Virus record (IMG/VR): IMGVR_UViG_3300042924_007884
Location: 1-38,891 of that record
DNA from: a virus
Reading direction: 5' to 3' (one strand)
Length of the DNA stretch: 38,891 nt
The translations under genes and the position numbers were made by a program. Shown here one piece after another: positions 1 to 38,891 of the stretch; position 1 is the stretch's first letter, and each line of letters starts with the position of its first letter. Below the pieces are notes generated by a model. It was given only the letters and a program-made list of their open reading frames with translations. It had not been told where the DNA came from and ran no database searches.

Positions 1-473
1 CCCCGCCGCCGGAACTCGCTCCTGTTCTCCCTCGGCATTGACAACTGCTCACCAACAGCGATCGCTACGGCCTCCCGCGCCCCCAAATTCGGACCCCCAG
101 GCCCCGAATCCATGAATTGCGCTGCCCGCAGCGCTATATCCGCGTCCAAGCTCCCCGCCGGCACCCCCGCCATCCCCTCCAAGTCCTGCACAAAACTCCA
201 CGTCCCCGGTTCCGGCTCCATTCCGGGCTCCAATTGGCTCAACAGCGTTGATGCCAGCCCCATTCGCGCATCTTCCCCCCGGAATCCGCCCCGATCTCGC
301 CCTCCCTCCCTCTCGCCTCCCTCCCGCAGTCGCCTGATCATCGCCTGCCCCCCGTCGTACCCCCTCAACCCCTGCTCCTCGGCAAATCGCCGCGTTTCCG
401 CAGGCTGAAAACCACCGTTTCGGCGGCTGCCGGGGCGAATTACACGCTCTCCTTGCCCGCCACTCATCGTCAT
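1..473 (-). CDS. Hypothetical protein, C-terminus outside the window
   Basis: Minus-strand reading frame open from ATG at 473 to the window edge, about 157 codons visible, with an in-frame TAG 12 codons upstream of the ATG. A second in-frame ATG lies two codons further in, at 467. The product is rich in Gly, Arg and Glu in its first 70 residues (repeated GG, RR and EGG stretches), then becomes an ordinary helical-looking segment with LLSQLEPGMEPEPGTW and AREAVAIAVGEQL. I do not recognise the family. It diverges from the whole plus-strand array, so it may open a differently regulated module beyond the window. I prefer this frame over the longer minus-strand frame at 49-636, whose product is low-complexity Gly/Ala/Arg. 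Confidence 0.6.
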   Translation of the reverse strand, partial: MTMSGGQGERVIRPGSRRNGGFQPAETRRFAEEQGLRGYDGGQAMIRRLREGGEREGGRDRGGFRGEDARMGLASTLLSQLEPGMEPEPGTWSFVQDLEGMAGVPAGSLDADIALRAAQFMDSGPGGPNLGAREAVAIAVGEQLSMPRENRSEFRRR

Positions 474-693
474 CGCCCTGCTGCCCCGCTGAGTCTGGTG
501 AGTCCGAGTCTAAGACCGCAGTTTCGGGTGGGACGCACCGCCCAAAACGCATTCCTTGACCCACCCCGACCACCCCTGACCCCTCTTGACACACTTCAGC
601 TTTCCCGATGGCTCCTCTTAAACACGCATCCACCACCCACCCATTAGCATCAGATACTCTTTACTATTTTTTTTTTTCAAATTAACGTCTAAA

Positions 694-710
694 GCACCCC
701 ATAGGGGTGC
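694..710. promoter_or_regulatory. Perfect palindrome, operator-like
   Basis: GCACCCC, then ATA, then GGGGTGC: a perfect 7-base inverted repeat with a 3-base centre. A related ACCCCC follows at once (714-719). It sits just downstream of the T-run in the divergent intergenic region, which is where a repressor or initiator site would be expected. The binding protein is unknown. Confidence 0.45.
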
Positions 711-739
711 GATACCCCCACGAAAAAAAACAACTGCTT

Positions 740-758
740 GCACATGTACCGCATGTGC
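740..758. promoter_or_regulatory. Perfect palindrome, operator-like
   Basis: GCACATG, five bases, then CATGTGC: a 7-base perfect inverted repeat next to an A-run, about 45 bases from the palindrome at 694. It is too short and too far from a T-run of the right polarity to be a convincing terminator, so a protein-binding site is more likely. Confidence 0.4.
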
Positions 759-1316
759 CGGCCTTGTCGCCGCAGTAGAGGTACCCGCAGCATGCGTTGA
801 CCAGCCACAGCCAACTTTAGCTGGATTTGCCAGCTATTGTAAGCCTTTGTCAGCCCTTGATTCCTTTAGCTTTGGGCTTTATATCTCTTCATTTGTTGCT
901 TTTCAGGTGTTTCACCGTTGCTTACGGCCGTGCGCTTGAGCAGGGCGTAAGTTTCGCTGTAGTTGGCAAGTGTTGCTGCGTGTGTCTACTTTCGCCAGCT
1001 ACCGCCAGCCATACTCTGATTAACCATTGTTTGCTATACCGCCCCTGCCACCCCCCGGCAGCGGTTTAGCACTTCGATTGGAGGGTATCAGCGGTGCCCA
1101 GTGAGTGTATGAGTTATCTACACGCGATGGCAGGTTATTTGTCTACGTTTATACCGCTGTTGTGCTTGTCCAGTGAGTATGAGCGCCTACCCGGCCTACC
1201 ATCAACGGATGGTCGCTGCGCTCCCTTGTGTTTGGTTGCGGCTGCGCCGTGTTGATTCAGTTGGCTGTGGCTGACAGATGTGAGCTTGTGATTGCTGCTG
1301 CGGAGGTGGAGGTACG

Positions 1317-1358
1317 ATGGCGCGAACTCTATTCCCCGTGCATTTTCGGGGTTACTGA
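1317..1358 (+). CDS. Possible 13-residue leader peptide with strong ribosome binding site
   Basis: ATG at 1317 follows GGAGGTGGAGGT (1302-1313), the only strong Shine-Dalgarno sequence I noticed in the window. The short frame ends in TGA at 1356-1358, two bases before the ATG of the next gene. It spans the leader hairpin at 1334-1351. This suggests a translated leader coupled to the first cassette gene, but a peptide this short cannot be proven from sequence. Confidence 0.35.
   Translation: MARTLFPVHFRGY
1334..1351 (+). repeat. Leader hairpin repeat, copy 1
   Basis: CCCCG, tgcatttt, CGGGG, followed by nine bases (TTACTGACT) and the ATG at 1361. Copy 1 of a five-member family of hairpins placed 8-9 bases before a start codon. 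It uses the CCCCG/CGGGG form of the stem. Confidence 0.75.
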
Positions 1359-1360
1359 CT

Positions 1361-1573
1361 ATGGCTACCACGATTGGGCAAGAGCGGGTAATCCTTTGCT
1401 CTCCTGTCTCTTGCCGCGTTAGGCATTTTAGGATGTTTGATGGCAGCAAGATGCAGCTCGGCATCTGCGACGTTTTTGTCGCTGTCACCGACGAGAACCT
1501 TGTTACGACCTTTTATGACATCGAGGAAGCGCACGAGATATTCGAGTCGCTCCTTGGCGCCGGCTGGCGCTGA
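1361..1573 (+). CDS. Small hypothetical protein, cassette gene 1
   Basis: 70-residue protein starting MATTIGQERV, ending TGA. The start is fixed by the hairpin leader 9 bases upstream, placed as in the other four cassettes. The C-terminal half (FVAVTDENLVTTFYD, then an acidic helix) looks like a small alpha/beta fold. No family recognised. It is the first plus-strand gene after the control region and is followed within 10 bases by its own terminator, so it is probably a single-gene transcription unit. Confidence 0.6.
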   Translation: MATTIGQERVILCSPVSCRVRHFRMFDGSKMQLGICDVFVAVTDENLVTTFYDIEEAHEIFESLLGAGWR

Positions 1574-1580
1574 CCCTCTC

Positions 1581-1609
1581 CCCCTCCGGCCACTGGCTGG
1601 AGGGGTTTT
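1581..1609 (+). terminator. Rho-independent terminator of cassette 1
   Basis: CCCCTCC (1581-1587) pairs with GGAGGGG (1599-1605), with an inner GCC/GGC stem, then TTTT. It lies just after the stop at 1573 and just before the next leader repeat. Confidence 0.8.
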
Positions 1610-1625
1610 CTCGTGTCCTCTATTC

Positions 1626-1642
1626 CCCGTGCATCTCACGGG
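1626..1642 (+). repeat. Leader hairpin repeat, copy 2
   Basis: CCCGTG, catct, CACGGG, then eight bases CTACCGCT before the GTG start at 1651. It uses the CCCGTG/CACGGG stem form; relative to copy 1 both strands of the stem change together, which argues for a conserved structure. Confidence 0.75.
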
Positions 1643-1650
1643 CTACCGCT

Positions 1651-1857
1651 GTGCTCACCACTCGTCAGTTCACCTGGCTCTACGCAGGCTTGACAGTTTT
1701 GTTCCTTGCGATCATCGCTGTCGGGGCCATCGTGGTGCCGCTTCAACTTGAGAAAGCTGTTACGCAGCAGTGTCTCACCCGGGACTGGCCGGCCGACAAG
1801 GCTGTCGCTACTGAGGCCTGGTGCAAGGGCAACGGCTATCAGGTCGGCAGGGGCTGA
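1651..1857 (+). CDS. Single-pass membrane protein, cassette gene 2
   Basis: 68 residues from GTG at 1651, placed 8 bases after the leader hairpin. Residues about 8-30 form one strongly hydrophobic segment (WLYAGLTVLFLAIIAVGAIVV), followed by a soluble tail with two Cys. That predicts one membrane helix with a short N-terminal tail. No family recognised. It has its own terminator at 1873, so it looks like an independent unit. Alternative starts inside the helix would destroy the membrane segment. Confidence 0.65.
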   Translation: MLTTRQFTWLYAGLTVLFLAIIAVGAIVVPLQLEKAVTQQCLTRDWPADKAVATEAWCKGNGYQVGRG

Positions 1858-1872
1858 ACCCTGCTTCCCCTC

Positions 1873-1905
1873 CCCCCTCTGGCCACCGGCTGGAGGGGGT
1901 TCTTT
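1873..1905 (+). terminator. Rho-independent terminator of cassette 2
   Basis: CCCCCTC (1873-1879) pairs with GAGGGGG (1893-1899), with an inner GCC/GGC pair, then TTCTTTC. The 28 bases at 1873-1900 are repeated identically at 4345-4372. Confidence 0.8.
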
Positions 1906-1918
1906 CGTGTCCTCCACT

Positions 1919-1936
1919 CCCCGTGCATTTTCGGGG
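1919..1936 (+). repeat. Leader hairpin repeat, copy 3
   Basis: CCCCG, tgcatttt, CGGGG, then TCACCGAC and ATG at 1945. Same stem form as copy 1. Confidence 0.75.
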
Positions 1937-1944
1937 TCACCGAC

Positions 1945-2211
1945 ATGCCTGAGAGCGCCCTTTATTTATTGTCCCAGCGGCTGCGGCTGCTGGCTCGCCG
2001 TGACGTCCTGGTCTCCCCCGCCGGGGACCATGTTGCCGGCGCAATCCGGCAGCACTTCGAGCGCGCCTTCCAGCAGACGTCCGCGTTGCTCGACCTGGTG
2101 GTCGACGGCGACCAGCTGCAGGATTCAGACCTGCGCTGGCTGAGGCGGGCGCAAGCCCGAGTCGAGCGCTTGCGACCGCATGTGCGGGAGCTGGAGCACC
2201 AATCGGTTTAA
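1945..2211 (+). CDS. Small helical hypothetical protein, cassette gene 3
   Basis: 88 residues from ATG at 1945 to TAA. It is rich in Leu, Arg, Gln and Glu and looks helical throughout (LYLLSQRLRLLARRD near the start; LRWLRRAQARVERLRPHVRELE near the end), so a helical bundle or short coiled coil is likely. No catalytic motif seen. The start is fixed by the leader hairpin 8 bases upstream, and a terminator follows at 2218. Function unknown. Confidence 0.65.
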   Translation: MPESALYLLSQRLRLLARRDVLVSPAGDHVAGAIRQHFERAFQQTSALLDLVVDGDQLQDSDLRWLRRAQARVERLRPHVRELEHQSV

Positions 2212-2217
2212 GTCTTT

Positions 2218-2249
2218 CCCCTGTCTGGCACTGCCGGGCAGGGGTTTTC
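2218..2249 (+). terminator. Rho-independent terminator of cassette 3
   Basis: CCCCTG (2218-2223) pairs with CAGGGG (2239-2244), with inner GGCA/TGCC, then TTTTCT. Different stem sequence from the other cassette terminators but the same position relative to the next leader. Confidence 0.8.
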
Positions 2250-2264
2250 TCGTGCACTTTTTGC

Positions 2265-2282
2265 CCCGTGCATTTTCACGGG
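2265..2282 (+). repeat. Leader hairpin repeat, copy 4
   Basis: CCCGTG, catttt, CACGGG, then TTACCGAC and the GTG start at 2291. The upstream flank (TTTTCTCGTGCACT) is shared with copy 5. Confidence 0.78.
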
Positions 2283-2290
2283 TTACCGAC

Positions 2291-2611
2291 GTGACCATCA
2301 CAGTTGTCAACCGGCGCAAGCCGGACAGTCTCGGACCCCGCGTTTACGTCGGCCGAGGCAGCCCACTGGGCAACCCGTTCGAGATGCAAGACCGCAGTGA
2401 CGCTGAGCGTAACCGCGTCTGCGACGAGTACGACCCGTGGCTGCGTAGGCAGTACGCGCTCCTGGGCAGCCCGCAGCGGCGGGCTCTGGACCAGCTTGTT
2501 CAGCGCCATTGCGCTGGCGAGGACCTGCGACTGGAGTGCTTTTGTGCTCCGAAGCGGTGCCACGCGGATTTCGTGAAGCGCGCGATCGAGCGGCTGAGCG
2601 ATCTCTTTTGA
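2291..2611 (+). CDS. DUF4326 domain protein, cassette gene 4
   Basis: 106 residues from GTG at 2291. It shows the hallmarks I associate with DUF4326: an N-terminal VVNRRKPDS strand, the loop VYVGRGSPLGNPF at about residues 18-30, and the Cys-rich C-terminal motif LECFCAPKRCHAD. DUF4326 proteins are common in phages and plasmids and have no established activity. The clustered Cys/His in the CFCAPKRCH motif could bind metal. The frame stays open upstream through the leader, but the repeat spacing supports the GTG. It is followed by a terminator at 2629. Confidence 0.82.
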   Translation: MTITVVNRRKPDSLGPRVYVGRGSPLGNPFEMQDRSDAERNRVCDEYDPWLRRQYALLGSPQRRALDQLVQRHCAGEDLRLECFCAPKRCHADFVKRAIERLSDLF

Positions 2612-2628
2612 GCCGCCCAGCTCGCCCG

Positions 2629-2660
2629 CCCCCTCCGGCTGCTTGCTGGAGGGGGTTTTC
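2629..2660 (+). terminator. Rho-independent terminator of cassette 4
   Basis: CCCCCTCC (2629-2636) pairs with GGAGGGGG (2648-2655), then TTTTC. It follows the DUF4326 stop by 17 bases. Confidence 0.82.
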
Positions 2661-2675
2661 TCGTGCACTCTTTGC

Positions 2676-2693
2676 CCCGTGCATTTTCACGGG
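2676..2693 (+). repeat. Leader hairpin repeat, copy 5
   Basis: CCCGTG, catttt, CACGGG, then CTGCCGCG and ATG at 2702. The stretch from the terminator T-run to the hairpin is nearly identical to copy 4. Confidence 0.78.
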
Positions 2694-2701
2694 CTGCCGC
2701 G

Positions 2702-2947
2702 ATGGATCATCCGATCGCTACTTTCGAAGAAGGACTGGCCTTGGCCCGCCGCCAAGCGCGGGTGTTCAAGGCCATGGGCTTCGACGGCCTGGTCTGCCCC
2801 AAGCGGAGCCAGAGCCGGATCGAACTCTTGGCCGCGAAGCCAAATTCGCGCACAACAGTTCACCTCACGTTTACCCCCACCGGAGTGGAGGTGGAAACCC
2901 TGCCGACCGGCAGCCTGGCCAAGGCGCGAGTGTTGGCGGAAGCCTAG
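2702..2947 (+). CDS. Small hypothetical protein, cassette gene 5
   Basis: 81 residues from ATG at 2702 to TAG. It begins with a helix (FEEGLALARRQARVFKAM) followed by a basic stretch and a strand-rich C-terminal half (TVHLTFTPTGVEVETLP). No family recognised. Last of the five hairpin-leader cassettes; its terminator is at 2971. The frame is open upstream into the leader, so the start rests on the repeat spacing. Confidence 0.6.
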   Translation: MDHPIATFEEGLALARRQARVFKAMGFDGLVCPKRSQSRIELLAAKPNSRTTVHLTFTPTGVEVETLPTGSLAKARVLAEA

Positions 2948-2970
2948 TCCTGCCGCCTGTGGCATGATTC

Positions 2971-3002
2971 CCCCGTCCTGCAGCCTGCGGAGCGGGGTTT
3001 TC
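2971..3002 (+). terminator. Rho-independent terminator of cassette 5
   Basis: CCCCG (2971-2975) pairs with CGGGG (2993-2997), with inner TCC/GGA and CTGCAG-like pairing, then TTTTCT. It closes the cassette array. Confidence 0.7.
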
Positions 3003-3026
3003 TGCTGTCCTTCGACTCAATCTTTT

Positions 3027-3215
3027 GTGGCACGCTCTTTTGGCGGTCTCTTGCTAGTTGCCGTGGCCCTCGGCTACACCGCTGTGCTCGTGCATATCGG
3101 TCTGGGGGCTATCCCCGCTGCCGAGCGGCTCCAGGACGCGGCCGCTTGCCGCGCACAGGAAGGCTTGCCCACCGTGGGGCACGAGCGCCAGCTTCACTGC
3201 CGGGGGCTGCGGTGA
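3027..3215 (+). CDS. Small membrane protein
   Basis: 62 residues from GTG at 3027. After VARSF, residues about 6-26 are a hydrophobic helix (GGLLLVAVALGYTAVLVHIGL), then a short soluble tail with two Cys. One predicted membrane segment with a short N-terminal tail, similar in plan to the protein at 1651 but without similar sequence. The TGA overlaps the next start by four bases, so the two are probably translated together. Confidence 0.55.
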   Translation: MARSFGGLLLVAVALGYTAVLVHIGLGAIPAAERLQDAAACRAQEGLPTVGHERQLHCRGLR

Positions 3216-3397
3216 TTGACTGCAACCACTACACATTTGAGCTATACCACGTCGGCTCTCCTAAGCCCCTTCGCACGAAGGTGATCATCACCCGCAAGGG
3301 TGTTGACCAGGCGACTGCCGAGCTGCCAGCTCTTACTGCTGAATACCGGTGGCAGCTGGTGGCTATTAAGTGGTCGGCTGCTCGTTTCCTCTTTTGA
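3212..3397 (+). CDS. Small hypothetical protein
   Basis: 61 residues starting with GTG in a GTGA overlap with the preceding membrane protein. Sequence begins VIDCNHYTFELYHV and alternates hydrophobic residues in a strand-like way; it ends in a hydrophobic tail (WSAARFLF). No family recognised. The overlap fixes the start. Confidence 0.55.
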   Translation: MIDCNHYTFELYHVGSPKPLRTKVIITRKGVDQATAELPALTAEYRWQLVAIKWSAARFLF

Positions 3398-3409
3398 TCT
3401 TTCTTTCAC

Positions 3410-3601
3410 ATGTCCTCCATTTCCAACGGCGGCATGGCCGGCCGCATCGGCAACTTTGTCTGGTGCTGCGGGTCGGACAGAGTTGCCGATCGCTACGAGA
3501 ACTCCTTGCTCACCGGCGCCGACCGTTTTGGGGCCTGCTGGCTGCTTTCTCCCGAGCAGGCTGACGCCTTCTGCCGGTGGATGCGGATCATTCTTGGCTG
3601 A
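3410..3601 (+). CDS. Small Cys/Trp-containing hypothetical protein
   Basis: 63 residues from ATG at 3410, 12 bases after the previous stop, behind a pyrimidine-rich leader with no Shine-Dalgarno sequence. Contains GNFVWCCGSDRV and LLSPEQADAFCRWM. Three Cys and four Trp suggest a compact fold, but no known motif is visible. Part of the same plus-strand run. Confidence 0.55.
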   Translation: MSSISNGGMAGRIGNFVWCCGSDRVADRYENSLLTGADRFGACWLLSPEQADAFCRWMRIILG

Positions 3602-3636
3602 CCCGTACATCATTTCCCTCCGCGACCTCCTGACTT

Positions 3637-3948
3637 ATGGCTTTAGTTACTTGGCGTGATTTGATCACCGAGGAGATGTCCCTAAATGACGACTCCTGGG
3701 ACAACGTCGTTGCCGCCACTTTTGAAGTCGGCGAAACCGACTGGCCAAAGGAGCTGCGGGATCCTCACGACTGCCTAGACAAGCCCTTCAACGCCGGGGC
3801 TGTTGGCGTGGAAGAGGGCTGTCCCTTCACTTTGTGGACGGAGCACCGCGTTTACTTCCCTCTCACTTACGACGGCTACGAAAGCGTTGGCAGCGTTTTT
3901 CGCCACCCCAATCGCATGCCGCCGACGACGCATATCGGCAACGGGTAA
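3637..3948 (+). CDS. Hypothetical acidic protein
   Basis: 103 residues from ATG at 3637, after a pyrimidine-rich leader. Acidic and aromatic, with WRDLITEEM near the start and VYFPLTYDGYESVGSVFRHP in the second half, suggesting a small beta-rich fold. No recognised family. The next gene is about 80 bases away. Confidence 0.6.
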   Translation: MALVTWRDLITEEMSLNDDSWDNVVAATFEVGETDWPKELRDPHDCLDKPFNAGAVGVEEGCPFTLWTEHRVYFPLTYDGYESVGSVFRHPNRMPPTTHIGNG

Positions 3949-4032
3949 TCCTTTCCTCGGACCCCCAGCCGCCGGGGCTTCCCGGCAAGCCTGCAGCGCT
4001 CAGCTGCTATCCACCATTGACACCCTCAGACC

Positions 4033-4302
4033 ATGGCTATCTATTCAGTCGAAGAGCAACAGGCCGTCTGGCTTTTCGCCAGCGAAAGTGAAGCAAAAGC
4101 CTTTGACAACGAACGAGCCGACGATCACCGCTGGTCGCGTGTTTCCCTGTTTCAGGGTCGGCCATTCAGAACCGCCAACCCCAACCGCCCAACCGAACCA
4201 GGGCCCGGCCAAGAACGCTGCCGCAGGATTCAGCGTCATTGCCACAAGTGGTGGCGGGCTTACGAGGCATGGAACAAAGCGGCAGGCTACGCGGAAGCCT
4301 GA
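4033..4302 (+). CDS. Hypothetical protein
   Basis: 89 residues from ATG at 4033. The N-terminal part (AIYSVEEQQAVWLFASESEAKAF) looks like a strand-helix unit; the C-terminal part is rich in Arg, His and Trp (RCRRIQRHCHKWWRAYEAW), which could bind nucleic acid. No family recognised. A strong terminator follows at 4345. Confidence 0.55.
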   Translation: MAIYSVEEQQAVWLFASESEAKAFDNERADDHRWSRVSLFQGRPFRTANPNRPTEPGPGQERCRRIQRHCHKWWRAYEAWNKAAGYAEA

Positions 4303-4344
4303 CCCGAGCCCGCCAGGCGCCGTGAACCCGGCCCCCACACCTCT

Positions 4345-4377
4345 CCCCCTCTGGCCACCGGCTGGAGGGGGTTTTTT
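4345..4377 (+). terminator. Rho-independent terminator, identical to the one at 1873
   Basis: CCCCCTC (4345-4351) pairs with GAGGGGG (4365-4371), then six T. The 28 bases from 4345 match 1873-1900 exactly, so this is a repeated module and not an independent sequence. It ends the operon that starts at 3027. Confidence 0.88.
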
Positions 4378-4394
4378 ACTGCGCAGCTGCGGCT

Positions 4395-4405
4395 GTGCAT
4401 CTTTT
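4395..4405 (+). promoter_or_regulatory. GTGCAT-T-run leader motif
   Basis: GTGCATCTTTTT about 35 bases before the start of the SSB-like gene. It resembles the loop-side sequence of the five hairpin leaders (GTGCATTTT) but lacks their stem; a small CCCTG/CAGGG hairpin follows instead. Confidence 0.4.
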
Positions 4406-4437
4406 TCGTCCCTGTGGAAGCAGGGCTCATGTTTCCC

Positions 4438-4935
4438 ATGACCAGTTCAACCACCACCAAGGCGACCCTTTCCAGCGACCTCGAAGCCGCCGAAGCTCGC
4501 GTCATCGAGCTCGAGGCCCGCATCATCGAGCTCGAGGCCCGCATCGAGGATCTCCAGCGCGTCGAACTGTCCACCACTGTGTGGATCAACGACCGCATCA
4601 CCTCAGACACCACCAGAGGCGGCGACCCGCTGGTCAAGTTCTCCGGCCAGAAGTCGGTGAAGGCTGCCGACAGCGGCCGGGTCTACGGCCAGTACCATAA
4701 TTTCGTGGCCTACCGCGACATGGCCGACACCTTCAACCAGTTACACGCCGCCGGTGAAAAGCTGGTGACCATCACCGCCTTCGAGTCGCCCTGGTCGAAC
4801 GGCGCGCGTAGGAGCGACTGGGTGGTGACCTCCATCACCCCCTTCGTCCGCCCCGAAGCCGCCACCGCCCCCGCCAGCGAGCCTGGCCCGGCTGAGAACT
4901 ACGGAGACACCCACGGCGACGACATTCCGTTCTGA
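4438..4935 (+). CDS. SSB-like protein with N-terminal coiled coil and acidic DDIPF tail
   Basis: 165 residues from ATG at 4438 (in-frame GTG 4414 and ATG 4429 are alternatives). Residues about 12-40 form a heptad-rich helix with repeated IELEAR units, likely an oligomerising coiled coil. Residues about 80-135 follow an OB-fold pattern like bacterial SSB (HNFVAYRDMADTFNQL, then EKLVTITAFESPW, then WVVTSITPF). The tail ends GDDIPF, which matches the conserved SSB tip that recruits partner proteins in bacteria. I infer a single-stranded DNA-binding or SSB-partner role in replication. It stands between two terminators and so may be expressed alone. Confidence 0.6.
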   Translation: MTSSTTTKATLSSDLEAAEARVIELEARIIELEARIEDLQRVELSTTVWINDRITSDTTRGGDPLVKFSGQKSVKAADSGRVYGQYHNFVAYRDMADTFNQLHAAGEKLVTITAFESPWSNGARRSDWVVTSITPFVRPEAATAPASEPGPAENYGDTHGDDIPF

Positions 4936-4961
4936 TTCCCCCGCCCCACAGGGCGCACCCC

Positions 4962-4991
4962 GGGGCCCTGGCATTGCCTGGGCCCCTTTCT
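4962..4991 (+). terminator. Rho-independent terminator after the SSB-like gene
   Basis: GGGGCCC (4962-4968) pairs with GGGCCCC (4980-4986), extended by GGCA/TGCC across a T-T mismatch, followed by TTTCTT. Confidence 0.85.
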
Positions 4992-5068
4992 TCGTGCGAC
5001 AGTGCGCGTTGTTGACCACTGTTGCACGCCCTTTACCTACCGAGACACAAGTGGCCTTCCTTCTTGCT

Positions 5069-5488
5069 ATGCCCAACCTCAAACTGCCCGCCGGTCAGCG
5101 CCTGGCTCAGGTCCTGGCGGGCGTCATCACTGTCGCTTTTTGGGTCTACGCCGCCGGGCGCTTCGCCCGCATCGGCTACGAATGGGCTCGCCCCCGCATC
5201 GCCAAGGCGCTACATGCGTTGGCGATCGCCCTCGACGGAGGGCTGGCGTATCCGGACCAGCCGGAGCCGGATTCCGGAGCTGATCTCCTTTGCGACATTG
5301 GGTCGCCGATGTACCGCAACGGCGCATTGGCGAGCTACGACCTCCCTGTCGCTGGGACCGTCCACCCCATGGCCACTGGGGAGCTGATCGCTTCTTCTCG
5401 CCCCCGCGCCCGCCAACGCAGGCCCCGGGCCGCTGAGGCCGCCGCCGGCGCCCTTGCCGGACCTCTTGCCCCGCAACTGAGCTTGTGA
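5069..5488 (+). CDS. Membrane-anchored hypothetical protein
   Basis: 139 residues from ATG at 5069; the frame is open upstream to 4994, but that part has no coding character and lies in the post-terminator leader. Residues about 14-34 form a membrane helix (VLAGVITVAFWVYAAGRFARI), followed by a soluble part with a Pro/Arg/Ala-rich C-terminus. The stop overlaps the exonuclease start (GTGA), implying coupled translation. Function unknown; it might tether partners to the membrane. Confidence 0.5.
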   Translation: MPNLKLPAGQRLAQVLAGVITVAFWVYAAGRFARIGYEWARPRIAKALHALAIALDGGLAYPDQPEPDSGADLLCDIGSPMYRNGALASYDLPVAGTVHPMATGELIASSRPRARQRRPRAAEAAAGALAGPLAPQLSL

Positions 5489-6201
5489 ACACACTCTTAA
5501 TCGTCGACGTCGAGAGCACCGGCCTCGACCCCAGAAAGGACGCCCTGATCGAGGTCGGGGCCATCCTGTTTAACATCAAACACCGGGCCGTCACGCACCA
5601 GTTCTCGGCACTACTGCCGAGCGTGGCGCCCAACGGCGCCGAAGCAGTCAACGGAATCTCCGATGCCCTGCTGGAATCGAACGCCGTCCATCGGCTGGAC
5701 GGATGGGCGACCTGCTGCCTGCAGAGCTTTTACGACAAGGCCGATGCAGTGCTTGCGCATAAAGTCTCTTTCGACCGTCCGTGGCTGGAGCCGCTGCTCC
5801 GGACTGACGACAAGGGACAGCCCCGCAACTGGCCTCTCAAGCCCTGGATCTGCACCTTACAGGACGTCCGGTGGGCGCGCCCCGGACTCAAGGCCAACCC
5901 ATCGCTGACCCGCCTGGCCCTGGCCCACGGCGTGCCGGTGTGGGCCGCCCACCGGGCCCTCACCGACTGCACCTACCTGGCCCAGGTGCTCGCCACCCGG
6001 GAAGACCTGCTCCAGCTGCTGCTGGATGCCCAGGTGCCCAAGGCCTTGTATTCAGCCGCAGTTCCCTACGAGCAGCGGCAGCTGGCCAAGGATGCCGGCT
6101 TTCTGTGGGAAGGTCATGACGTCCCAAAGGCCTGGACACGATGGCTGCGCGAGGACGAGATATTCGGCCTGCCTTTCAAGGTGGCTCGTGTCGTTAGATG
6201 A
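5485..6201 (+). CDS. DnaQ-family 3'-5' exonuclease with C-terminal DUF5710-like domain
   Basis: 238 residues from GTG at 5485. The DEDD nuclease motifs are intact: ExoI VDVESTGLD (D8, E10), ExoII around SFDRP (D97) and ExoIII HRALTD (H156, D161), the DEDDh arrangement of the DNA polymerase III epsilon family. These enzymes remove 3' nucleotides from DNA or RNA using two metal ions. Residues about 193-225 (PYEQRQLAKDAGFLWE, then KAWTRWL) resemble a DUF5710-type add-on domain. Coupled by GTGA to the membrane protein before it and by ATGA to the next gene. Probably serves proofreading or end processing. Confidence 0.85.
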   Translation: MNTLLIVDVESTGLDPRKDALIEVGAILFNIKHRAVTHQFSALLPSVAPNGAEAVNGISDALLESNAVHRLDGWATCCLQSFYDKADAVLAHKVSFDRPWLEPLLRTDDKGQPRNWPLKPWICTLQDVRWARPGLKANPSLTRLALAHGVPVWAAHRALTDCTYLAQVLATREDLLQLLLDAQVPKALYSAAVPYEQRQLAKDAGFLWEGHDVPKAWTRWLREDEIFGLPFKVARVVR

Positions 6202-6767
6202 AGCAAGTCTCCTATAACGAGCTTGTGCTCTACCTTTACCCCCAAATTCGCCAACAGTTTCGACTCAGGCGAAGGCCACCAAGCGCGACGCACATTGTCG
6301 TGTTCCAAGGAAATGGCCCGGTTCCAGACACCACCAGCACTGCGCTCATACCCGTTGGCCCAGGCCTCAGGTTCCCGTCCCTCGAGGCCGCCTGCTCCAG
6401 CAGCTACAGCGACTACACGGCTCACCCGCTGCACCCTGTCGCCTACTACAAGATCCCCGCGAAGTGTCGTCCATTCCCCTGGGCCGACTGGTTCGACGGC
6501 CGCATGGCCATTCGGAGCCTGCCAGCCGAGTGCGTCGCCGAGTGCTCGGCACCGGGGGCCGATGCCAGCGAGGCCGTCGACCACTGGGTCAGGAAGCTCC
6601 GCTTCAAGGCCCCGCCCTGGCTGGTGCGCGAGTACCTGCGCGGGGGCGGGGGCTATGAGCCCTCGCAGCTGGTTGATCACCAGGCGAACCTGCGTCGCCT
6701 GCTTTGGTCCTGGGCATGCGACTGCCGCGAAGCCGGGGTCAGCGTGTCTCTTTATCTTTCGCGCTGA
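6198..6767 (+). CDS. Hypothetical protein, MKQ(V/I)SY paralogue 1
   Basis: 189 residues, start in an ATGA overlap with the exonuclease. Begins MKQVSYNELVLYL; the N-terminal third contains a beta-like THIVVFQGNG segment, and the C-terminal half is helical with several Trp. The protein at 6798 begins MKQISYAKLEAHF and shares the order of segments (an ALVLFKNQ strand, then a SLE.A..S helix), so the two look like diverged duplicates. Function unknown. Confidence 0.65.
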   Translation: MKQVSYNELVLYLYPQIRQQFRLRRRPPSATHIVVFQGNGPVPDTTSTALIPVGPGLRFPSLEAACSSSYSDYTAHPLHPVAYYKIPAKCRPFPWADWFDGRMAIRSLPAECVAECSAPGADASEAVDHWVRKLRFKAPPWLVREYLRGGGGYEPSQLVDHQANLRRLLWSWACDCREAGVSVSLYLSR

Positions 6768-6797
6768 CCAATTCACCCAATGCCCTCCCCTCCTCAA

Positions 6798-7283
6798 ATG
6801 AAGCAAATTTCCTACGCCAAGCTAGAGGCCCACTTCGATCCCGAACGACGCGATCGCCTCAAGTTCCTTGCCGACACCCCCGGCGCCACCGCGCTGGTGC
6901 TGTTCAAGAACCAGACGCTCGATTCGAGTAGCGCCGGCGCCTGCACCGCAAGGCTCGTTGGCCCCATGTGCCTCTACACGTCCCTTGAGCAGGCATACGC
7001 CAGCCACCTTGGCGACCTGCCGTCTCAGCGGCAGCAGGTTGTTGCTCACTGCTTGCTGCCTGTTGCGGCTGCTCCCTCCGACGATCAGTTGCTGAATTAC
7101 TTCAAGGCCTGCCGCCAAGACGACGATCTCGAACTTGACGAGCTTGTCTCCGGCGGCAGCAACGTCTCTCGGGGCGACGACCCTGGGGCGTGGGTACGCG
7201 CCTGGGTCTGGTGCCCCGACGCTGATGTCCAGGCTTGGCTTGAGACGGAGCAGGGCCGAGCGGCGGCGGCGGCGGCGAGTTGA
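6798..7283 (+). CDS. Hypothetical protein, MKQ(V/I)SY paralogue 2
   Basis: 161 residues from ATG at 6798. An in-frame ATG at 6780 exists, but alignment with the neighbour's MKQVSY start favours 6798. The N-terminal domain matches paralogue 1 in pattern; the C-terminal part differs, being acidic (QDDDLELDELV) and ending in a run of Ala encoded by a GGC/GCG trinucleotide repeat at about 7260-7280. No family recognised. Confidence 0.65.
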   Translation: MKQISYAKLEAHFDPERRDRLKFLADTPGATALVLFKNQTLDSSSAGACTARLVGPMCLYTSLEQAYASHLGDLPSQRQQVVAHCLLPVAAAPSDDQLLNYFKACRQDDDLELDELVSGGSNVSRGDDPGAWVRAWVWCPDADVQAWLETEQGRAAAAAAS

Positions 7284-7289
7284 TTCCTA

Positions 7290-7616
7290 ATGACAACGAC
7301 AAGCAACGAAGATCCGGCGCCGCCGGGAGCGACCGAAGGCGAAGCATGGTACGACGCCGAGATTGCCCCGGCGCTGGCCGCGCTGGCGAAGCGATGCCGG
7401 GAGCGCGGCATGTCTCTCGTCGCTGCGGCGGAGTACAAGCCCGACCACATTGGTGCGACGTACTTCTTGACAGAAGATGCAGGGACCGCGATGCGGATGT
7501 TGCATCTGTGCGGGCAAACCGCGCCCAACGTGGACAGCTACGTCGTCGCACTGAAGAGGTGGGCCGCGCTGAACGGCGTGGACACGTCTTCAAGTTGGGT
7601 GCTGTCACGTTGGTAA
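7290..7616 (+). CDS. Hypothetical protein
   Basis: 108 residues from ATG at 7290, 6 bases after the previous stop. After an acidic, Pro-rich start, it has a helix (EIAPALAALAKRCRERG), a strand (MSLVAAAEY) and another helix (AGTAMRMLHLCGQ). This alpha/beta pattern is common in small phage proteins, but I cannot name the family. Confidence 0.6.
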   Translation: MTTTSNEDPAPPGATEGEAWYDAEIAPALAALAKRCRERGMSLVAAAEYKPDHIGATYFLTEDAGTAMRMLHLCGQTAPNVDSYVVALKRWAALNGVDTSSSWVLSRW

Positions 7617-7633
7617 CCGTCTGTTTGATTCCA

Positions 7634-7894
7634 ATGCGCCGTCTATCCATCTGTTCCATCACCGTCAAAGGGCGAGCCGTTTTCCAGTGCTCCATCTGCA
7701 GAACCTTCGGCTCGGGCGACTCTGTCACCGCGGAAGTCGCCCACCCTGAAGAGATCGCAAGCATCAAGCCTGATCCCAGCGCTATGCCTATCGGCTGGAG
7801 ATCTAGCTCCGGCAACGACGGGCGCGGCGATCATCTTGCTTTTAAGTGCCCGAACTGTCGGGACAGCTCCGCCATTCGCATGATCAACCCATGA
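7634..7894 (+). CDS. Small zinc-ribbon-like protein
   Basis: 86 residues from ATG at 7634; the frame runs open further upstream across the previous gene, but this ATG is the first sensible start. Two CxxC pairs (FQCSICRTF near residue 18 and KCPNCRDS near residue 75) flank a spacer of about 55 residues, a zinc-ribbon arrangement. It may bind metal and nucleic acid; the substrate is unknown. The TGA overlaps the next ATG. Confidence 0.6.
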   Translation: MRRLSICSITVKGRAVFQCSICRTFGSGDSVTAEVAHPEEIASIKPDPSAMPIGWRSSSGNDGRGDHLAFKCPNCRDSSAIRMINP

Positions 7895-8265
7895 ACTATC
7901 TCCCCTCGCCCCAGCCCCCATTCCCTGAGCCAACGATCACTCAGATGATCGCCGACCGCGCGGATCTTCACGTCAAGATCGACGCCCTGCTGCTTGAGTT
8001 TTGCCGGCAATACCCAAGGCTCAGGCTTGACGCGAACCTGCGCACTAGCTGGAAAGAGCTTTGCGTCGACATCAAGGCTTGCCTTGAGACGTCCACTGTC
8101 GGCCACGGAGATATGAACAGCGTTCATGGAGCAATTGGCCAGCTAGAGCGTGACATAGCCAAACTTCTTCACCCCTTTGCGAAGAAGTATCCTCAAGCAA
8201 GCTTAGCCTTGGCCTTTGACCACATCAATGGCGAATGCCAGGCCATCGTCTCTTTGTGCTTCTAA
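7891..8265 (+). CDS. Hypothetical helical protein
   Basis: 124 residues, start in an ATGA overlap. After a Pro-rich N-terminus it is mostly helical (TQMIADRADLHVKIDALLLEF; GAIGQLERDIAKLLHPF) with three or four Cys. No known domain seen. Helical bundle likely. Confidence 0.6.
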   Translation: MNYLPSPQPPFPEPTITQMIADRADLHVKIDALLLEFCRQYPRLRLDANLRTSWKELCVDIKACLETSTVGHGDMNSVHGAIGQLERDIAKLLHPFAKKYPQASLALAFDHINGECQAIVSLCF

Positions 8266-8267
8266 CC

Positions 8268-8498
8268 ATGAACCCTCAACTCGTCAAGCTCGTCTACTAC
8301 AAGCGCAGCGGTAAGTTTTACGACCAAGGTGAACTCCAAGTCGACGCGGGGCTCCCGCTCTTCGAGATCTGGGACCACGTCCGCGCCCTCCGCGCCCGGG
8401 GCCGCCTGCCCGGCTTGATCGACGGTGCCGGCAAAGAGTTCATCGTCTCCGTCGACGCCCCGGACCACCGCCACGAACACCCACACCTGCTGATGTGA
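8268..8498 (+). CDS. Conserved-looking small protein
   Basis: 76 residues from ATG at 8268. Pattern VKLVYYKRSGKFYDQGEL, a helix, then GRLPGLIDGAG and a His-rich end (DHRHEHPHLL). This YYK..GKFYD...PGL...HPHL layout reminds me of small proteins seen in phages and cyanobacterial elements, with no assigned function. The stop overlaps the following ATG by one base. Confidence 0.62.
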   Translation: MNPQLVKLVYYKRSGKFYDQGELQVDAGLPLFEIWDHVRALRARGRLPGLIDGAGKEFIVSVDAPDHRHEHPHLLM

Positions 8499-8839
8499 TG
8501 AAGACCTACCTGATTCGCCTCCGTGCCAGCGCGCTCGTTGACGCCGAGAGCATCTCCGCCGCCGAACAAGCCTGGATCGACGGCTGCGAACGCGACATCG
8601 AGATCGACACCGAAGGCGGTGCACTGGGCATCGAGATCTACGACGACGAGCCCAAGGTCCGTCGTTTCGACGCTCGCAGGGCCAACTGCTGCGCTCTCGA
8701 CTGCATTGCCCTAGTCATGAACCACCACGCCGCGAGCCCGACCTTGCTCAATATCATCGCCGACATCGTGCGCACCACGGGGCGAGACGTCTCAAGCGGA
8801 TCCTTCGCGCCCGCTCCCCAGGAAGCCCAGAACTCGTGA
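8498..8839 (+). CDS. Hypothetical protein
   Basis: 113 residues; ATG at 8498 in a TGATG junction (an in-frame GTG precedes it). The first 50 residues look like a ferredoxin-like strand-helix-strand (KTYLIRLRASALVDAES, AAEQAWIDGCERDIEID), followed by an acidic strand and a Cys-containing helix. No known family. Followed by a GTGA overlap. Confidence 0.62.
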   Translation: MKTYLIRLRASALVDAESISAAEQAWIDGCERDIEIDTEGGALGIEIYDDEPKVRRFDARRANCCALDCIALVMNHHAASPTLLNIIADIVRTTGRDVSSGSFAPAPQEAQNS

Positions 8840-9501
8840 AACACCCCACCCACTTCTCCGCCCAAGTCCCCTTCTCGGGGTTCTATGAAACCTCGCACGA
8901 CCAGCGCATCGACGAGGCCGAGGAGCAGATGTTCTCCGGCGATGACGGCGAGATTGTTTCCAGTGTCGCCTATGAGGCGTTCTGGAGCAATCTCAATTAC
9001 GGCTCCGTCCACGAGAAATACGCCAAGGCCTACGTGGCCGCCCTGGCCCACGTCCTCAAGATCCCCCTCGACTATGAGGAGATGGTCTCACCGCGAGAAT
9101 ACAACTTCACTACCGATCGGCTGTTCGCCAAGATCAGCCGCTCGGACTTTGCCAAGATGCTGCGTGCCGTCCGCGGCAAGCGCCTCAACGAGGAAGCCCT
9201 CGACCGGTTCACCAGCCGCTCCGGCTTCATCAGCTTCTACCCCAACAGCGTCAGTCGTTGGGGGCGCATCGCTGGCTGGGACTGCAACCAGGTCGGTACT
9301 GTGCTTTCCTGCTACATCGACAAACTCCACGAGGGGCGCGTCATCCCCAATGAGCGCGACATCGCCCAAGAGCACATTGACATCTGCACGATCGAAGACT
9401 GGCTCGCCAAAGCCGCCGACGGCAGCTCACGCTCCAGCTGCAAAGCTTGGGCCGCCCTGTTCCTCAATGGCCTCATTCGCAGGCGCGCCGAGGAGTATTA
9501 G
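8836..9501 (+). CDS. Phage/plasmid conserved protein of the FSGFYE type, interrupted by in-frame TAG
   Basis: 221 residues from GTG at 8836 to TAG at 9499-9501. The sequence pattern (VPFSGFYETSHD, EQMFSGD, YAKAYVAAL, SPREYNFTTDRLF, TSRSGFISFYPN, WDCNQVGTVL) matches a widespread phage and plasmid family of unknown function that I know from many hosts. Translation in the same frame past the TAG gives 43 more codons of normal-looking acidic helical protein (KAYLQNSIGSHLDPP, then REAIFEALPSFDDLMI), ending in TAA at 9633, only 4 bases before the next gene. The original gene therefore very probably spanned 8836-9633. The TAG may be a nonsense mutation, a sequencing error or a readthrough site. Confidence 0.8.
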   Translation: MKHPTHFSAQVPFSGFYETSHDQRIDEAEEQMFSGDDGEIVSSVAYEAFWSNLNYGSVHEKYAKAYVAALAHVLKIPLDYEEMVSPREYNFTTDRLFAKISRSDFAKMLRAVRGKRLNEEALDRFTSRSGFISFYPNSVSRWGRIAGWDCNQVGTVLSCYIDKLHEGRVIPNERDIAQEHIDICTIEDWLAKAADGSSRSSCKAWAALFLNGLIRRRAEEY

Positions 9502-9633
9502 CTCAAGGCCTACCTGCAGAACTCCATCGGATCGCACCTCGATCCTCCAAGCGACTACGAAAGGCAGGAAGATCGCACCACTCGCGAGGCGATCTTTGAG
9601 GCCCTACCTTCCTTTGACGACCTGATGATCTAA
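9502..9633 (+). pseudogene. In-frame continuation of the FSGFYE gene beyond the amber codon
   Basis: 43 sense codons in the frame of the preceding gene between TAG 9499-9501 and TAA 9631-9633. Tight spacing to the next ATG (9638) fits the packing of the neighbourhood, whereas ending at 9501 would leave an atypical 136-base gap. No start codon lies where it could make this a separate gene, apart from ATG codons near its end. Confidence 0.6.
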
Positions 9634-9637
9634 ACCC

Positions 9638-9886
9638 ATGATCGAAACCACTTCGACAGTCACTACCAGAGTCACACTCGATGTCAGCGACAGCGACATC
9701 GAACGCCTAGTGGAGGACCGCCTCCGCCGCCGGGGCCGCATCCCTAAGGATGCCAATGTCAACCTTGAGTGGCGGGGCAGCCAATGCCCCTACCTTCACG
9801 TCACCGTTGAGCATCAGCGGCCTGGGTCTGGCCCTTCGGCTTCAGACCACGACTGGGCCACTAAGCTCGACGACGCCCTTGCCTAA
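9638..9886 (+). CDS. Hypothetical small protein
   Basis: 82 residues from ATG at 9638. Begins with a Thr-rich strand (TTSTVTTRVTLDVSDSD), a basic helix (IERLVEDRLRRRGRIP) and a second strand pair (VNLEWRGSQCPYLHVTVEH). A small alpha/beta fold is likely. Its TAA ends at 9886, directly next to the stop of the minus-strand gene. Confidence 0.6.
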   Translation: MIETTSTVTTRVTLDVSDSDIERLVEDRLRRRGRIPKDANVNLEWRGSQCPYLHVTVEHQRPGSGPSASDHDWATKLDDALA

Positions 9887-10546
9887 TCACCGCCGCCCCA
9901 TCGGCGAGCCTTCCTCGTCTTCGGCGTCCAGCACGCCCGCCATCTGAAGCAGGGCTTCGCCCGCTTCGGTCAGCCCGATAGCGCCGACGCCGGCCGCGCC
10001 GGTCAGCCCGGCATAGGCCCCGCCCCGGGCGTAGGGGTTGGTGGCGAACGCATTGTTCACCCCAGCCAACGCACCTTGCACCCTGCTTCCCATCGTCGGC
10101 GCCGCCACCGAACGCAACTGGCCGACCTGGTTGGCCAGTTCGTACATCTGGCGCTGTTGATTCAGCCCGCTGAACACATTACGCGCCGGCGCCTCGCCGG
10201 TGGCCATGCCTCGATCCATCAGCATCTGGATCAGCGCGTCCTTGCTGGCCCGCGATCCATCGGCAGGCATGCCGCCTGGACCGATCACGCTGGCCATTTT
10301 CGCCTGAGCCTGGCCCAGCGTGCTGTCGGCAGGCACTCGCCCCCGCTGCTGCTGCATCAGGTGATGAAGCAGTTCCGGGGCAAGCGCGTCGGCCTTCAAC
10401 TGGCCAGACATGATGGCCTCGCTCACGGCATTCACCTGCTCGGCGCTCATCTCGCCTTGACGGGCTCCGAAGCTGGCCGCCCGGTCCTTGGACTCGTCGA
10501 CGAACCGCTCGTCGATCGACTTCAGCCAGTTGAGGACGCCGTTCAT
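9887..10546 (-). CDS. Lone minus-strand hypothetical protein
   Basis: 219 residues, ATG at 10546, TGA at 9887-9889. Helical N-terminal region (VLNWLKSIDERFVDESKD; EQVNAVSEAIMSGQLKADALAPELLHHLMQQQRG), a Met/Gly-rich middle and a Gly/Ala-rich hydrophobic stretch (GAYAGLTGAAGVGAIGL) before an acidic tail. This composition is like some phage structural or internal virion proteins, but I cannot assign it. It is the only minus-strand gene between 474 and 25,000 and is back to back with the plus-strand gene at 9638, so it has its own promoter in the 56-base gap before 10603. Confidence 0.7.
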   Translation of the reverse strand: MNGVLNWLKSIDERFVDESKDRAASFGARQGEMSAEQVNAVSEAIMSGQLKADALAPELLHHLMQQQRGRVPADSTLGQAQAKMASVIGPGGMPADGSRASKDALIQMLMDRGMATGEAPARNVFSGLNQQRQMYELANQVGQLRSVAAPTMGSRVQGALAGVNNAFATNPYARGGAYAGLTGAAGVGAIGLTEAGEALLQMAGVLDAEDEEGSPMGRR

Positions 10547-10602
10547 GGCCTAAGAGGATCGACAGTCCTCCCAGTCTAAGACCCAACCTTTGAGGATTTT
10601 CC

Positions 10603-11010
10603 ATGGGAGTCAACTATTACTACAAGACCGACCGACGCTTCCTACTTGATCACTGCGAACCAGACGAGGACGGCCTGATTCACATCGGCAAGTCTTCGCA
10701 CGGCTGGTGCTTCGCCCTTCACGTTTACCCTCCGCTGATCCGCACTCTCAACTGCTGGATCGAGGTGTGGGAGATCGGCAAGTGCCTGATCACTGACGAG
10801 TACGACCGCAACATGACGCCCAAGGAGATGCACACCGTCATCACCGACCGCTCCCACCCGGAGCGCCCTGGATACTTCACTTGTGACCTGCTAGAGGAGA
10901 ACTTCGCCGAGGTGGGCCCCAATGGTCTGCTGCGCCGCAAGATTGACGGCATCTACTGCGTTGGCCACGGCCTTGGCACCTGGGACGCGATGGTCGGGCA
11001 GTTCTCGTGA
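10603..11010 (+). CDS. Conserved phage-type protein (MG.NYY family)
   Basis: 135 residues from ATG at 10603. Starts MGVNYYYKTDRRF and continues with LIHIGKSSHGWCFALHVYP, a signature I know from a widespread family of phage and plasmid hypothetical proteins (typically M-G-T/V-N-Y-Y followed by HIGKSS.GW.F). A Trp-rich middle and GHGLGTWDAM near the end complete it. No function has been assigned to that family as far as I know. GTGA overlap with the following gene. Confidence 0.72.
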   Translation: MGVNYYYKTDRRFLLDHCEPDEDGLIHIGKSSHGWCFALHVYPPLIRTLNCWIEVWEIGKCLITDEYDRNMTPKEMHTVITDRSHPERPGYFTCDLLEENFAEVGPNGLLRRKIDGIYCVGHGLGTWDAMVGQFS

Positions 11011-11192
11011 ATTGCTGCCATTGCGGCCAGCCGATCCGGCTCATCCCCAGCGCCACCGAGCGGGCTGCACGCTTTGGGGGCAAGCCCGCCGATTACACCC
11101 GCCTCTTCACTGCTCACCCCGACTGCGCCATCAGGCACCGGAGCGAGGACACGTCACGGCTTATCGAGAAACTGCGGCTTTCCTGCCCATGA
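11007..11192 (+). CDS. Small CxxC zinc-binding protein
   Basis: 61 residues from GTG at 11007 (GTGA overlap). Begins MNCCHCGQPI, a CxxC knuckle, and has CAIRHR later, where Cys and His could complete a metal site. Middle and C-terminus are basic and helical. Probably a small zinc-binding protein; partner unknown. The stop overlaps the next ATG. Confidence 0.6.
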   Translation: MNCCHCGQPIRLIPSATERAARFGGKPADYTRLFTAHPDCAIRHRSEDTSRLIEKLRLSCP

Positions 11193-11467
11193 AGACCCTC
11201 GCCTTCGATTTCATCTCCGACCCCGGCCACGGCTGGGTCAAGGTCTCTTTTACCCGGTTAGTCCGCATCGTCGGGCCCGACTGGCGCTCCACATTCAGCT
11301 CCTGCTCTTTCGAGCGCGGAGAACACGCCTACCTCGAAGAGGACAGCGACGCCCCCCGCTTCGTAAAGGCCTGCCAGGCTGCCGGCATCGAGCCGCGGTG
11401 GCGCATGCGCTACAGCGAGCGCGAGAGCCGCATCCACAACTACCCAAGCCTGCAGACGAGCGCATAA
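11189..11467 (+). CDS. Hypothetical protein
   Basis: 92 residues, ATG in an ATGA overlap. Begins MKTLAFDFISDPGHGWVKVSFTRLVRI, a beta-rich start that resembles a short enzyme-like fold found in phage genes that begin with F.SDPGHGW; the rest is basic and ends in a Tyr/Arg-rich segment. Such proteins are annotated as hypothetical. No motif beyond that. Confidence 0.6.
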   Translation: MKTLAFDFISDPGHGWVKVSFTRLVRIVGPDWRSTFSSCSFERGEHAYLEEDSDAPRFVKACQAAGIEPRWRMRYSERESRIHNYPSLQTSA

Positions 11468-11490
11468 GCCGCGATCCCTTCTATCAGGAA

Positions 11491-11673
11491 ATGGTCGATG
11501 ACTTCTCCAACGGCCGATTCGACCGCCGTAGCCCTGAGGAAGTCCTGGAGGTTCTCGGCTGGATGCCTGAGTCCGAGGTCACCGACCGCGAGCGCTGCGC
11601 CGTCCTGGCCGCCCTGCTCGGGAACGTCCTCGAACGCCTTAATACCCTAGAAGCCAAAGCCTCAGAGGGGTGA
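11491..11673 (+). CDS. Small helical protein
   Basis: 60 residues from ATG at 11491. The frame is open further upstream through the preceding gene, but only this ATG is a plausible start. Helical: SPEEVLEVLGWMPESEV, then ERCAVLAALLGNVLERLNTLEAK, ending in a likely coiled coil. No family recognised. Confidence 0.5.
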   Translation: MVDDFSNGRFDRRSPEEVLEVLGWMPESEVTDRERCAVLAALLGNVLERLNTLEAKASEG

Positions 11674-11692
11674 AGGTCAGGACAATGGTGCT

Positions 11693-11702
11693 GTGCATTT
11701 TT
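11693..11702 (+). promoter_or_regulatory. GTGCATTTTT leader motif
   Basis: GTGCATTTTT preceded by GCT, 36 bases before the ATG at 11738, with a pyrimidine-rich run between them. Same core as the hairpin leaders at 1334-2693 but without the stem. Confidence 0.45.
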
Positions 11703-11737
11703 GTCCTACTTCCCATTCGTTCCCCCATCCCCTTCCA

Positions 11738-12109
11738 ATGACGTTCTTCCAGCAATTCACCCTCGGCCCCATCTCCCTGCGCGCTGGCGGCGGTGACAAC
11801 TGGTCCCAGTTCGACCTGGCATTCACCACCAACCGCAACGCCGGGCAGGCGGCCCGTGAAACTGCCATCCGCTTCGGCTTCAAGTCAGACCACCTGTTGG
11901 CCCTGGCCGGCACCGACAACGCCAACGACACCTACGTCACCCCAGAAGGCAAGACCGTCTACGGCAAGGTATCCATAACCCCCGGCGGCGCCGTCCACAT
12001 CCTCAGCGCCCACCAGGTCTACGCCGAACAGGTTCACCAGGCCAACCTCAAGTCCGGCCTCCAGCTGGCTGACGAAAGCGTGGCTGACCTTGTTCTGGCT
12101 GCCGCCTGA
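11738..12109 (+). CDS. Hypothetical protein
   Basis: 123 residues from ATG at 11738 after a G-poor, pyrimidine-rich leader. Strand-rich and polar (FTLGPISLRAGGGDNWSQFDLAF), a helical middle (AARETAIRFGFKSDHLLAL), then VYGKVSITPGGAVHIL and a helical end. Probably a small alpha/beta protein; I cannot name the family. Confidence 0.62.
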   Translation: MTFFQQFTLGPISLRAGGGDNWSQFDLAFTTNRNAGQAARETAIRFGFKSDHLLALAGTDNANDTYVTPEGKTVYGKVSITPGGAVHILSAHQVYAEQVHQANLKSGLQLADESVADLVLAAA

Positions 12110-12193
12110 TCGCGGTTGGGTTGCCACGGGCCCGCCCTACTGGTGACCCGCCCGCCTGGGCAGGCCTATCCTCCTCCCAGGTTCTTTCAAGCA

Positions 12194-12430
12194 ATGGCCC
12201 TCCCCGCTCTCGACCCTGGATCCAGCGGCTGGAGGGCGCGCTTTCGCGTTCTGACCAAGAAAGACAACCCTCTGCGCCTGCGAGTTCACGACTCCCTGCG
12301 CGGGATTGATTGTTTCTACGATTTCCAGTCCCACGAGCAACTCCGCCACCATGTCAACCAACTCCGAGCCGGCTACACCGACCTCGCTCCCGACGGGATC
12401 CTCTCGCCCGGATCCCACACAAGGGCGTGA
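12194..12430 (+). CDS. Hypothetical protein overlapping the Gp157 gene
   Basis: 78 residues from ATG at 12194; the frame is open upstream but that part lies in a GC-rich hairpin region. Contains WRARFRVLTKKDNPLRLRVHD and FYDFQSHEQLRHHVNQL, a basic strand-rich then helical protein. Its last 80 bases overlap the start of the next gene in another frame, an unusually long overlap for this window. Function unknown. Confidence 0.5.
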   Translation: MALPALDPGSSGWRARFRVLTKKDNPLRLRVHDSLRGIDCFYDFQSHEQLRHHVNQLRAGYTDLAPDGILSPGSHTRA

Positions 12431-13004
12431 AGCGATCAAGCGGATCTACAGCGCTGCGATCAACCTCACCGCGCTCGACGCAGAGATCGGCAGCATTGCC
12501 GAGATGCTCTCCGACGAGGACCCCGAGGTCGTCGCCCAAGCCACGGCCGATCTTGAGATCCTGCTGGCCGGCCAGGAGGACTCTCAGCTCACCCTGATCG
12601 ACCGTTGCGATACCGCCCTCTGCATCGCCGATGTCTTGATCGGTCAGGCTGCCATGCGCCGGGCCCAATCCAAGCGCCTTCAGGCCCTGGCTCAGGCCGA
12701 CGAAACTCTGATTGAACGCCTCCAGACCGTTTCCATCAAGCTCCTGCGCCTGGCCCACCCGGACAAGAACAGCATCTCGCTGCCCATGCACGAGCTGAAG
12801 TCGCGCAAATCCCAGGCAGTCATCGTCAACGAGGACATCACCTCGGATGACTACGTCGACCCCGAAAAGCTCCCCGAAAACCTGCGGCGCGTCACTTACG
12901 CCCCCGACAAGACCGCCATCAAGGACTTCCTCAAAGCCGGTGGCGTCTACAAGGGCCTGGCGCTGGAGAATCGCCGCAGCTGGAGCATCGACGGCGCAAA
13001 GTGA
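12351..13004 (+). CDS. Siphovirus Gp157-family protein
   Basis: 217 residues from ATG at 12351 (preferred over 12306). The layout fits the Gp157 family: N-terminal long helices with many acidic residues (EIGSIAEMLSDEDPEVVAQ; DRCDTALCIADVLI), a coiled-coil middle with KRLQALAQADETLIERLQ, and the C-terminal DYVDPEKLPENLRR, DKTAIKDFLKAGG, VYKGLALENRRSWSI segment, which closely resembles the family end. Gp157 proteins occur in siphoviruses and have been linked to phage-resistance phenotypes and replication-region genes. Biochemical role unclear. GTGA-type overlap with the next gene. Confidence 0.78.
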   Translation: MSTNSEPATPTSLPTGSSRPDPTQGREAIKRIYSAAINLTALDAEIGSIAEMLSDEDPEVVAQATADLEILLAGQEDSQLTLIDRCDTALCIADVLIGQAAMRRAQSKRLQALAQADETLIERLQTVSIKLLRLAHPDKNSISLPMHELKSRKSQAVIVNEDITSDDYVDPEKLPENLRRVTYAPDKTAIKDFLKAGGVYKGLALENRRSWSIDGAK

Positions 13005-13222
13005 GCGTAATTATCTATCGAGCCCTGACAGCTCGATCTCCTGACATTTACTCGGACCCCGTGATCGCCCCCTTTGCTTCCCTCGCTGCAGTCGCCCTCG
13101 TCGCTCTCGTTCTATTCCTTGCCAGCGCCGCCCGGGACGCCATCCTTAGACGCCGCCAGCGCGCTGACATGCGCCGCAGGCAGGCTGCTTTTTACCAGAA
13201 TTGCCGTCCTCCCGGCCGCTAG
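13001..13222 (+). CDS. Small single-pass membrane protein
   Basis: 73 residues from GTG at 13001, overlapping the Gp157 stop. Residues about 22-43 are hydrophobic (IAPFASLAAVALVALVLFLAS), followed by a very basic tail (RDAILRRRQRADMRRRQ). Predicts an N-out, C-in membrane protein with a positively charged cytoplasmic tail. Holin-like size, but nothing specific supports that role. Confidence 0.6.
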   Translation: MSVIIYRALTARSPDIYSDPVIAPFASLAAVALVALVLFLASAARDAILRRRQRADMRRRQAAFYQNCRPPGR

Positions 13223-13224
13223 CC

Positions 13225-13644
13225 ATGCCCGCCCACTCCTGGGCGGACCGACCTCCTGACTTCCTGCTCAGCCGGACGCCCGCCAAGCGGTGCTTGCTGA
13301 CCCCGTTCAGCTCGCAGGCCGCCTGGTTCCTGCCCTCCCTGGATCCGGGGCGCGCCCTGCCCCGCCTCGGACAAGCGCTCTACCTGGGCCCAGCCGATGC
13401 CGGCGCCATGGTCCAGCTGCTGCAGGACTCTGGCTTCACACTGCGGGCCTGGTCGCCATCTGTGGCGAGCGGGCCCGCAGTGCCAGATGGCTTCGTTCCG
13501 TCCCTGCCCACACCCGCCAAGAAGAGCATCCCGCTCTCCTGGCCATACGACCTCAGTCGCATGAGCGAGAGACAAAGCCTCGTTCTGCATTCGCTTTTGA
13601 GCCTCCCGCCTGGTGGCGGTACCCACACGATTTTCCTCCAATGA
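13225..13644 (+). CDS. Hypothetical protein
   Basis: 139 residues from ATG at 13225, 3 bases after the previous stop. Rich in Leu, Pro, Ser and Trp with no clear motif (LLTPFSSQAAWFLPSLDPG; ALYLGPADAGAMVQLLQDSGF). The following gene starts at 13641 in an ATGA overlap, which supports translation through this frame. Family not recognised. Confidence 0.5.
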   Translation: MPAHSWADRPPDFLLSRTPAKRCLLTPFSSQAAWFLPSLDPGRALPRLGQALYLGPADAGAMVQLLQDSGFTLRAWSPSVASGPAVPDGFVPSLPTPAKKSIPLSWPYDLSRMSERQSLVLHSLLSLPPGGGTHTIFLQ

Positions 13645-13868
13645 AGAATAACGACTCCAGCGCAATTCCCCCTGAGATGGAATCCGCTCCGCCGACCTGC
13701 TTCCTGGTCGCGGTCGAGGAAGACCTCTATCAACGTTTCAGGATCTATGTCACCGAGAACGACGTCTCTGACCGTTTGCTGGCAAGGCGCTTACTGAATA
13801 ACGCCTTGCGCGAGTTTCTTGACAATCACGCTCCAATCCAATACCCGATTAGCCCGCTGGAGGCGTGA
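13641..13868 (+). CDS. Possible ribbon-helix-helix protein
   Basis: 75 residues in an ATGA overlap. A strand (CFLVAVEEDLYQRFRIYV) followed by NDVSDRLLARRLLNNALREFLD is reminiscent of the CopG/Arc ribbon-helix-helix DNA-binding fold, with a Pro-rich tail. If so, it could be a small repressor or copy-control protein of the element. I cannot confirm the fold without structure prediction. Confidence 0.5.
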   Translation: MKNNDSSAIPPEMESAPPTCFLVAVEEDLYQRFRIYVTENDVSDRLLARRLLNNALREFLDNHAPIQYPISPLEA

Positions 13869-13871
13869 GCT

Positions 13872-14180
13872 ATGGATCGCTACTACCGGGACGCTTTCGA
13901 GGCGCTGAAAGCCCTTGTCGCCAATTCCAAATGCCCTGATTTCACTTTTGAGCGCCTAGTCATCAAACTCGCCCCGCTCCCCGAGGCTCTCGACCTGGCC
14001 GACAAGCACGGCTTCTGGTCTGACCACCCGCCACTCGAGTCGGGCCGCAGCATCAGCGCCGAAGACTGGGCTTGCGAGGTCGGCGCCGGCAATACACGCC
14101 TCGGCTACTGGGACTGGGTCTGCGGCCAGCTGGACCTGGACCAGGAGGAGTCCGAGTCAGACCAGGCAGAGGCCGGCTGA
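13872..14180 (+). CDS. Hypothetical acidic protein
   Basis: 102 residues from ATG at 13872. Helical start (YYRDAFEALKALVANSK), a middle with LAPLPEALDLADKHGFWSDHPP, and a strongly acidic tail (LDLDQEESESDQAEAG). Acidic tails of this kind occur in DNA-mimic and replication accessory proteins, but I have no specific evidence. Unknown family. Confidence 0.55.
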   Translation: MDRYYRDAFEALKALVANSKCPDFTFERLVIKLAPLPEALDLADKHGFWSDHPPLESGRSISAEDWACEVGAGNTRLGYWDWVCGQLDLDQEESESDQAEAG

Positions 14181-14198
14181 TTAGCGAGCAGTTGCTCT

Positions 14199-14208
14199 GT
14201 GCATTTTT
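14199..14208 (+). promoter_or_regulatory. GTGCATTTTT leader motif
   Basis: GTGCATTTTT, then CTTGGATCCCCA and ATG at 14221. Core identical to the motif at 11693 and to the loop-side sequence of the hairpin leaders; no stem here. Confidence 0.45.
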
Positions 14209-14220
14209 CTTGGATCCCCA

Positions 14221-14841
14221 ATGCAACCACAGCTTTCTGACGCTCCGGCAGCGATTGCGCCCGAGCCCGAGTCCCTGATCGCGCCACCCCAGGCGCGCTT
14301 TGGGATCACCACTCGCCCTGCTCCGCCCGAGACCATCCGCATCGGGGTTACCAGCACCGGTGAGTGGTATGTCTACGGCTCCGACGCCGGAGCCAAGGAC
14401 CGCAAACCGGTCGAGGCCTTGGCCACTCCCCGCATCCTCGACATCACCGTGGCCAGCCGCGGCACGGGATCCAGGTTCGGGCTCAGGCCTTACCTGGACG
14501 TCACCATGGCCGGTCCGGTGCCAGCCATCCGCTACGTGCTTTCACTGCCGTGCGGCCACCGGCCCACGCCCCACTCCGTCCGCAGCCTCCTGGGCTGCTT
14601 GCTCACCCTCGATCTGTCCGACACCGGGGTGATGCTGGTGCCGACTCGCGGTACCAGCGCAGCTTTCGTGAACGTCTATCTCGATCCAGAAGGCCAGCAG
14701 CAGGTCCGCGCTGAGCGCATCGGCCCGGACGAGTGCGATCTGCAACAGGCAGTTGACACCTGCCGCGGCAAGCTGGGGCTCCCGCCGCAGTTCGCCCTGG
14801 CTGGCGCGGCCGTTCAACCTTCCCTCGATCTAACCCCATGA
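14221..14841 (+). CDS. Hypothetical protein
   Basis: 206 residues from ATG at 14221, 12 bases after a GTGCATTTTT motif. Pro/Ala-rich N-terminus of about 40 residues, then a strand-rich core (ETIRIGVTSTGEWYVYGSD; RILDITVASRGTGSRFGL; YLDVTMAGPVPAIRYVLSL) and a helical C-terminus (DLQQAVDTCRGKLGL). A beta-barrel such as an OB fold is possible given the neighbourhood, but I see no diagnostic motif. ATGA overlap with the next gene. Confidence 0.6.
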   Translation: MQPQLSDAPAAIAPEPESLIAPPQARFGITTRPAPPETIRIGVTSTGEWYVYGSDAGAKDRKPVEALATPRILDITVASRGTGSRFGLRPYLDVTMAGPVPAIRYVLSLPCGHRPTPHSVRSLLGCLLTLDLSDTGVMLVPTRGTSAAFVNVYLDPEGQQQVRAERIGPDECDLQQAVDTCRGKLGLPPQFALAGAAVQPSLDLTP

Positions 14842-15434
14842 GCGACACGCCCAGCGACCAAGTCCCTGATTCGGTCAGCACCGAGGCCCTCTTCGCTGCT
14901 CTCGGCAGGGGCTTCCCCGATCCCACTGCTCTCCAGACATTCCACTTCGGGGACACGTCACGGCACGAGGGGCTCGACGACCTTGTTGTGCTGCTGACCT
15001 TGATCTTCTCCCAGAAAGATCCCCGCCCCGGCCCAAGCGTTGTTCAGACAATTGGCGCCATCGCCTACATCTCCGATCTACTTAGCAGAAAGATTCGTGA
15101 GGCCACCAGCGCCAGCCTTCAGGCCCTAGAGCAGGACTTCGAGCGGGTCGGAAACAGCGACCCAGGCCGAGTCCGAGAAGCTCGAATGGTCCTTGCTGCC
15201 TTAAACGAAGACGCTCGTTTAACTTTTGCCACGCTCGACAAGCTCCGCTCTGCCGCTTTCGAGCTTCAAGGCAAAGCCCGGCAAGGAGCAACCATTGTCG
15301 AAATGGTTCAAACCAGGGGCAAGTCGCCCGACCTCTACAGGCGCCAGCGCTTTGTCTCTGATCAGTTCCTTGATTCGGTCGGCATCGACCGCAAGGCCTT
15401 CGACTCCTACCTCAAGAACCGCACCGGTTCCTGA
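14838..15434 (+). CDS. Hypothetical helical protein
   Basis: 198 residues, start in an ATGA overlap. Almost entirely helical after residue 25 (LDDLVVLLTLIFSQKD; QTIGAIAYISDLLSRKIRE; SLQALEQDFERVG; ARMVLAALNEDARLTFATLDKL). It looks like a helical bundle or scaffold. No family recognised. Confidence 0.62.
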   Translation: MSDTPSDQVPDSVSTEALFAALGRGFPDPTALQTFHFGDTSRHEGLDDLVVLLTLIFSQKDPRPGPSVVQTIGAIAYISDLLSRKIREATSASLQALEQDFERVGNSDPGRVREARMVLAALNEDARLTFATLDKLRSAAFELQGKARQGATIVEMVQTRGKSPDLYRRQRFVSDQFLDSVGIDRKAFDSYLKNRTGS

Positions 15435-15474
15435 GCAGCGCTACTTCTCTGTTTCTTCTCATCCCCTCAACACC

Positions 15475-16482
15475 ATGTCCTCTGAGTTCACTTCCGGCAC
15501 ATTCGCACAAGTCGGCGCCTGGCACGGCGGCGGCAGCATAATCACCGACGAGGCGCAGCTGAGTGCCGACTACTTCTTCAACGACGCCAACGCCTTGTTC
15601 CCTGTTGAGCCACTTGAGCTGTGGGGCGGCAGTCCCTCCGCTCCACAGGACATGGTCCCCCTCAAGGGCAAGACCAAGGCCATCTGGCGGCCCGATAAAA
15701 AGCACGTCTTGGGCACCGTCAGCCCTGGCTACGAAGTCATCCCCAACTCCATGCTGCTGGACTTCGCCAAGCGCATCGAATCTGAGGCCACCATCGACGC
15801 GGTCGTTGTCCTGCGCGAGGGCGCCAAGGTCGCCTTCACCGCCAAGCTGCGCGATCTTGAAGGCGCTGTCGTTCCTGACGACACCGTCAAGCGCTATGTC
15901 GTCGGCTATTTAGGCCATGACGGGAGCGTCGGCTTTGGCGGGATGTTTTCTAATACCCGCGTGGTTTGCAACAACACCCTCCAAGGCGCACTTCACCGCG
16001 ACGGCCAGGCCGGATCAGGCCAATTCTCGATTGCTCACAACGCCTTTGAGATCGCTCAGATCGACAAAGTCTTGGAGCAAATCGACTTTGCTCGCCAGTC
16101 CTTCCCTGAGACGATTTCGCTCTACCAGGCGATGCAGCAGACGGCAGTTGACGACCTGGGCTTCCGTAACTTCATCAACGCCGCCTACCAACCCAAGCCC
16201 GTCGAGACCGCCAGCGGCGGAGTTCGCTCTGGCGACGTCCTGCTCGACATGCCCAGCAAGGCCGACGCCCTGATGGCTGCCTGGCAGCACGGCGTCGGCA
16301 TGGACATTCCCGGCGTGGCCGGTACCGCCTGGGCTGCGTTCAACGCCGTGACTCAGGTCGAGGGGCGCATTCCGCCCCACGCTGCCAACAACAAGCGCCG
16401 CTTCCACAGCGCCTACTTCGGTGGCGGACGGACGATCATTCGCCGCGCCGAGCAGGCCGCCCGGGCCCTGGCCGGGGTCTGA
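15475..16482 (+). CDS. DUF932 phage/plasmid-like protein
   Basis: 335 residues from ATG at 15475, behind a pyrimidine-rich leader with no Shine-Dalgarno. The sequence follows the DUF932 (phage/plasmid-like TIGR03299) pattern: WHGGGSIITDE, VLGTVSPGYEVIPNS, GAKVAFTAKL, VGYLGHDGSVGFGGMFSNTRVVCNNTL and WAAFNAVTQVEGR, ending ADRRFHSAYFGGG-like (here KRRFHSAYFGGGRT). Length is typical. The family is common in plasmids and phages and probably acts in DNA metabolism, but no reaction is proven. A hairpin at 16508 may end its transcript. Confidence 0.9.
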   Translation: MSSEFTSGTFAQVGAWHGGGSIITDEAQLSADYFFNDANALFPVEPLELWGGSPSAPQDMVPLKGKTKAIWRPDKKHVLGTVSPGYEVIPNSMLLDFAKRIESEATIDAVVVLREGAKVAFTAKLRDLEGAVVPDDTVKRYVVGYLGHDGSVGFGGMFSNTRVVCNNTLQGALHRDGQAGSGQFSIAHNAFEIAQIDKVLEQIDFARQSFPETISLYQAMQQTAVDDLGFRNFINAAYQPKPVETASGGVRSGDVLLDMPSKADALMAAWQHGVGMDIPGVAGTAWAAFNAVTQVEGRIPPHAANNKRRFHSAYFGGGRTIIRRAEQAARALAGV

Positions 16483-16507
16483 TCTCTAGCGCCTTGCCCA
16501 CCCTCAC

Positions 16508-16535
16508 GGCCTCGCAATCGCGGGGCCTCTTCCCT
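16508..16535 (+). terminator. Possible terminator after DUF932 gene
   Basis: GGCCTCGC (16508-16515) pairs along its full length with GCGGGGCC (16520-16527), one T-G wobble, AATC loop, followed by TCTTCCCTT. The T-tract is imperfect, so termination may be partial. Confidence 0.5.
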
Positions 16536-16536
16536 T

Positions 16537-16695
16537 ATGTCCAGCTTCGGTGACTTCCTGGACGACCAGGACCTCCGGCGCGAGCGCCGCGAAGAACTCG
16601 ATGACGACGATCTTGACGAAGCCGACGCTCAGGCCTGCTGGGCTCGCGACGTCCAGGCCGAGGTCGCGCGGCTGACCAACCGCCAGCCGCTCTGA
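16537..16695 (+). CDS. Very small acidic protein
   Basis: 52 residues: MSSFGDFLDDQDL, then a charged helix with ELDDDDLDEADAQ and ARDVQAEVARLTN. ATG at 16537 and TGA at 16693-16695, overlapping the next ATG by one base (TGATG). The overlap and the coding-like composition argue that it is real. Function unknown; a helical acidic peptide. Confidence 0.55.
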   Translation: MSSFGDFLDDQDLRRERREELDDDDLDEADAQACWARDVQAEVARLTNRQPL

Positions 16696-17006
16696 TGTCC
16701 AGCTATGCCTTCCAGTTGCACCTCGGCAACCAATGGCTCACCGTTGCCACAGGCTCCAAGGACTACTGCCTGGGCTACTTCCAAGCCAGACTTGCCTACT
16801 CCCCTCGGCTGGCTCAGCGAGTCCTCCATCGCCCCAATCAGGGGCCGTCCAAGGTGACCGTCGAGAGCCCAGCAGTGGAGGAGGTTCACATCGGTCAGAT
16901 GGCCGGCTTCCCTTCTGCTGAGCAGTACGAAGCTGCAGCTGCCAAGGCGCTGGCCGCGGCTCAGCACATTCGATCGAGAAGCAGCACCTTGAGCCGCAGC
17001 GACTAA
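16695..17006 (+). CDS. Hypothetical protein
   Basis: 103 residues from ATG at 16695 in a TGATG junction. Begins MSSYAFQLHLGNQWLTVATGSKDYCLGYFQARL, a strand-helix start, and ends with an Ala-rich helix. It also ends in a one-base overlap (TAATG) with the following gene. No family recognised. Confidence 0.6.
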   Translation: MSSYAFQLHLGNQWLTVATGSKDYCLGYFQARLAYSPRLAQRVLHRPNQGPSKVTVESPAVEEVHIGQMAGFPSAEQYEAAAAKALAAAQHIRSRSSTLSRSD

Positions 17007-17248
17007 TGCCCATCTTCAAGGATCCCAAAGCCATCGCTCTCTGCGATCAAATCCGCCCGGTCCTTCCTGACCGCCCGCCCGGATGGATCTGCTGCCCTCA
17101 TCACACGCGCCGCCACATCCAGATCGGCCACAAGACCTATGGGACCGATCCCGCGATCACCGGCCAGGTGGACGCCCTGGCTCACGCAATTGAGCGCCTT
17201 GATCTCACCCGCGGCCTCGGCTACACCGTCGTCATCGTCAGCCGCTGA
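17006..17248 (+). CDS. Hypothetical protein
   Basis: 80 residues from ATG at 17006 (TAATG junction). Contains GWICCPHHTRRHIQIGHKTYG, with CC, HH and H residues that could bind metal, and a helix-strand end (VDALAHAIERLDL, YTVVIVSR). No family recognised. Confidence 0.58.
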   Translation: MPIFKDPKAIALCDQIRPVLPDRPPGWICCPHHTRRHIQIGHKTYGTDPAITGQVDALAHAIERLDLTRGLGYTVVIVSR

Positions 17249-17281
17249 AGTTCTCATTCCACATTCCATCGCACGCAACCC

Positions 17282-18613
17282 ATGGCGAAATTCCAGCTCA
17301 CGATCTGTGCCGACTACGTCAAGGACTGGGGCCTCCACGAGGGGGTCCGCGAGGCCATTCAGAACGCCCTCGACGGTCAACAGGATGGCTGCCCCATGAC
17401 CATCCGCCACAGCGCGTCTTCCGACTCGCTGATCATCGAGAACCAGGGCGCACGACTTGATCGCTCTGTCTGGCTGCTGGGCAACAGCAGCAAGAGCGCC
17501 GGCGCCCACCGCGGACTTTTTGGCGAGGGCCTGAAACTGGGCACCCTCGCCCTGGTTCGCGCCGGGCACAGCGTCGCCTTCGTTAATGACGACGAAAACT
17601 GGGCCCCAGCCCTCGCTGACTCCGAGGCCTTCCCCGGCCAGCAGGTGCTCACTATCAGCACCCGCGCCCGCAGCGCCACCGGCAAGTTCTCTGTCCTCAT
17701 CGGCGGCATCGATGCCGACCGGTGGGGCGAGATTCGCTCCAACTTCTTGGACCTCAATCCTGACTACGTCAAGACCGAGGTCCGCAGCAGTGTCGAGCGC
17801 CTGGAGCATCCCAGCTTCATCGAGAAGCTTTTCGTCAAGGGCATTGCTGTCGACTCTTGGCCAGGCCTGCAGTACGGCTACAACTTCACCAACGTCACCA
17901 CCGACCGCGACCGGCGGATGGTTTCCCAGTTCGCGGTCGAAGGCGCCTTGAGCAATTACTGGTCCTCTGCCACTCGCGACCCTGAAGAGTTGCCTTTGCT
18001 GATCAAGCTGCTCAAAGCCAACGCCCGCGACGTCAAAGGTGTCCACAATTACATCTTCGGCATCGAGGGAGAGATCCTGCGCAAGGATTTCCTCGCCACT
18101 TACGGCGAGAAGGCCTGGCCCGTTTCTTGCGACGCCGAGTATGACGACGTCACCCACTGGGGCCTCGTTCCTGTTCTGGTCCCCGAGGCCTATCTTAAGG
18201 CTTTAGAGGCTGGCGGCATGACGATCGCGGCGGCGCGCGAAGCTCACCGCACGGCGGTTCTGACCACCATCCCTCTCGATGAGCTGCGTTCCGTCGAGCG
18301 CTCCATCTTTGACGAGGCCATGGAGCTGGTGGTCGCCAGCGCGGGCCGCAAGGGGCTGCCCAGCCCCCGCCTGATCGCTCGGGTGGTGCAGTTTTCCGAC
18401 CCCGCCACCATGGGCATGTACGTCAACGAAAACGGCAAGACCAGTATCCTGCTGGCTCGCTCGATCCTGACCAGTCTCGAGATGACTATCCAGACCCTGG
18501 TGCATGAGACCGCCCACTTCGTTGCCCGCGACGGCCACGTAATGCACGAGCGCACCGAAGGCGAGATCTTCTCGGACATGGTCTGCCGGCTGTTGCATTC
18601 GGTTGCACGCTGA
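17282..18613 (+). CDS. GHKL-type ATPase fused to an HExxH metallopeptidase-like domain
   Basis: 443 residues from ATG at 17282. The N-terminal region carries a GHKL ATP-binding signature: N-box VREAIQNALD (E24, N28, D31), a degenerate G1 motif IENQGARL and a lid-type RGLFGEGLKLG at about 77-87. The C-terminal region holds LVHETAHFVARD with HETAH at 408-412, a zinc peptidase motif, followed by HERTEGEIFSDMV where the Glu could be the third ligand. The middle is helical and may link the two. GHKL proteins (gyrase B, Hsp90, MutL, histidine kinases) couple ATP binding to conformational change; coupling that to a peptidase is my inference. No membrane segment or kinase domain is seen. Confidence 0.72.
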   Translation: MAKFQLTICADYVKDWGLHEGVREAIQNALDGQQDGCPMTIRHSASSDSLIIENQGARLDRSVWLLGNSSKSAGAHRGLFGEGLKLGTLALVRAGHSVAFVNDDENWAPALADSEAFPGQQVLTISTRARSATGKFSVLIGGIDADRWGEIRSNFLDLNPDYVKTEVRSSVERLEHPSFIEKLFVKGIAVDSWPGLQYGYNFTNVTTDRDRRMVSQFAVEGALSNYWSSATRDPEELPLLIKLLKANARDVKGVHNYIFGIEGEILRKDFLATYGEKAWPVSCDAEYDDVTHWGLVPVLVPEAYLKALEAGGMTIAAAREAHRTAVLTTIPLDELRSVERSIFDEAMELVVASAGRKGLPSPRLIARVVQFSDPATMGMYVNENGKTSILLARSILTSLEMTIQTLVHETAHFVARDGHVMHERTEGEIFSDMVCRLLHSVAR

Positions 18614-18625
18614 TGGCGGGCGCCG

Positions 18626-18656
18626 CCGCTTCAAGCGGGGCCCTCTTTCTCTTTTG
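18626..18656 (+). terminator. Weak terminator-like hairpin
   Basis: CCGCT, TCA, AGCGG (18626-18638) followed by a T-rich tract CTCTTTCTCTTTTG. It falls between the GHKL/HExxH gene and the next gene; the T-tract is interrupted, so this is uncertain. Confidence 0.35.
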
Positions 18657-18666
18657 TTTTATCCCC

Positions 18667-19056
18667 ATGCCTGACACTTCTGACGATCTGATCACGATCC
18701 GCGAGGGAGACCTCGTCGAGTCCCTGACCATGGCGATGCACGCCGAACACCTCGACGACGAGACCTGCAACAGCGTGATTGCAACGCTGCTTGATGCGAT
18801 TACGAACAATGAGCAGGCTTCACCTGCAATAGCTGCCAAGCCGACGACAGAGCTAGAACCTGAAGGCAACGATCTTCCGCCGTGGCCCATTGGAACGGTC
18901 GTTAGAGACGTGGAAACAGGCTATCGCATTGTTCTAACGCATCCTCTTTTGCGTAGTGACGCATACGAATTTGTATGCGAAAAGGCGCATGGAGAAAAGC
19001 CGTATCCCGACTATTCCTATCTTTGCAACAGCAGTTACTGCCGATGTCGGAGTTAA
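18667..19056 (+). CDS. Hypothetical protein
   Basis: 129 residues from ATG at 18667 behind a T/C-rich leader. Acidic helical N-terminus (DDLITIREGDLVESLTMAMHAEHL), a middle linker, then GTVVRDVETGYRIVLTHP, a beta-rich end with Cys residues (YLCNSSYCRCRS). The local DNA from about 18780 is less GC-rich than its neighbours, which may mark a recently acquired piece. No family recognised. Confidence 0.55.
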   Translation: MPDTSDDLITIREGDLVESLTMAMHAEHLDDETCNSVIATLLDAITNNEQASPAIAAKPTTELEPEGNDLPPWPIGTVVRDVETGYRIVLTHPLLRSDAYEFVCEKAHGEKPYPDYSYLCNSSYCRCRS

Positions 19057-19070
19057 TTAACGAACAACAC

Positions 19071-19406
19071 ATGAACGCAAGCGAACCACACACCGTCTCC
19101 CCGGGCTGGCCGCTGGCCTTGCTTGTAGCCTGCCCCCTCTGCAAGCGCCCCCGCGGCGAATCCTGTCGCAACTCCCGTGGCAAGGACCGCTGGAAGCCCC
19201 ACTTGAGACGCTCTAAAGCCGCCCTTGCCCTGCCACCGGGCGAGGGCCCGCGCCGTAACGACAAGGGCAACCCCCTGCAGGTGTACCGCGCCAGGCAGGC
19301 CGCTGACTGGGGCACGAACGCCCTTGGTTGGGCCGCCCCCGACGGCACCAACGAAGACGACTGGGCCGCCTCCGGGCGGCCATTCCCTGAAGAGAGCTGG
19401 CCATGA
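19071..19406 (+). CDS. Zinc-finger domain protein of the CPxC..P.G..C type
   Basis: 111 residues from ATG at 19071 (an in-frame ATG at 19044 would overlap the previous gene by 13 bases). Contains VACPLCKRPRGESCRNSRGK followed by KPHLRRSK, the CPxC-x5-GxxC...H..R pattern of small zinc-finger proteins found in phages, notably those of actinobacteria. The remainder is disordered and charged. Likely a small zinc-binding, nucleic-acid-contacting protein. ATGA overlap with the next gene. Confidence 0.65.
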   Translation: MNASEPHTVSPGWPLALLVACPLCKRPRGESCRNSRGKDRWKPHLRRSKAALALPPGEGPRRNDKGNPLQVYRARQAADWGTNALGWAAPDGTNEDDWAASGRPFPEESWP

Positions 19407-19747
19407 GCATCATCCGCCACACCGACGCCGAAGTCCTCCAAGAGATCGCCACAATTATCTGGCCTCCATCCAACCCCAACCGGGAGTGGAGTGCGGACAC
19501 CCTTCAAGAGGTGGCCGACACCCTGCTGCTCCTGCGGCCCGAGCTTGAGCCCTGGCGCTTCAGCTGCTTAGTCGATCACGGCTGGGTGGAGAACGCGCTC
19601 GACTGCGCTGAGCGTCGCTCCGATGCGGCCTTGAGCGCCTATCTTTTTTCCAGCGACGGGAGTGAATGCGCTTATGAACCCGTGGAAGCTGCAGAGTCCA
19701 TTGTCGACGCCCTGACCCGCCTTCTTGAGAGCGAATCTGATGACTGA
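19403..19747 (+). CDS. Hypothetical acidic helical protein
   Basis: 114 residues, ATG in an ATGA overlap. Mainly helical with Trp residues (DAEVLQEIATIIWPPS; LLLLRPELEPWRF) and an acidic end (DALTRLLESESDD). No family recognised. Its last codons overlap the next start by 8 bases. Confidence 0.6.
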   Translation: MSIIRHTDAEVLQEIATIIWPPSNPNREWSADTLQEVADTLLLLRPELEPWRFSCLVDHGWVENALDCAERRSDAALSAYLFSSDGSECAYEPVEAAESIVDALTRLLESESDD

Positions 19748-20141
19748 GCCCACACCGGTCCAAGACGACCGCTACCTCGAAGCCGCTCGCGCCAAGTACA
19801 TGGGCGATTCCGACATCGAGGTGGTTGACGTTGACGACACCGACGTCATTGACGGCGCCTGGGTCAATGCCCGGATCTTCGTGCGTGACGATGAGGTCGA
19901 GTCTGCCCCGGGCCCGACTTACGACGTCTGGATCGGGGAGCAGGAAGGGATGTGGTCCCTCACTGGCCGTCCCTGGGTCTGGGTCTGCGACCAGTCCTTC
20001 TCTTGCGACGACGACCCCGATGGCAAAGGCGCACGCCGCAGTGCACACCAGTACGCCCGCGCACTGCGCAACATCTTCCCCTGCGCCGTCGTGGCGGTCA
20101 GGCCCAGCGGCAAGGCTCCGCTGCCGATCAAGCATTCTTGA
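19740..20141 (+). CDS. Hypothetical acidic protein
   Basis: 133 residues from ATG at 19740, overlapping the previous gene by 8 bases. Strand-rich and acidic (DIEVVDVDDTDVIDGAWV, ARIFVRDDEVE, WVWVCDQSFSCDDD), with a C-terminal helix-strand-basic end (AHQYARALRNIFPCAVVAV). An alpha/beta fold is plausible. Not recognised. Confidence 0.6.
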   Translation: MTEPTPVQDDRYLEAARAKYMGDSDIEVVDVDDTDVIDGAWVNARIFVRDDEVESAPGPTYDVWIGEQEGMWSLTGRPWVWVCDQSFSCDDDPDGKGARRSAHQYARALRNIFPCAVVAVRPSGKAPLPIKHS

Positions 20142-20167
20142 ATGATTTCCTCTCAGAACCTCCCCTC

Positions 20168-20839
20168 ATGCCTGAAGAACCTCTTCTTTTCTGGCTCGTC
20201 AGCGGCCGCATTCCCTACGACGATGACGACACCCTCTACGCAACGCCAGGGCGGTGCACCAAGGCGAAAGCCGAGGAGGACTACCGCAGCGCCATGATTT
20301 CCGCCGAGCTGGGATTCGACAGCGAGGAGGTCTTGCGGCGGGAGAGATTCGACAACATCACAGCCAATCAGCCGCTCACTGACGGCGTCATTGTCACAGG
20401 GCTTGCATCGTCTAATTCGCCGATCACCTTGACAGACGGCTATGCCCTTCAGCCTTCCGTCTCTTCACGCCCCGCCAACCGAATCCCCGTGCCCGACTAT
20501 TACACCCCCGTCGAGAAACAACGCGCCTACCGCCGCGCAGCCAAGGCTCTTCGCGCTCTGGCGGCCGAGCTTGGGATTCCTCCCGAGAGCTACGACATTC
20601 GCCACTGCTACGGAGGCCCTGGCGTCCCCGGTGAAGCTATCTTCCATGGCGACACTCTCTATATCACTTTGCCGCTCTTCCCGTCATCCGAAAACACCCA
20701 GGCCCACAAGGGTTTCTTCCGCTCCTGCCAAGGGCGAAAGGACTACACGGGCGGCAGGAACATCTGGTTCGAGGGGAATCCTGCCCCCTGCGCGGAAGAG
20801 ATTCGCCGCGCTGTTCCGCAAGCTGTTTCCGCCCCATGA
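20168..20839 (+). CDS. Hypothetical protein
   Basis: 223 residues from ATG at 20168; upstream open frame rejected because the previous gene covers it. Contains EEPLLFWLVSGRIPYDDDDTLY at the start, then KAKAEEDYRSAMIS, and a C-terminal half with YRRAAKALRALAAEL, a beta strand pair (GEAIFHGDTLYITLPLFP) and HKGFFRSCQGRKDY. It looks like two small domains, the second perhaps a strand-rich binding fold. No family recognised. Confidence 0.62.
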   Translation: MPEEPLLFWLVSGRIPYDDDDTLYATPGRCTKAKAEEDYRSAMISAELGFDSEEVLRRERFDNITANQPLTDGVIVTGLASSNSPITLTDGYALQPSVSSRPANRIPVPDYYTPVEKQRAYRRAAKALRALAAELGIPPESYDIRHCYGGPGVPGEAIFHGDTLYITLPLFPSSENTQAHKGFFRSCQGRKDYTGGRNIWFEGNPAPCAEEIRRAVPQAVSAP

Positions 20840-20856
20840 GCAGCCGGTGAATCTTA

Positions 20857-21732
20857 ATGTACAACCATTGGCGCACAGTCGAAGAGGTCGATGCCCAGGC
20901 GAAAGACTTGGGAGCGATCGTTAAGGTTGTCAATCGTGTAAAGATACCAGCCTGGAACTGCTCCGAAGGCCATCACTACAGGCTTCAACCTTGGTCTGAC
21001 CACTACTTCAGCCAAGATAGACTAGAGATCGCCTACTGCATTCGTGATCTGCTAGTCGCAGGTCACGATCTACACATCCTTTCGCAACCCCGAATCTGGG
21101 ATGACTACTTCTTGTCCCTGGATACAAACATTCTCGTCAACCTGTCCCCCTCCCCTGGCCATTTAACCCGACCCATGGACAACCCCATCTACCTGCAGCG
21201 ACGACTCAAGCTTGATCGCCCGACCCTGGACTACGACCTCATCGAGATTACCGAAGTGGCGGTCACCGTACTTGAGCGGCACCCCGAACTCAGTTTGATT
21301 ACGGGCGTCGAGCTGATGCGCTACTGCTACCTCCAGGGTTGCCCCGAGAAGGGCAGACGGCTGCCGACCGTCAACCCCTACAGTCAAGGCAAGAACAAGC
21401 GCGGCCACGTCAACAGCTATATCGTCGGGCCTAACTGGCTCAACGAATGGAACCACATCGATCAGATGTGCGAGCCAGCTCGCAGCAAGGGGTACGCTCC
21501 CGAGCGGGAGTACGCCCGAAACATGGGCCACGCCATGGCCTACGACACTTGGAAGGATCCCGACGGCGGCCTCTGGTTCTGCAGCGAAGCCACCGAGAGG
21601 GAGGCTTCGTTCTCCCTGGACTCCTGGGTCCGCCAGCACAGGACCATCGCCCAGCCGCCACCGGTGGGCTGGACATTGTTCACTCGTCCCAACCAGCCAT
21701 CGCCTACCGAGACGTCAACTCTGAAGGCCTGA
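20857..21732 (+). CDS. Hypothetical protein
   Basis: 291 residues from ATG at 20857. Helical/alternating N-terminal half with HHYRLQPWSDHYFSQDRLEIAYCIRDLLVAGHDLHI, a middle ending in TEVAVTVLERHPEL, and a Trp/Asn-rich C-terminal part (YIVGPNWLNEWNHIDQ; AMAYDTWKDPDGGLWFCSE). Several His, Asp and Tyr might form an active site but no known catalytic motif fits. The final CTGA suggests coupling to the next gene. Confidence 0.62.
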   Translation: MYNHWRTVEEVDAQAKDLGAIVKVVNRVKIPAWNCSEGHHYRLQPWSDHYFSQDRLEIAYCIRDLLVAGHDLHILSQPRIWDDYFLSLDTNILVNLSPSPGHLTRPMDNPIYLQRRLKLDRPTLDYDLIEITEVAVTVLERHPELSLITGVELMRYCYLQGCPEKGRRLPTVNPYSQGKNKRGHVNSYIVGPNWLNEWNHIDQMCEPARSKGYAPEREYARNMGHAMAYDTWKDPDGGLWFCSEATEREASFSLDSWVRQHRTIAQPPPVGWTLFTRPNQPSPTETSTLKA

Positions 21733-21944
21733 CCTTTTCCGAATGGGTCCAGGCCGCCGGGCGCTTCAAGCCCGATCCGATGGGCGGCAATGATCGCAAC
21801 TTTGAAGCCGACTGCGCTCCGTATTCCCGTTCTTCTCCCAGCGGCACGCGCACGTTTTTCCCCAAAACCCTGCGCGACGCCTGGCGCAACGGGGAAGACC
21901 CCACCGAACACCGCGCCGCTGCCCCTGGGCGGCGCTTTGATTGA
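21729..21944 (+). CDS. Small protein with putative CTG start
   Basis: 71 residues if translation begins at CTG 21729, which makes a 4-base CTGA overlap with the preceding stop just like the ATGA and GTGA junctions elsewhere. Begins LTFSEWVQAAGRF, and contains LRDAWRNGEDPTEHRA, a pattern I have seen in phage proteins with an EW..A...F..................LR.AW..GEDP layout. The next in-frame ATG (21780) would cut off the EWVQAAG segment. The coding assignment is good; the start is the uncertain part. Confidence 0.55.
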   Translation: MTFSEWVQAAGRFKPDPMGGNDRNFEADCAPYSRSSPSGTRTFFPKTLRDAWRNGEDPTEHRAAAPGRRFD

Positions 21945-21986
21945 TCGCATCCTCCGTCCATCCCACCCAACCAGCACGATCCCGCC

Positions 21987-22184
21987 ATGAGCACCAACCC
22001 CATCGTCACCTGCCAGCACTGCCTTGCCACCCGCGACTGCACCCTGCATCCCCGGGCCAGCGTTCCGGTTGAAGCGGCCAAGCGCTGGCTGAAGGCCAAA
22101 TGCCCAGGCCGCAAGACCATAGGAACCAAGTGCAGGTTCACCTATCAATGCGGCGTCGCGCTCTCCTTGCCTCCCCGCCAGTAG
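21987..22184 (+). CDS. Small zinc-ribbon-like protein
   Basis: 65 residues from ATG at 21987. Two CxxC-like knuckles: VTCQHCLATRDCTLHP at about residues 8-21 and KCPGRKTIGTKCRFTYQC at about 38-55. Basic overall, which fits nucleic-acid contact. A terminator follows at 22211. Function unknown. Confidence 0.6.
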   Translation: MSTNPIVTCQHCLATRDCTLHPRASVPVEAAKRWLKAKCPGRKTIGTKCRFTYQCGVALSLPPRQ

Positions 22185-22210
22185 GCTTGCGGCCCAGATC
22201 TGATCCCCTC

Positions 22211-22241
22211 CCCCGCCCTGCACGCCAGGCGCGGGGTTTTC
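22211..22241 (+). terminator. Rho-independent terminator
   Basis: CCCCGC (22211-22216) pairs with GCGGGG (22231-22236), extended by CCTG/CAGG with one bulge, then TTTTCT. It closes the block before the GP88-like gene. Confidence 0.8.
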
Positions 22242-22263
22242 TAGTGCCCCACATGCCCGCTTC

Positions 22264-23064
22264 ATGAACTTCTGGCGCTTGCAGCCCTTCATCACGGCCG
22301 CGCCATCGGACCAGCTGGTGCGATTTACTCATGGCAATTCCAAATTGCCGAACTCGACCATGATCCTTTCCCTGCCCGCCGGCCACACCTGCCCCGGCGC
22401 CAAGGACTGCCTCACCCGCGTCCCTCGCGACGGCGGTTCTGCCTGGACCTCGCCGGGCTTGAACTTCGCTTGCTATGCCGCGTCCCAGGAGCGCTACCGC
22501 TCAACCGTGCGGAACCTCCGCTGGCGCAACTTCGACCTGCTGGCTTCACTCAACAGCTACGACATCACGGCCAACCTGGCCACGGCTTTCTTCCAGCAGC
22601 GCCGCTCCTTCACTAAGCGAGTCAGATTCTTCGAGAGCGGCGACGCCTTCAAGCCTGAGCTGGCCTCCGCCATCACAACATTCGCTTGGGCGATCGAGCC
22701 CATGGTCGTCTACCTCTATTCCAAGGCCCTGCCCTTCTGGGTCAGCCAGGACATTCCCGCCAACCTCCGCATCACCGCCAGCTGGGGCGGCCGCTTTGAC
22801 CGCCTGATCACCGACCACTTCCCAAGAAGCGCGCGAGTGGTGCAAACTGAAGCAGAAGCGTGCAGCCTGGGTCTTCCTCTGGACTTTGACGACAGCTACG
22901 CCTACCAGGACGAGCCCGTCCACTTCGCCCACCTGGTGCACGGGTGGCAGCCCAAGGGCTCAGGCGCCGCCAACGCCATCAACGCCCGCCGGACCGCCGG
23001 AGAGTTCACTGGCTACGGCGCTTCCAATTCCAATCCCCATCGATCCCTCGCCCCCTCATGCTGA
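22264..23064 (+). CDS. GP88-like Cys-rich phage protein
   Basis: 266 residues from ATG at 22264. The first 90 residues (HGNSKLPNSTMILSLPAGHTCPGAKDC and later PGLNFACYAASQERYR...RNLRWRNFDLL) match the motif of a protein family present in cyanophages and other large phages, related to gp88 (SLPAGHTCPG.., C....CYA). Spaced Cys residues and Arg-rich ends suggest a metal or nucleic-acid binding protein. Length is typical. Function of the family is not established. It begins a new unit 23 bases after a terminator. Confidence 0.78.
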   Translation: MNFWRLQPFITAAPSDQLVRFTHGNSKLPNSTMILSLPAGHTCPGAKDCLTRVPRDGGSAWTSPGLNFACYAASQERYRSTVRNLRWRNFDLLASLNSYDITANLATAFFQQRRSFTKRVRFFESGDAFKPELASAITTFAWAIEPMVVYLYSKALPFWVSQDIPANLRITASWGGRFDRLITDHFPRSARVVQTEAEACSLGLPLDFDDSYAYQDEPVHFAHLVHGWQPKGSGAANAINARRTAGEFTGYGASNSNPHRSLAPSC

Positions 23065-23435
23065 AGACCGAGATCTCTTCCAAGATTCCCCTGCTCCTGG
23101 GCCTTTCTGCGCCCCCCATCAAGGACCAGGTCGAGAGCCAGGGGCTCACCCTGCTCAATCACGAACTCTGGGAGCGTCGCCACACCGCCATGAACCTGCT
23201 GAACATTGGCGGCTTCCTGACCGCGATTGAAGTCGAGCGCATCGCTCAGCGCTTGATGACAGGTATCTGCCAGGACGCCTACTTCGAGGAAGCCGTCCGC
23301 GAGGTAGAGGCGGAGGCCGCGGCCGAAGCCGCCCCTGCTGCTCCCGCCCCGCCTTTGCCCCACCAGGAGTGGAGCGCCGGGGAGCTTGATGCTTACCTCG
23401 CCGACGAGGGGCATCTCCCAAGGCAGGGGCAATGA
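23058..23435 (+). CDS. Hypothetical protein
   Basis: 125 residues from ATG at 23058 (overlapping the GP88-like stop by 7 bases). Helical middle (HELWERRHTAMNLLNIGGFLTAIEVERIAQRLMTGI) and a low-complexity Glu/Ala/Pro linker (EVEAEAAAEAAPAAPAPPLP), then WSAGELDAYLADEG. The linker suggests a flexible hinge between two short helices. Not recognised. Confidence 0.58.
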   Translation: MLKTEISSKIPLLLGLSAPPIKDQVESQGLTLLNHELWERRHTAMNLLNIGGFLTAIEVERIAQRLMTGICQDAYFEEAVREVEAEAAAEAAPAAPAPPLPHQEWSAGELDAYLADEGHLPRQGQ

Positions 23436-23920
23436 GCGCCAACGCGCAAAAGCACCCCCTCCGCGTCGGCCAAATTCTCTACCGCTACCAGGACCAGGTC
23501 GTTGCTTGCGACAACTGGGACCACCCTGGTTTCATCTACTCCCTGGGCGGCCACGTCGAGGTCTACTGCATCGAGGGCCGCGTTGACCGTTTGACCCTCA
23601 AGGGCGCCCACGTCAAGTTCCCCGACTACATCAACGATCGCTGGATCTCGGCAAGCGCCCGCAAGCGTTTCGCCTATCCCACGATGGCGGAGGCCTGGGA
23701 GTCCTACCAGGCCCGCAAGCGCTGCCAGTGCGAGCACCTCAAGCGCCAGCTGCTGCGTGCCGAGGCGGCGTTCGCTCTTGAGCAGCCGGCGGCTACGGCG
23801 GCTCAGGAGCTTGCGGGGCAGGTTCTTCCGCGTGCTATCTCGGAGGATGACAATGCCTTCTTTGATGACCTTTGTTTTCGGCAAGGGCAAATACGATTGT
23901 TACTCCCACCGAGCACATGA
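23432..23920 (+). CDS. Hypothetical protein
   Basis: 162 residues, ATG in an ATGA overlap. Strand-rich first half (VGQILYRYQDQVVACDNWDHPGFIYSLGGHVEVYCI), a basic helical middle (ARKRFAYPTMAEAWESYQARKRC; HLKRQLLRAEAAFAL) and a weak C-terminus. A small beta-barrel or clamp-like domain is conceivable. ATGA coupled to the next gene. Confidence 0.6.
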   Translation: MSANAQKHPLRVGQILYRYQDQVVACDNWDHPGFIYSLGGHVEVYCIEGRVDRLTLKGAHVKFPDYINDRWISASARKRFAYPTMAEAWESYQARKRCQCEHLKRQLLRAEAAFALEQPAATAAQELAGQVLPRAISEDDNAFFDDLCFRQGQIRLLLPPST

Positions 23921-24240
23921 GCGCAACTCCCAGCCTGACAGAAGACACTGATTTCGTGCGGAGTAACGGCTACGTGCTCGATCCCGCCAGGGATCTTGAG
24001 CGCTTTACGCTCATGCAGTACAGCGCAATGGAATGGCACCTGCAACACAATCTCTACCCGCCGATGGACCGCCGCTTGGCCACGCCATGCCTTGAGGCCA
24101 TCGAGCACTTCCGCCAAGGCAATCCTGACGCTCCAATTACAATCAACGGAGCGACCGAGATCAAGGGCAAGCCGATTACGGCGTCCTTGTTGATAGAGGA
24201 TCTTGCGCTTGGCGATTTTCTGGTCTCCTGCACTGACTAA
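23917..24240 (+). CDS. Hypothetical protein
   Basis: 107 residues, ATG in an ATGA overlap. Polar and helical with LERFTLMQYSAMEWHLQHNLYPPMDRR and a strand-rich end (ITINGATEIKGKPITASLLIEDLALGDFLV). Coding composition is normal, but no domain is recognised. Confidence 0.6.
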   Translation: MSATPSLTEDTDFVRSNGYVLDPARDLERFTLMQYSAMEWHLQHNLYPPMDRRLATPCLEAIEHFRQGNPDAPITINGATEIKGKPITASLLIEDLALGDFLVSCTD

Positions 24241-24275
24241 CGCGCCGATTCTCTTCACGTTTTCGTCCCCGCCCC

Positions 24276-24557
24276 ATGCACGCCCCCATCAAAGCCTGCT
24301 CTTTCCTTTCAGTTTCCGACGTCCTGTCCTCTCACCTCACGACGCAGGGGGAGCAAGATCAGTTCTGGAAACTCTATCTCGACGGCCTACCTTACTGCCG
24401 CTACGGTGACGGCTTCCTGAGCCTGATACCCGCTAAGAAATTTGCCGATAACTGTCAAGATCGACTAGGTCACCGCGGAAAGACCTGGACGGACTTCCTG
24501 CAAGAGGTCCGTGCCATTGGGCGCCTCGAGGGGCTCTACGTCGACCTTGAGTCCTGA
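24276..24557 (+). CDS. Hypothetical protein
   Basis: 93 residues from ATG at 24276 after a pyrimidine-rich leader. Contains SFLSVSDVLSSHLTTQGEQDQFWKLYLDGLPYCRYGDGFLSLIPAKKF, suggesting a helix followed by strands, and ends in a short helix and strand (RLEGLYVDLES). No family recognised. Confidence 0.58.
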   Translation: MHAPIKACSFLSVSDVLSSHLTTQGEQDQFWKLYLDGLPYCRYGDGFLSLIPAKKFADNCQDRLGHRGKTWTDFLQEVRAIGRLEGLYVDLES

Positions 24558-24569
24558 CCACTCGCCACA

Positions 24570-24785
24570 GTGAGCCCACCCCTCGAATCCATCACTGTCT
24601 CCGGCCACGAGCTGATGTCCTTCTACCATCAGCTCCGGCTGATGACCGCCGGCGAATCCCTCGCCGAGCCCAACGCCGTCTCTCTCCTCAACGAAAGAGC
24701 AGGCGTGCGCCGCGGGAGCCACTACTGGCTTGAGGCCTTAGGCCCCGCTTATGACTCTATGACTTCTGGAGGAACTGCACCATGA
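24570..24785 (+). CDS. Small hypothetical protein, GTG start
   Basis: 71 residues from GTG at 24570. Contains ESITVSGHELMSFYHQLRLMTAGE and a His/Arg/Trp-rich end (VRRGSHYWLEALGPAYDS). Next start overlaps by four bases (ATGA), which supports this frame. Function unknown. Confidence 0.52.
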   Translation: MSPPLESITVSGHELMSFYHQLRLMTAGESLAEPNAVSLLNERAGVRRGSHYWLEALGPAYDSMTSGGTAP

Positions 24786-25213
24786 CCTTTGATCCTGACA
24801 GCATCACGCCATCGGAAGAGTTACTGGAAGAGTGTATTTCAAACCCAGGAAGCATTGGAAGAGATTGCACCCTTGCCGCCCGCTGGGGCGCCGCCCAGGC
24901 CGTCAAGGCGCTGCGGCATCAGTGGCCTGAGCCGATTACGGATCGGCCGCCGGCTGAAGAGGATGCGGATGAATGTGGATTCGTTCAGTATCTTTTTGCG
25001 GGGAAATGGAACTTTGATTCCTGGGATAACGTTGCCAAGAACCAGCACCAGGCCTGGCTCCACACCGCCAACTGGCGCCCGATGCGCGAGCCTACGCTGA
25101 AGGAGCGGGCGCCGGCGCTGCTGGACAGCAAGGATTTTGACACGGACTTTACCACCGAGCAGATCGCCCTGCTGCGGCAAGTTGTGGAGTCAGCCCCCGA
25201 CGCAACCCCATGA
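24782..25213 (+). CDS. Protein with EDAD-type domain
   Basis: 143 residues, start in an ATGA overlap. After a helical N-terminus comes EPITDRPPAEEDADECGFVQYL, a Trp-rich stretch (KWNFDSWDNV) and AWLHTANWRP. The same layout (IT.R.P..EDAD..G..Q.L....W...W..V.........W.HT..W.P) recurs in the C-terminal part of the protein at 29704. It looks like a small mobile domain used by several genes of this element. ATGA coupled to the next gene. Confidence 0.6.
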   Translation: MTFDPDSITPSEELLEECISNPGSIGRDCTLAARWGAAQAVKALRHQWPEPITDRPPAEEDADECGFVQYLFAGKWNFDSWDNVAKNQHQAWLHTANWRPMREPTLKERAPALLDSKDFDTDFTTEQIALLRQVVESAPDATP

Positions 25214-25575
25214 GCGCCCCTATGGACCTTGTTGACCTTTTTGTCGGCACCACCTCCTTCCGCCAGGGAGAAGTGGACCGCACTCATCGCGTTTGGACCT
25301 TGCTTGTCCCGCCAGGCAGAGACTTTCGGGTCTCCGTCCATCGCCACCAGAACTACCCGCCTACTCAGTGGCTGGCATCCTGCGAAGCCATGAACATCAA
25401 CTGCCTCAAGCTCGCTGCAGTCGACGCCCCCGCTGCCAAGCTGGAGGCGCTGCACGCCATCGGCGACATCCTTGCGAATCGCCTCAAGCGCATCAACAGC
25501 GCACTGGCACTAATGAACCCGGATCCGGATGCCACAGTTCCACTTGAGGCATCCCCTCCGCCGCCATCCGATTAA
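25210..25575 (+). CDS. Hypothetical protein
   Basis: 121 residues, ATG in an ATGA overlap. Strand-rich first half (DLVDLFVGTTSFRQGEV; RVWTLLVPPGRDFRVSVH), helical second half (AAKLEALHAIGDILANRLKRINSAL) and a Pro-rich end. The 3' end overlaps the convergent minus-strand gene by about 83 bases. Not recognised. Confidence 0.58.
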   Translation: MSAPMDLVDLFVGTTSFRQGEVDRTHRVWTLLVPPGRDFRVSVHRHQNYPPTQWLASCEAMNINCLKLAAVDAPAAKLEALHAIGDILANRLKRINSALALMNPDPDATVPLEASPPPPSD

Positions 25576-25804
25576 GCGATAGCACTAACTCTCGGGCCCA
25601 TTCCTCCAGCAGGAGTGGGTTCGTTTGATTCCATTCATGGATGAAATTCCAGCGCCCTCCAGGCAAAGCTTTCAGCTTCACGTCCACTGCGCCGGGGCGA
25701 TTGTCCACGTCCCGAACATGCACGATCAACCCTTCCCCAACCCGGAAGGTCGGACCCATGGCCAGCAGCTCGGGGAGAACCACGAAGGCGGCCATCGTGA
25801 TCAA
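25493..25804 (-). CDS. Small membrane-anchored protein on the minus strand
   Basis: 103 residues from TTG at 25804; an in-frame CTG at 25873 would extend it upstream with a basic segment (SWRRRSW) and a longer hydrophobic stretch, a more natural membrane N-terminus. The TM helix (LITMAAFVVLPELLAM) is followed by a soluble domain with VGEGLIVHVRDVDNRPGAVDVKLKALPGG and WNFIHEWNQTNPLLLEEW. This fits a periplasm- or cytoplasm-facing small anchored protein. Convergent with the gene before it. Family not recognised. Confidence 0.55.
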   Translation of the reverse strand: MITMAAFVVLPELLAMGPTFRVGEGLIVHVRDVDNRPGAVDVKLKALPGGRWNFIHEWNQTNPLLLEEWARELVLSLNRMAAEGMPQVELWHPDPGSLVPVRC

Positions 25805-25915
25805 TGCAGTTGCAACCAGGCTAGTCCAAGAGCGCCGTCTCCAACTCGCCGCAAGCTTGCTGACAGGCGGCAGCCATAGGGTCTACCTTGGCTGTCCTGC
25901 CTCCCACCGGCTTCC

Positions 25916-26095
25916 ATGCGACAGCGCGCCGTGCTGATTCGTCTTGCCGACGATCAGCCTCTTGAGCCTTCTTGGAATCCCTTGATCGAACCCGGGGAGC
26001 TTGAGAGCAGCAACCAACGCCTGCTCGCCATTGCTAGCCCTTTCCGCTGGCGCTGGCTATACGCCATTCCTTCCCCACACGCACCATGCAGCTGA
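25916..26095 (+). CDS. Small hypothetical protein
   Basis: 59 residues from ATG at 25916: MRQRAVLIRLADDQPLEPSW, then a helical and basic end (NQRLLAIASPFRWRWLYAI). Its TGA (26093-26095) overlaps the ATG of the next gene by 10 bases in the window's usual style. Short, so coding is uncertain. Confidence 0.4.
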   Translation: MRQRAVLIRLADDQPLEPSWNPLIEPGELESSNQRLLAIASPFRWRWLYAIPSPHAPCS

Positions 26096-26823
26096 ACTGT
26101 GAGAGTCGCCTGTTTGCCGTCGGCGCGGACTTTGCTGGCAACTATGCCCCCTATCAGGGAATTTACTTCTGCCCAGGCCCTCGCGGCGTCGGCGTCATCG
26201 CGTCTTCCTCCGATCGCGGGGCACTGACCTTCGTCGGCTATGACGAGTCTGGCACCATCGACGAACCGGTCGTTTTCATTCCCACCAGCGAGCTGGCCGC
26301 CGCCAGTCGGGGGCTCAAGAGCGGCCCGCGCACCTTGAGCATCGACACCGAGACCGGGATCGCTGCGGTTACGACGCCGCTCAAGACCAAGGCCGGCAAG
26401 ACCGTCGAGATGTCCGCTCCGCCGGTGAGCACGATTGCCTTCCCGGACGTCCACGGCGTGGTCGCCCGCCTGGTCGCCCACTGGGAGGGCATGGGCCAGC
26501 AAGTGGATGCCTGCGGTCGCTACGACGCCAAGCTGTTGCTGCAGGCCCTGCGCGCCGCCGAGGGACTAGGCGACTCCGTCTCCCTGGTCGGGATGAGCGG
26601 CGGCCCCCTGCTGATCAACATCGAAGCTGCGGTCGAGGACGAGACAGCGAAGAAGAAAACGGTCCGGATGCAAAGCACCGGGCTGCTTTTGATGCTGATG
26701 CCTCAGACAGCACAGCCCGTTCCGCCTCCGCCCGCCTGGGTGCACCGCTGGAGCTTGGACTCACTTGCGTCCGGCGAGATTCGAGACACACGTTGCACAA
26801 CGACTACACTGGCTGAGCCCTGA
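26086..26823 (+). CDS. Sliding-clamp-like protein
   Basis: 245 residues from ATG at 26086. Its second half follows the last domain of DNA polymerase III beta clamps (residues about 145-207): RYDAKLLLQALRAAEG, then SVSLVGMSGGPLLI, then STGLLLMLMPQ, matching the pattern N..YLL.AL......V.L.......P.L.......Y.LMP. The first half is strand-rich with repeated turns, consistent with clamp-type domains. At 245 residues it is shorter than bacterial DnaN (about 370), as expected for phage trimers or dimers. It would tether the replicative polymerase to DNA. It lies next to an SSB, which supports a replication role. The call is by sequence pattern only. Confidence 0.5.
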   Translation: MQLNCESRLFAVGADFAGNYAPYQGIYFCPGPRGVGVIASSSDRGALTFVGYDESGTIDEPVVFIPTSELAAASRGLKSGPRTLSIDTETGIAAVTTPLKTKAGKTVEMSAPPVSTIAFPDVHGVVARLVAHWEGMGQQVDACGRYDAKLLLQALRAAEGLGDSVSLVGMSGGPLLINIEAAVEDETAKKKTVRMQSTGLLLMLMPQTAQPVPPPPAWVHRWSLDSLASGEIRDTRCTTTTLAEP

Positions 26824-26834
26824 CGCTCCCAACC

Positions 26835-27485
26835 TTGAGCACGGCCTCAATTCTCACCAAGATCGCCTCTCGGCCCACGCTAGAGGCGATCTCCGGCAAC
26901 GAACTTGCCACCTGCGAGACACTCACGGACGACGCCCAGAAGATCCAGCTTCGGGTCGTTGCCCGGCCTGGCTCTGCCACCGCCAACAGCCTGCTTGGCC
27001 AAGAGGTCGGCAACCTTGTCATCCTGACCGGCGACATCACCCTCGATGGTGATGGCAACTTGCCGGTCATGAACCTGCGCTCCATTTGCAAGGGCTACCA
27101 AGACCAGTTCCTTAACGAGGTGTCCGTGACCGGGCGCCTGTCCGGCCAGGTTCGGGGGGCCGAACAGTCCGATTCTTCGTCCCTGGCGGTCAACCGCCTG
27201 GAGAACGGCGAAGAGAAGGTCGATTGGTTCCGCATCCGCTGCTTTGGCGCCAACCGCGAGCGACTGCTTGACGCCCCCAAAGGAGCCTTGGTCACCGCCA
27301 GCGGCATCCTTGAGATGCGCACTTCCAAAGAGGGCACCCCCTTTGTGGAAGTCAAGGTTCGAGTCCTGCGCCTCCACGCCAGGGCCCGCGGCCACGACGC
27401 CGCTGATGGCAAGGAAGCCGCGGGCTACTCCAATGCTGACTTCGACGGCAGCGATGCCCCGCCGATGCCGGCGGACTGGAGTTGA
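26835..27485 (+). CDS. ssb: Single-stranded DNA-binding protein with two OB folds
   Basis: 216 residues from TTG at 26835. The C-terminal half (about 92-180) follows the bacterial SSB OB fold: FLNEVSVTGRLSGQVRG, WFRIRCFGANRERL, KGALVTASGILE, VEVKVRVLRLHAR. The N-terminal half (about 5-85: LTKIASRPTLEAIS, KIQLRVVARPGSATANSLLGQEV, VILTGDITLDG) resembles a second, diverged OB fold. The end is PPMPADWS and lacks the usual acidic DDIPF tip; that tip occurs instead in the protein at 4438. It binds single-stranded DNA during replication or recombination. Neighbour of the clamp-like gene, gap 11 bases. Confidence 0.75.
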   Translation: MSTASILTKIASRPTLEAISGNELATCETLTDDAQKIQLRVVARPGSATANSLLGQEVGNLVILTGDITLDGDGNLPVMNLRSICKGYQDQFLNEVSVTGRLSGQVRGAEQSDSSSLAVNRLENGEEKVDWFRIRCFGANRERLLDAPKGALVTASGILEMRTSKEGTPFVEVKVRVLRLHARARGHDAADGKEAAGYSNADFDGSDAPPMPADWS

Positions 27486-27549
27486 ATTTCGCTCCATTTT
27501 CGCCACCACCGCCCAATCTCGACGCCATTCACGCTTTTTCACTCCTTCC

Positions 27550-27828
27550 ATGGAACAAAACGATTCTTTCGCTGCAGTAATCGCCGACTTCAACGACGCG
27601 ATCGCCACTTGCTCTTCTGACTACAAAGGCAGTGACAGTCCTCACTCCGGGCACCGCTGGTCCCGCCGCAGATGGAATGGCCCAGGCCAATTCATCCAGC
27701 TGGCTCAACCCGACGTGTTAGATCTTATGACTTTTCCTTTCGTCTTCATTCACACGGTTCAAGGCTATCACATTCCCTGGCTGCCCAGCCAAGGCGACAT
27801 GCTGGCCACGGATTGGTACATCGTCTAA
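27550..27828 (+). CDS. tad2: DUF2829 / Tad2-like anti-Thoeris protein
   Basis: 92 residues from ATG at 27550 (frame open further upstream, but the start follows a pyrimidine-rich leader like its neighbours). The pattern RRRWNGPGQFIQLAQP, then FVFIHTVQGYHIPWLPSQGDMLATDWYIV, matches DUF2829: W-N-G-K/P-G-F near the middle, W..SQ.D.LA.DW at the end. DUF2829 includes Tad2, which binds and sequesters the Thoeris signal molecule and so blocks that anti-phage defence. The N-terminal 30 residues are shorter and more diverged than in classical Tad2. Anti-defence function is by family inference. Confidence 0.78.
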   Translation: MEQNDSFAAVIADFNDAIATCSSDYKGSDSPHSGHRWSRRRWNGPGQFIQLAQPDVLDLMTFPFVFIHTVQGYHIPWLPSQGDMLATDWYIV

Positions 27829-27891
27829 TCCTGTCTCACGCTCAACTCAATCCACACACCACACTGGTCCCCACCAAAGGACTGAATCCCC

Positions 27892-28611
27892 ATGAGCATG
27901 CTGCCCCCAAACTACAAAGACGCCAAAACCTGCAAGCAGGAGATGAACTCCGGCGGCGATCCCCGCTACATCGACCCCTCTAAGCTCTCCGACGGCGAGA
28001 CGATCAACGTGCGCCCTTGCGGCACATACGCTTCCGGGCATGTAATCGGCGGCTTTGAATACTTCTCCGAGACCGCCAAGCGCACTCGCCGCTTCCCGGA
28101 GTTTCCCGAGGAGTATCTCAACGACATCGGTTTGACTTGGGAGGGCAAGAACAAGGGGACCGGCGAGAAGGACCAGCCGAAGTATTTCCTCGCCATGACA
28201 GTCCTTAGCAAGGAGAGCGGTCAGTTCTCGATTCTGTTCATTCCGCAGCTCAAGCTGCGTGAACAGATGGAGCGCACTTTTGGCATTGAGGATTACATGT
28301 ATGAGGGCGATTCCATTGCCCCTTACTACTTCTCGATCACTCGCACTGGCCTAAAAAAAGACACCGCCTACTACGCCACCCCGGCCCTCAAGCCCGCCGA
28401 CCCCGATTCCATCGAGCGCTGGGAAGCGGCCCGCAACGGGATCTGGCTGCCAGCCCTCTTTGACGGCGCCGACCCGTTCGCCGGCAGGCCTGCCACGGCC
28501 AAGGGCAAGCCTGCCAAAGGCAAGGGCCAACCTCCCGAAGCGACCGACGCCCTCGGCGCCCAGGGCGTTGCTCCCACTGCAGGTGCCCCCGGGGCGGCTG
28601 ATAAGTGGTGA
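27892..28611 (+). CDS. Conserved protein, possible ssDNA-binding type
   Basis: 239 residues from ATG at 27892. Contains KQEMNSGGDPRYIDPSKLSDGE, VRPCGTYASGHVIGGFEYFSE, RRFPEFPEEYL, and IAPYYFSITRTGLKKDTAYYATP. The last part resembles the ITRTG.G..T.Y.V.P strand of phage single-stranded-DNA-binding proteins of the gp32 type. The C-terminal tail is Lys/Ala/Gly/Pro-rich. I recall similar proteins from cyanobacteria and their phages, all annotated as hypothetical. ssDNA binding is an inference; it lies two genes after the SSB. Confidence 0.6.
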   Translation: MSMLPPNYKDAKTCKQEMNSGGDPRYIDPSKLSDGETINVRPCGTYASGHVIGGFEYFSETAKRTRRFPEFPEEYLNDIGLTWEGKNKGTGEKDQPKYFLAMTVLSKESGQFSILFIPQLKLREQMERTFGIEDYMYEGDSIAPYYFSITRTGLKKDTAYYATPALKPADPDSIERWEAARNGIWLPALFDGADPFAGRPATAKGKPAKGKGQPPEATDALGAQGVAPTAGAPGAADKW

Positions 28612-28685
28612 TGGATCGTGACTTGGCGGCAGCGGCGCGCTTCGCTGACCCCCATGCTATTCGTCAACCTTCAATTCTTCTCCCC

Positions 28686-29081
28686 ATGAACCCTCAATTC
28701 CTCGACCAGGCCACAGCAGCACGCTCCGCTAGGGCCAGCGCTTCGGCGCTCGACCAGTTGTCCGCCTTGCAGGAGACCGCCAAAGGCGCCCTGATGTACG
28801 GGCTCAGCGGGCTGCCTGTTTCGATTACGACTACCCAGGTGATCTTCGTGCTGCCGGTCACGATCTCTGAGGAGCGCTCCCAGGATGACTACCTCCAGGC
28901 CTGCGACGAGCTGCTGGCTGAAGGGGCCATCGATTACTACCACTTCGTGAATCACACCGATCGCTGCCGCGCCAGCAATGGAAGCATCGACAACCTCTTC
29001 ACCATGCTCGCCACCCCGCTGGTCATCGCTGTCCGCAAGCGAAGCGCTTGCTCTACTCGAGTTGGCCCAGCGGCCGGCTGA
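28686..29081 (+). CDS. Hypothetical protein
   Basis: 131 residues from ATG at 28686, preceded by a pyrimidine-rich CTTCTCCCC leader like several neighbours; an in-frame ATG at 28611 that overlaps the previous stop would add 25 residues. Contains LDQATAARSARASASALDQLSALQETAKGALMYGL, beta strands (ITTTQVIFVLPVTIS) and helical QDDYLQACDELLAEGAID. The last 20 residues (VRKRSACSTRVGPAAG) look unlike the rest and may be shifted out of frame relative to the next ORF. Confidence 0.6.
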   Translation: MNPQFLDQATAARSARASASALDQLSALQETAKGALMYGLSGLPVSITTTQVIFVLPVTISEERSQDDYLQACDELLAEGAIDYYHFVNHTDRCRASNGSIDNLFTMLATPLVIAVRKRSACSTRVGPAAG

Positions 29082-29274
29082 CGTCAAAGCGATATTCTCC
29101 CGCTGCGACGAGGAGGTGCTCCAGCACGCCTGGGCCCTCCTCGACCCCATCCAGCGGGGGGCCCTGCTTCTCACCCGCGTTTTTCGCGGGTCTTCTATCA
29201 TTCTCGACAATTCCAGCTATGCCGACCCCGCAGACTTTGCCGGATCTGGTGAAGATTTTGATCAATCACCTTGA
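29062..29274 (+). CDS. Out-of-frame coding-like segment, possible frameshifted C-terminus or small gene
   Basis: About 70 residues if started at TTG 29062: helical LAQRPADVKAIFSRCDEEVLQHAWALLDPIQRGALLLTRVF, then a weaker tail that overlaps the next gene by 56 bases. The helical part is better coding sequence than the end of the preceding gene, as if the frame had slipped. It could be a separate overlapping gene, or the true C-terminus of the previous gene after an indel or programmed shift. Tail beyond residue 45 may not be translated. Confidence 0.35.
   Translation: MAQRPADVKAIFSRCDEEVLQHAWALLDPIQRGALLLTRVFRGSSIILDNSSYADPADFAGSGEDFDQSP
29173..29191 (+). promoter_or_regulatory. Hairpin upstream of the gene at 29219
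   Basis: ACCCGCG (29173-29179), loop of five T, CGCGGGT (29185-29191): a perfect 7-base stem 27 bases before the ATG at 29219. Similar in stem length and T-rich loop to the leader hairpins at 1334-2693, but no downstream T-run, so not a terminator. It also lies within the coding-like segment at 29062. Confidence 0.4.
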
Positions 29275-29707
29275 AGGCATTGGTAATCATTTGCAGCTTC
29301 AAACCGCCAAGCTGACGGAGATTGCTGACAGCCAGCGAGAGGCGCTAGATCGCCTGAAATCCCTCGACGTCAACATTGACGGGTTCACCGATTCTGGCGC
29401 CAACTTGCGCACTTTCCAGGTCGATCAGTACACGACAGGCTTCTTGTCGCTGCTGGGGCCCTTGCTTTCGGCCAGGCTCAACAAAGAGCTGGGCAGCCGC
29501 TCGATCCCTGACCTCATAAAGGCCTGCGCTCCTCTAACACGAGATGCCCTCGAAGAGATGGGGGCTTACCGCCAGGCCCAGGCAGGCAGGGACCTGCTTG
29601 CCAACACGGCCGGCACGATGGGCGACGCCCGGACAGAGCCCGCCCCCGATCCCAGCTCCGACTGGGACGACCTGGATAGACAGCCCTTCACCCCGCCGAG
29701 CCAATGA
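29219..29707 (+). CDS. Hypothetical helical protein
   Basis: 162 residues from ATG at 29219. Helical throughout, beginning TPQTLPDLVKILINHLEGIGNHLQLQTAKLTEIADSQREALDRLKSLDVNI, which looks like a coiled coil of about 40 residues. The second half has LLGPLLSARLNKELGSRSIPDLIKACAPL and an acidic Pro-rich tail. Probably an oligomer or scaffold. ATGA overlap with the next gene. Confidence 0.62.
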   Translation: MPTPQTLPDLVKILINHLEGIGNHLQLQTAKLTEIADSQREALDRLKSLDVNIDGFTDSGANLRTFQVDQYTTGFLSLLGPLLSARLNKELGSRSIPDLIKACAPLTRDALEEMGAYRQAQAGRDLLANTAGTMGDARTEPAPDPSSDWDDLDRQPFTPPSQ

Positions 29708-30696
29708 ACGAGTCTCAACCCTCCCCACCGAAAACCACCATCGAGGCCATTGGCCAAGACGCTCGCACCATCAAGGTAGCCTTCCAGCGCGATGGCGGCA
29801 CCAAGTTCAGCGATGCGCCACTGCCGGGGGCCAGCCGGCCGGAGACCTTGCTTTGCTCTAGCGGCAACTTTTCCGGAACCGGCGACTACTTGAAGACCTC
29901 TGTTGGCATTCCTGCTTTCGAAGACTGGCCTGACATGACCGTCGACTGGAGGCAAGACCTCCAGGGCAGGATCACCGACGTCCGTTTCACCAGGGGCGTG
30001 GCCCGCTTAACCGACCCACTTGCAATTTCTGCCATGAACATTGACCAGGCGCTCGAAAAAGCCATCAACAAAGCCATAAGCGAGCGCGAGCACGCTTTGG
30101 GCCTTGCGCTGAGCCTTGCGCTGGATCTCCCTAGCCAACACTGCCTTGCGGCGGCTATCCAAAACAAGGACAGACTCGCCTGCGTCAAGACTCCAACCGC
30201 CGCCTGGTACTACGTCGACGGACGCTGCATTTATGGACATTCCCTCATGGAAACGCACTGGACGGAAGTCAAGTTTGGCCAAGGCCCCACCTACGTCACC
30301 GTGAAGGAAAGAACCCTCAACCCGTCCGACGCTCCAGCGTTTCAACCCCCCACCCCTCCGGCAGCCCCAACGCCCGACCCCGAAGAGGGCCATCGGATGC
30401 CGACAGAAGGCATTACCCACAGGCTGCCGAGGCCGGAAGATGCAGATGCCCTGGGCACGATCCAGGTCCTGAAAGATTCTCGCTGGCTGACCTGGAGCGT
30501 GGCTGCATTCAATGGGCACGCTTCCTGTTCCCCTCAGCTGCCCTGGATGCACACCCCCGGCTGGAAGCCCGATCCCTCGGTGCTCAAAGACCAAGCGATC
30601 GCGAGAGTCAAGGACGGCCGGGCCTATTTCACCTCCACTGACAAAGCGTTGATCCTGGCGGCCCTTGAGGCGGCCCCTGCGGAGCGGGCGGTATGA
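29704..30696 (+). CDS. Two-part protein with EDAD-type C-terminal domain
   Basis: 330 residues, ATG in an ATGA overlap. N-terminal 200 residues are mixed alpha/beta (IKVAFQRDGGTKFSDAPLPG; ITDVRFTRGVARLTDPLAI; helical AISEREHALGLALSLALDL). After a Pro-rich linker (PPTPPAAPTPDPEEGHR) comes the module GITHRLPRPEDADALGTIQVL, WLTWSV, PWMHTPGWKP that also occurs at 24782. The linker indicates a composite protein assembled from separate domains. Function unknown. Confidence 0.65.
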   Translation: MNESQPSPPKTTIEAIGQDARTIKVAFQRDGGTKFSDAPLPGASRPETLLCSSGNFSGTGDYLKTSVGIPAFEDWPDMTVDWRQDLQGRITDVRFTRGVARLTDPLAISAMNIDQALEKAINKAISEREHALGLALSLALDLPSQHCLAAAIQNKDRLACVKTPTAAWYYVDGRCIYGHSLMETHWTEVKFGQGPTYVTVKERTLNPSDAPAFQPPTPPAAPTPDPEEGHRMPTEGITHRLPRPEDADALGTIQVLKDSRWLTWSVAAFNGHASCSPQLPWMHTPGWKPDPSVLKDQAIARVKDGRAYFTSTDKALILAALEAAPAERAV

Positions 30697-30944
30697 CAGC
30701 CTGGTGCGCCCCGCATAGCAGCAAGCCAAGAAGCGATCAGCAAATTGTTGACGAGTGCAACGCATTGGCACGACAGTTCTACAAAATGCAAGGCTGTGAA
30801 CAATCAGCCGACTTCAAGTTCTACGAAGCTACCCATCCGGCCGAAGCGGGGTGCTGGAACATGGCCGCATTGGCTTACGACCACATTGAGGGCACTGAAG
30901 TGGACGAGTGTCTCAGAGAGTTGGCGGAGCCTCCCAGCTGCTAA
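30693..30944 (+). CDS. Small conserved-looking protein
   Basis: 83 residues, ATG in an ATGA overlap. Contains DQQIVDECNALARQFYKMQGCEQSADFKFYEATHPAEAGCWNMAALAYDHIEGTEVDECL, helical and Cys-rich with an acidic end. I recall short proteins of this kind from cyanophages and cyanobacteria with no function. It is the last gene before a terminator. Confidence 0.6.
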   Translation: MTAWCAPHSSKPRSDQQIVDECNALARQFYKMQGCEQSADFKFYEATHPAEAGCWNMAALAYDHIEGTEVDECLRELAEPPSC

Positions 30945-31061
30945 AGTAGCCAAGCCTTCCGCCCCGCAAGAGACGGGCACGGAGGTGCTTCCTTGAAGCT
31001 GTCAGCTCAGGAAGCCTGGCTGGAGATTGGGACCTTCAGCTTCAGAGGGAGACATCTTCAA

Positions 31062-31095
31062 ACGCCCTGGGCCTTCTCCGCCCGGGGCGTTTTTT
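31062..31095 (+). terminator. Rho-independent terminator
   Basis: ACGCCC (31062-31067) pairs with GGGCGT (31085-31090), extended by GGGC/GCCC, followed by six T (31090-31095). It ends the long plus-strand transcription unit; the 117 bases between the stop at 30944 and this stem contain no obvious gene. Confidence 0.85.
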
Positions 31096-31139
31096 GTTGG
31101 CGCGTGCATCGCAAAGTCAGGCAGGCCTGCCCCTGAGTC

Positions 31140-31168
31140 TTGGCTTCGCAAGGCGCGCCTTCTACAAT
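31140..31168 (+). promoter_or_regulatory. Sigma-70-type promoter for the PD-(D/E)XK nuclease
   Basis: TTGGCT (31140-31145) as -35, exactly 17 bases, then TACAAT (31163-31168) as -10. The gene starts at 31190. This is the clearest promoter I found in the window. Confidence 0.7.
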
Positions 31169-31184
31169 GGTCTCACCTGAGACC
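31169..31184. promoter_or_regulatory. Palindromic operator next to the -10 box
   Basis: GGTCTCA, CC, TGAGACC: a perfect 7-base inverted repeat with a 2-base centre that begins at the base after the -10 box and so covers the likely transcription start. A bound repressor would block the promoter. The same half-site (GTCTCA/TGAGAC) is clustered at 35654-35811. Confidence 0.65.
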
Positions 31185-31189
31185 CTTTC

Positions 31190-32008
31190 GTGTCGCTTCG
31201 CCTTGAGATCAATGGCCGGCGGCACTATCAGGTGGCTCCTGGGGTCTACGTCCCTTCAGTGACCACTGTCCTCGGGGCGACTGCTTCGCCGGCCAGCAAG
31301 AAGGCCCTGAACAACTGGCTGGAGAAGAACCCGGGCGGGCGGGAAGCCGCGGCCGATCGCGGCACGGCCGTCCATAAAGCCTGCGAGGACTACATTCGCG
31401 GGCGCGTTGTTTCAGTCCCAGCTGAGATCCGCTGCTACTGGGACGGACTGGCGGCTCATCTCGACTCCTATGACAGCTTCATTTGGAGTGAGGTCCCCTT
31501 ACTCCCCCAGCACAGGCACCTGATCGACGCCAAGAGCGGTATCGCCATGGTGCACTCCCTCCAGTACCGCTACGCCGGCGTTCCTGACCTGATTGCCTTG
31601 CGTAACGGGGCGCACTTCCTGGTCGACTTCAAGACTTCCAGCAACCCCTACTGCCGGTTCTTTCCCAAGCAGGACGACGACGAGATCCTCGCTGCCGGGG
31701 GGTCGTTCGGGGGGTGGATGAAGTACCTCAAATGCGCCACCCAGCTGGCGGCCTACAAGATTGCGATCAAAGAGACCCTGGGGGTCACCATAAACCGAGT
31801 CGAGATCCTCACTTCCACGCCCCTGATCACGCAACGTTTCCAGATCTGTGGGCCCGAGCTCAAGAAGTTCGAGGTCAAATGGCTCCAGAAAGTTCGGGCC
31901 TACTACGACCTAGTCGCCCAGGAGACTGCAGCCGCAAGCGCCGGGCTCACCCTCGAGGAGTTGCTGGCCCTGCCGGCCGCCAAGCGGAAGGAGCTGGTGG
32001 CGGCCTAG
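31190..32008 (+). CDS. PD-(D/E)XK family nuclease
   Basis: 272 residues from GTG at 31190. The nuclease motifs are visible: a helix with RGTAVHKACEDY (H62), D133 in the motif YAGVPDLI, and the catalytic LVDFKTSS (D146, K148), followed by ATQLAAYKIAI with a Gln-Ala-Tyr pattern. This arrangement fits the PDDEXK_1 / RecB-Cas4-like exonuclease superfamily. It would cut or process DNA ends with two metal ions, for recombination or replication of the element. It has its own promoter and operator and its TAG lies in a CTAG shared with the convergent minus-strand gene. Confidence 0.82.
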   Translation: MSLRLEINGRRHYQVAPGVYVPSVTTVLGATASPASKKALNNWLEKNPGGREAAADRGTAVHKACEDYIRGRVVSVPAEIRCYWDGLAAHLDSYDSFIWSEVPLLPQHRHLIDAKSGIAMVHSLQYRYAGVPDLIALRNGAHFLVDFKTSSNPYCRFFPKQDDDEILAAGGSFGGWMKYLKCATQLAAYKIAIKETLGVTINRVEILTSTPLITQRFQICGPELKKFEVKWLQKVRAYYDLVAQETAAASAGLTLEELLALPAAKRKELVAA

Positions 32009-32340
32009 AGGCGCTGGTCGGCCCGCGCCGGCCACAGGTTCCCGGGCACCTCACCCGGCGGCGTCAGCGGCAGAACGTCACCGGGATCTGGAGGCGGTGA
32101 CCCCGCCGGCGGCATCCGGTACACGTCTTCGAGGATCTCCTTGCGCCGGCGCGCGTCGATCGCCGGGTTTGGTGTCACGTACCCCAGGGCGAACCCGCCA
32201 GCCCCGGTGAACAGACTGACCCCTTGCATATAGCAGCCGCCATCGAATTTAGTTCCGCTGACCCGGCAGTCCAAGATGTAGACCAGCCCGAGCGCAGTCA
32301 GCAATCCCGTCAGCGTGAAAACCGGTGCTGGAGCCTTCAT
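32005..32340 (-). CDS. Small two-helix membrane protein
   Basis: 111 residues from ATG at 32340, TAG within the CTAG at 32005-32008. Hydrophobic segments at about residues 7-26 (VFTLTGLLTALGLVYILDC) and 41-54 (GVSLFTGAGGFALGYV), then a basic linker (DARRRKEILEDVYRM) and a Pro-rich tail. It follows the membrane PAS gene on the minus strand with a 4-base overlap and may be co-translated with it. Possibly a partner in one membrane complex. Confidence 0.62.
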   Translation of the reverse strand: MKAPAPVFTLTGLLTALGLVYILDCRVSGTKFDGGCYMQGVSLFTGAGGFALGYVTPNPAIDARRRKEILEDVYRMPPAGSPPPDPGDVLPLTPPGEVPGNLWPARADQRL

Positions 32341-32975
32341 GATTCCTGCTCCTCAAGCGTGTCGATACGCCCCATCCATCCAACCACGGCTCCGTCTACC
32401 CGCACCGCGTCGGCCATCACCCGCACCGGAATCAGCTGGCCACTGCGCACGTTCCGCAGTCTCAAGCGGTAACCAGGGAAATCTCGCTTGTCCTGCACGG
32501 CCGACCCCCAGTCCTCGGTGTAATGAGCCAGGTCCTCTGGAGCGATGCAGTTCTTCCAGCCCAGCCCGGCTGCATCTTCAGCTGTCATGCCCACCAGTTC
32601 CAGCAGGGGCCGACTGGATTGGACGTGGACGCCTTCAGCGTTGGTCGTGTAAGACAAGACCCCAGCCCCGTCACGCATGGCGTGAGCCTGCGCCTCGACG
32701 ATCGCCAAGTGCCAGCGGATCCGGGCCAAGCATTGTTCGTTTCGTTTGGTCAGATCAAACAACGAGCCGCCGCCATTGGGATACAGCTGTCCCAAAACCA
32801 GGTCCAGCTTTCGCTGCGTCTCCCGGCCCGGCAGCCGCTTGCAGGCCCAGGAAGCCGACCTCCGCAGCAAGGGCCAGGTCCAGCTGTTCGTTTTCAAGAA
32901 GCCGTACCCCACCGCCCCCGCCCCGCCAGCCCAAGCAAGTCGCTCCAACAGCAGGGCCAACAGGACTGGATCCAT
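32337..32975 (-). CDS. Membrane-anchored PAS-domain protein
   Basis: 212 residues from ATG at 32975. Hydrophobic segment at residues about 3-27 (PVLLALLLERLAWAGGAGAVGYGF), a Leu-rich stem with LGQLYPNGGGSLFDLTKRNE, then a PAS domain from about 93 to 205 with GAGVLSYTTNAEGVHVQSSRPLLELVGMTAEDAAGLGWKNCIAPEDL and FPGYRLRLRNVRSGQLIPVRVMADAVRVDG. PAS domains bind small ligands or cofactors and pass signals. I know phage proteins with this short TM plus PNGGSSL plus PAS layout; no kinase or cyclase follows here, so its output is unknown. Shares an intergenic control region with the primase. Confidence 0.82.
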   Translation of the reverse strand: MDPVLLALLLERLAWAGGAGAVGYGFLKTNSWTWPLLRRSASWACKRLPGRETQRKLDLVLGQLYPNGGGSLFDLTKRNEQCLARIRWHLAIVEAQAHAMRDGAGVLSYTTNAEGVHVQSSRPLLELVGMTAEDAAGLGWKNCIAPEDLAHYTEDWGSAVQDKRDFPGYRLRLRNVRSGQLIPVRVMADAVRVDGAVVGWMGRIDTLEEQES

Positions 32976-33097
32976 TGCAACTGCCTACTCCTAAGCCGGA
33001 GACCTAGATGGGTTCTGCGCCCATTCTGCCACTACAGAGCAGTCTTGCGCTTCTGAGCGCCCAAGCGAATCGGGGCGGGTCGCAGTCGTCGCAAGGA

Positions 33098-33125
33098 TTG
33101 ACGCACTCTTGACGCAGTATTGACA
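33098..33125. repeat. Three phased TTGAC repeats upstream of the primase
   Basis: TTGACGCA at 33098-33105 and 33109-33116, then TTGACA at 33120-33125: starts exactly 11 bases apart, one helical turn. Further TTGACG copies occur at 35765 and 35817, on the far side of the primase gene. Such phased repeats are typical of iterons bound by initiators or of sites for response-regulator-type activators. Confidence 0.6.
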
Positions 33126-33140
33126 AGAACAGGCCCGCCC

Positions 33141-33179
33141 ATGCACACTCGAAACTGCATTCCTGCACTGCCGCCTTGA
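33141..33179 (+). CDS. Possible 12-residue leader peptide upstream of the primase
   Basis: ATG CAC ACT at 33141 gives MHTRNCIPALPP and stops at TGA 33177-33179. The stop overlaps the primase TTG start (33176-33178) as TTGA. This would give translational coupling in the manner of the ATGA junctions elsewhere. Too short to prove. Confidence 0.35.
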   Translation: MHTRNCIPALPP

Positions 33180-35545
33180 CGCCGATCCTCTGGTCCGCCC
33201 ACCCCGACATCCATGACAAACCTCTTTGGGAACCTCGTTTTGGTTATGGCTGGCAGCGGCGAGGCCCCGACCTCCAGGGCTTGATCGACCACATCACTAC
33301 TGGAGGCGCTTTTATTGCCGCCGCGATGACATCCCACCACCGCACGGCAGCGGCCTTTGAGTCCACATCCCTGGTGGCCATCGATGTCGACTATGGGCTG
33401 ACCGCCGAAGAGTTCGCTCAACACCCCCTGGCTGCCTACGCCTGCTTCGCCTACACCACTCCGTCGCATGAACCGGAGGCCGGCAAGCACCGCTTCCGCG
33501 TCTTGTTTCGCTTGCCCGAAACCATTCACAGCGGAGAACTCTGCAAAGCGATTGTCACGATTCTCACCAATGCCCTGGGCGGCGACCGCAGCTGCACCGA
33601 CCCGACCCATCTCTTCTATGGCAACACCAAGGCTATCCGCCTGATCGAGGCACCAGACGCCGCTCTTGACGGGCAAATCATCCTTGACGCCGAGGCTTTT
33701 CTCGAACAGCAGCGCATTGCCTGCCGCGATGCCGCTTCCGAGGTCGACGAGCTTTCGATCCTGCGTGCCATCCATGTTCTCGAGCAGGTGCTCAATCCCA
33801 CTTGCGACGGCGAACGCGACAAGTTCGTCCGAATCTCAGCAGCCGCCCGCGCCGGCGGTGACGCTGTCTTTCCGGCCTGGTCTGATTGGGCCAGCAGAGG
33901 GCACCACGGATCCCAGAAGAACAAGCGCCAGTCCTCCGAGCGCTGGTTCCGCGGGCTCAAGGGAAGTTCCCTGGGCACCCTGTTTTTCCTGGCTTCCGAG
34001 CAAGACCCCAGCTGGCGCGACAGCCTGCCCGATGAACTGCGCTCTAGCGAAGGCCATGGCTTCAAGGGTCACTCCGACACCTATGCCGGCTACGACGCGG
34101 AGGACTTCATGGGCGATCCAGCTATTTCGATCCCGAGCACTCCGCAGCCCTCGATGTTCGACCCCGAGTCCCCCTGGGCGAAGGTTGTAACGCTTTCTGC
34201 TTCTGCCGGCTACGAAGAGGAGGCCTTTCAGGGAGACCCACCCGAAAAACCCACAGGCGGCGACGGGGCCGGTGGGCAAGGAAAGCCCGACAAACAGGGC
34301 CCCGGTCGTCCCAAGAAGGTCAAAAACGACCCGATCGAAACGATCATGGTCCGGCTGCGCAACCTCTACCCCAGCTTGCGCCGCAACGTCGTCACCGACC
34401 AGGACGAGTTCGGTCCCAAGGGGAAGCCTCAGCAGCTGCCGGACTCCAGCACCACTTACGTCAGGCTCAGCCGCGGCACCGGCGACGTCTTCCCCAAAAC
34501 ACTTGTCAACGACTTGATCCAGGTGGTTGCCTACGAGAATCGCTACAACCCAGTCAAGGGCTACCTGGAGGGCTGTCTCTCTGGCCACACTCCTTGCCCC
34601 TACTTCGACCGCCTGGCCACTCAGCTCTTGGGCATTGAGGTTGAGGACAGCGATTCACTGGCCATCAACGGCCGCGCGGTGGCCGACGAAATCCTGCGGC
34701 GCTTCCTGATCGGGGCCGTGGCCCGTGCCATGCAGCCGGGGTGTGACATGCCCTGGATACCGATCTTCGTTGGCGCCCAGAATCTCGGCAAGTCTGCCTT
34801 CCTGCGCTACCTGGTTCCGCCCCAGCACTGCGGTCCCTCCTGGTCAGCCACGGTGCAGCAAGGCATCGGACTGCTCAAAGAGAAGCCGCACATGCTTCAT
34901 GCCGGCTGGATCGTTGTTCTTGACGAGGTCGAGCGCTACTTCCAGCGCAGGTACGTTGAGGAGCTCAAGAACTTGATTTCGACCCCAGTCGACTATTCCG
35001 CCAAGAAGTACCAGAACGAGGTTCACTACCCCCGGTCTTTTGTGATGGCTGGCGCCACCAACACCCGCGACTTTCTGGTGGACCCCACTGGAAACCGGCG
35101 CTTCTTGCCGGTCATCATCCACGGCCGGGTGCCCAGCCCCGAAGACCCACGAGTGAAGATCATTGACCTCGACCGGCTGCAGCAGGACCGCGACTCGATC
35201 TGGGCAGCCGCCTACACGGCCTACCTGGCTGGCGAGCCCTGGACCTTCTCGTCTCACGAGCTGGCCCAGGTGAATGGCTACATCGATGGATTCACTGCCG
35301 ACAGCGGCATTGCCCCCTTGGTTGCCCGGGTCTTAAGCACTCACACCACCGGGCTGATCAGGGGCCGCCGCTACGTCCTGCTCAATGAGGTGATGCAGCA
35401 AATGGGCATCGAGGTGACCAAGTTCGCCCACATGCGGACTGCGGTCAGCGACGAGCTGAAGCGGCTGGGTTGGGAATCCAAGCGGGTCTTGATCATGGCC
35501 AAGTTGACCCGGGTCTGGCTGGAGCCGGCAAGGGGGCAGTCATGA
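33176..35545 (+). CDS. Primase-helicase with VirE/VapE-type helicase domain
   Basis: 789 residues from TTG at 33176. The N-terminal 170 residues resemble an archaeo-eukaryotic-type primase core (SLVAIDVDYGL with D70 and D72; HRFRVLFRL; CTDPTHLFYGN). A disordered linker at about 300-385 carries a GPGRPKK AT-hook-like sequence. The C-terminal helicase domain shows Walker A FVGAQNLGKSAFLRYL (533-540), Walker B WIVVLDEVERYF (578-584) and a TGNRRFLPV Arg motif (640-645), which is the VirE (PF05272) pattern. It would synthesise primers and unwind DNA for the element. The 3' end overlaps the next gene by four bases (ATGA). Confidence 0.88.
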   Translation: MTPILWSAHPDIHDKPLWEPRFGYGWQRRGPDLQGLIDHITTGGAFIAAAMTSHHRTAAAFESTSLVAIDVDYGLTAEEFAQHPLAAYACFAYTTPSHEPEAGKHRFRVLFRLPETIHSGELCKAIVTILTNALGGDRSCTDPTHLFYGNTKAIRLIEAPDAALDGQIILDAEAFLEQQRIACRDAASEVDELSILRAIHVLEQVLNPTCDGERDKFVRISAAARAGGDAVFPAWSDWASRGHHGSQKNKRQSSERWFRGLKGSSLGTLFFLASEQDPSWRDSLPDELRSSEGHGFKGHSDTYAGYDAEDFMGDPAISIPSTPQPSMFDPESPWAKVVTLSASAGYEEEAFQGDPPEKPTGGDGAGGQGKPDKQGPGRPKKVKNDPIETIMVRLRNLYPSLRRNVVTDQDEFGPKGKPQQLPDSSTTYVRLSRGTGDVFPKTLVNDLIQVVAYENRYNPVKGYLEGCLSGHTPCPYFDRLATQLLGIEVEDSDSLAINGRAVADEILRRFLIGAVARAMQPGCDMPWIPIFVGAQNLGKSAFLRYLVPPQHCGPSWSATVQQGIGLLKEKPHMLHAGWIVVLDEVERYFQRRYVEELKNLISTPVDYSAKKYQNEVHYPRSFVMAGATNTRDFLVDPTGNRRFLPVIIHGRVPSPEDPRVKIIDLDRLQQDRDSIWAAAYTAYLAGEPWTFSSHELAQVNGYIDGFTADSGIAPLVARVLSTHTTGLIRGRRYVLLNEVMQQMGIEVTKFAHMRTAVSDELKRLGWESKRVLIMAKLTRVWLEPARGQS

Positions 35546-35820
35546 GCAAGAGACGCAACACAGACCGTGACCGTCGCCACTCGAAGAGCGAGCCGGCCCG
35601 AGAGGAGGGCGTCTCTCCGGCTGCTTTCCGCCGAGCCCGAGCGTCTTGGCTGAGTCTCACTGAGACAGCTGATTTCCAGCTCCTGCTGAGACTGGCTGCG
35701 CTGGAAGGCTTTCTTCCATGTCAGTCGCATCAGTCTCAGGCGAGACTCACGAAATCAGCGAGAATTGACGACCCCCTGTCGCTTAAGCCGGCTGCGGGGG
35801 AACCAGTCTCAAGGGGTTGA
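35542..35820 (+). CDS. Hypothetical protein overlapping operator-like sites
   Basis: 92 residues, ATG in an ATGA overlap with the primase. Very basic at the start (KRRNTDRDRRHSKSEPARE), then a helical part (FQLLLRLAALEGFLPCQ) and a weak C-terminus. The coding sequence from about 35654 on is studded with GTCTCA/TGAGAC half-sites, so this DNA may serve both as gene and as control region. Family unknown. Confidence 0.5.
   Translation: MSKRRNTDRDRRHSKSEPAREEGVSPAAFRRARASWLSLTETADFQLLLRLAALEGFLPCQSHQSQARLTKSARIDDPLSLKPAAGEPVSRG
35654..35811. promoter_or_regulatory. Cluster of GTCTCA/TGAGAC half-sites
   Basis: GTCTCA, C, TGAGAC at 35654-35666 is a 13-base perfect palindrome. Further half-sites lie at 35687-35692 (TGAGAC), 35733-35738 with GAGAC at 35742-35746, and 35806-35811. 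The half-site is the same as in the operator at 31169. TTGACG occurs at 35765 and 35817 within the same stretch. Confidence 0.55.
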
Positions 35821-36241
35821 CGCAAGAGCCTCACGAGCGCTTCCTTTCTGTCAGAAATAGAAACTCCACTGCGGACGCTTCATCCCTGTTTGTGCCCCCT
35901 TCCGAACACGCCCTGAATACCCGCTAGCCTCTGTGCGCTCCAAATCCGCATCCCATTGGCGGAAAGGGGGAAAACATTTCTGACAAGAAGGAAGCACCTA
36001 TGCCCCAGGTGCGTCATGCCCCCCGGCCCCCTTCCAGCCCAACCGATCACAGCGAAGAGACCTCGTCATCGGCTCCCTAGCCACGCCGAACGGCTCTCGG
36101 CCTTTCCAGTCGCACCAAGCGGCTTCGGCTTCGGTGCCCTGGCCAGGGTCTCCTGGCTCCCGCCTTTCCCGCCCCTGGGGTCCGCGCCGGCATCTTCGGA
36201 TCAAGCCTGCGCTTTAACCACCAATCTTCGAACTGTCCACC
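35821..36241. other. Intergenic region with palindromic sites, no convincing gene
   Basis: About 420 bases without a convincing coding frame. It contains a perfect TTTCTG-T-CAGAAA palindrome at 35845-35857 and a second TTTCTGACA copy at 35977-35985, 5 bases before AAGGAAG and an ATG at 36001 whose 25-codon frame is rich in Pro and Ser. The other frame at 35956-36252 ends weakly and lacks conserved features. I treat this as regulatory space between the primase block and the terminal genes. No promoter could be fixed. Confidence 0.4.
35845..35857. promoter_or_regulatory. TTTCTG palindrome
   Basis: Perfect inverted repeat TTTCTG, T, CAGAAA. A related TTTCTGACA is at 35977. Likely repressor or activator site for the genes on either side; the protein is unknown. 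Confidence 0.4.
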
Positions 36242-36571
36242 ATGCTCCTTGAGTTTCACGGCCACCAGTCGGTCCACCCCCTCGAAGGCCGCGACCGGCC
36301 GATCGTTGATCGCCTGCTCGCCTGCACAGTGGACACCGCCACCGACACAGACGTCGTCGACCTGGCCCGCCTGGTCGCCCGCTATGCCGACTTCCAGGGC
36401 GCCTTCCCCCTGAAGAAGGACCTGATCCAGGCCGCCAAGACCTTGGGCTTCGCCAGTCGCGACGCCCTTAATGCCGCTGCCAGGCGCATTTGGCAGTCCG
36501 GCTACTCGCCAATGAGCGATCAGGCTGACACAGGTGTAGGATCTGGCGCAGACGTGCAGGCGGCCGAGTGA
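36242..36571 (+). CDS. Hypothetical protein
   Basis: 109 residues from ATG at 36242. Contains LLEFHGHQSVHPLEGRDRPIVDRLLACTVD at the start and helices DVVDLARLVARYADFQGAFPLKKDLIQAAKTLGF and RDALNAAARRIWQSGY, so it looks helical with an acidic end. No family recognised. 64 bases separate it from the next gene. Confidence 0.58.
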   Translation: MLLEFHGHQSVHPLEGRDRPIVDRLLACTVDTATDTDVVDLARLVARYADFQGAFPLKKDLIQAAKTLGFASRDALNAAARRIWQSGYSPMSDQADTGVGSGADVQAAE

Positions 36572-36635
36572 GGCGGCTGGCGTCGTTCCCTCTCTTGAAA
36601 GCTTCTTGCTCCCTTACAAGCACTCCCAAACACTT

Positions 36636-37820
36636 ATGCAGCACTACGGAGAACCAGACCCTACCAACCCTGGCTCTGTCGGAGGCGTAGACATTGCCGC
36701 AGCCGAAGCCGCCCTGGAGGCTGAGGCGGAGGGGCCCATACAACCGCCTGGACGATCGGGCCTTACGTGGGAAGCCGCCATCAATGGCCTGCGTGATGTA
36801 CTGGCAGACCAGACAGAAAGGGCCGTTCAAGCACCTTGGCAACGCTCTCGGATCCTGACGGCCATGGGCTTGATGGTGGCAAATTCCGCCACCCCGCCAG
36901 CTCCGGTGCCAGAGACGCCTTCAAATGATGCTTGGTGGCGCGAACTCATCAGCGAGATCGCCAGGGTTCAGCATGTTGCAGCAAGCGAAGGCCAGGGCGG
37001 ATCGTTTGACCTGGCCAAAGCTGTTGAATTGTGGTGCCGCCCCGCCACCCCGCCAGCGCCGGAACTGCTGGAAGCCAATTTTCGCGCTTGGCACAAAGAA
37101 GCACGGGGCTCTTTGTATTACGGGGCCATGCCTCTTTGTGACGCAATTGAGTGGGCGCAGCACCTGCTCCAACAAGTCACCCTGCAAGCGCTTGTTCCGC
37201 CGGCAGCACCGGCGCCGCCGATCACAGAGCCTTCAGCGCTACCTGAATTGGTCCGATACGGCTTTATTGGCGACGGCCCCAACCGGCCCCTGCTGGTTTG
37301 GCTGGTAGATGGCTATTGGACTCCATGGCACATCGCTGCCACCCTGCTTCAGCAACAGCAAGCCGAGCTGGCCGCCCTGCGGGCTGCGCCGGTGGTGGTT
37401 TCCGAAGAACTGCGCCAGATCGGCGACCGCCTGCGAAATCAGGACAACCGCTGCACCGCGAATCCGATCTTCCTGGTTCGCGGGAAAGAGCGGATTTACG
37501 GCCTTGATTCAAGCGCCTCCGACGAGGCCGTGTGGATGAATGATGAGTGGAACCCCGTTGACATTCCCGAGGACGCCGACCCTGACCAGCCGCCCCACGG
37601 CTTAACGGTGGTCCGGTATACCGCTAGATGGAAAGTCCTAATGGTGGCATTCACGGAACAGGGATGCAAGGACCACCTGCGCCTTAATGGGCACAATTAT
37701 CGAATATACGATGAGGTTGGTATCTACGTTGATTCTCTCAATCGCTGCCCTGAGATGATCGCCATCAGGGAGTTTCTTTTAGGGCTGCCAGCGCCCCAGG
37801 CTGGGGAGACCCAGCCATGA
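36636..37820 (+). CDS. Large hypothetical protein with ICTRP-type module
   Basis: 394 residues from ATG at 36636 (a TTG at 36606 is possible). Helical first two thirds with Pro-rich spacers (ATPPAPVPETP; PPAAPAPPITEPS), including RELISEIARVQHVAAS and EWAQHLLQQVTLQAL. The last 140 residues (RCTANPIFLVRGKERIYGLDSSASDEAVWMNDEWNPVD, then HLRLNGHNYRIYDEVGIYVDSLNRCPEMIAIREFLLGL) match a conserved phage/cyanobacterial pattern with P.FLV.GK.RIYG.D, LNGHN and YVDS.. Composite protein; function unknown. Confidence 0.7.
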   Translation: MQHYGEPDPTNPGSVGGVDIAAAEAALEAEAEGPIQPPGRSGLTWEAAINGLRDVLADQTERAVQAPWQRSRILTAMGLMVANSATPPAPVPETPSNDAWWRELISEIARVQHVAASEGQGGSFDLAKAVELWCRPATPPAPELLEANFRAWHKEARGSLYYGAMPLCDAIEWAQHLLQQVTLQALVPPAAPAPPITEPSALPELVRYGFIGDGPNRPLLVWLVDGYWTPWHIAATLLQQQQAELAALRAAPVVVSEELRQIGDRLRNQDNRCTANPIFLVRGKERIYGLDSSASDEAVWMNDEWNPVDIPEDADPDQPPHGLTVVRYTARWKVLMVAFTEQGCKDHLRLNGHNYRIYDEVGIYVDSLNRCPEMIAIREFLLGLPAPQAGETQP

Positions 37821-38257
37821 GCATCCCAACCGTCAACTATCAAACCTCCCGCGATGATCTCATCGCCCGCATGGCTGATGAGCTGGATCGCCTTCAGCCG
37901 CTGCCTGCATTCCCGCCTGTCACGTCTCATCCGCTTGCTGCCGAAGCGCGCGCTTTGCTTCAGCTTGGCTTGTCGCTAGTGGTTGCTCCAGTTCCGGTAA
38001 GTGAGCGGCCATGGGAGCGGGAAGGTTGGTGTCATCCCGAAACTGGAATGTGCTTGATTGAGCAATGGTGCGCCGATGACATTTACTCGATAACATGGAA
38101 ACTTCAGCCTCCGATTAGCGAGCAGGAGATAGAAAAAGGCAGACATTGCACGATCAAGGCTGTTTACCCTGAAGGGCGGGTCGATAACTTTTTGCTGATG
38201 TTCGGCAGATCGCTTCCTTTTGACAGCACTTTTTTGGCAGTACCTATTCAGCCATGA
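37817..38257 (+). CDS. Hypothetical protein
   Basis: 146 residues, ATG in an ATGA overlap. Begins TVNYQTSRDDLIARMADELDRL, has a helical middle, then PVPVSERPWEREGWCHPETGMCLIEQW, which fits the S-E-R-x-P-W...C..... pattern common in small cyanobacterial-phage proteins, and strands at the end. TGA overlaps the next ATG by four bases. Confidence 0.62.
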   Translation: MSIPTVNYQTSRDDLIARMADELDRLQPLPAFPPVTSHPLAAEARALLQLGLSLVVAPVPVSERPWEREGWCHPETGMCLIEQWCADDIYSITWKLQPPISEQEIEKGRHCTIKAVYPEGRVDNFLLMFGRSLPFDSTFLAVPIQP

Positions 38258-38343
38258 CTGCCATTGCCCTCTTTTTTATCTGCTTCACGGGCATTCCTTT
38301 TTGTCGATTCTTCGAAGTCCCAACGCCATTGCACCATGTCTGA
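38254..38343 (+). CDS. Very small hydrophobic peptide
   Basis: 29 residues from ATG at 38254 (ATGA overlap), TGA 38341-38343. Hydrophobic, MTAIALFFICFTGIPFCRFF, then a short polar end. It overlaps the following gene's start by 8 bases, in the coupled style used throughout the window. Could be a small membrane peptide or simply a leader. Confidence 0.35.
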   Translation: MTAIALFFICFTGIPFCRFFEVPTPLHHV

Positions 38344-38891
38344 CAGTAATCATGCTCCCCTCAAAACTGCCACCGAAAAACCAGCCATGGAACAGTACGT
38401 CAAGCCCCGACGCATTTATCTTGCATCTTCGTGGCGGAATCCTACTCAGCCCGCAGTATTGGCCGCTTTGCGTGATGCTGGGCATGAAGTGTATGACTTC
38501 CGTAATCCTGCTCCAGGCCATGAGGGCTTTTCCTGGAGCGACTGCGGCGGCATGGCTGCATCTTACGGGTCAGGCAGGGGAGCTAGAACGATTCCGTCCT
38601 ATCTGGAGGCGATTCGTTCGGCACGCGCAACCGAAGGCTTTGCATTTGACAAAGAAGCGCTGGACCGGTGCGACACTTGCGTTCTGGCGTTGCCATGTGG
38701 CCGTAGCGCTCACCTTGAGCTGGGTTACGCAACTGGTCAAGGCAAAGACACCTACGTGCTATTGCACGAGGAGGAATTTGAACCTGAGTTAATGTACCTG
38801 CTTAATACAGGTATTTGCGCCAGCACTCAAGAACTTATCGAAGTTCTTGACCCTCAACGCTGCTACGGACGGCCAGCGCCCCAGGCTCAAT
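38336..38891 (+). CDS. Nucleoside 2-deoxyribosyltransferase-like protein, 3' end outside the window
   Basis: 185 codons from ATG at 38336 to the window end, still open (an in-frame ATG at 38387 is an alternative). After about 20 polar residues comes RRIYLASSWRNPTQPAVLAALRDAGHEVYDFRNPAPGHEGFSWSD, then IPSYLEAIRSARATEGFAFDKEALDRCDTCVLALPCGRSAHLELGYATGQG, a pattern I know from nucleoside 2-deoxyribosyltransferase-like proteins (IYLA.SW..., DR.D.CVL.LPCGRS.HLE.GYA.G). Such enzymes exchange bases between nucleosides, or in phages may shield or alter nucleotides. The Asp and Glu/Cys in the active-site loop are present. Confidence 0.8.
   Translation, partial: MSDSNHAPLKTATEKPAMEQYVKPRRIYLASSWRNPTQPAVLAALRDAGHEVYDFRNPAPGHEGFSWSDCGGMAASYGSGRGARTIPSYLEAIRSARATEGFAFDKEALDRCDTCVLALPCGRSAHLELGYATGQGKDTYVLLHEEEFEPELMYLLNTGICASTQELIEVLDPQRCYGRPAPQAQ

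Follow-up and report, generated by a model that had tools for sequence, protein, structure and literature searches.

Does the short reading frame at 27550-27828 of this viral DNA encode a protein that disarms Thoeris defence, and if so, which signal would it hold? The window, that is the whole stretch analysed, is a 38,891-base viral contig (IMG/VR record IMGVR_UViG_3300042924_007884, positions 1 to 38,891), in which no tRNA genes were found. The gene and its two neighbours are:

27550..27828, plus strand: tad2-like gene, 92 amino acids plus stop, a short form of the Tad2 family (PF11195 match, AlphaFold model, fold matches, orthologues in the contigs G001 and G002)
26835..27485, plus strand: upstream neighbour, SSB-like gene (PF00436 at E 1.1e-4, a weak match below the Pfam cut-off; dN/dS 0.12-0.14)
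27892..28611, plus strand: downstream neighbour, conserved gene of 239 amino acids (dN/dS 0.06-0.08) whose product gave no match in Pfam and PHROG searches

The preliminary description had assigned the product of exactly this frame to DUF2829, the Tad2 family, and profile and fold both support the assignment. The sole Pfam match of the 92-residue product is Tad2-like PF11195, formerly DUF2829 (E 6.2e-16; 59.1 bits against a curated cut-off of 25), with protein residues 33-92 aligned to positions 12-73 of the 73-position profile. When the six-frame translation of the window was compared with a profile of other viral homologues, built without the window sequence and its orthologues, the tad2-like frame alone was significant (5.4e-24; next 0.023); composition-shuffled copies of the protein scored at most 6.8 bits against the same profile, and the real protein 79.5. 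The AlphaFold model (mean pLDDT 82) has the Tad2 fold, with Z scores of 9.0-9.4 to all solved Tad2 types; the leading matches are tied, namely ModTad2 (9.4 in the apo form, 9.2 with His-ADPR), SPO1 Tad2 (9.2) and HgmTad2 (9.1), and the next unrelated chain reaches only 4.9. Orthologues occur in two IMG/VR contigs, G001 (89%) and G002 (79%), which are, by their DNA identity of about 91-97% to the window over most of the shared length, close relatives of it; G001 (94,461 bases) is probably a complete genome, because both its ends carry an identical 127-base sequence, as is typical of a circular assembly. Both orthologues keep the ATG start and differ in length by one and two codons, all indels being multiples of three, and the homologues L105-L108 open with the same (M/V)EQN(D/E)SF. 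A longer reading frame starting at TTG 27244 (194 amino acids) was dismissed, since it would run into the SSB-like gene and since orthologues and homologues share the ATG at 27550. Profile matches, shuffled controls, conserved start and indels in multiples of three together establish that 27550-27828 is coding, beyond chance. The gene is a genuine though uncharacterised Tad2-family member of the short type, carried by a probable cyanophage.

Four parts of the protein bear on what it might bind:

27568..27651, plus strand: N-terminal helix followed by 10-15 inserted residues specific to this lineage (together about residues 7-34), common to G001 and G002
27664..27687, plus strand: RR(R/G)WNGPG motif (residues 39-46) in the beta1-beta2 loop, which contributes to the ligand pocket of known Tad2 proteins
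27706..27738, plus strand: short beta2-beta3 linker (about residues 53-63), defined by alignment and spacing counts and without a helix in the model
27778..27819, plus strand: WLPSQGDMLATDWY motif (residues 77-90), covering the pocket's beta4-alpha3 loop and its helix alpha3, defined by residue conservation

The GWNG and WLxSQxDxLAxDW pocket motifs contain every invariant residue of the family except Gly41, which is replaced by Arg. Across 57 sequences R39, W42, N43, G44, W77, S80, D83 and D88 are invariant and Q81, L85 and W89 nearly so, and the motifs are equally invariant in short and long forms. The N-terminal part had been described as shortened, but the reverse is found: as many as 32 residues lie ahead of the Pfam match, which starts at position 12 of the profile, and the helix-1 Phe and the GWNG Gly, 19 residues apart in L108 as in long Tad2 proteins, are 34 apart in the window protein. 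About 15 residues are therefore inserted between helix 1 and strand 1, or 10 under an alternative alignment that counts FNDAIA as helix 1. This insertion is absent from L105-L112 and from the solved Tad2 proteins, and residues 21-30 form a low-confidence loop in the model. A frameshifted, truncated N-terminus was considered and rejected, the first 34 residues being identical in G001 and the insertion being present in G002 as well. The shortened part is instead the central beta2-beta3 linker, which lacks about 15 residues relative to SPO1-type Tad2 and is about 11 residues long in the model, at the site where long forms have helix alpha2 or the cyclic-dinucleotide site. By the spacing from WNG to the C-terminal Trp, 35 of 77 distinct viral homologues form a short class with 35-42 residues, most often 35, and the others have mostly 43-53, in a sample skewed to short forms by the short query that headed the search. 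Functional Tad2 forms a tetramer through helix alpha2/beta2 and helix alpha1. Together with the long linker, the single-chain model of the window protein lacks helix alpha2, which has been described as contributing to the dimer interface of SPO1 Tad2, and its assembly may for that reason differ. The suggestion that a shortened N-terminus may mean a different ligand thus loses its premise; the short central linker offers a ligand argument in its place.

Among known proteins the best PDB profile match is ModTad2 (MoTad2) from a Myroides odoratus prophage (PDB 8v3e, and 9eib with His-ADPR; E 5.3e-23), which is also the top fold match and shares the pocket motifs; it differs in its longer beta2-beta3 linker and lack of an N-terminal insertion, and its binding of His-ADPR has been solved. 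SPO1 Tad2 (gp34.65; PDB 8sme, 8smf, 8smg) is likewise phage-borne and similar in fold and motifs, but has a long linker with helix alpha2 and binds gcADPR (PMC13299392). HgmTad2/AcrIIA7 and SptTad2 (PDB 8kbi-8kbk, 8wjd) share the fold (Z about 9), whereas their long cyclic-dinucleotide-binding insertion is missing from the window protein. Closer in form are uncharacterised short proteins: those of mycobacteriophages Curiosium and MalagasyRose match residues 32-92 without gaps (55-57%), and L105-L122 have the same short linker, L105-L108 also sharing the MEQNDSF start. L105-L112 nevertheless lack the 10-15 residue insertion, carry Gly before WNG and lie in unrelated gene surroundings.

The virus is probably a phage of (freshwater) cyanobacteria, as its closest terminase and exonuclease relatives are those of Synechococcus phage S-EIV1. 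The large terminase of G001 shares 46% identity with that of S-EIV1 at 90% coverage, the next phages reaching 25% or less, and the window carries a second marker of this kind:

31190..32008, plus strand: PD-(D/E)XK exonuclease tying the phage to S-EIV1 (PHROG 298, 1.9e-29; 38% identical to its S-EIV1 counterpart at E 9e-45), no other phage coming close

The identification of the element as cyanobacterium-associated is in this way upheld indirectly, and Cyanophage S-2L is among the best matches of the window helicase. No Tad2-like gene was found in S-EIV1, and no DNA-level relatives of window positions 20001-38891 were found among sequenced phages. The GC content of the window phage is 62%, against 44.5% in the S-EIV1 stretch compared and 56-63% in TIR-bearing fragments from the order of the genome G064, small cyanobacteria with alpha-carboxysomes (G064 carries the alpha-carboxysome protein CsoS2). 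The relation to S-EIV1 and the GC content make this order the likely home of the host. Elsewhere in the window lie genes for a 443-residue protein (17282-18613; PHROG 6077, 8e-52) related to phage proteins that carry the annotation histidine kinase-like ATPase, a GP88-family protein (22264-23064; PF17338, 1e-24) and a VapE-like helicase (33176-35545; PF05272, 1e-42).

The preliminary description predicted that such hosts use Thoeris and proposed a survey of TIR-SIR2 systems in their clade. Of 390 cyanobacterial genomes sampled from the class, 19 had ThsA-macro (PF20016) and 18, by our count, a ThsB_TIR match scoring at least 50 bits; coordinates place the two side by side in five genomes (G021, G139, G267, G315 and G344), and for G267 and G021 Pfam and PADLOC bear the pairing out. 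Thoeris is thus present in cyanobacteria, mostly as type II. The type I ThsA domain STALD gave five matches among the 390, all weak, and was rejected as the usual partner; L247-L249 start TIR-like (INQIYISYAW-type) with no SIR2 recognisable by eye. In 349 genomes of the order of G064, no ThsA-macro was found, a soft absence because these genomes came without completeness values and the named controls gave no PF20016 match, although the class search did, and six genomes had a strong ThsB-like TIR. The prediction for the hosts is thus weakly borne out: type II genes do occur in cyanobacteria, but the likely host order has no ThsA-macro match and few ThsB-like TIR genes, several of them beside the 8xMP membrane protein (PF24838), not ThsA. 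The TIR adjoins 8xMP in four of the six (L252, L253, L254 and L256, the L253 TIR coming from the genome search only), with gene pairs at L252:4440-5434, L254:4067-5082 and L256:4859-5721. The 8xMP protein had no match among PADLOC models and nothing relevant was found in the literature on 8xMP together with TIR; the pair is a possible TIR plus membrane-effector defence. Other arrangements were seen as well: at L238:3641-4587, in another cyanobacterium, a ThsB-like TIR directly follows a small protein matching the PADLOC candidate PDC-M50A (4e-53), L234, L237, L242 and L244 have pairs resembling it by sight, and at L243:4177-5328 an Nmad2 gene (PF18753, 8e-75) comes immediately after a ThsB-like TIR gene.

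The evolution of the gene differs from that of its neighbours. Its dN/dS is 0.49-0.63, against the far lower values listed above for the SSB-like and downstream genes, which would fit a counter-defence gene, although relaxed constraint would look identical. Close homologues sit amid unrelated genes, so the tad2-like gene is, by this comparison, an exchanged accessory gene. Within the flanks compared, no shared neighbours were found near other Tad2-like genes, and the large terminase of the window phage was not found in the contigs of the nearest homologues, several of which are fragments.

According to a review (PMC12043709), the beta1-beta2, beta3-beta4 and beta4-alpha3 loops form the gcADPR pocket of Tad2 together with helix alpha3, whereas longer Tad2 proteins hold cyclic dinucleotides in a separate insertion between beta2 and beta5. 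MoTad2 binds the His-ADPR of type II Thoeris and SPO1 Tad2 the gcADPR of type I, inhibiting type I Thoeris, so that both characterised sponges for ADPR-type signals belong to the Tad2 family (PMC13299392). Because the window protein keeps the motifs of the gcADPR pocket and its alignment lacks the long insertion between beta2 and beta5, an ADP-ribose-type ligand is favoured. The signal of type II Thoeris is His-ADPR, as bound by ModTad2, and that of type I gcADPR, as bound by SPO1 Tad2; we tentatively prefer His-ADPR or a relative, with gcADPR the less likely of two individually doubtful choices. What is established for the window protein is its family, its fold, its conserved pocket motifs, its phage context and coding constraint combined with fast evolution. 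We propose, as a probable but by no means secure reading, that it is a Tad2-family sponge for an ADPR-type signal made by a host TIR protein and blocks Thoeris. The protein, probably made during infection, would bind and hold the NAD-derived signal; the Thoeris effector would not be switched on, and the infected cell would not abort the infection. The PF11195 match, the Tad2 fold, the invariant pocket motifs, the high dN/dS, the accessory exchange and the type II Thoeris of cyanobacteria speak for the sponge, and the missing helix-alpha2 linker, Arg41 in the pocket loop and the lack of ThsA-macro in the likely host order speak against it. If the protein is active, a likely cyanophage would carry a Tad2 sponge, and one could then test whether, and with which TIR-made signals, picocyanobacteria defend themselves, a poorly explored matter. 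Since the cyclic-dinucleotide region is absent, the short form is also a natural experiment on which part of Tad2 determines the ligand.

A less probable but serious alternative is that short forms keep the Tad2 fold yet have a different small-molecule ligand or a different role in the phage, so that only the long forms, those tested, would act against Thoeris. All characterised members are indeed long, none of the solved or tested proteins having a short linker, and this reading would also accommodate both the loss of helix alpha2 and the scarcity of TIR/ThsB genes, with no ThsA-macro, in the likely host order; it is opposed by pocket motifs that are invariant, and a fold that is identical, in short and long forms. 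A more speculative possibility, which we consider unlikely, is that short-form Tad2 is a functional branch adapted to a TIR-made signal that is not gcADPR, such as one produced by the pairs of ThsB-like TIR and 8xMP in some small cyanobacteria; assembly and pocket would then be reshaped by the loss of the linker and by the extra N-terminal loop.

The residue at position 41 raises another alternative, that this is a Tad2-family gene whose allele in the window is impaired or decaying, with Arg41 and the many amino-acid changes reflecting lost constraint. Arg41 (AGA at 27670-27672) lies in the pocket loop, whereas Gly occupies this position in 84 of 84 other sequences, both orthologues included; the raw script tally was 81 Gly, two Leu and one Met, and the three exceptions (L115, L121 and L132) are upstream LWNG or MWNG matches, the true site being GWNG in all three. 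A single transition from GGA explains the Arg, and about 11 of the 16 differences from G001 are nonsynonymous. The reading frame is intact, however, its indels are multiples of three and the remaining motif residues are untouched, and a one-base sequencing or assembly error at residue 41 is another possibility. We regard decay of this allele as improbable. That the protein is a sponge for CBASS cyclic dinucleotides, as HgmTad2 and SptTad2 are by their PDB titles and PMC12043709, is the least likely, because the long beta2-beta5 insertion that forms their site is absent here and because SPO1 Tad2, with its shorter linker, does not bind 3'3'-cGAMP (PMC11722364).

Two places near the gene vary among the three related contigs. 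Between the SSB-like and tad2-like genes (27488-27532), G002 has about 340 bases of different DNA against 44 in the window, and its similarity resumes just upstream of the tad2-like start, which makes this border a likely recombination border. Some 2 kb upstream of the tad2-like gene, G001 has an RtcB RNA ligase gene (L020:7052-8272; PF01139, E 3e-129) between the equivalents of window positions 25220 and 25525. In its place the window has about 300 different bases, and G002 is collinear there with the window; by this comparison the site is an accessory one.
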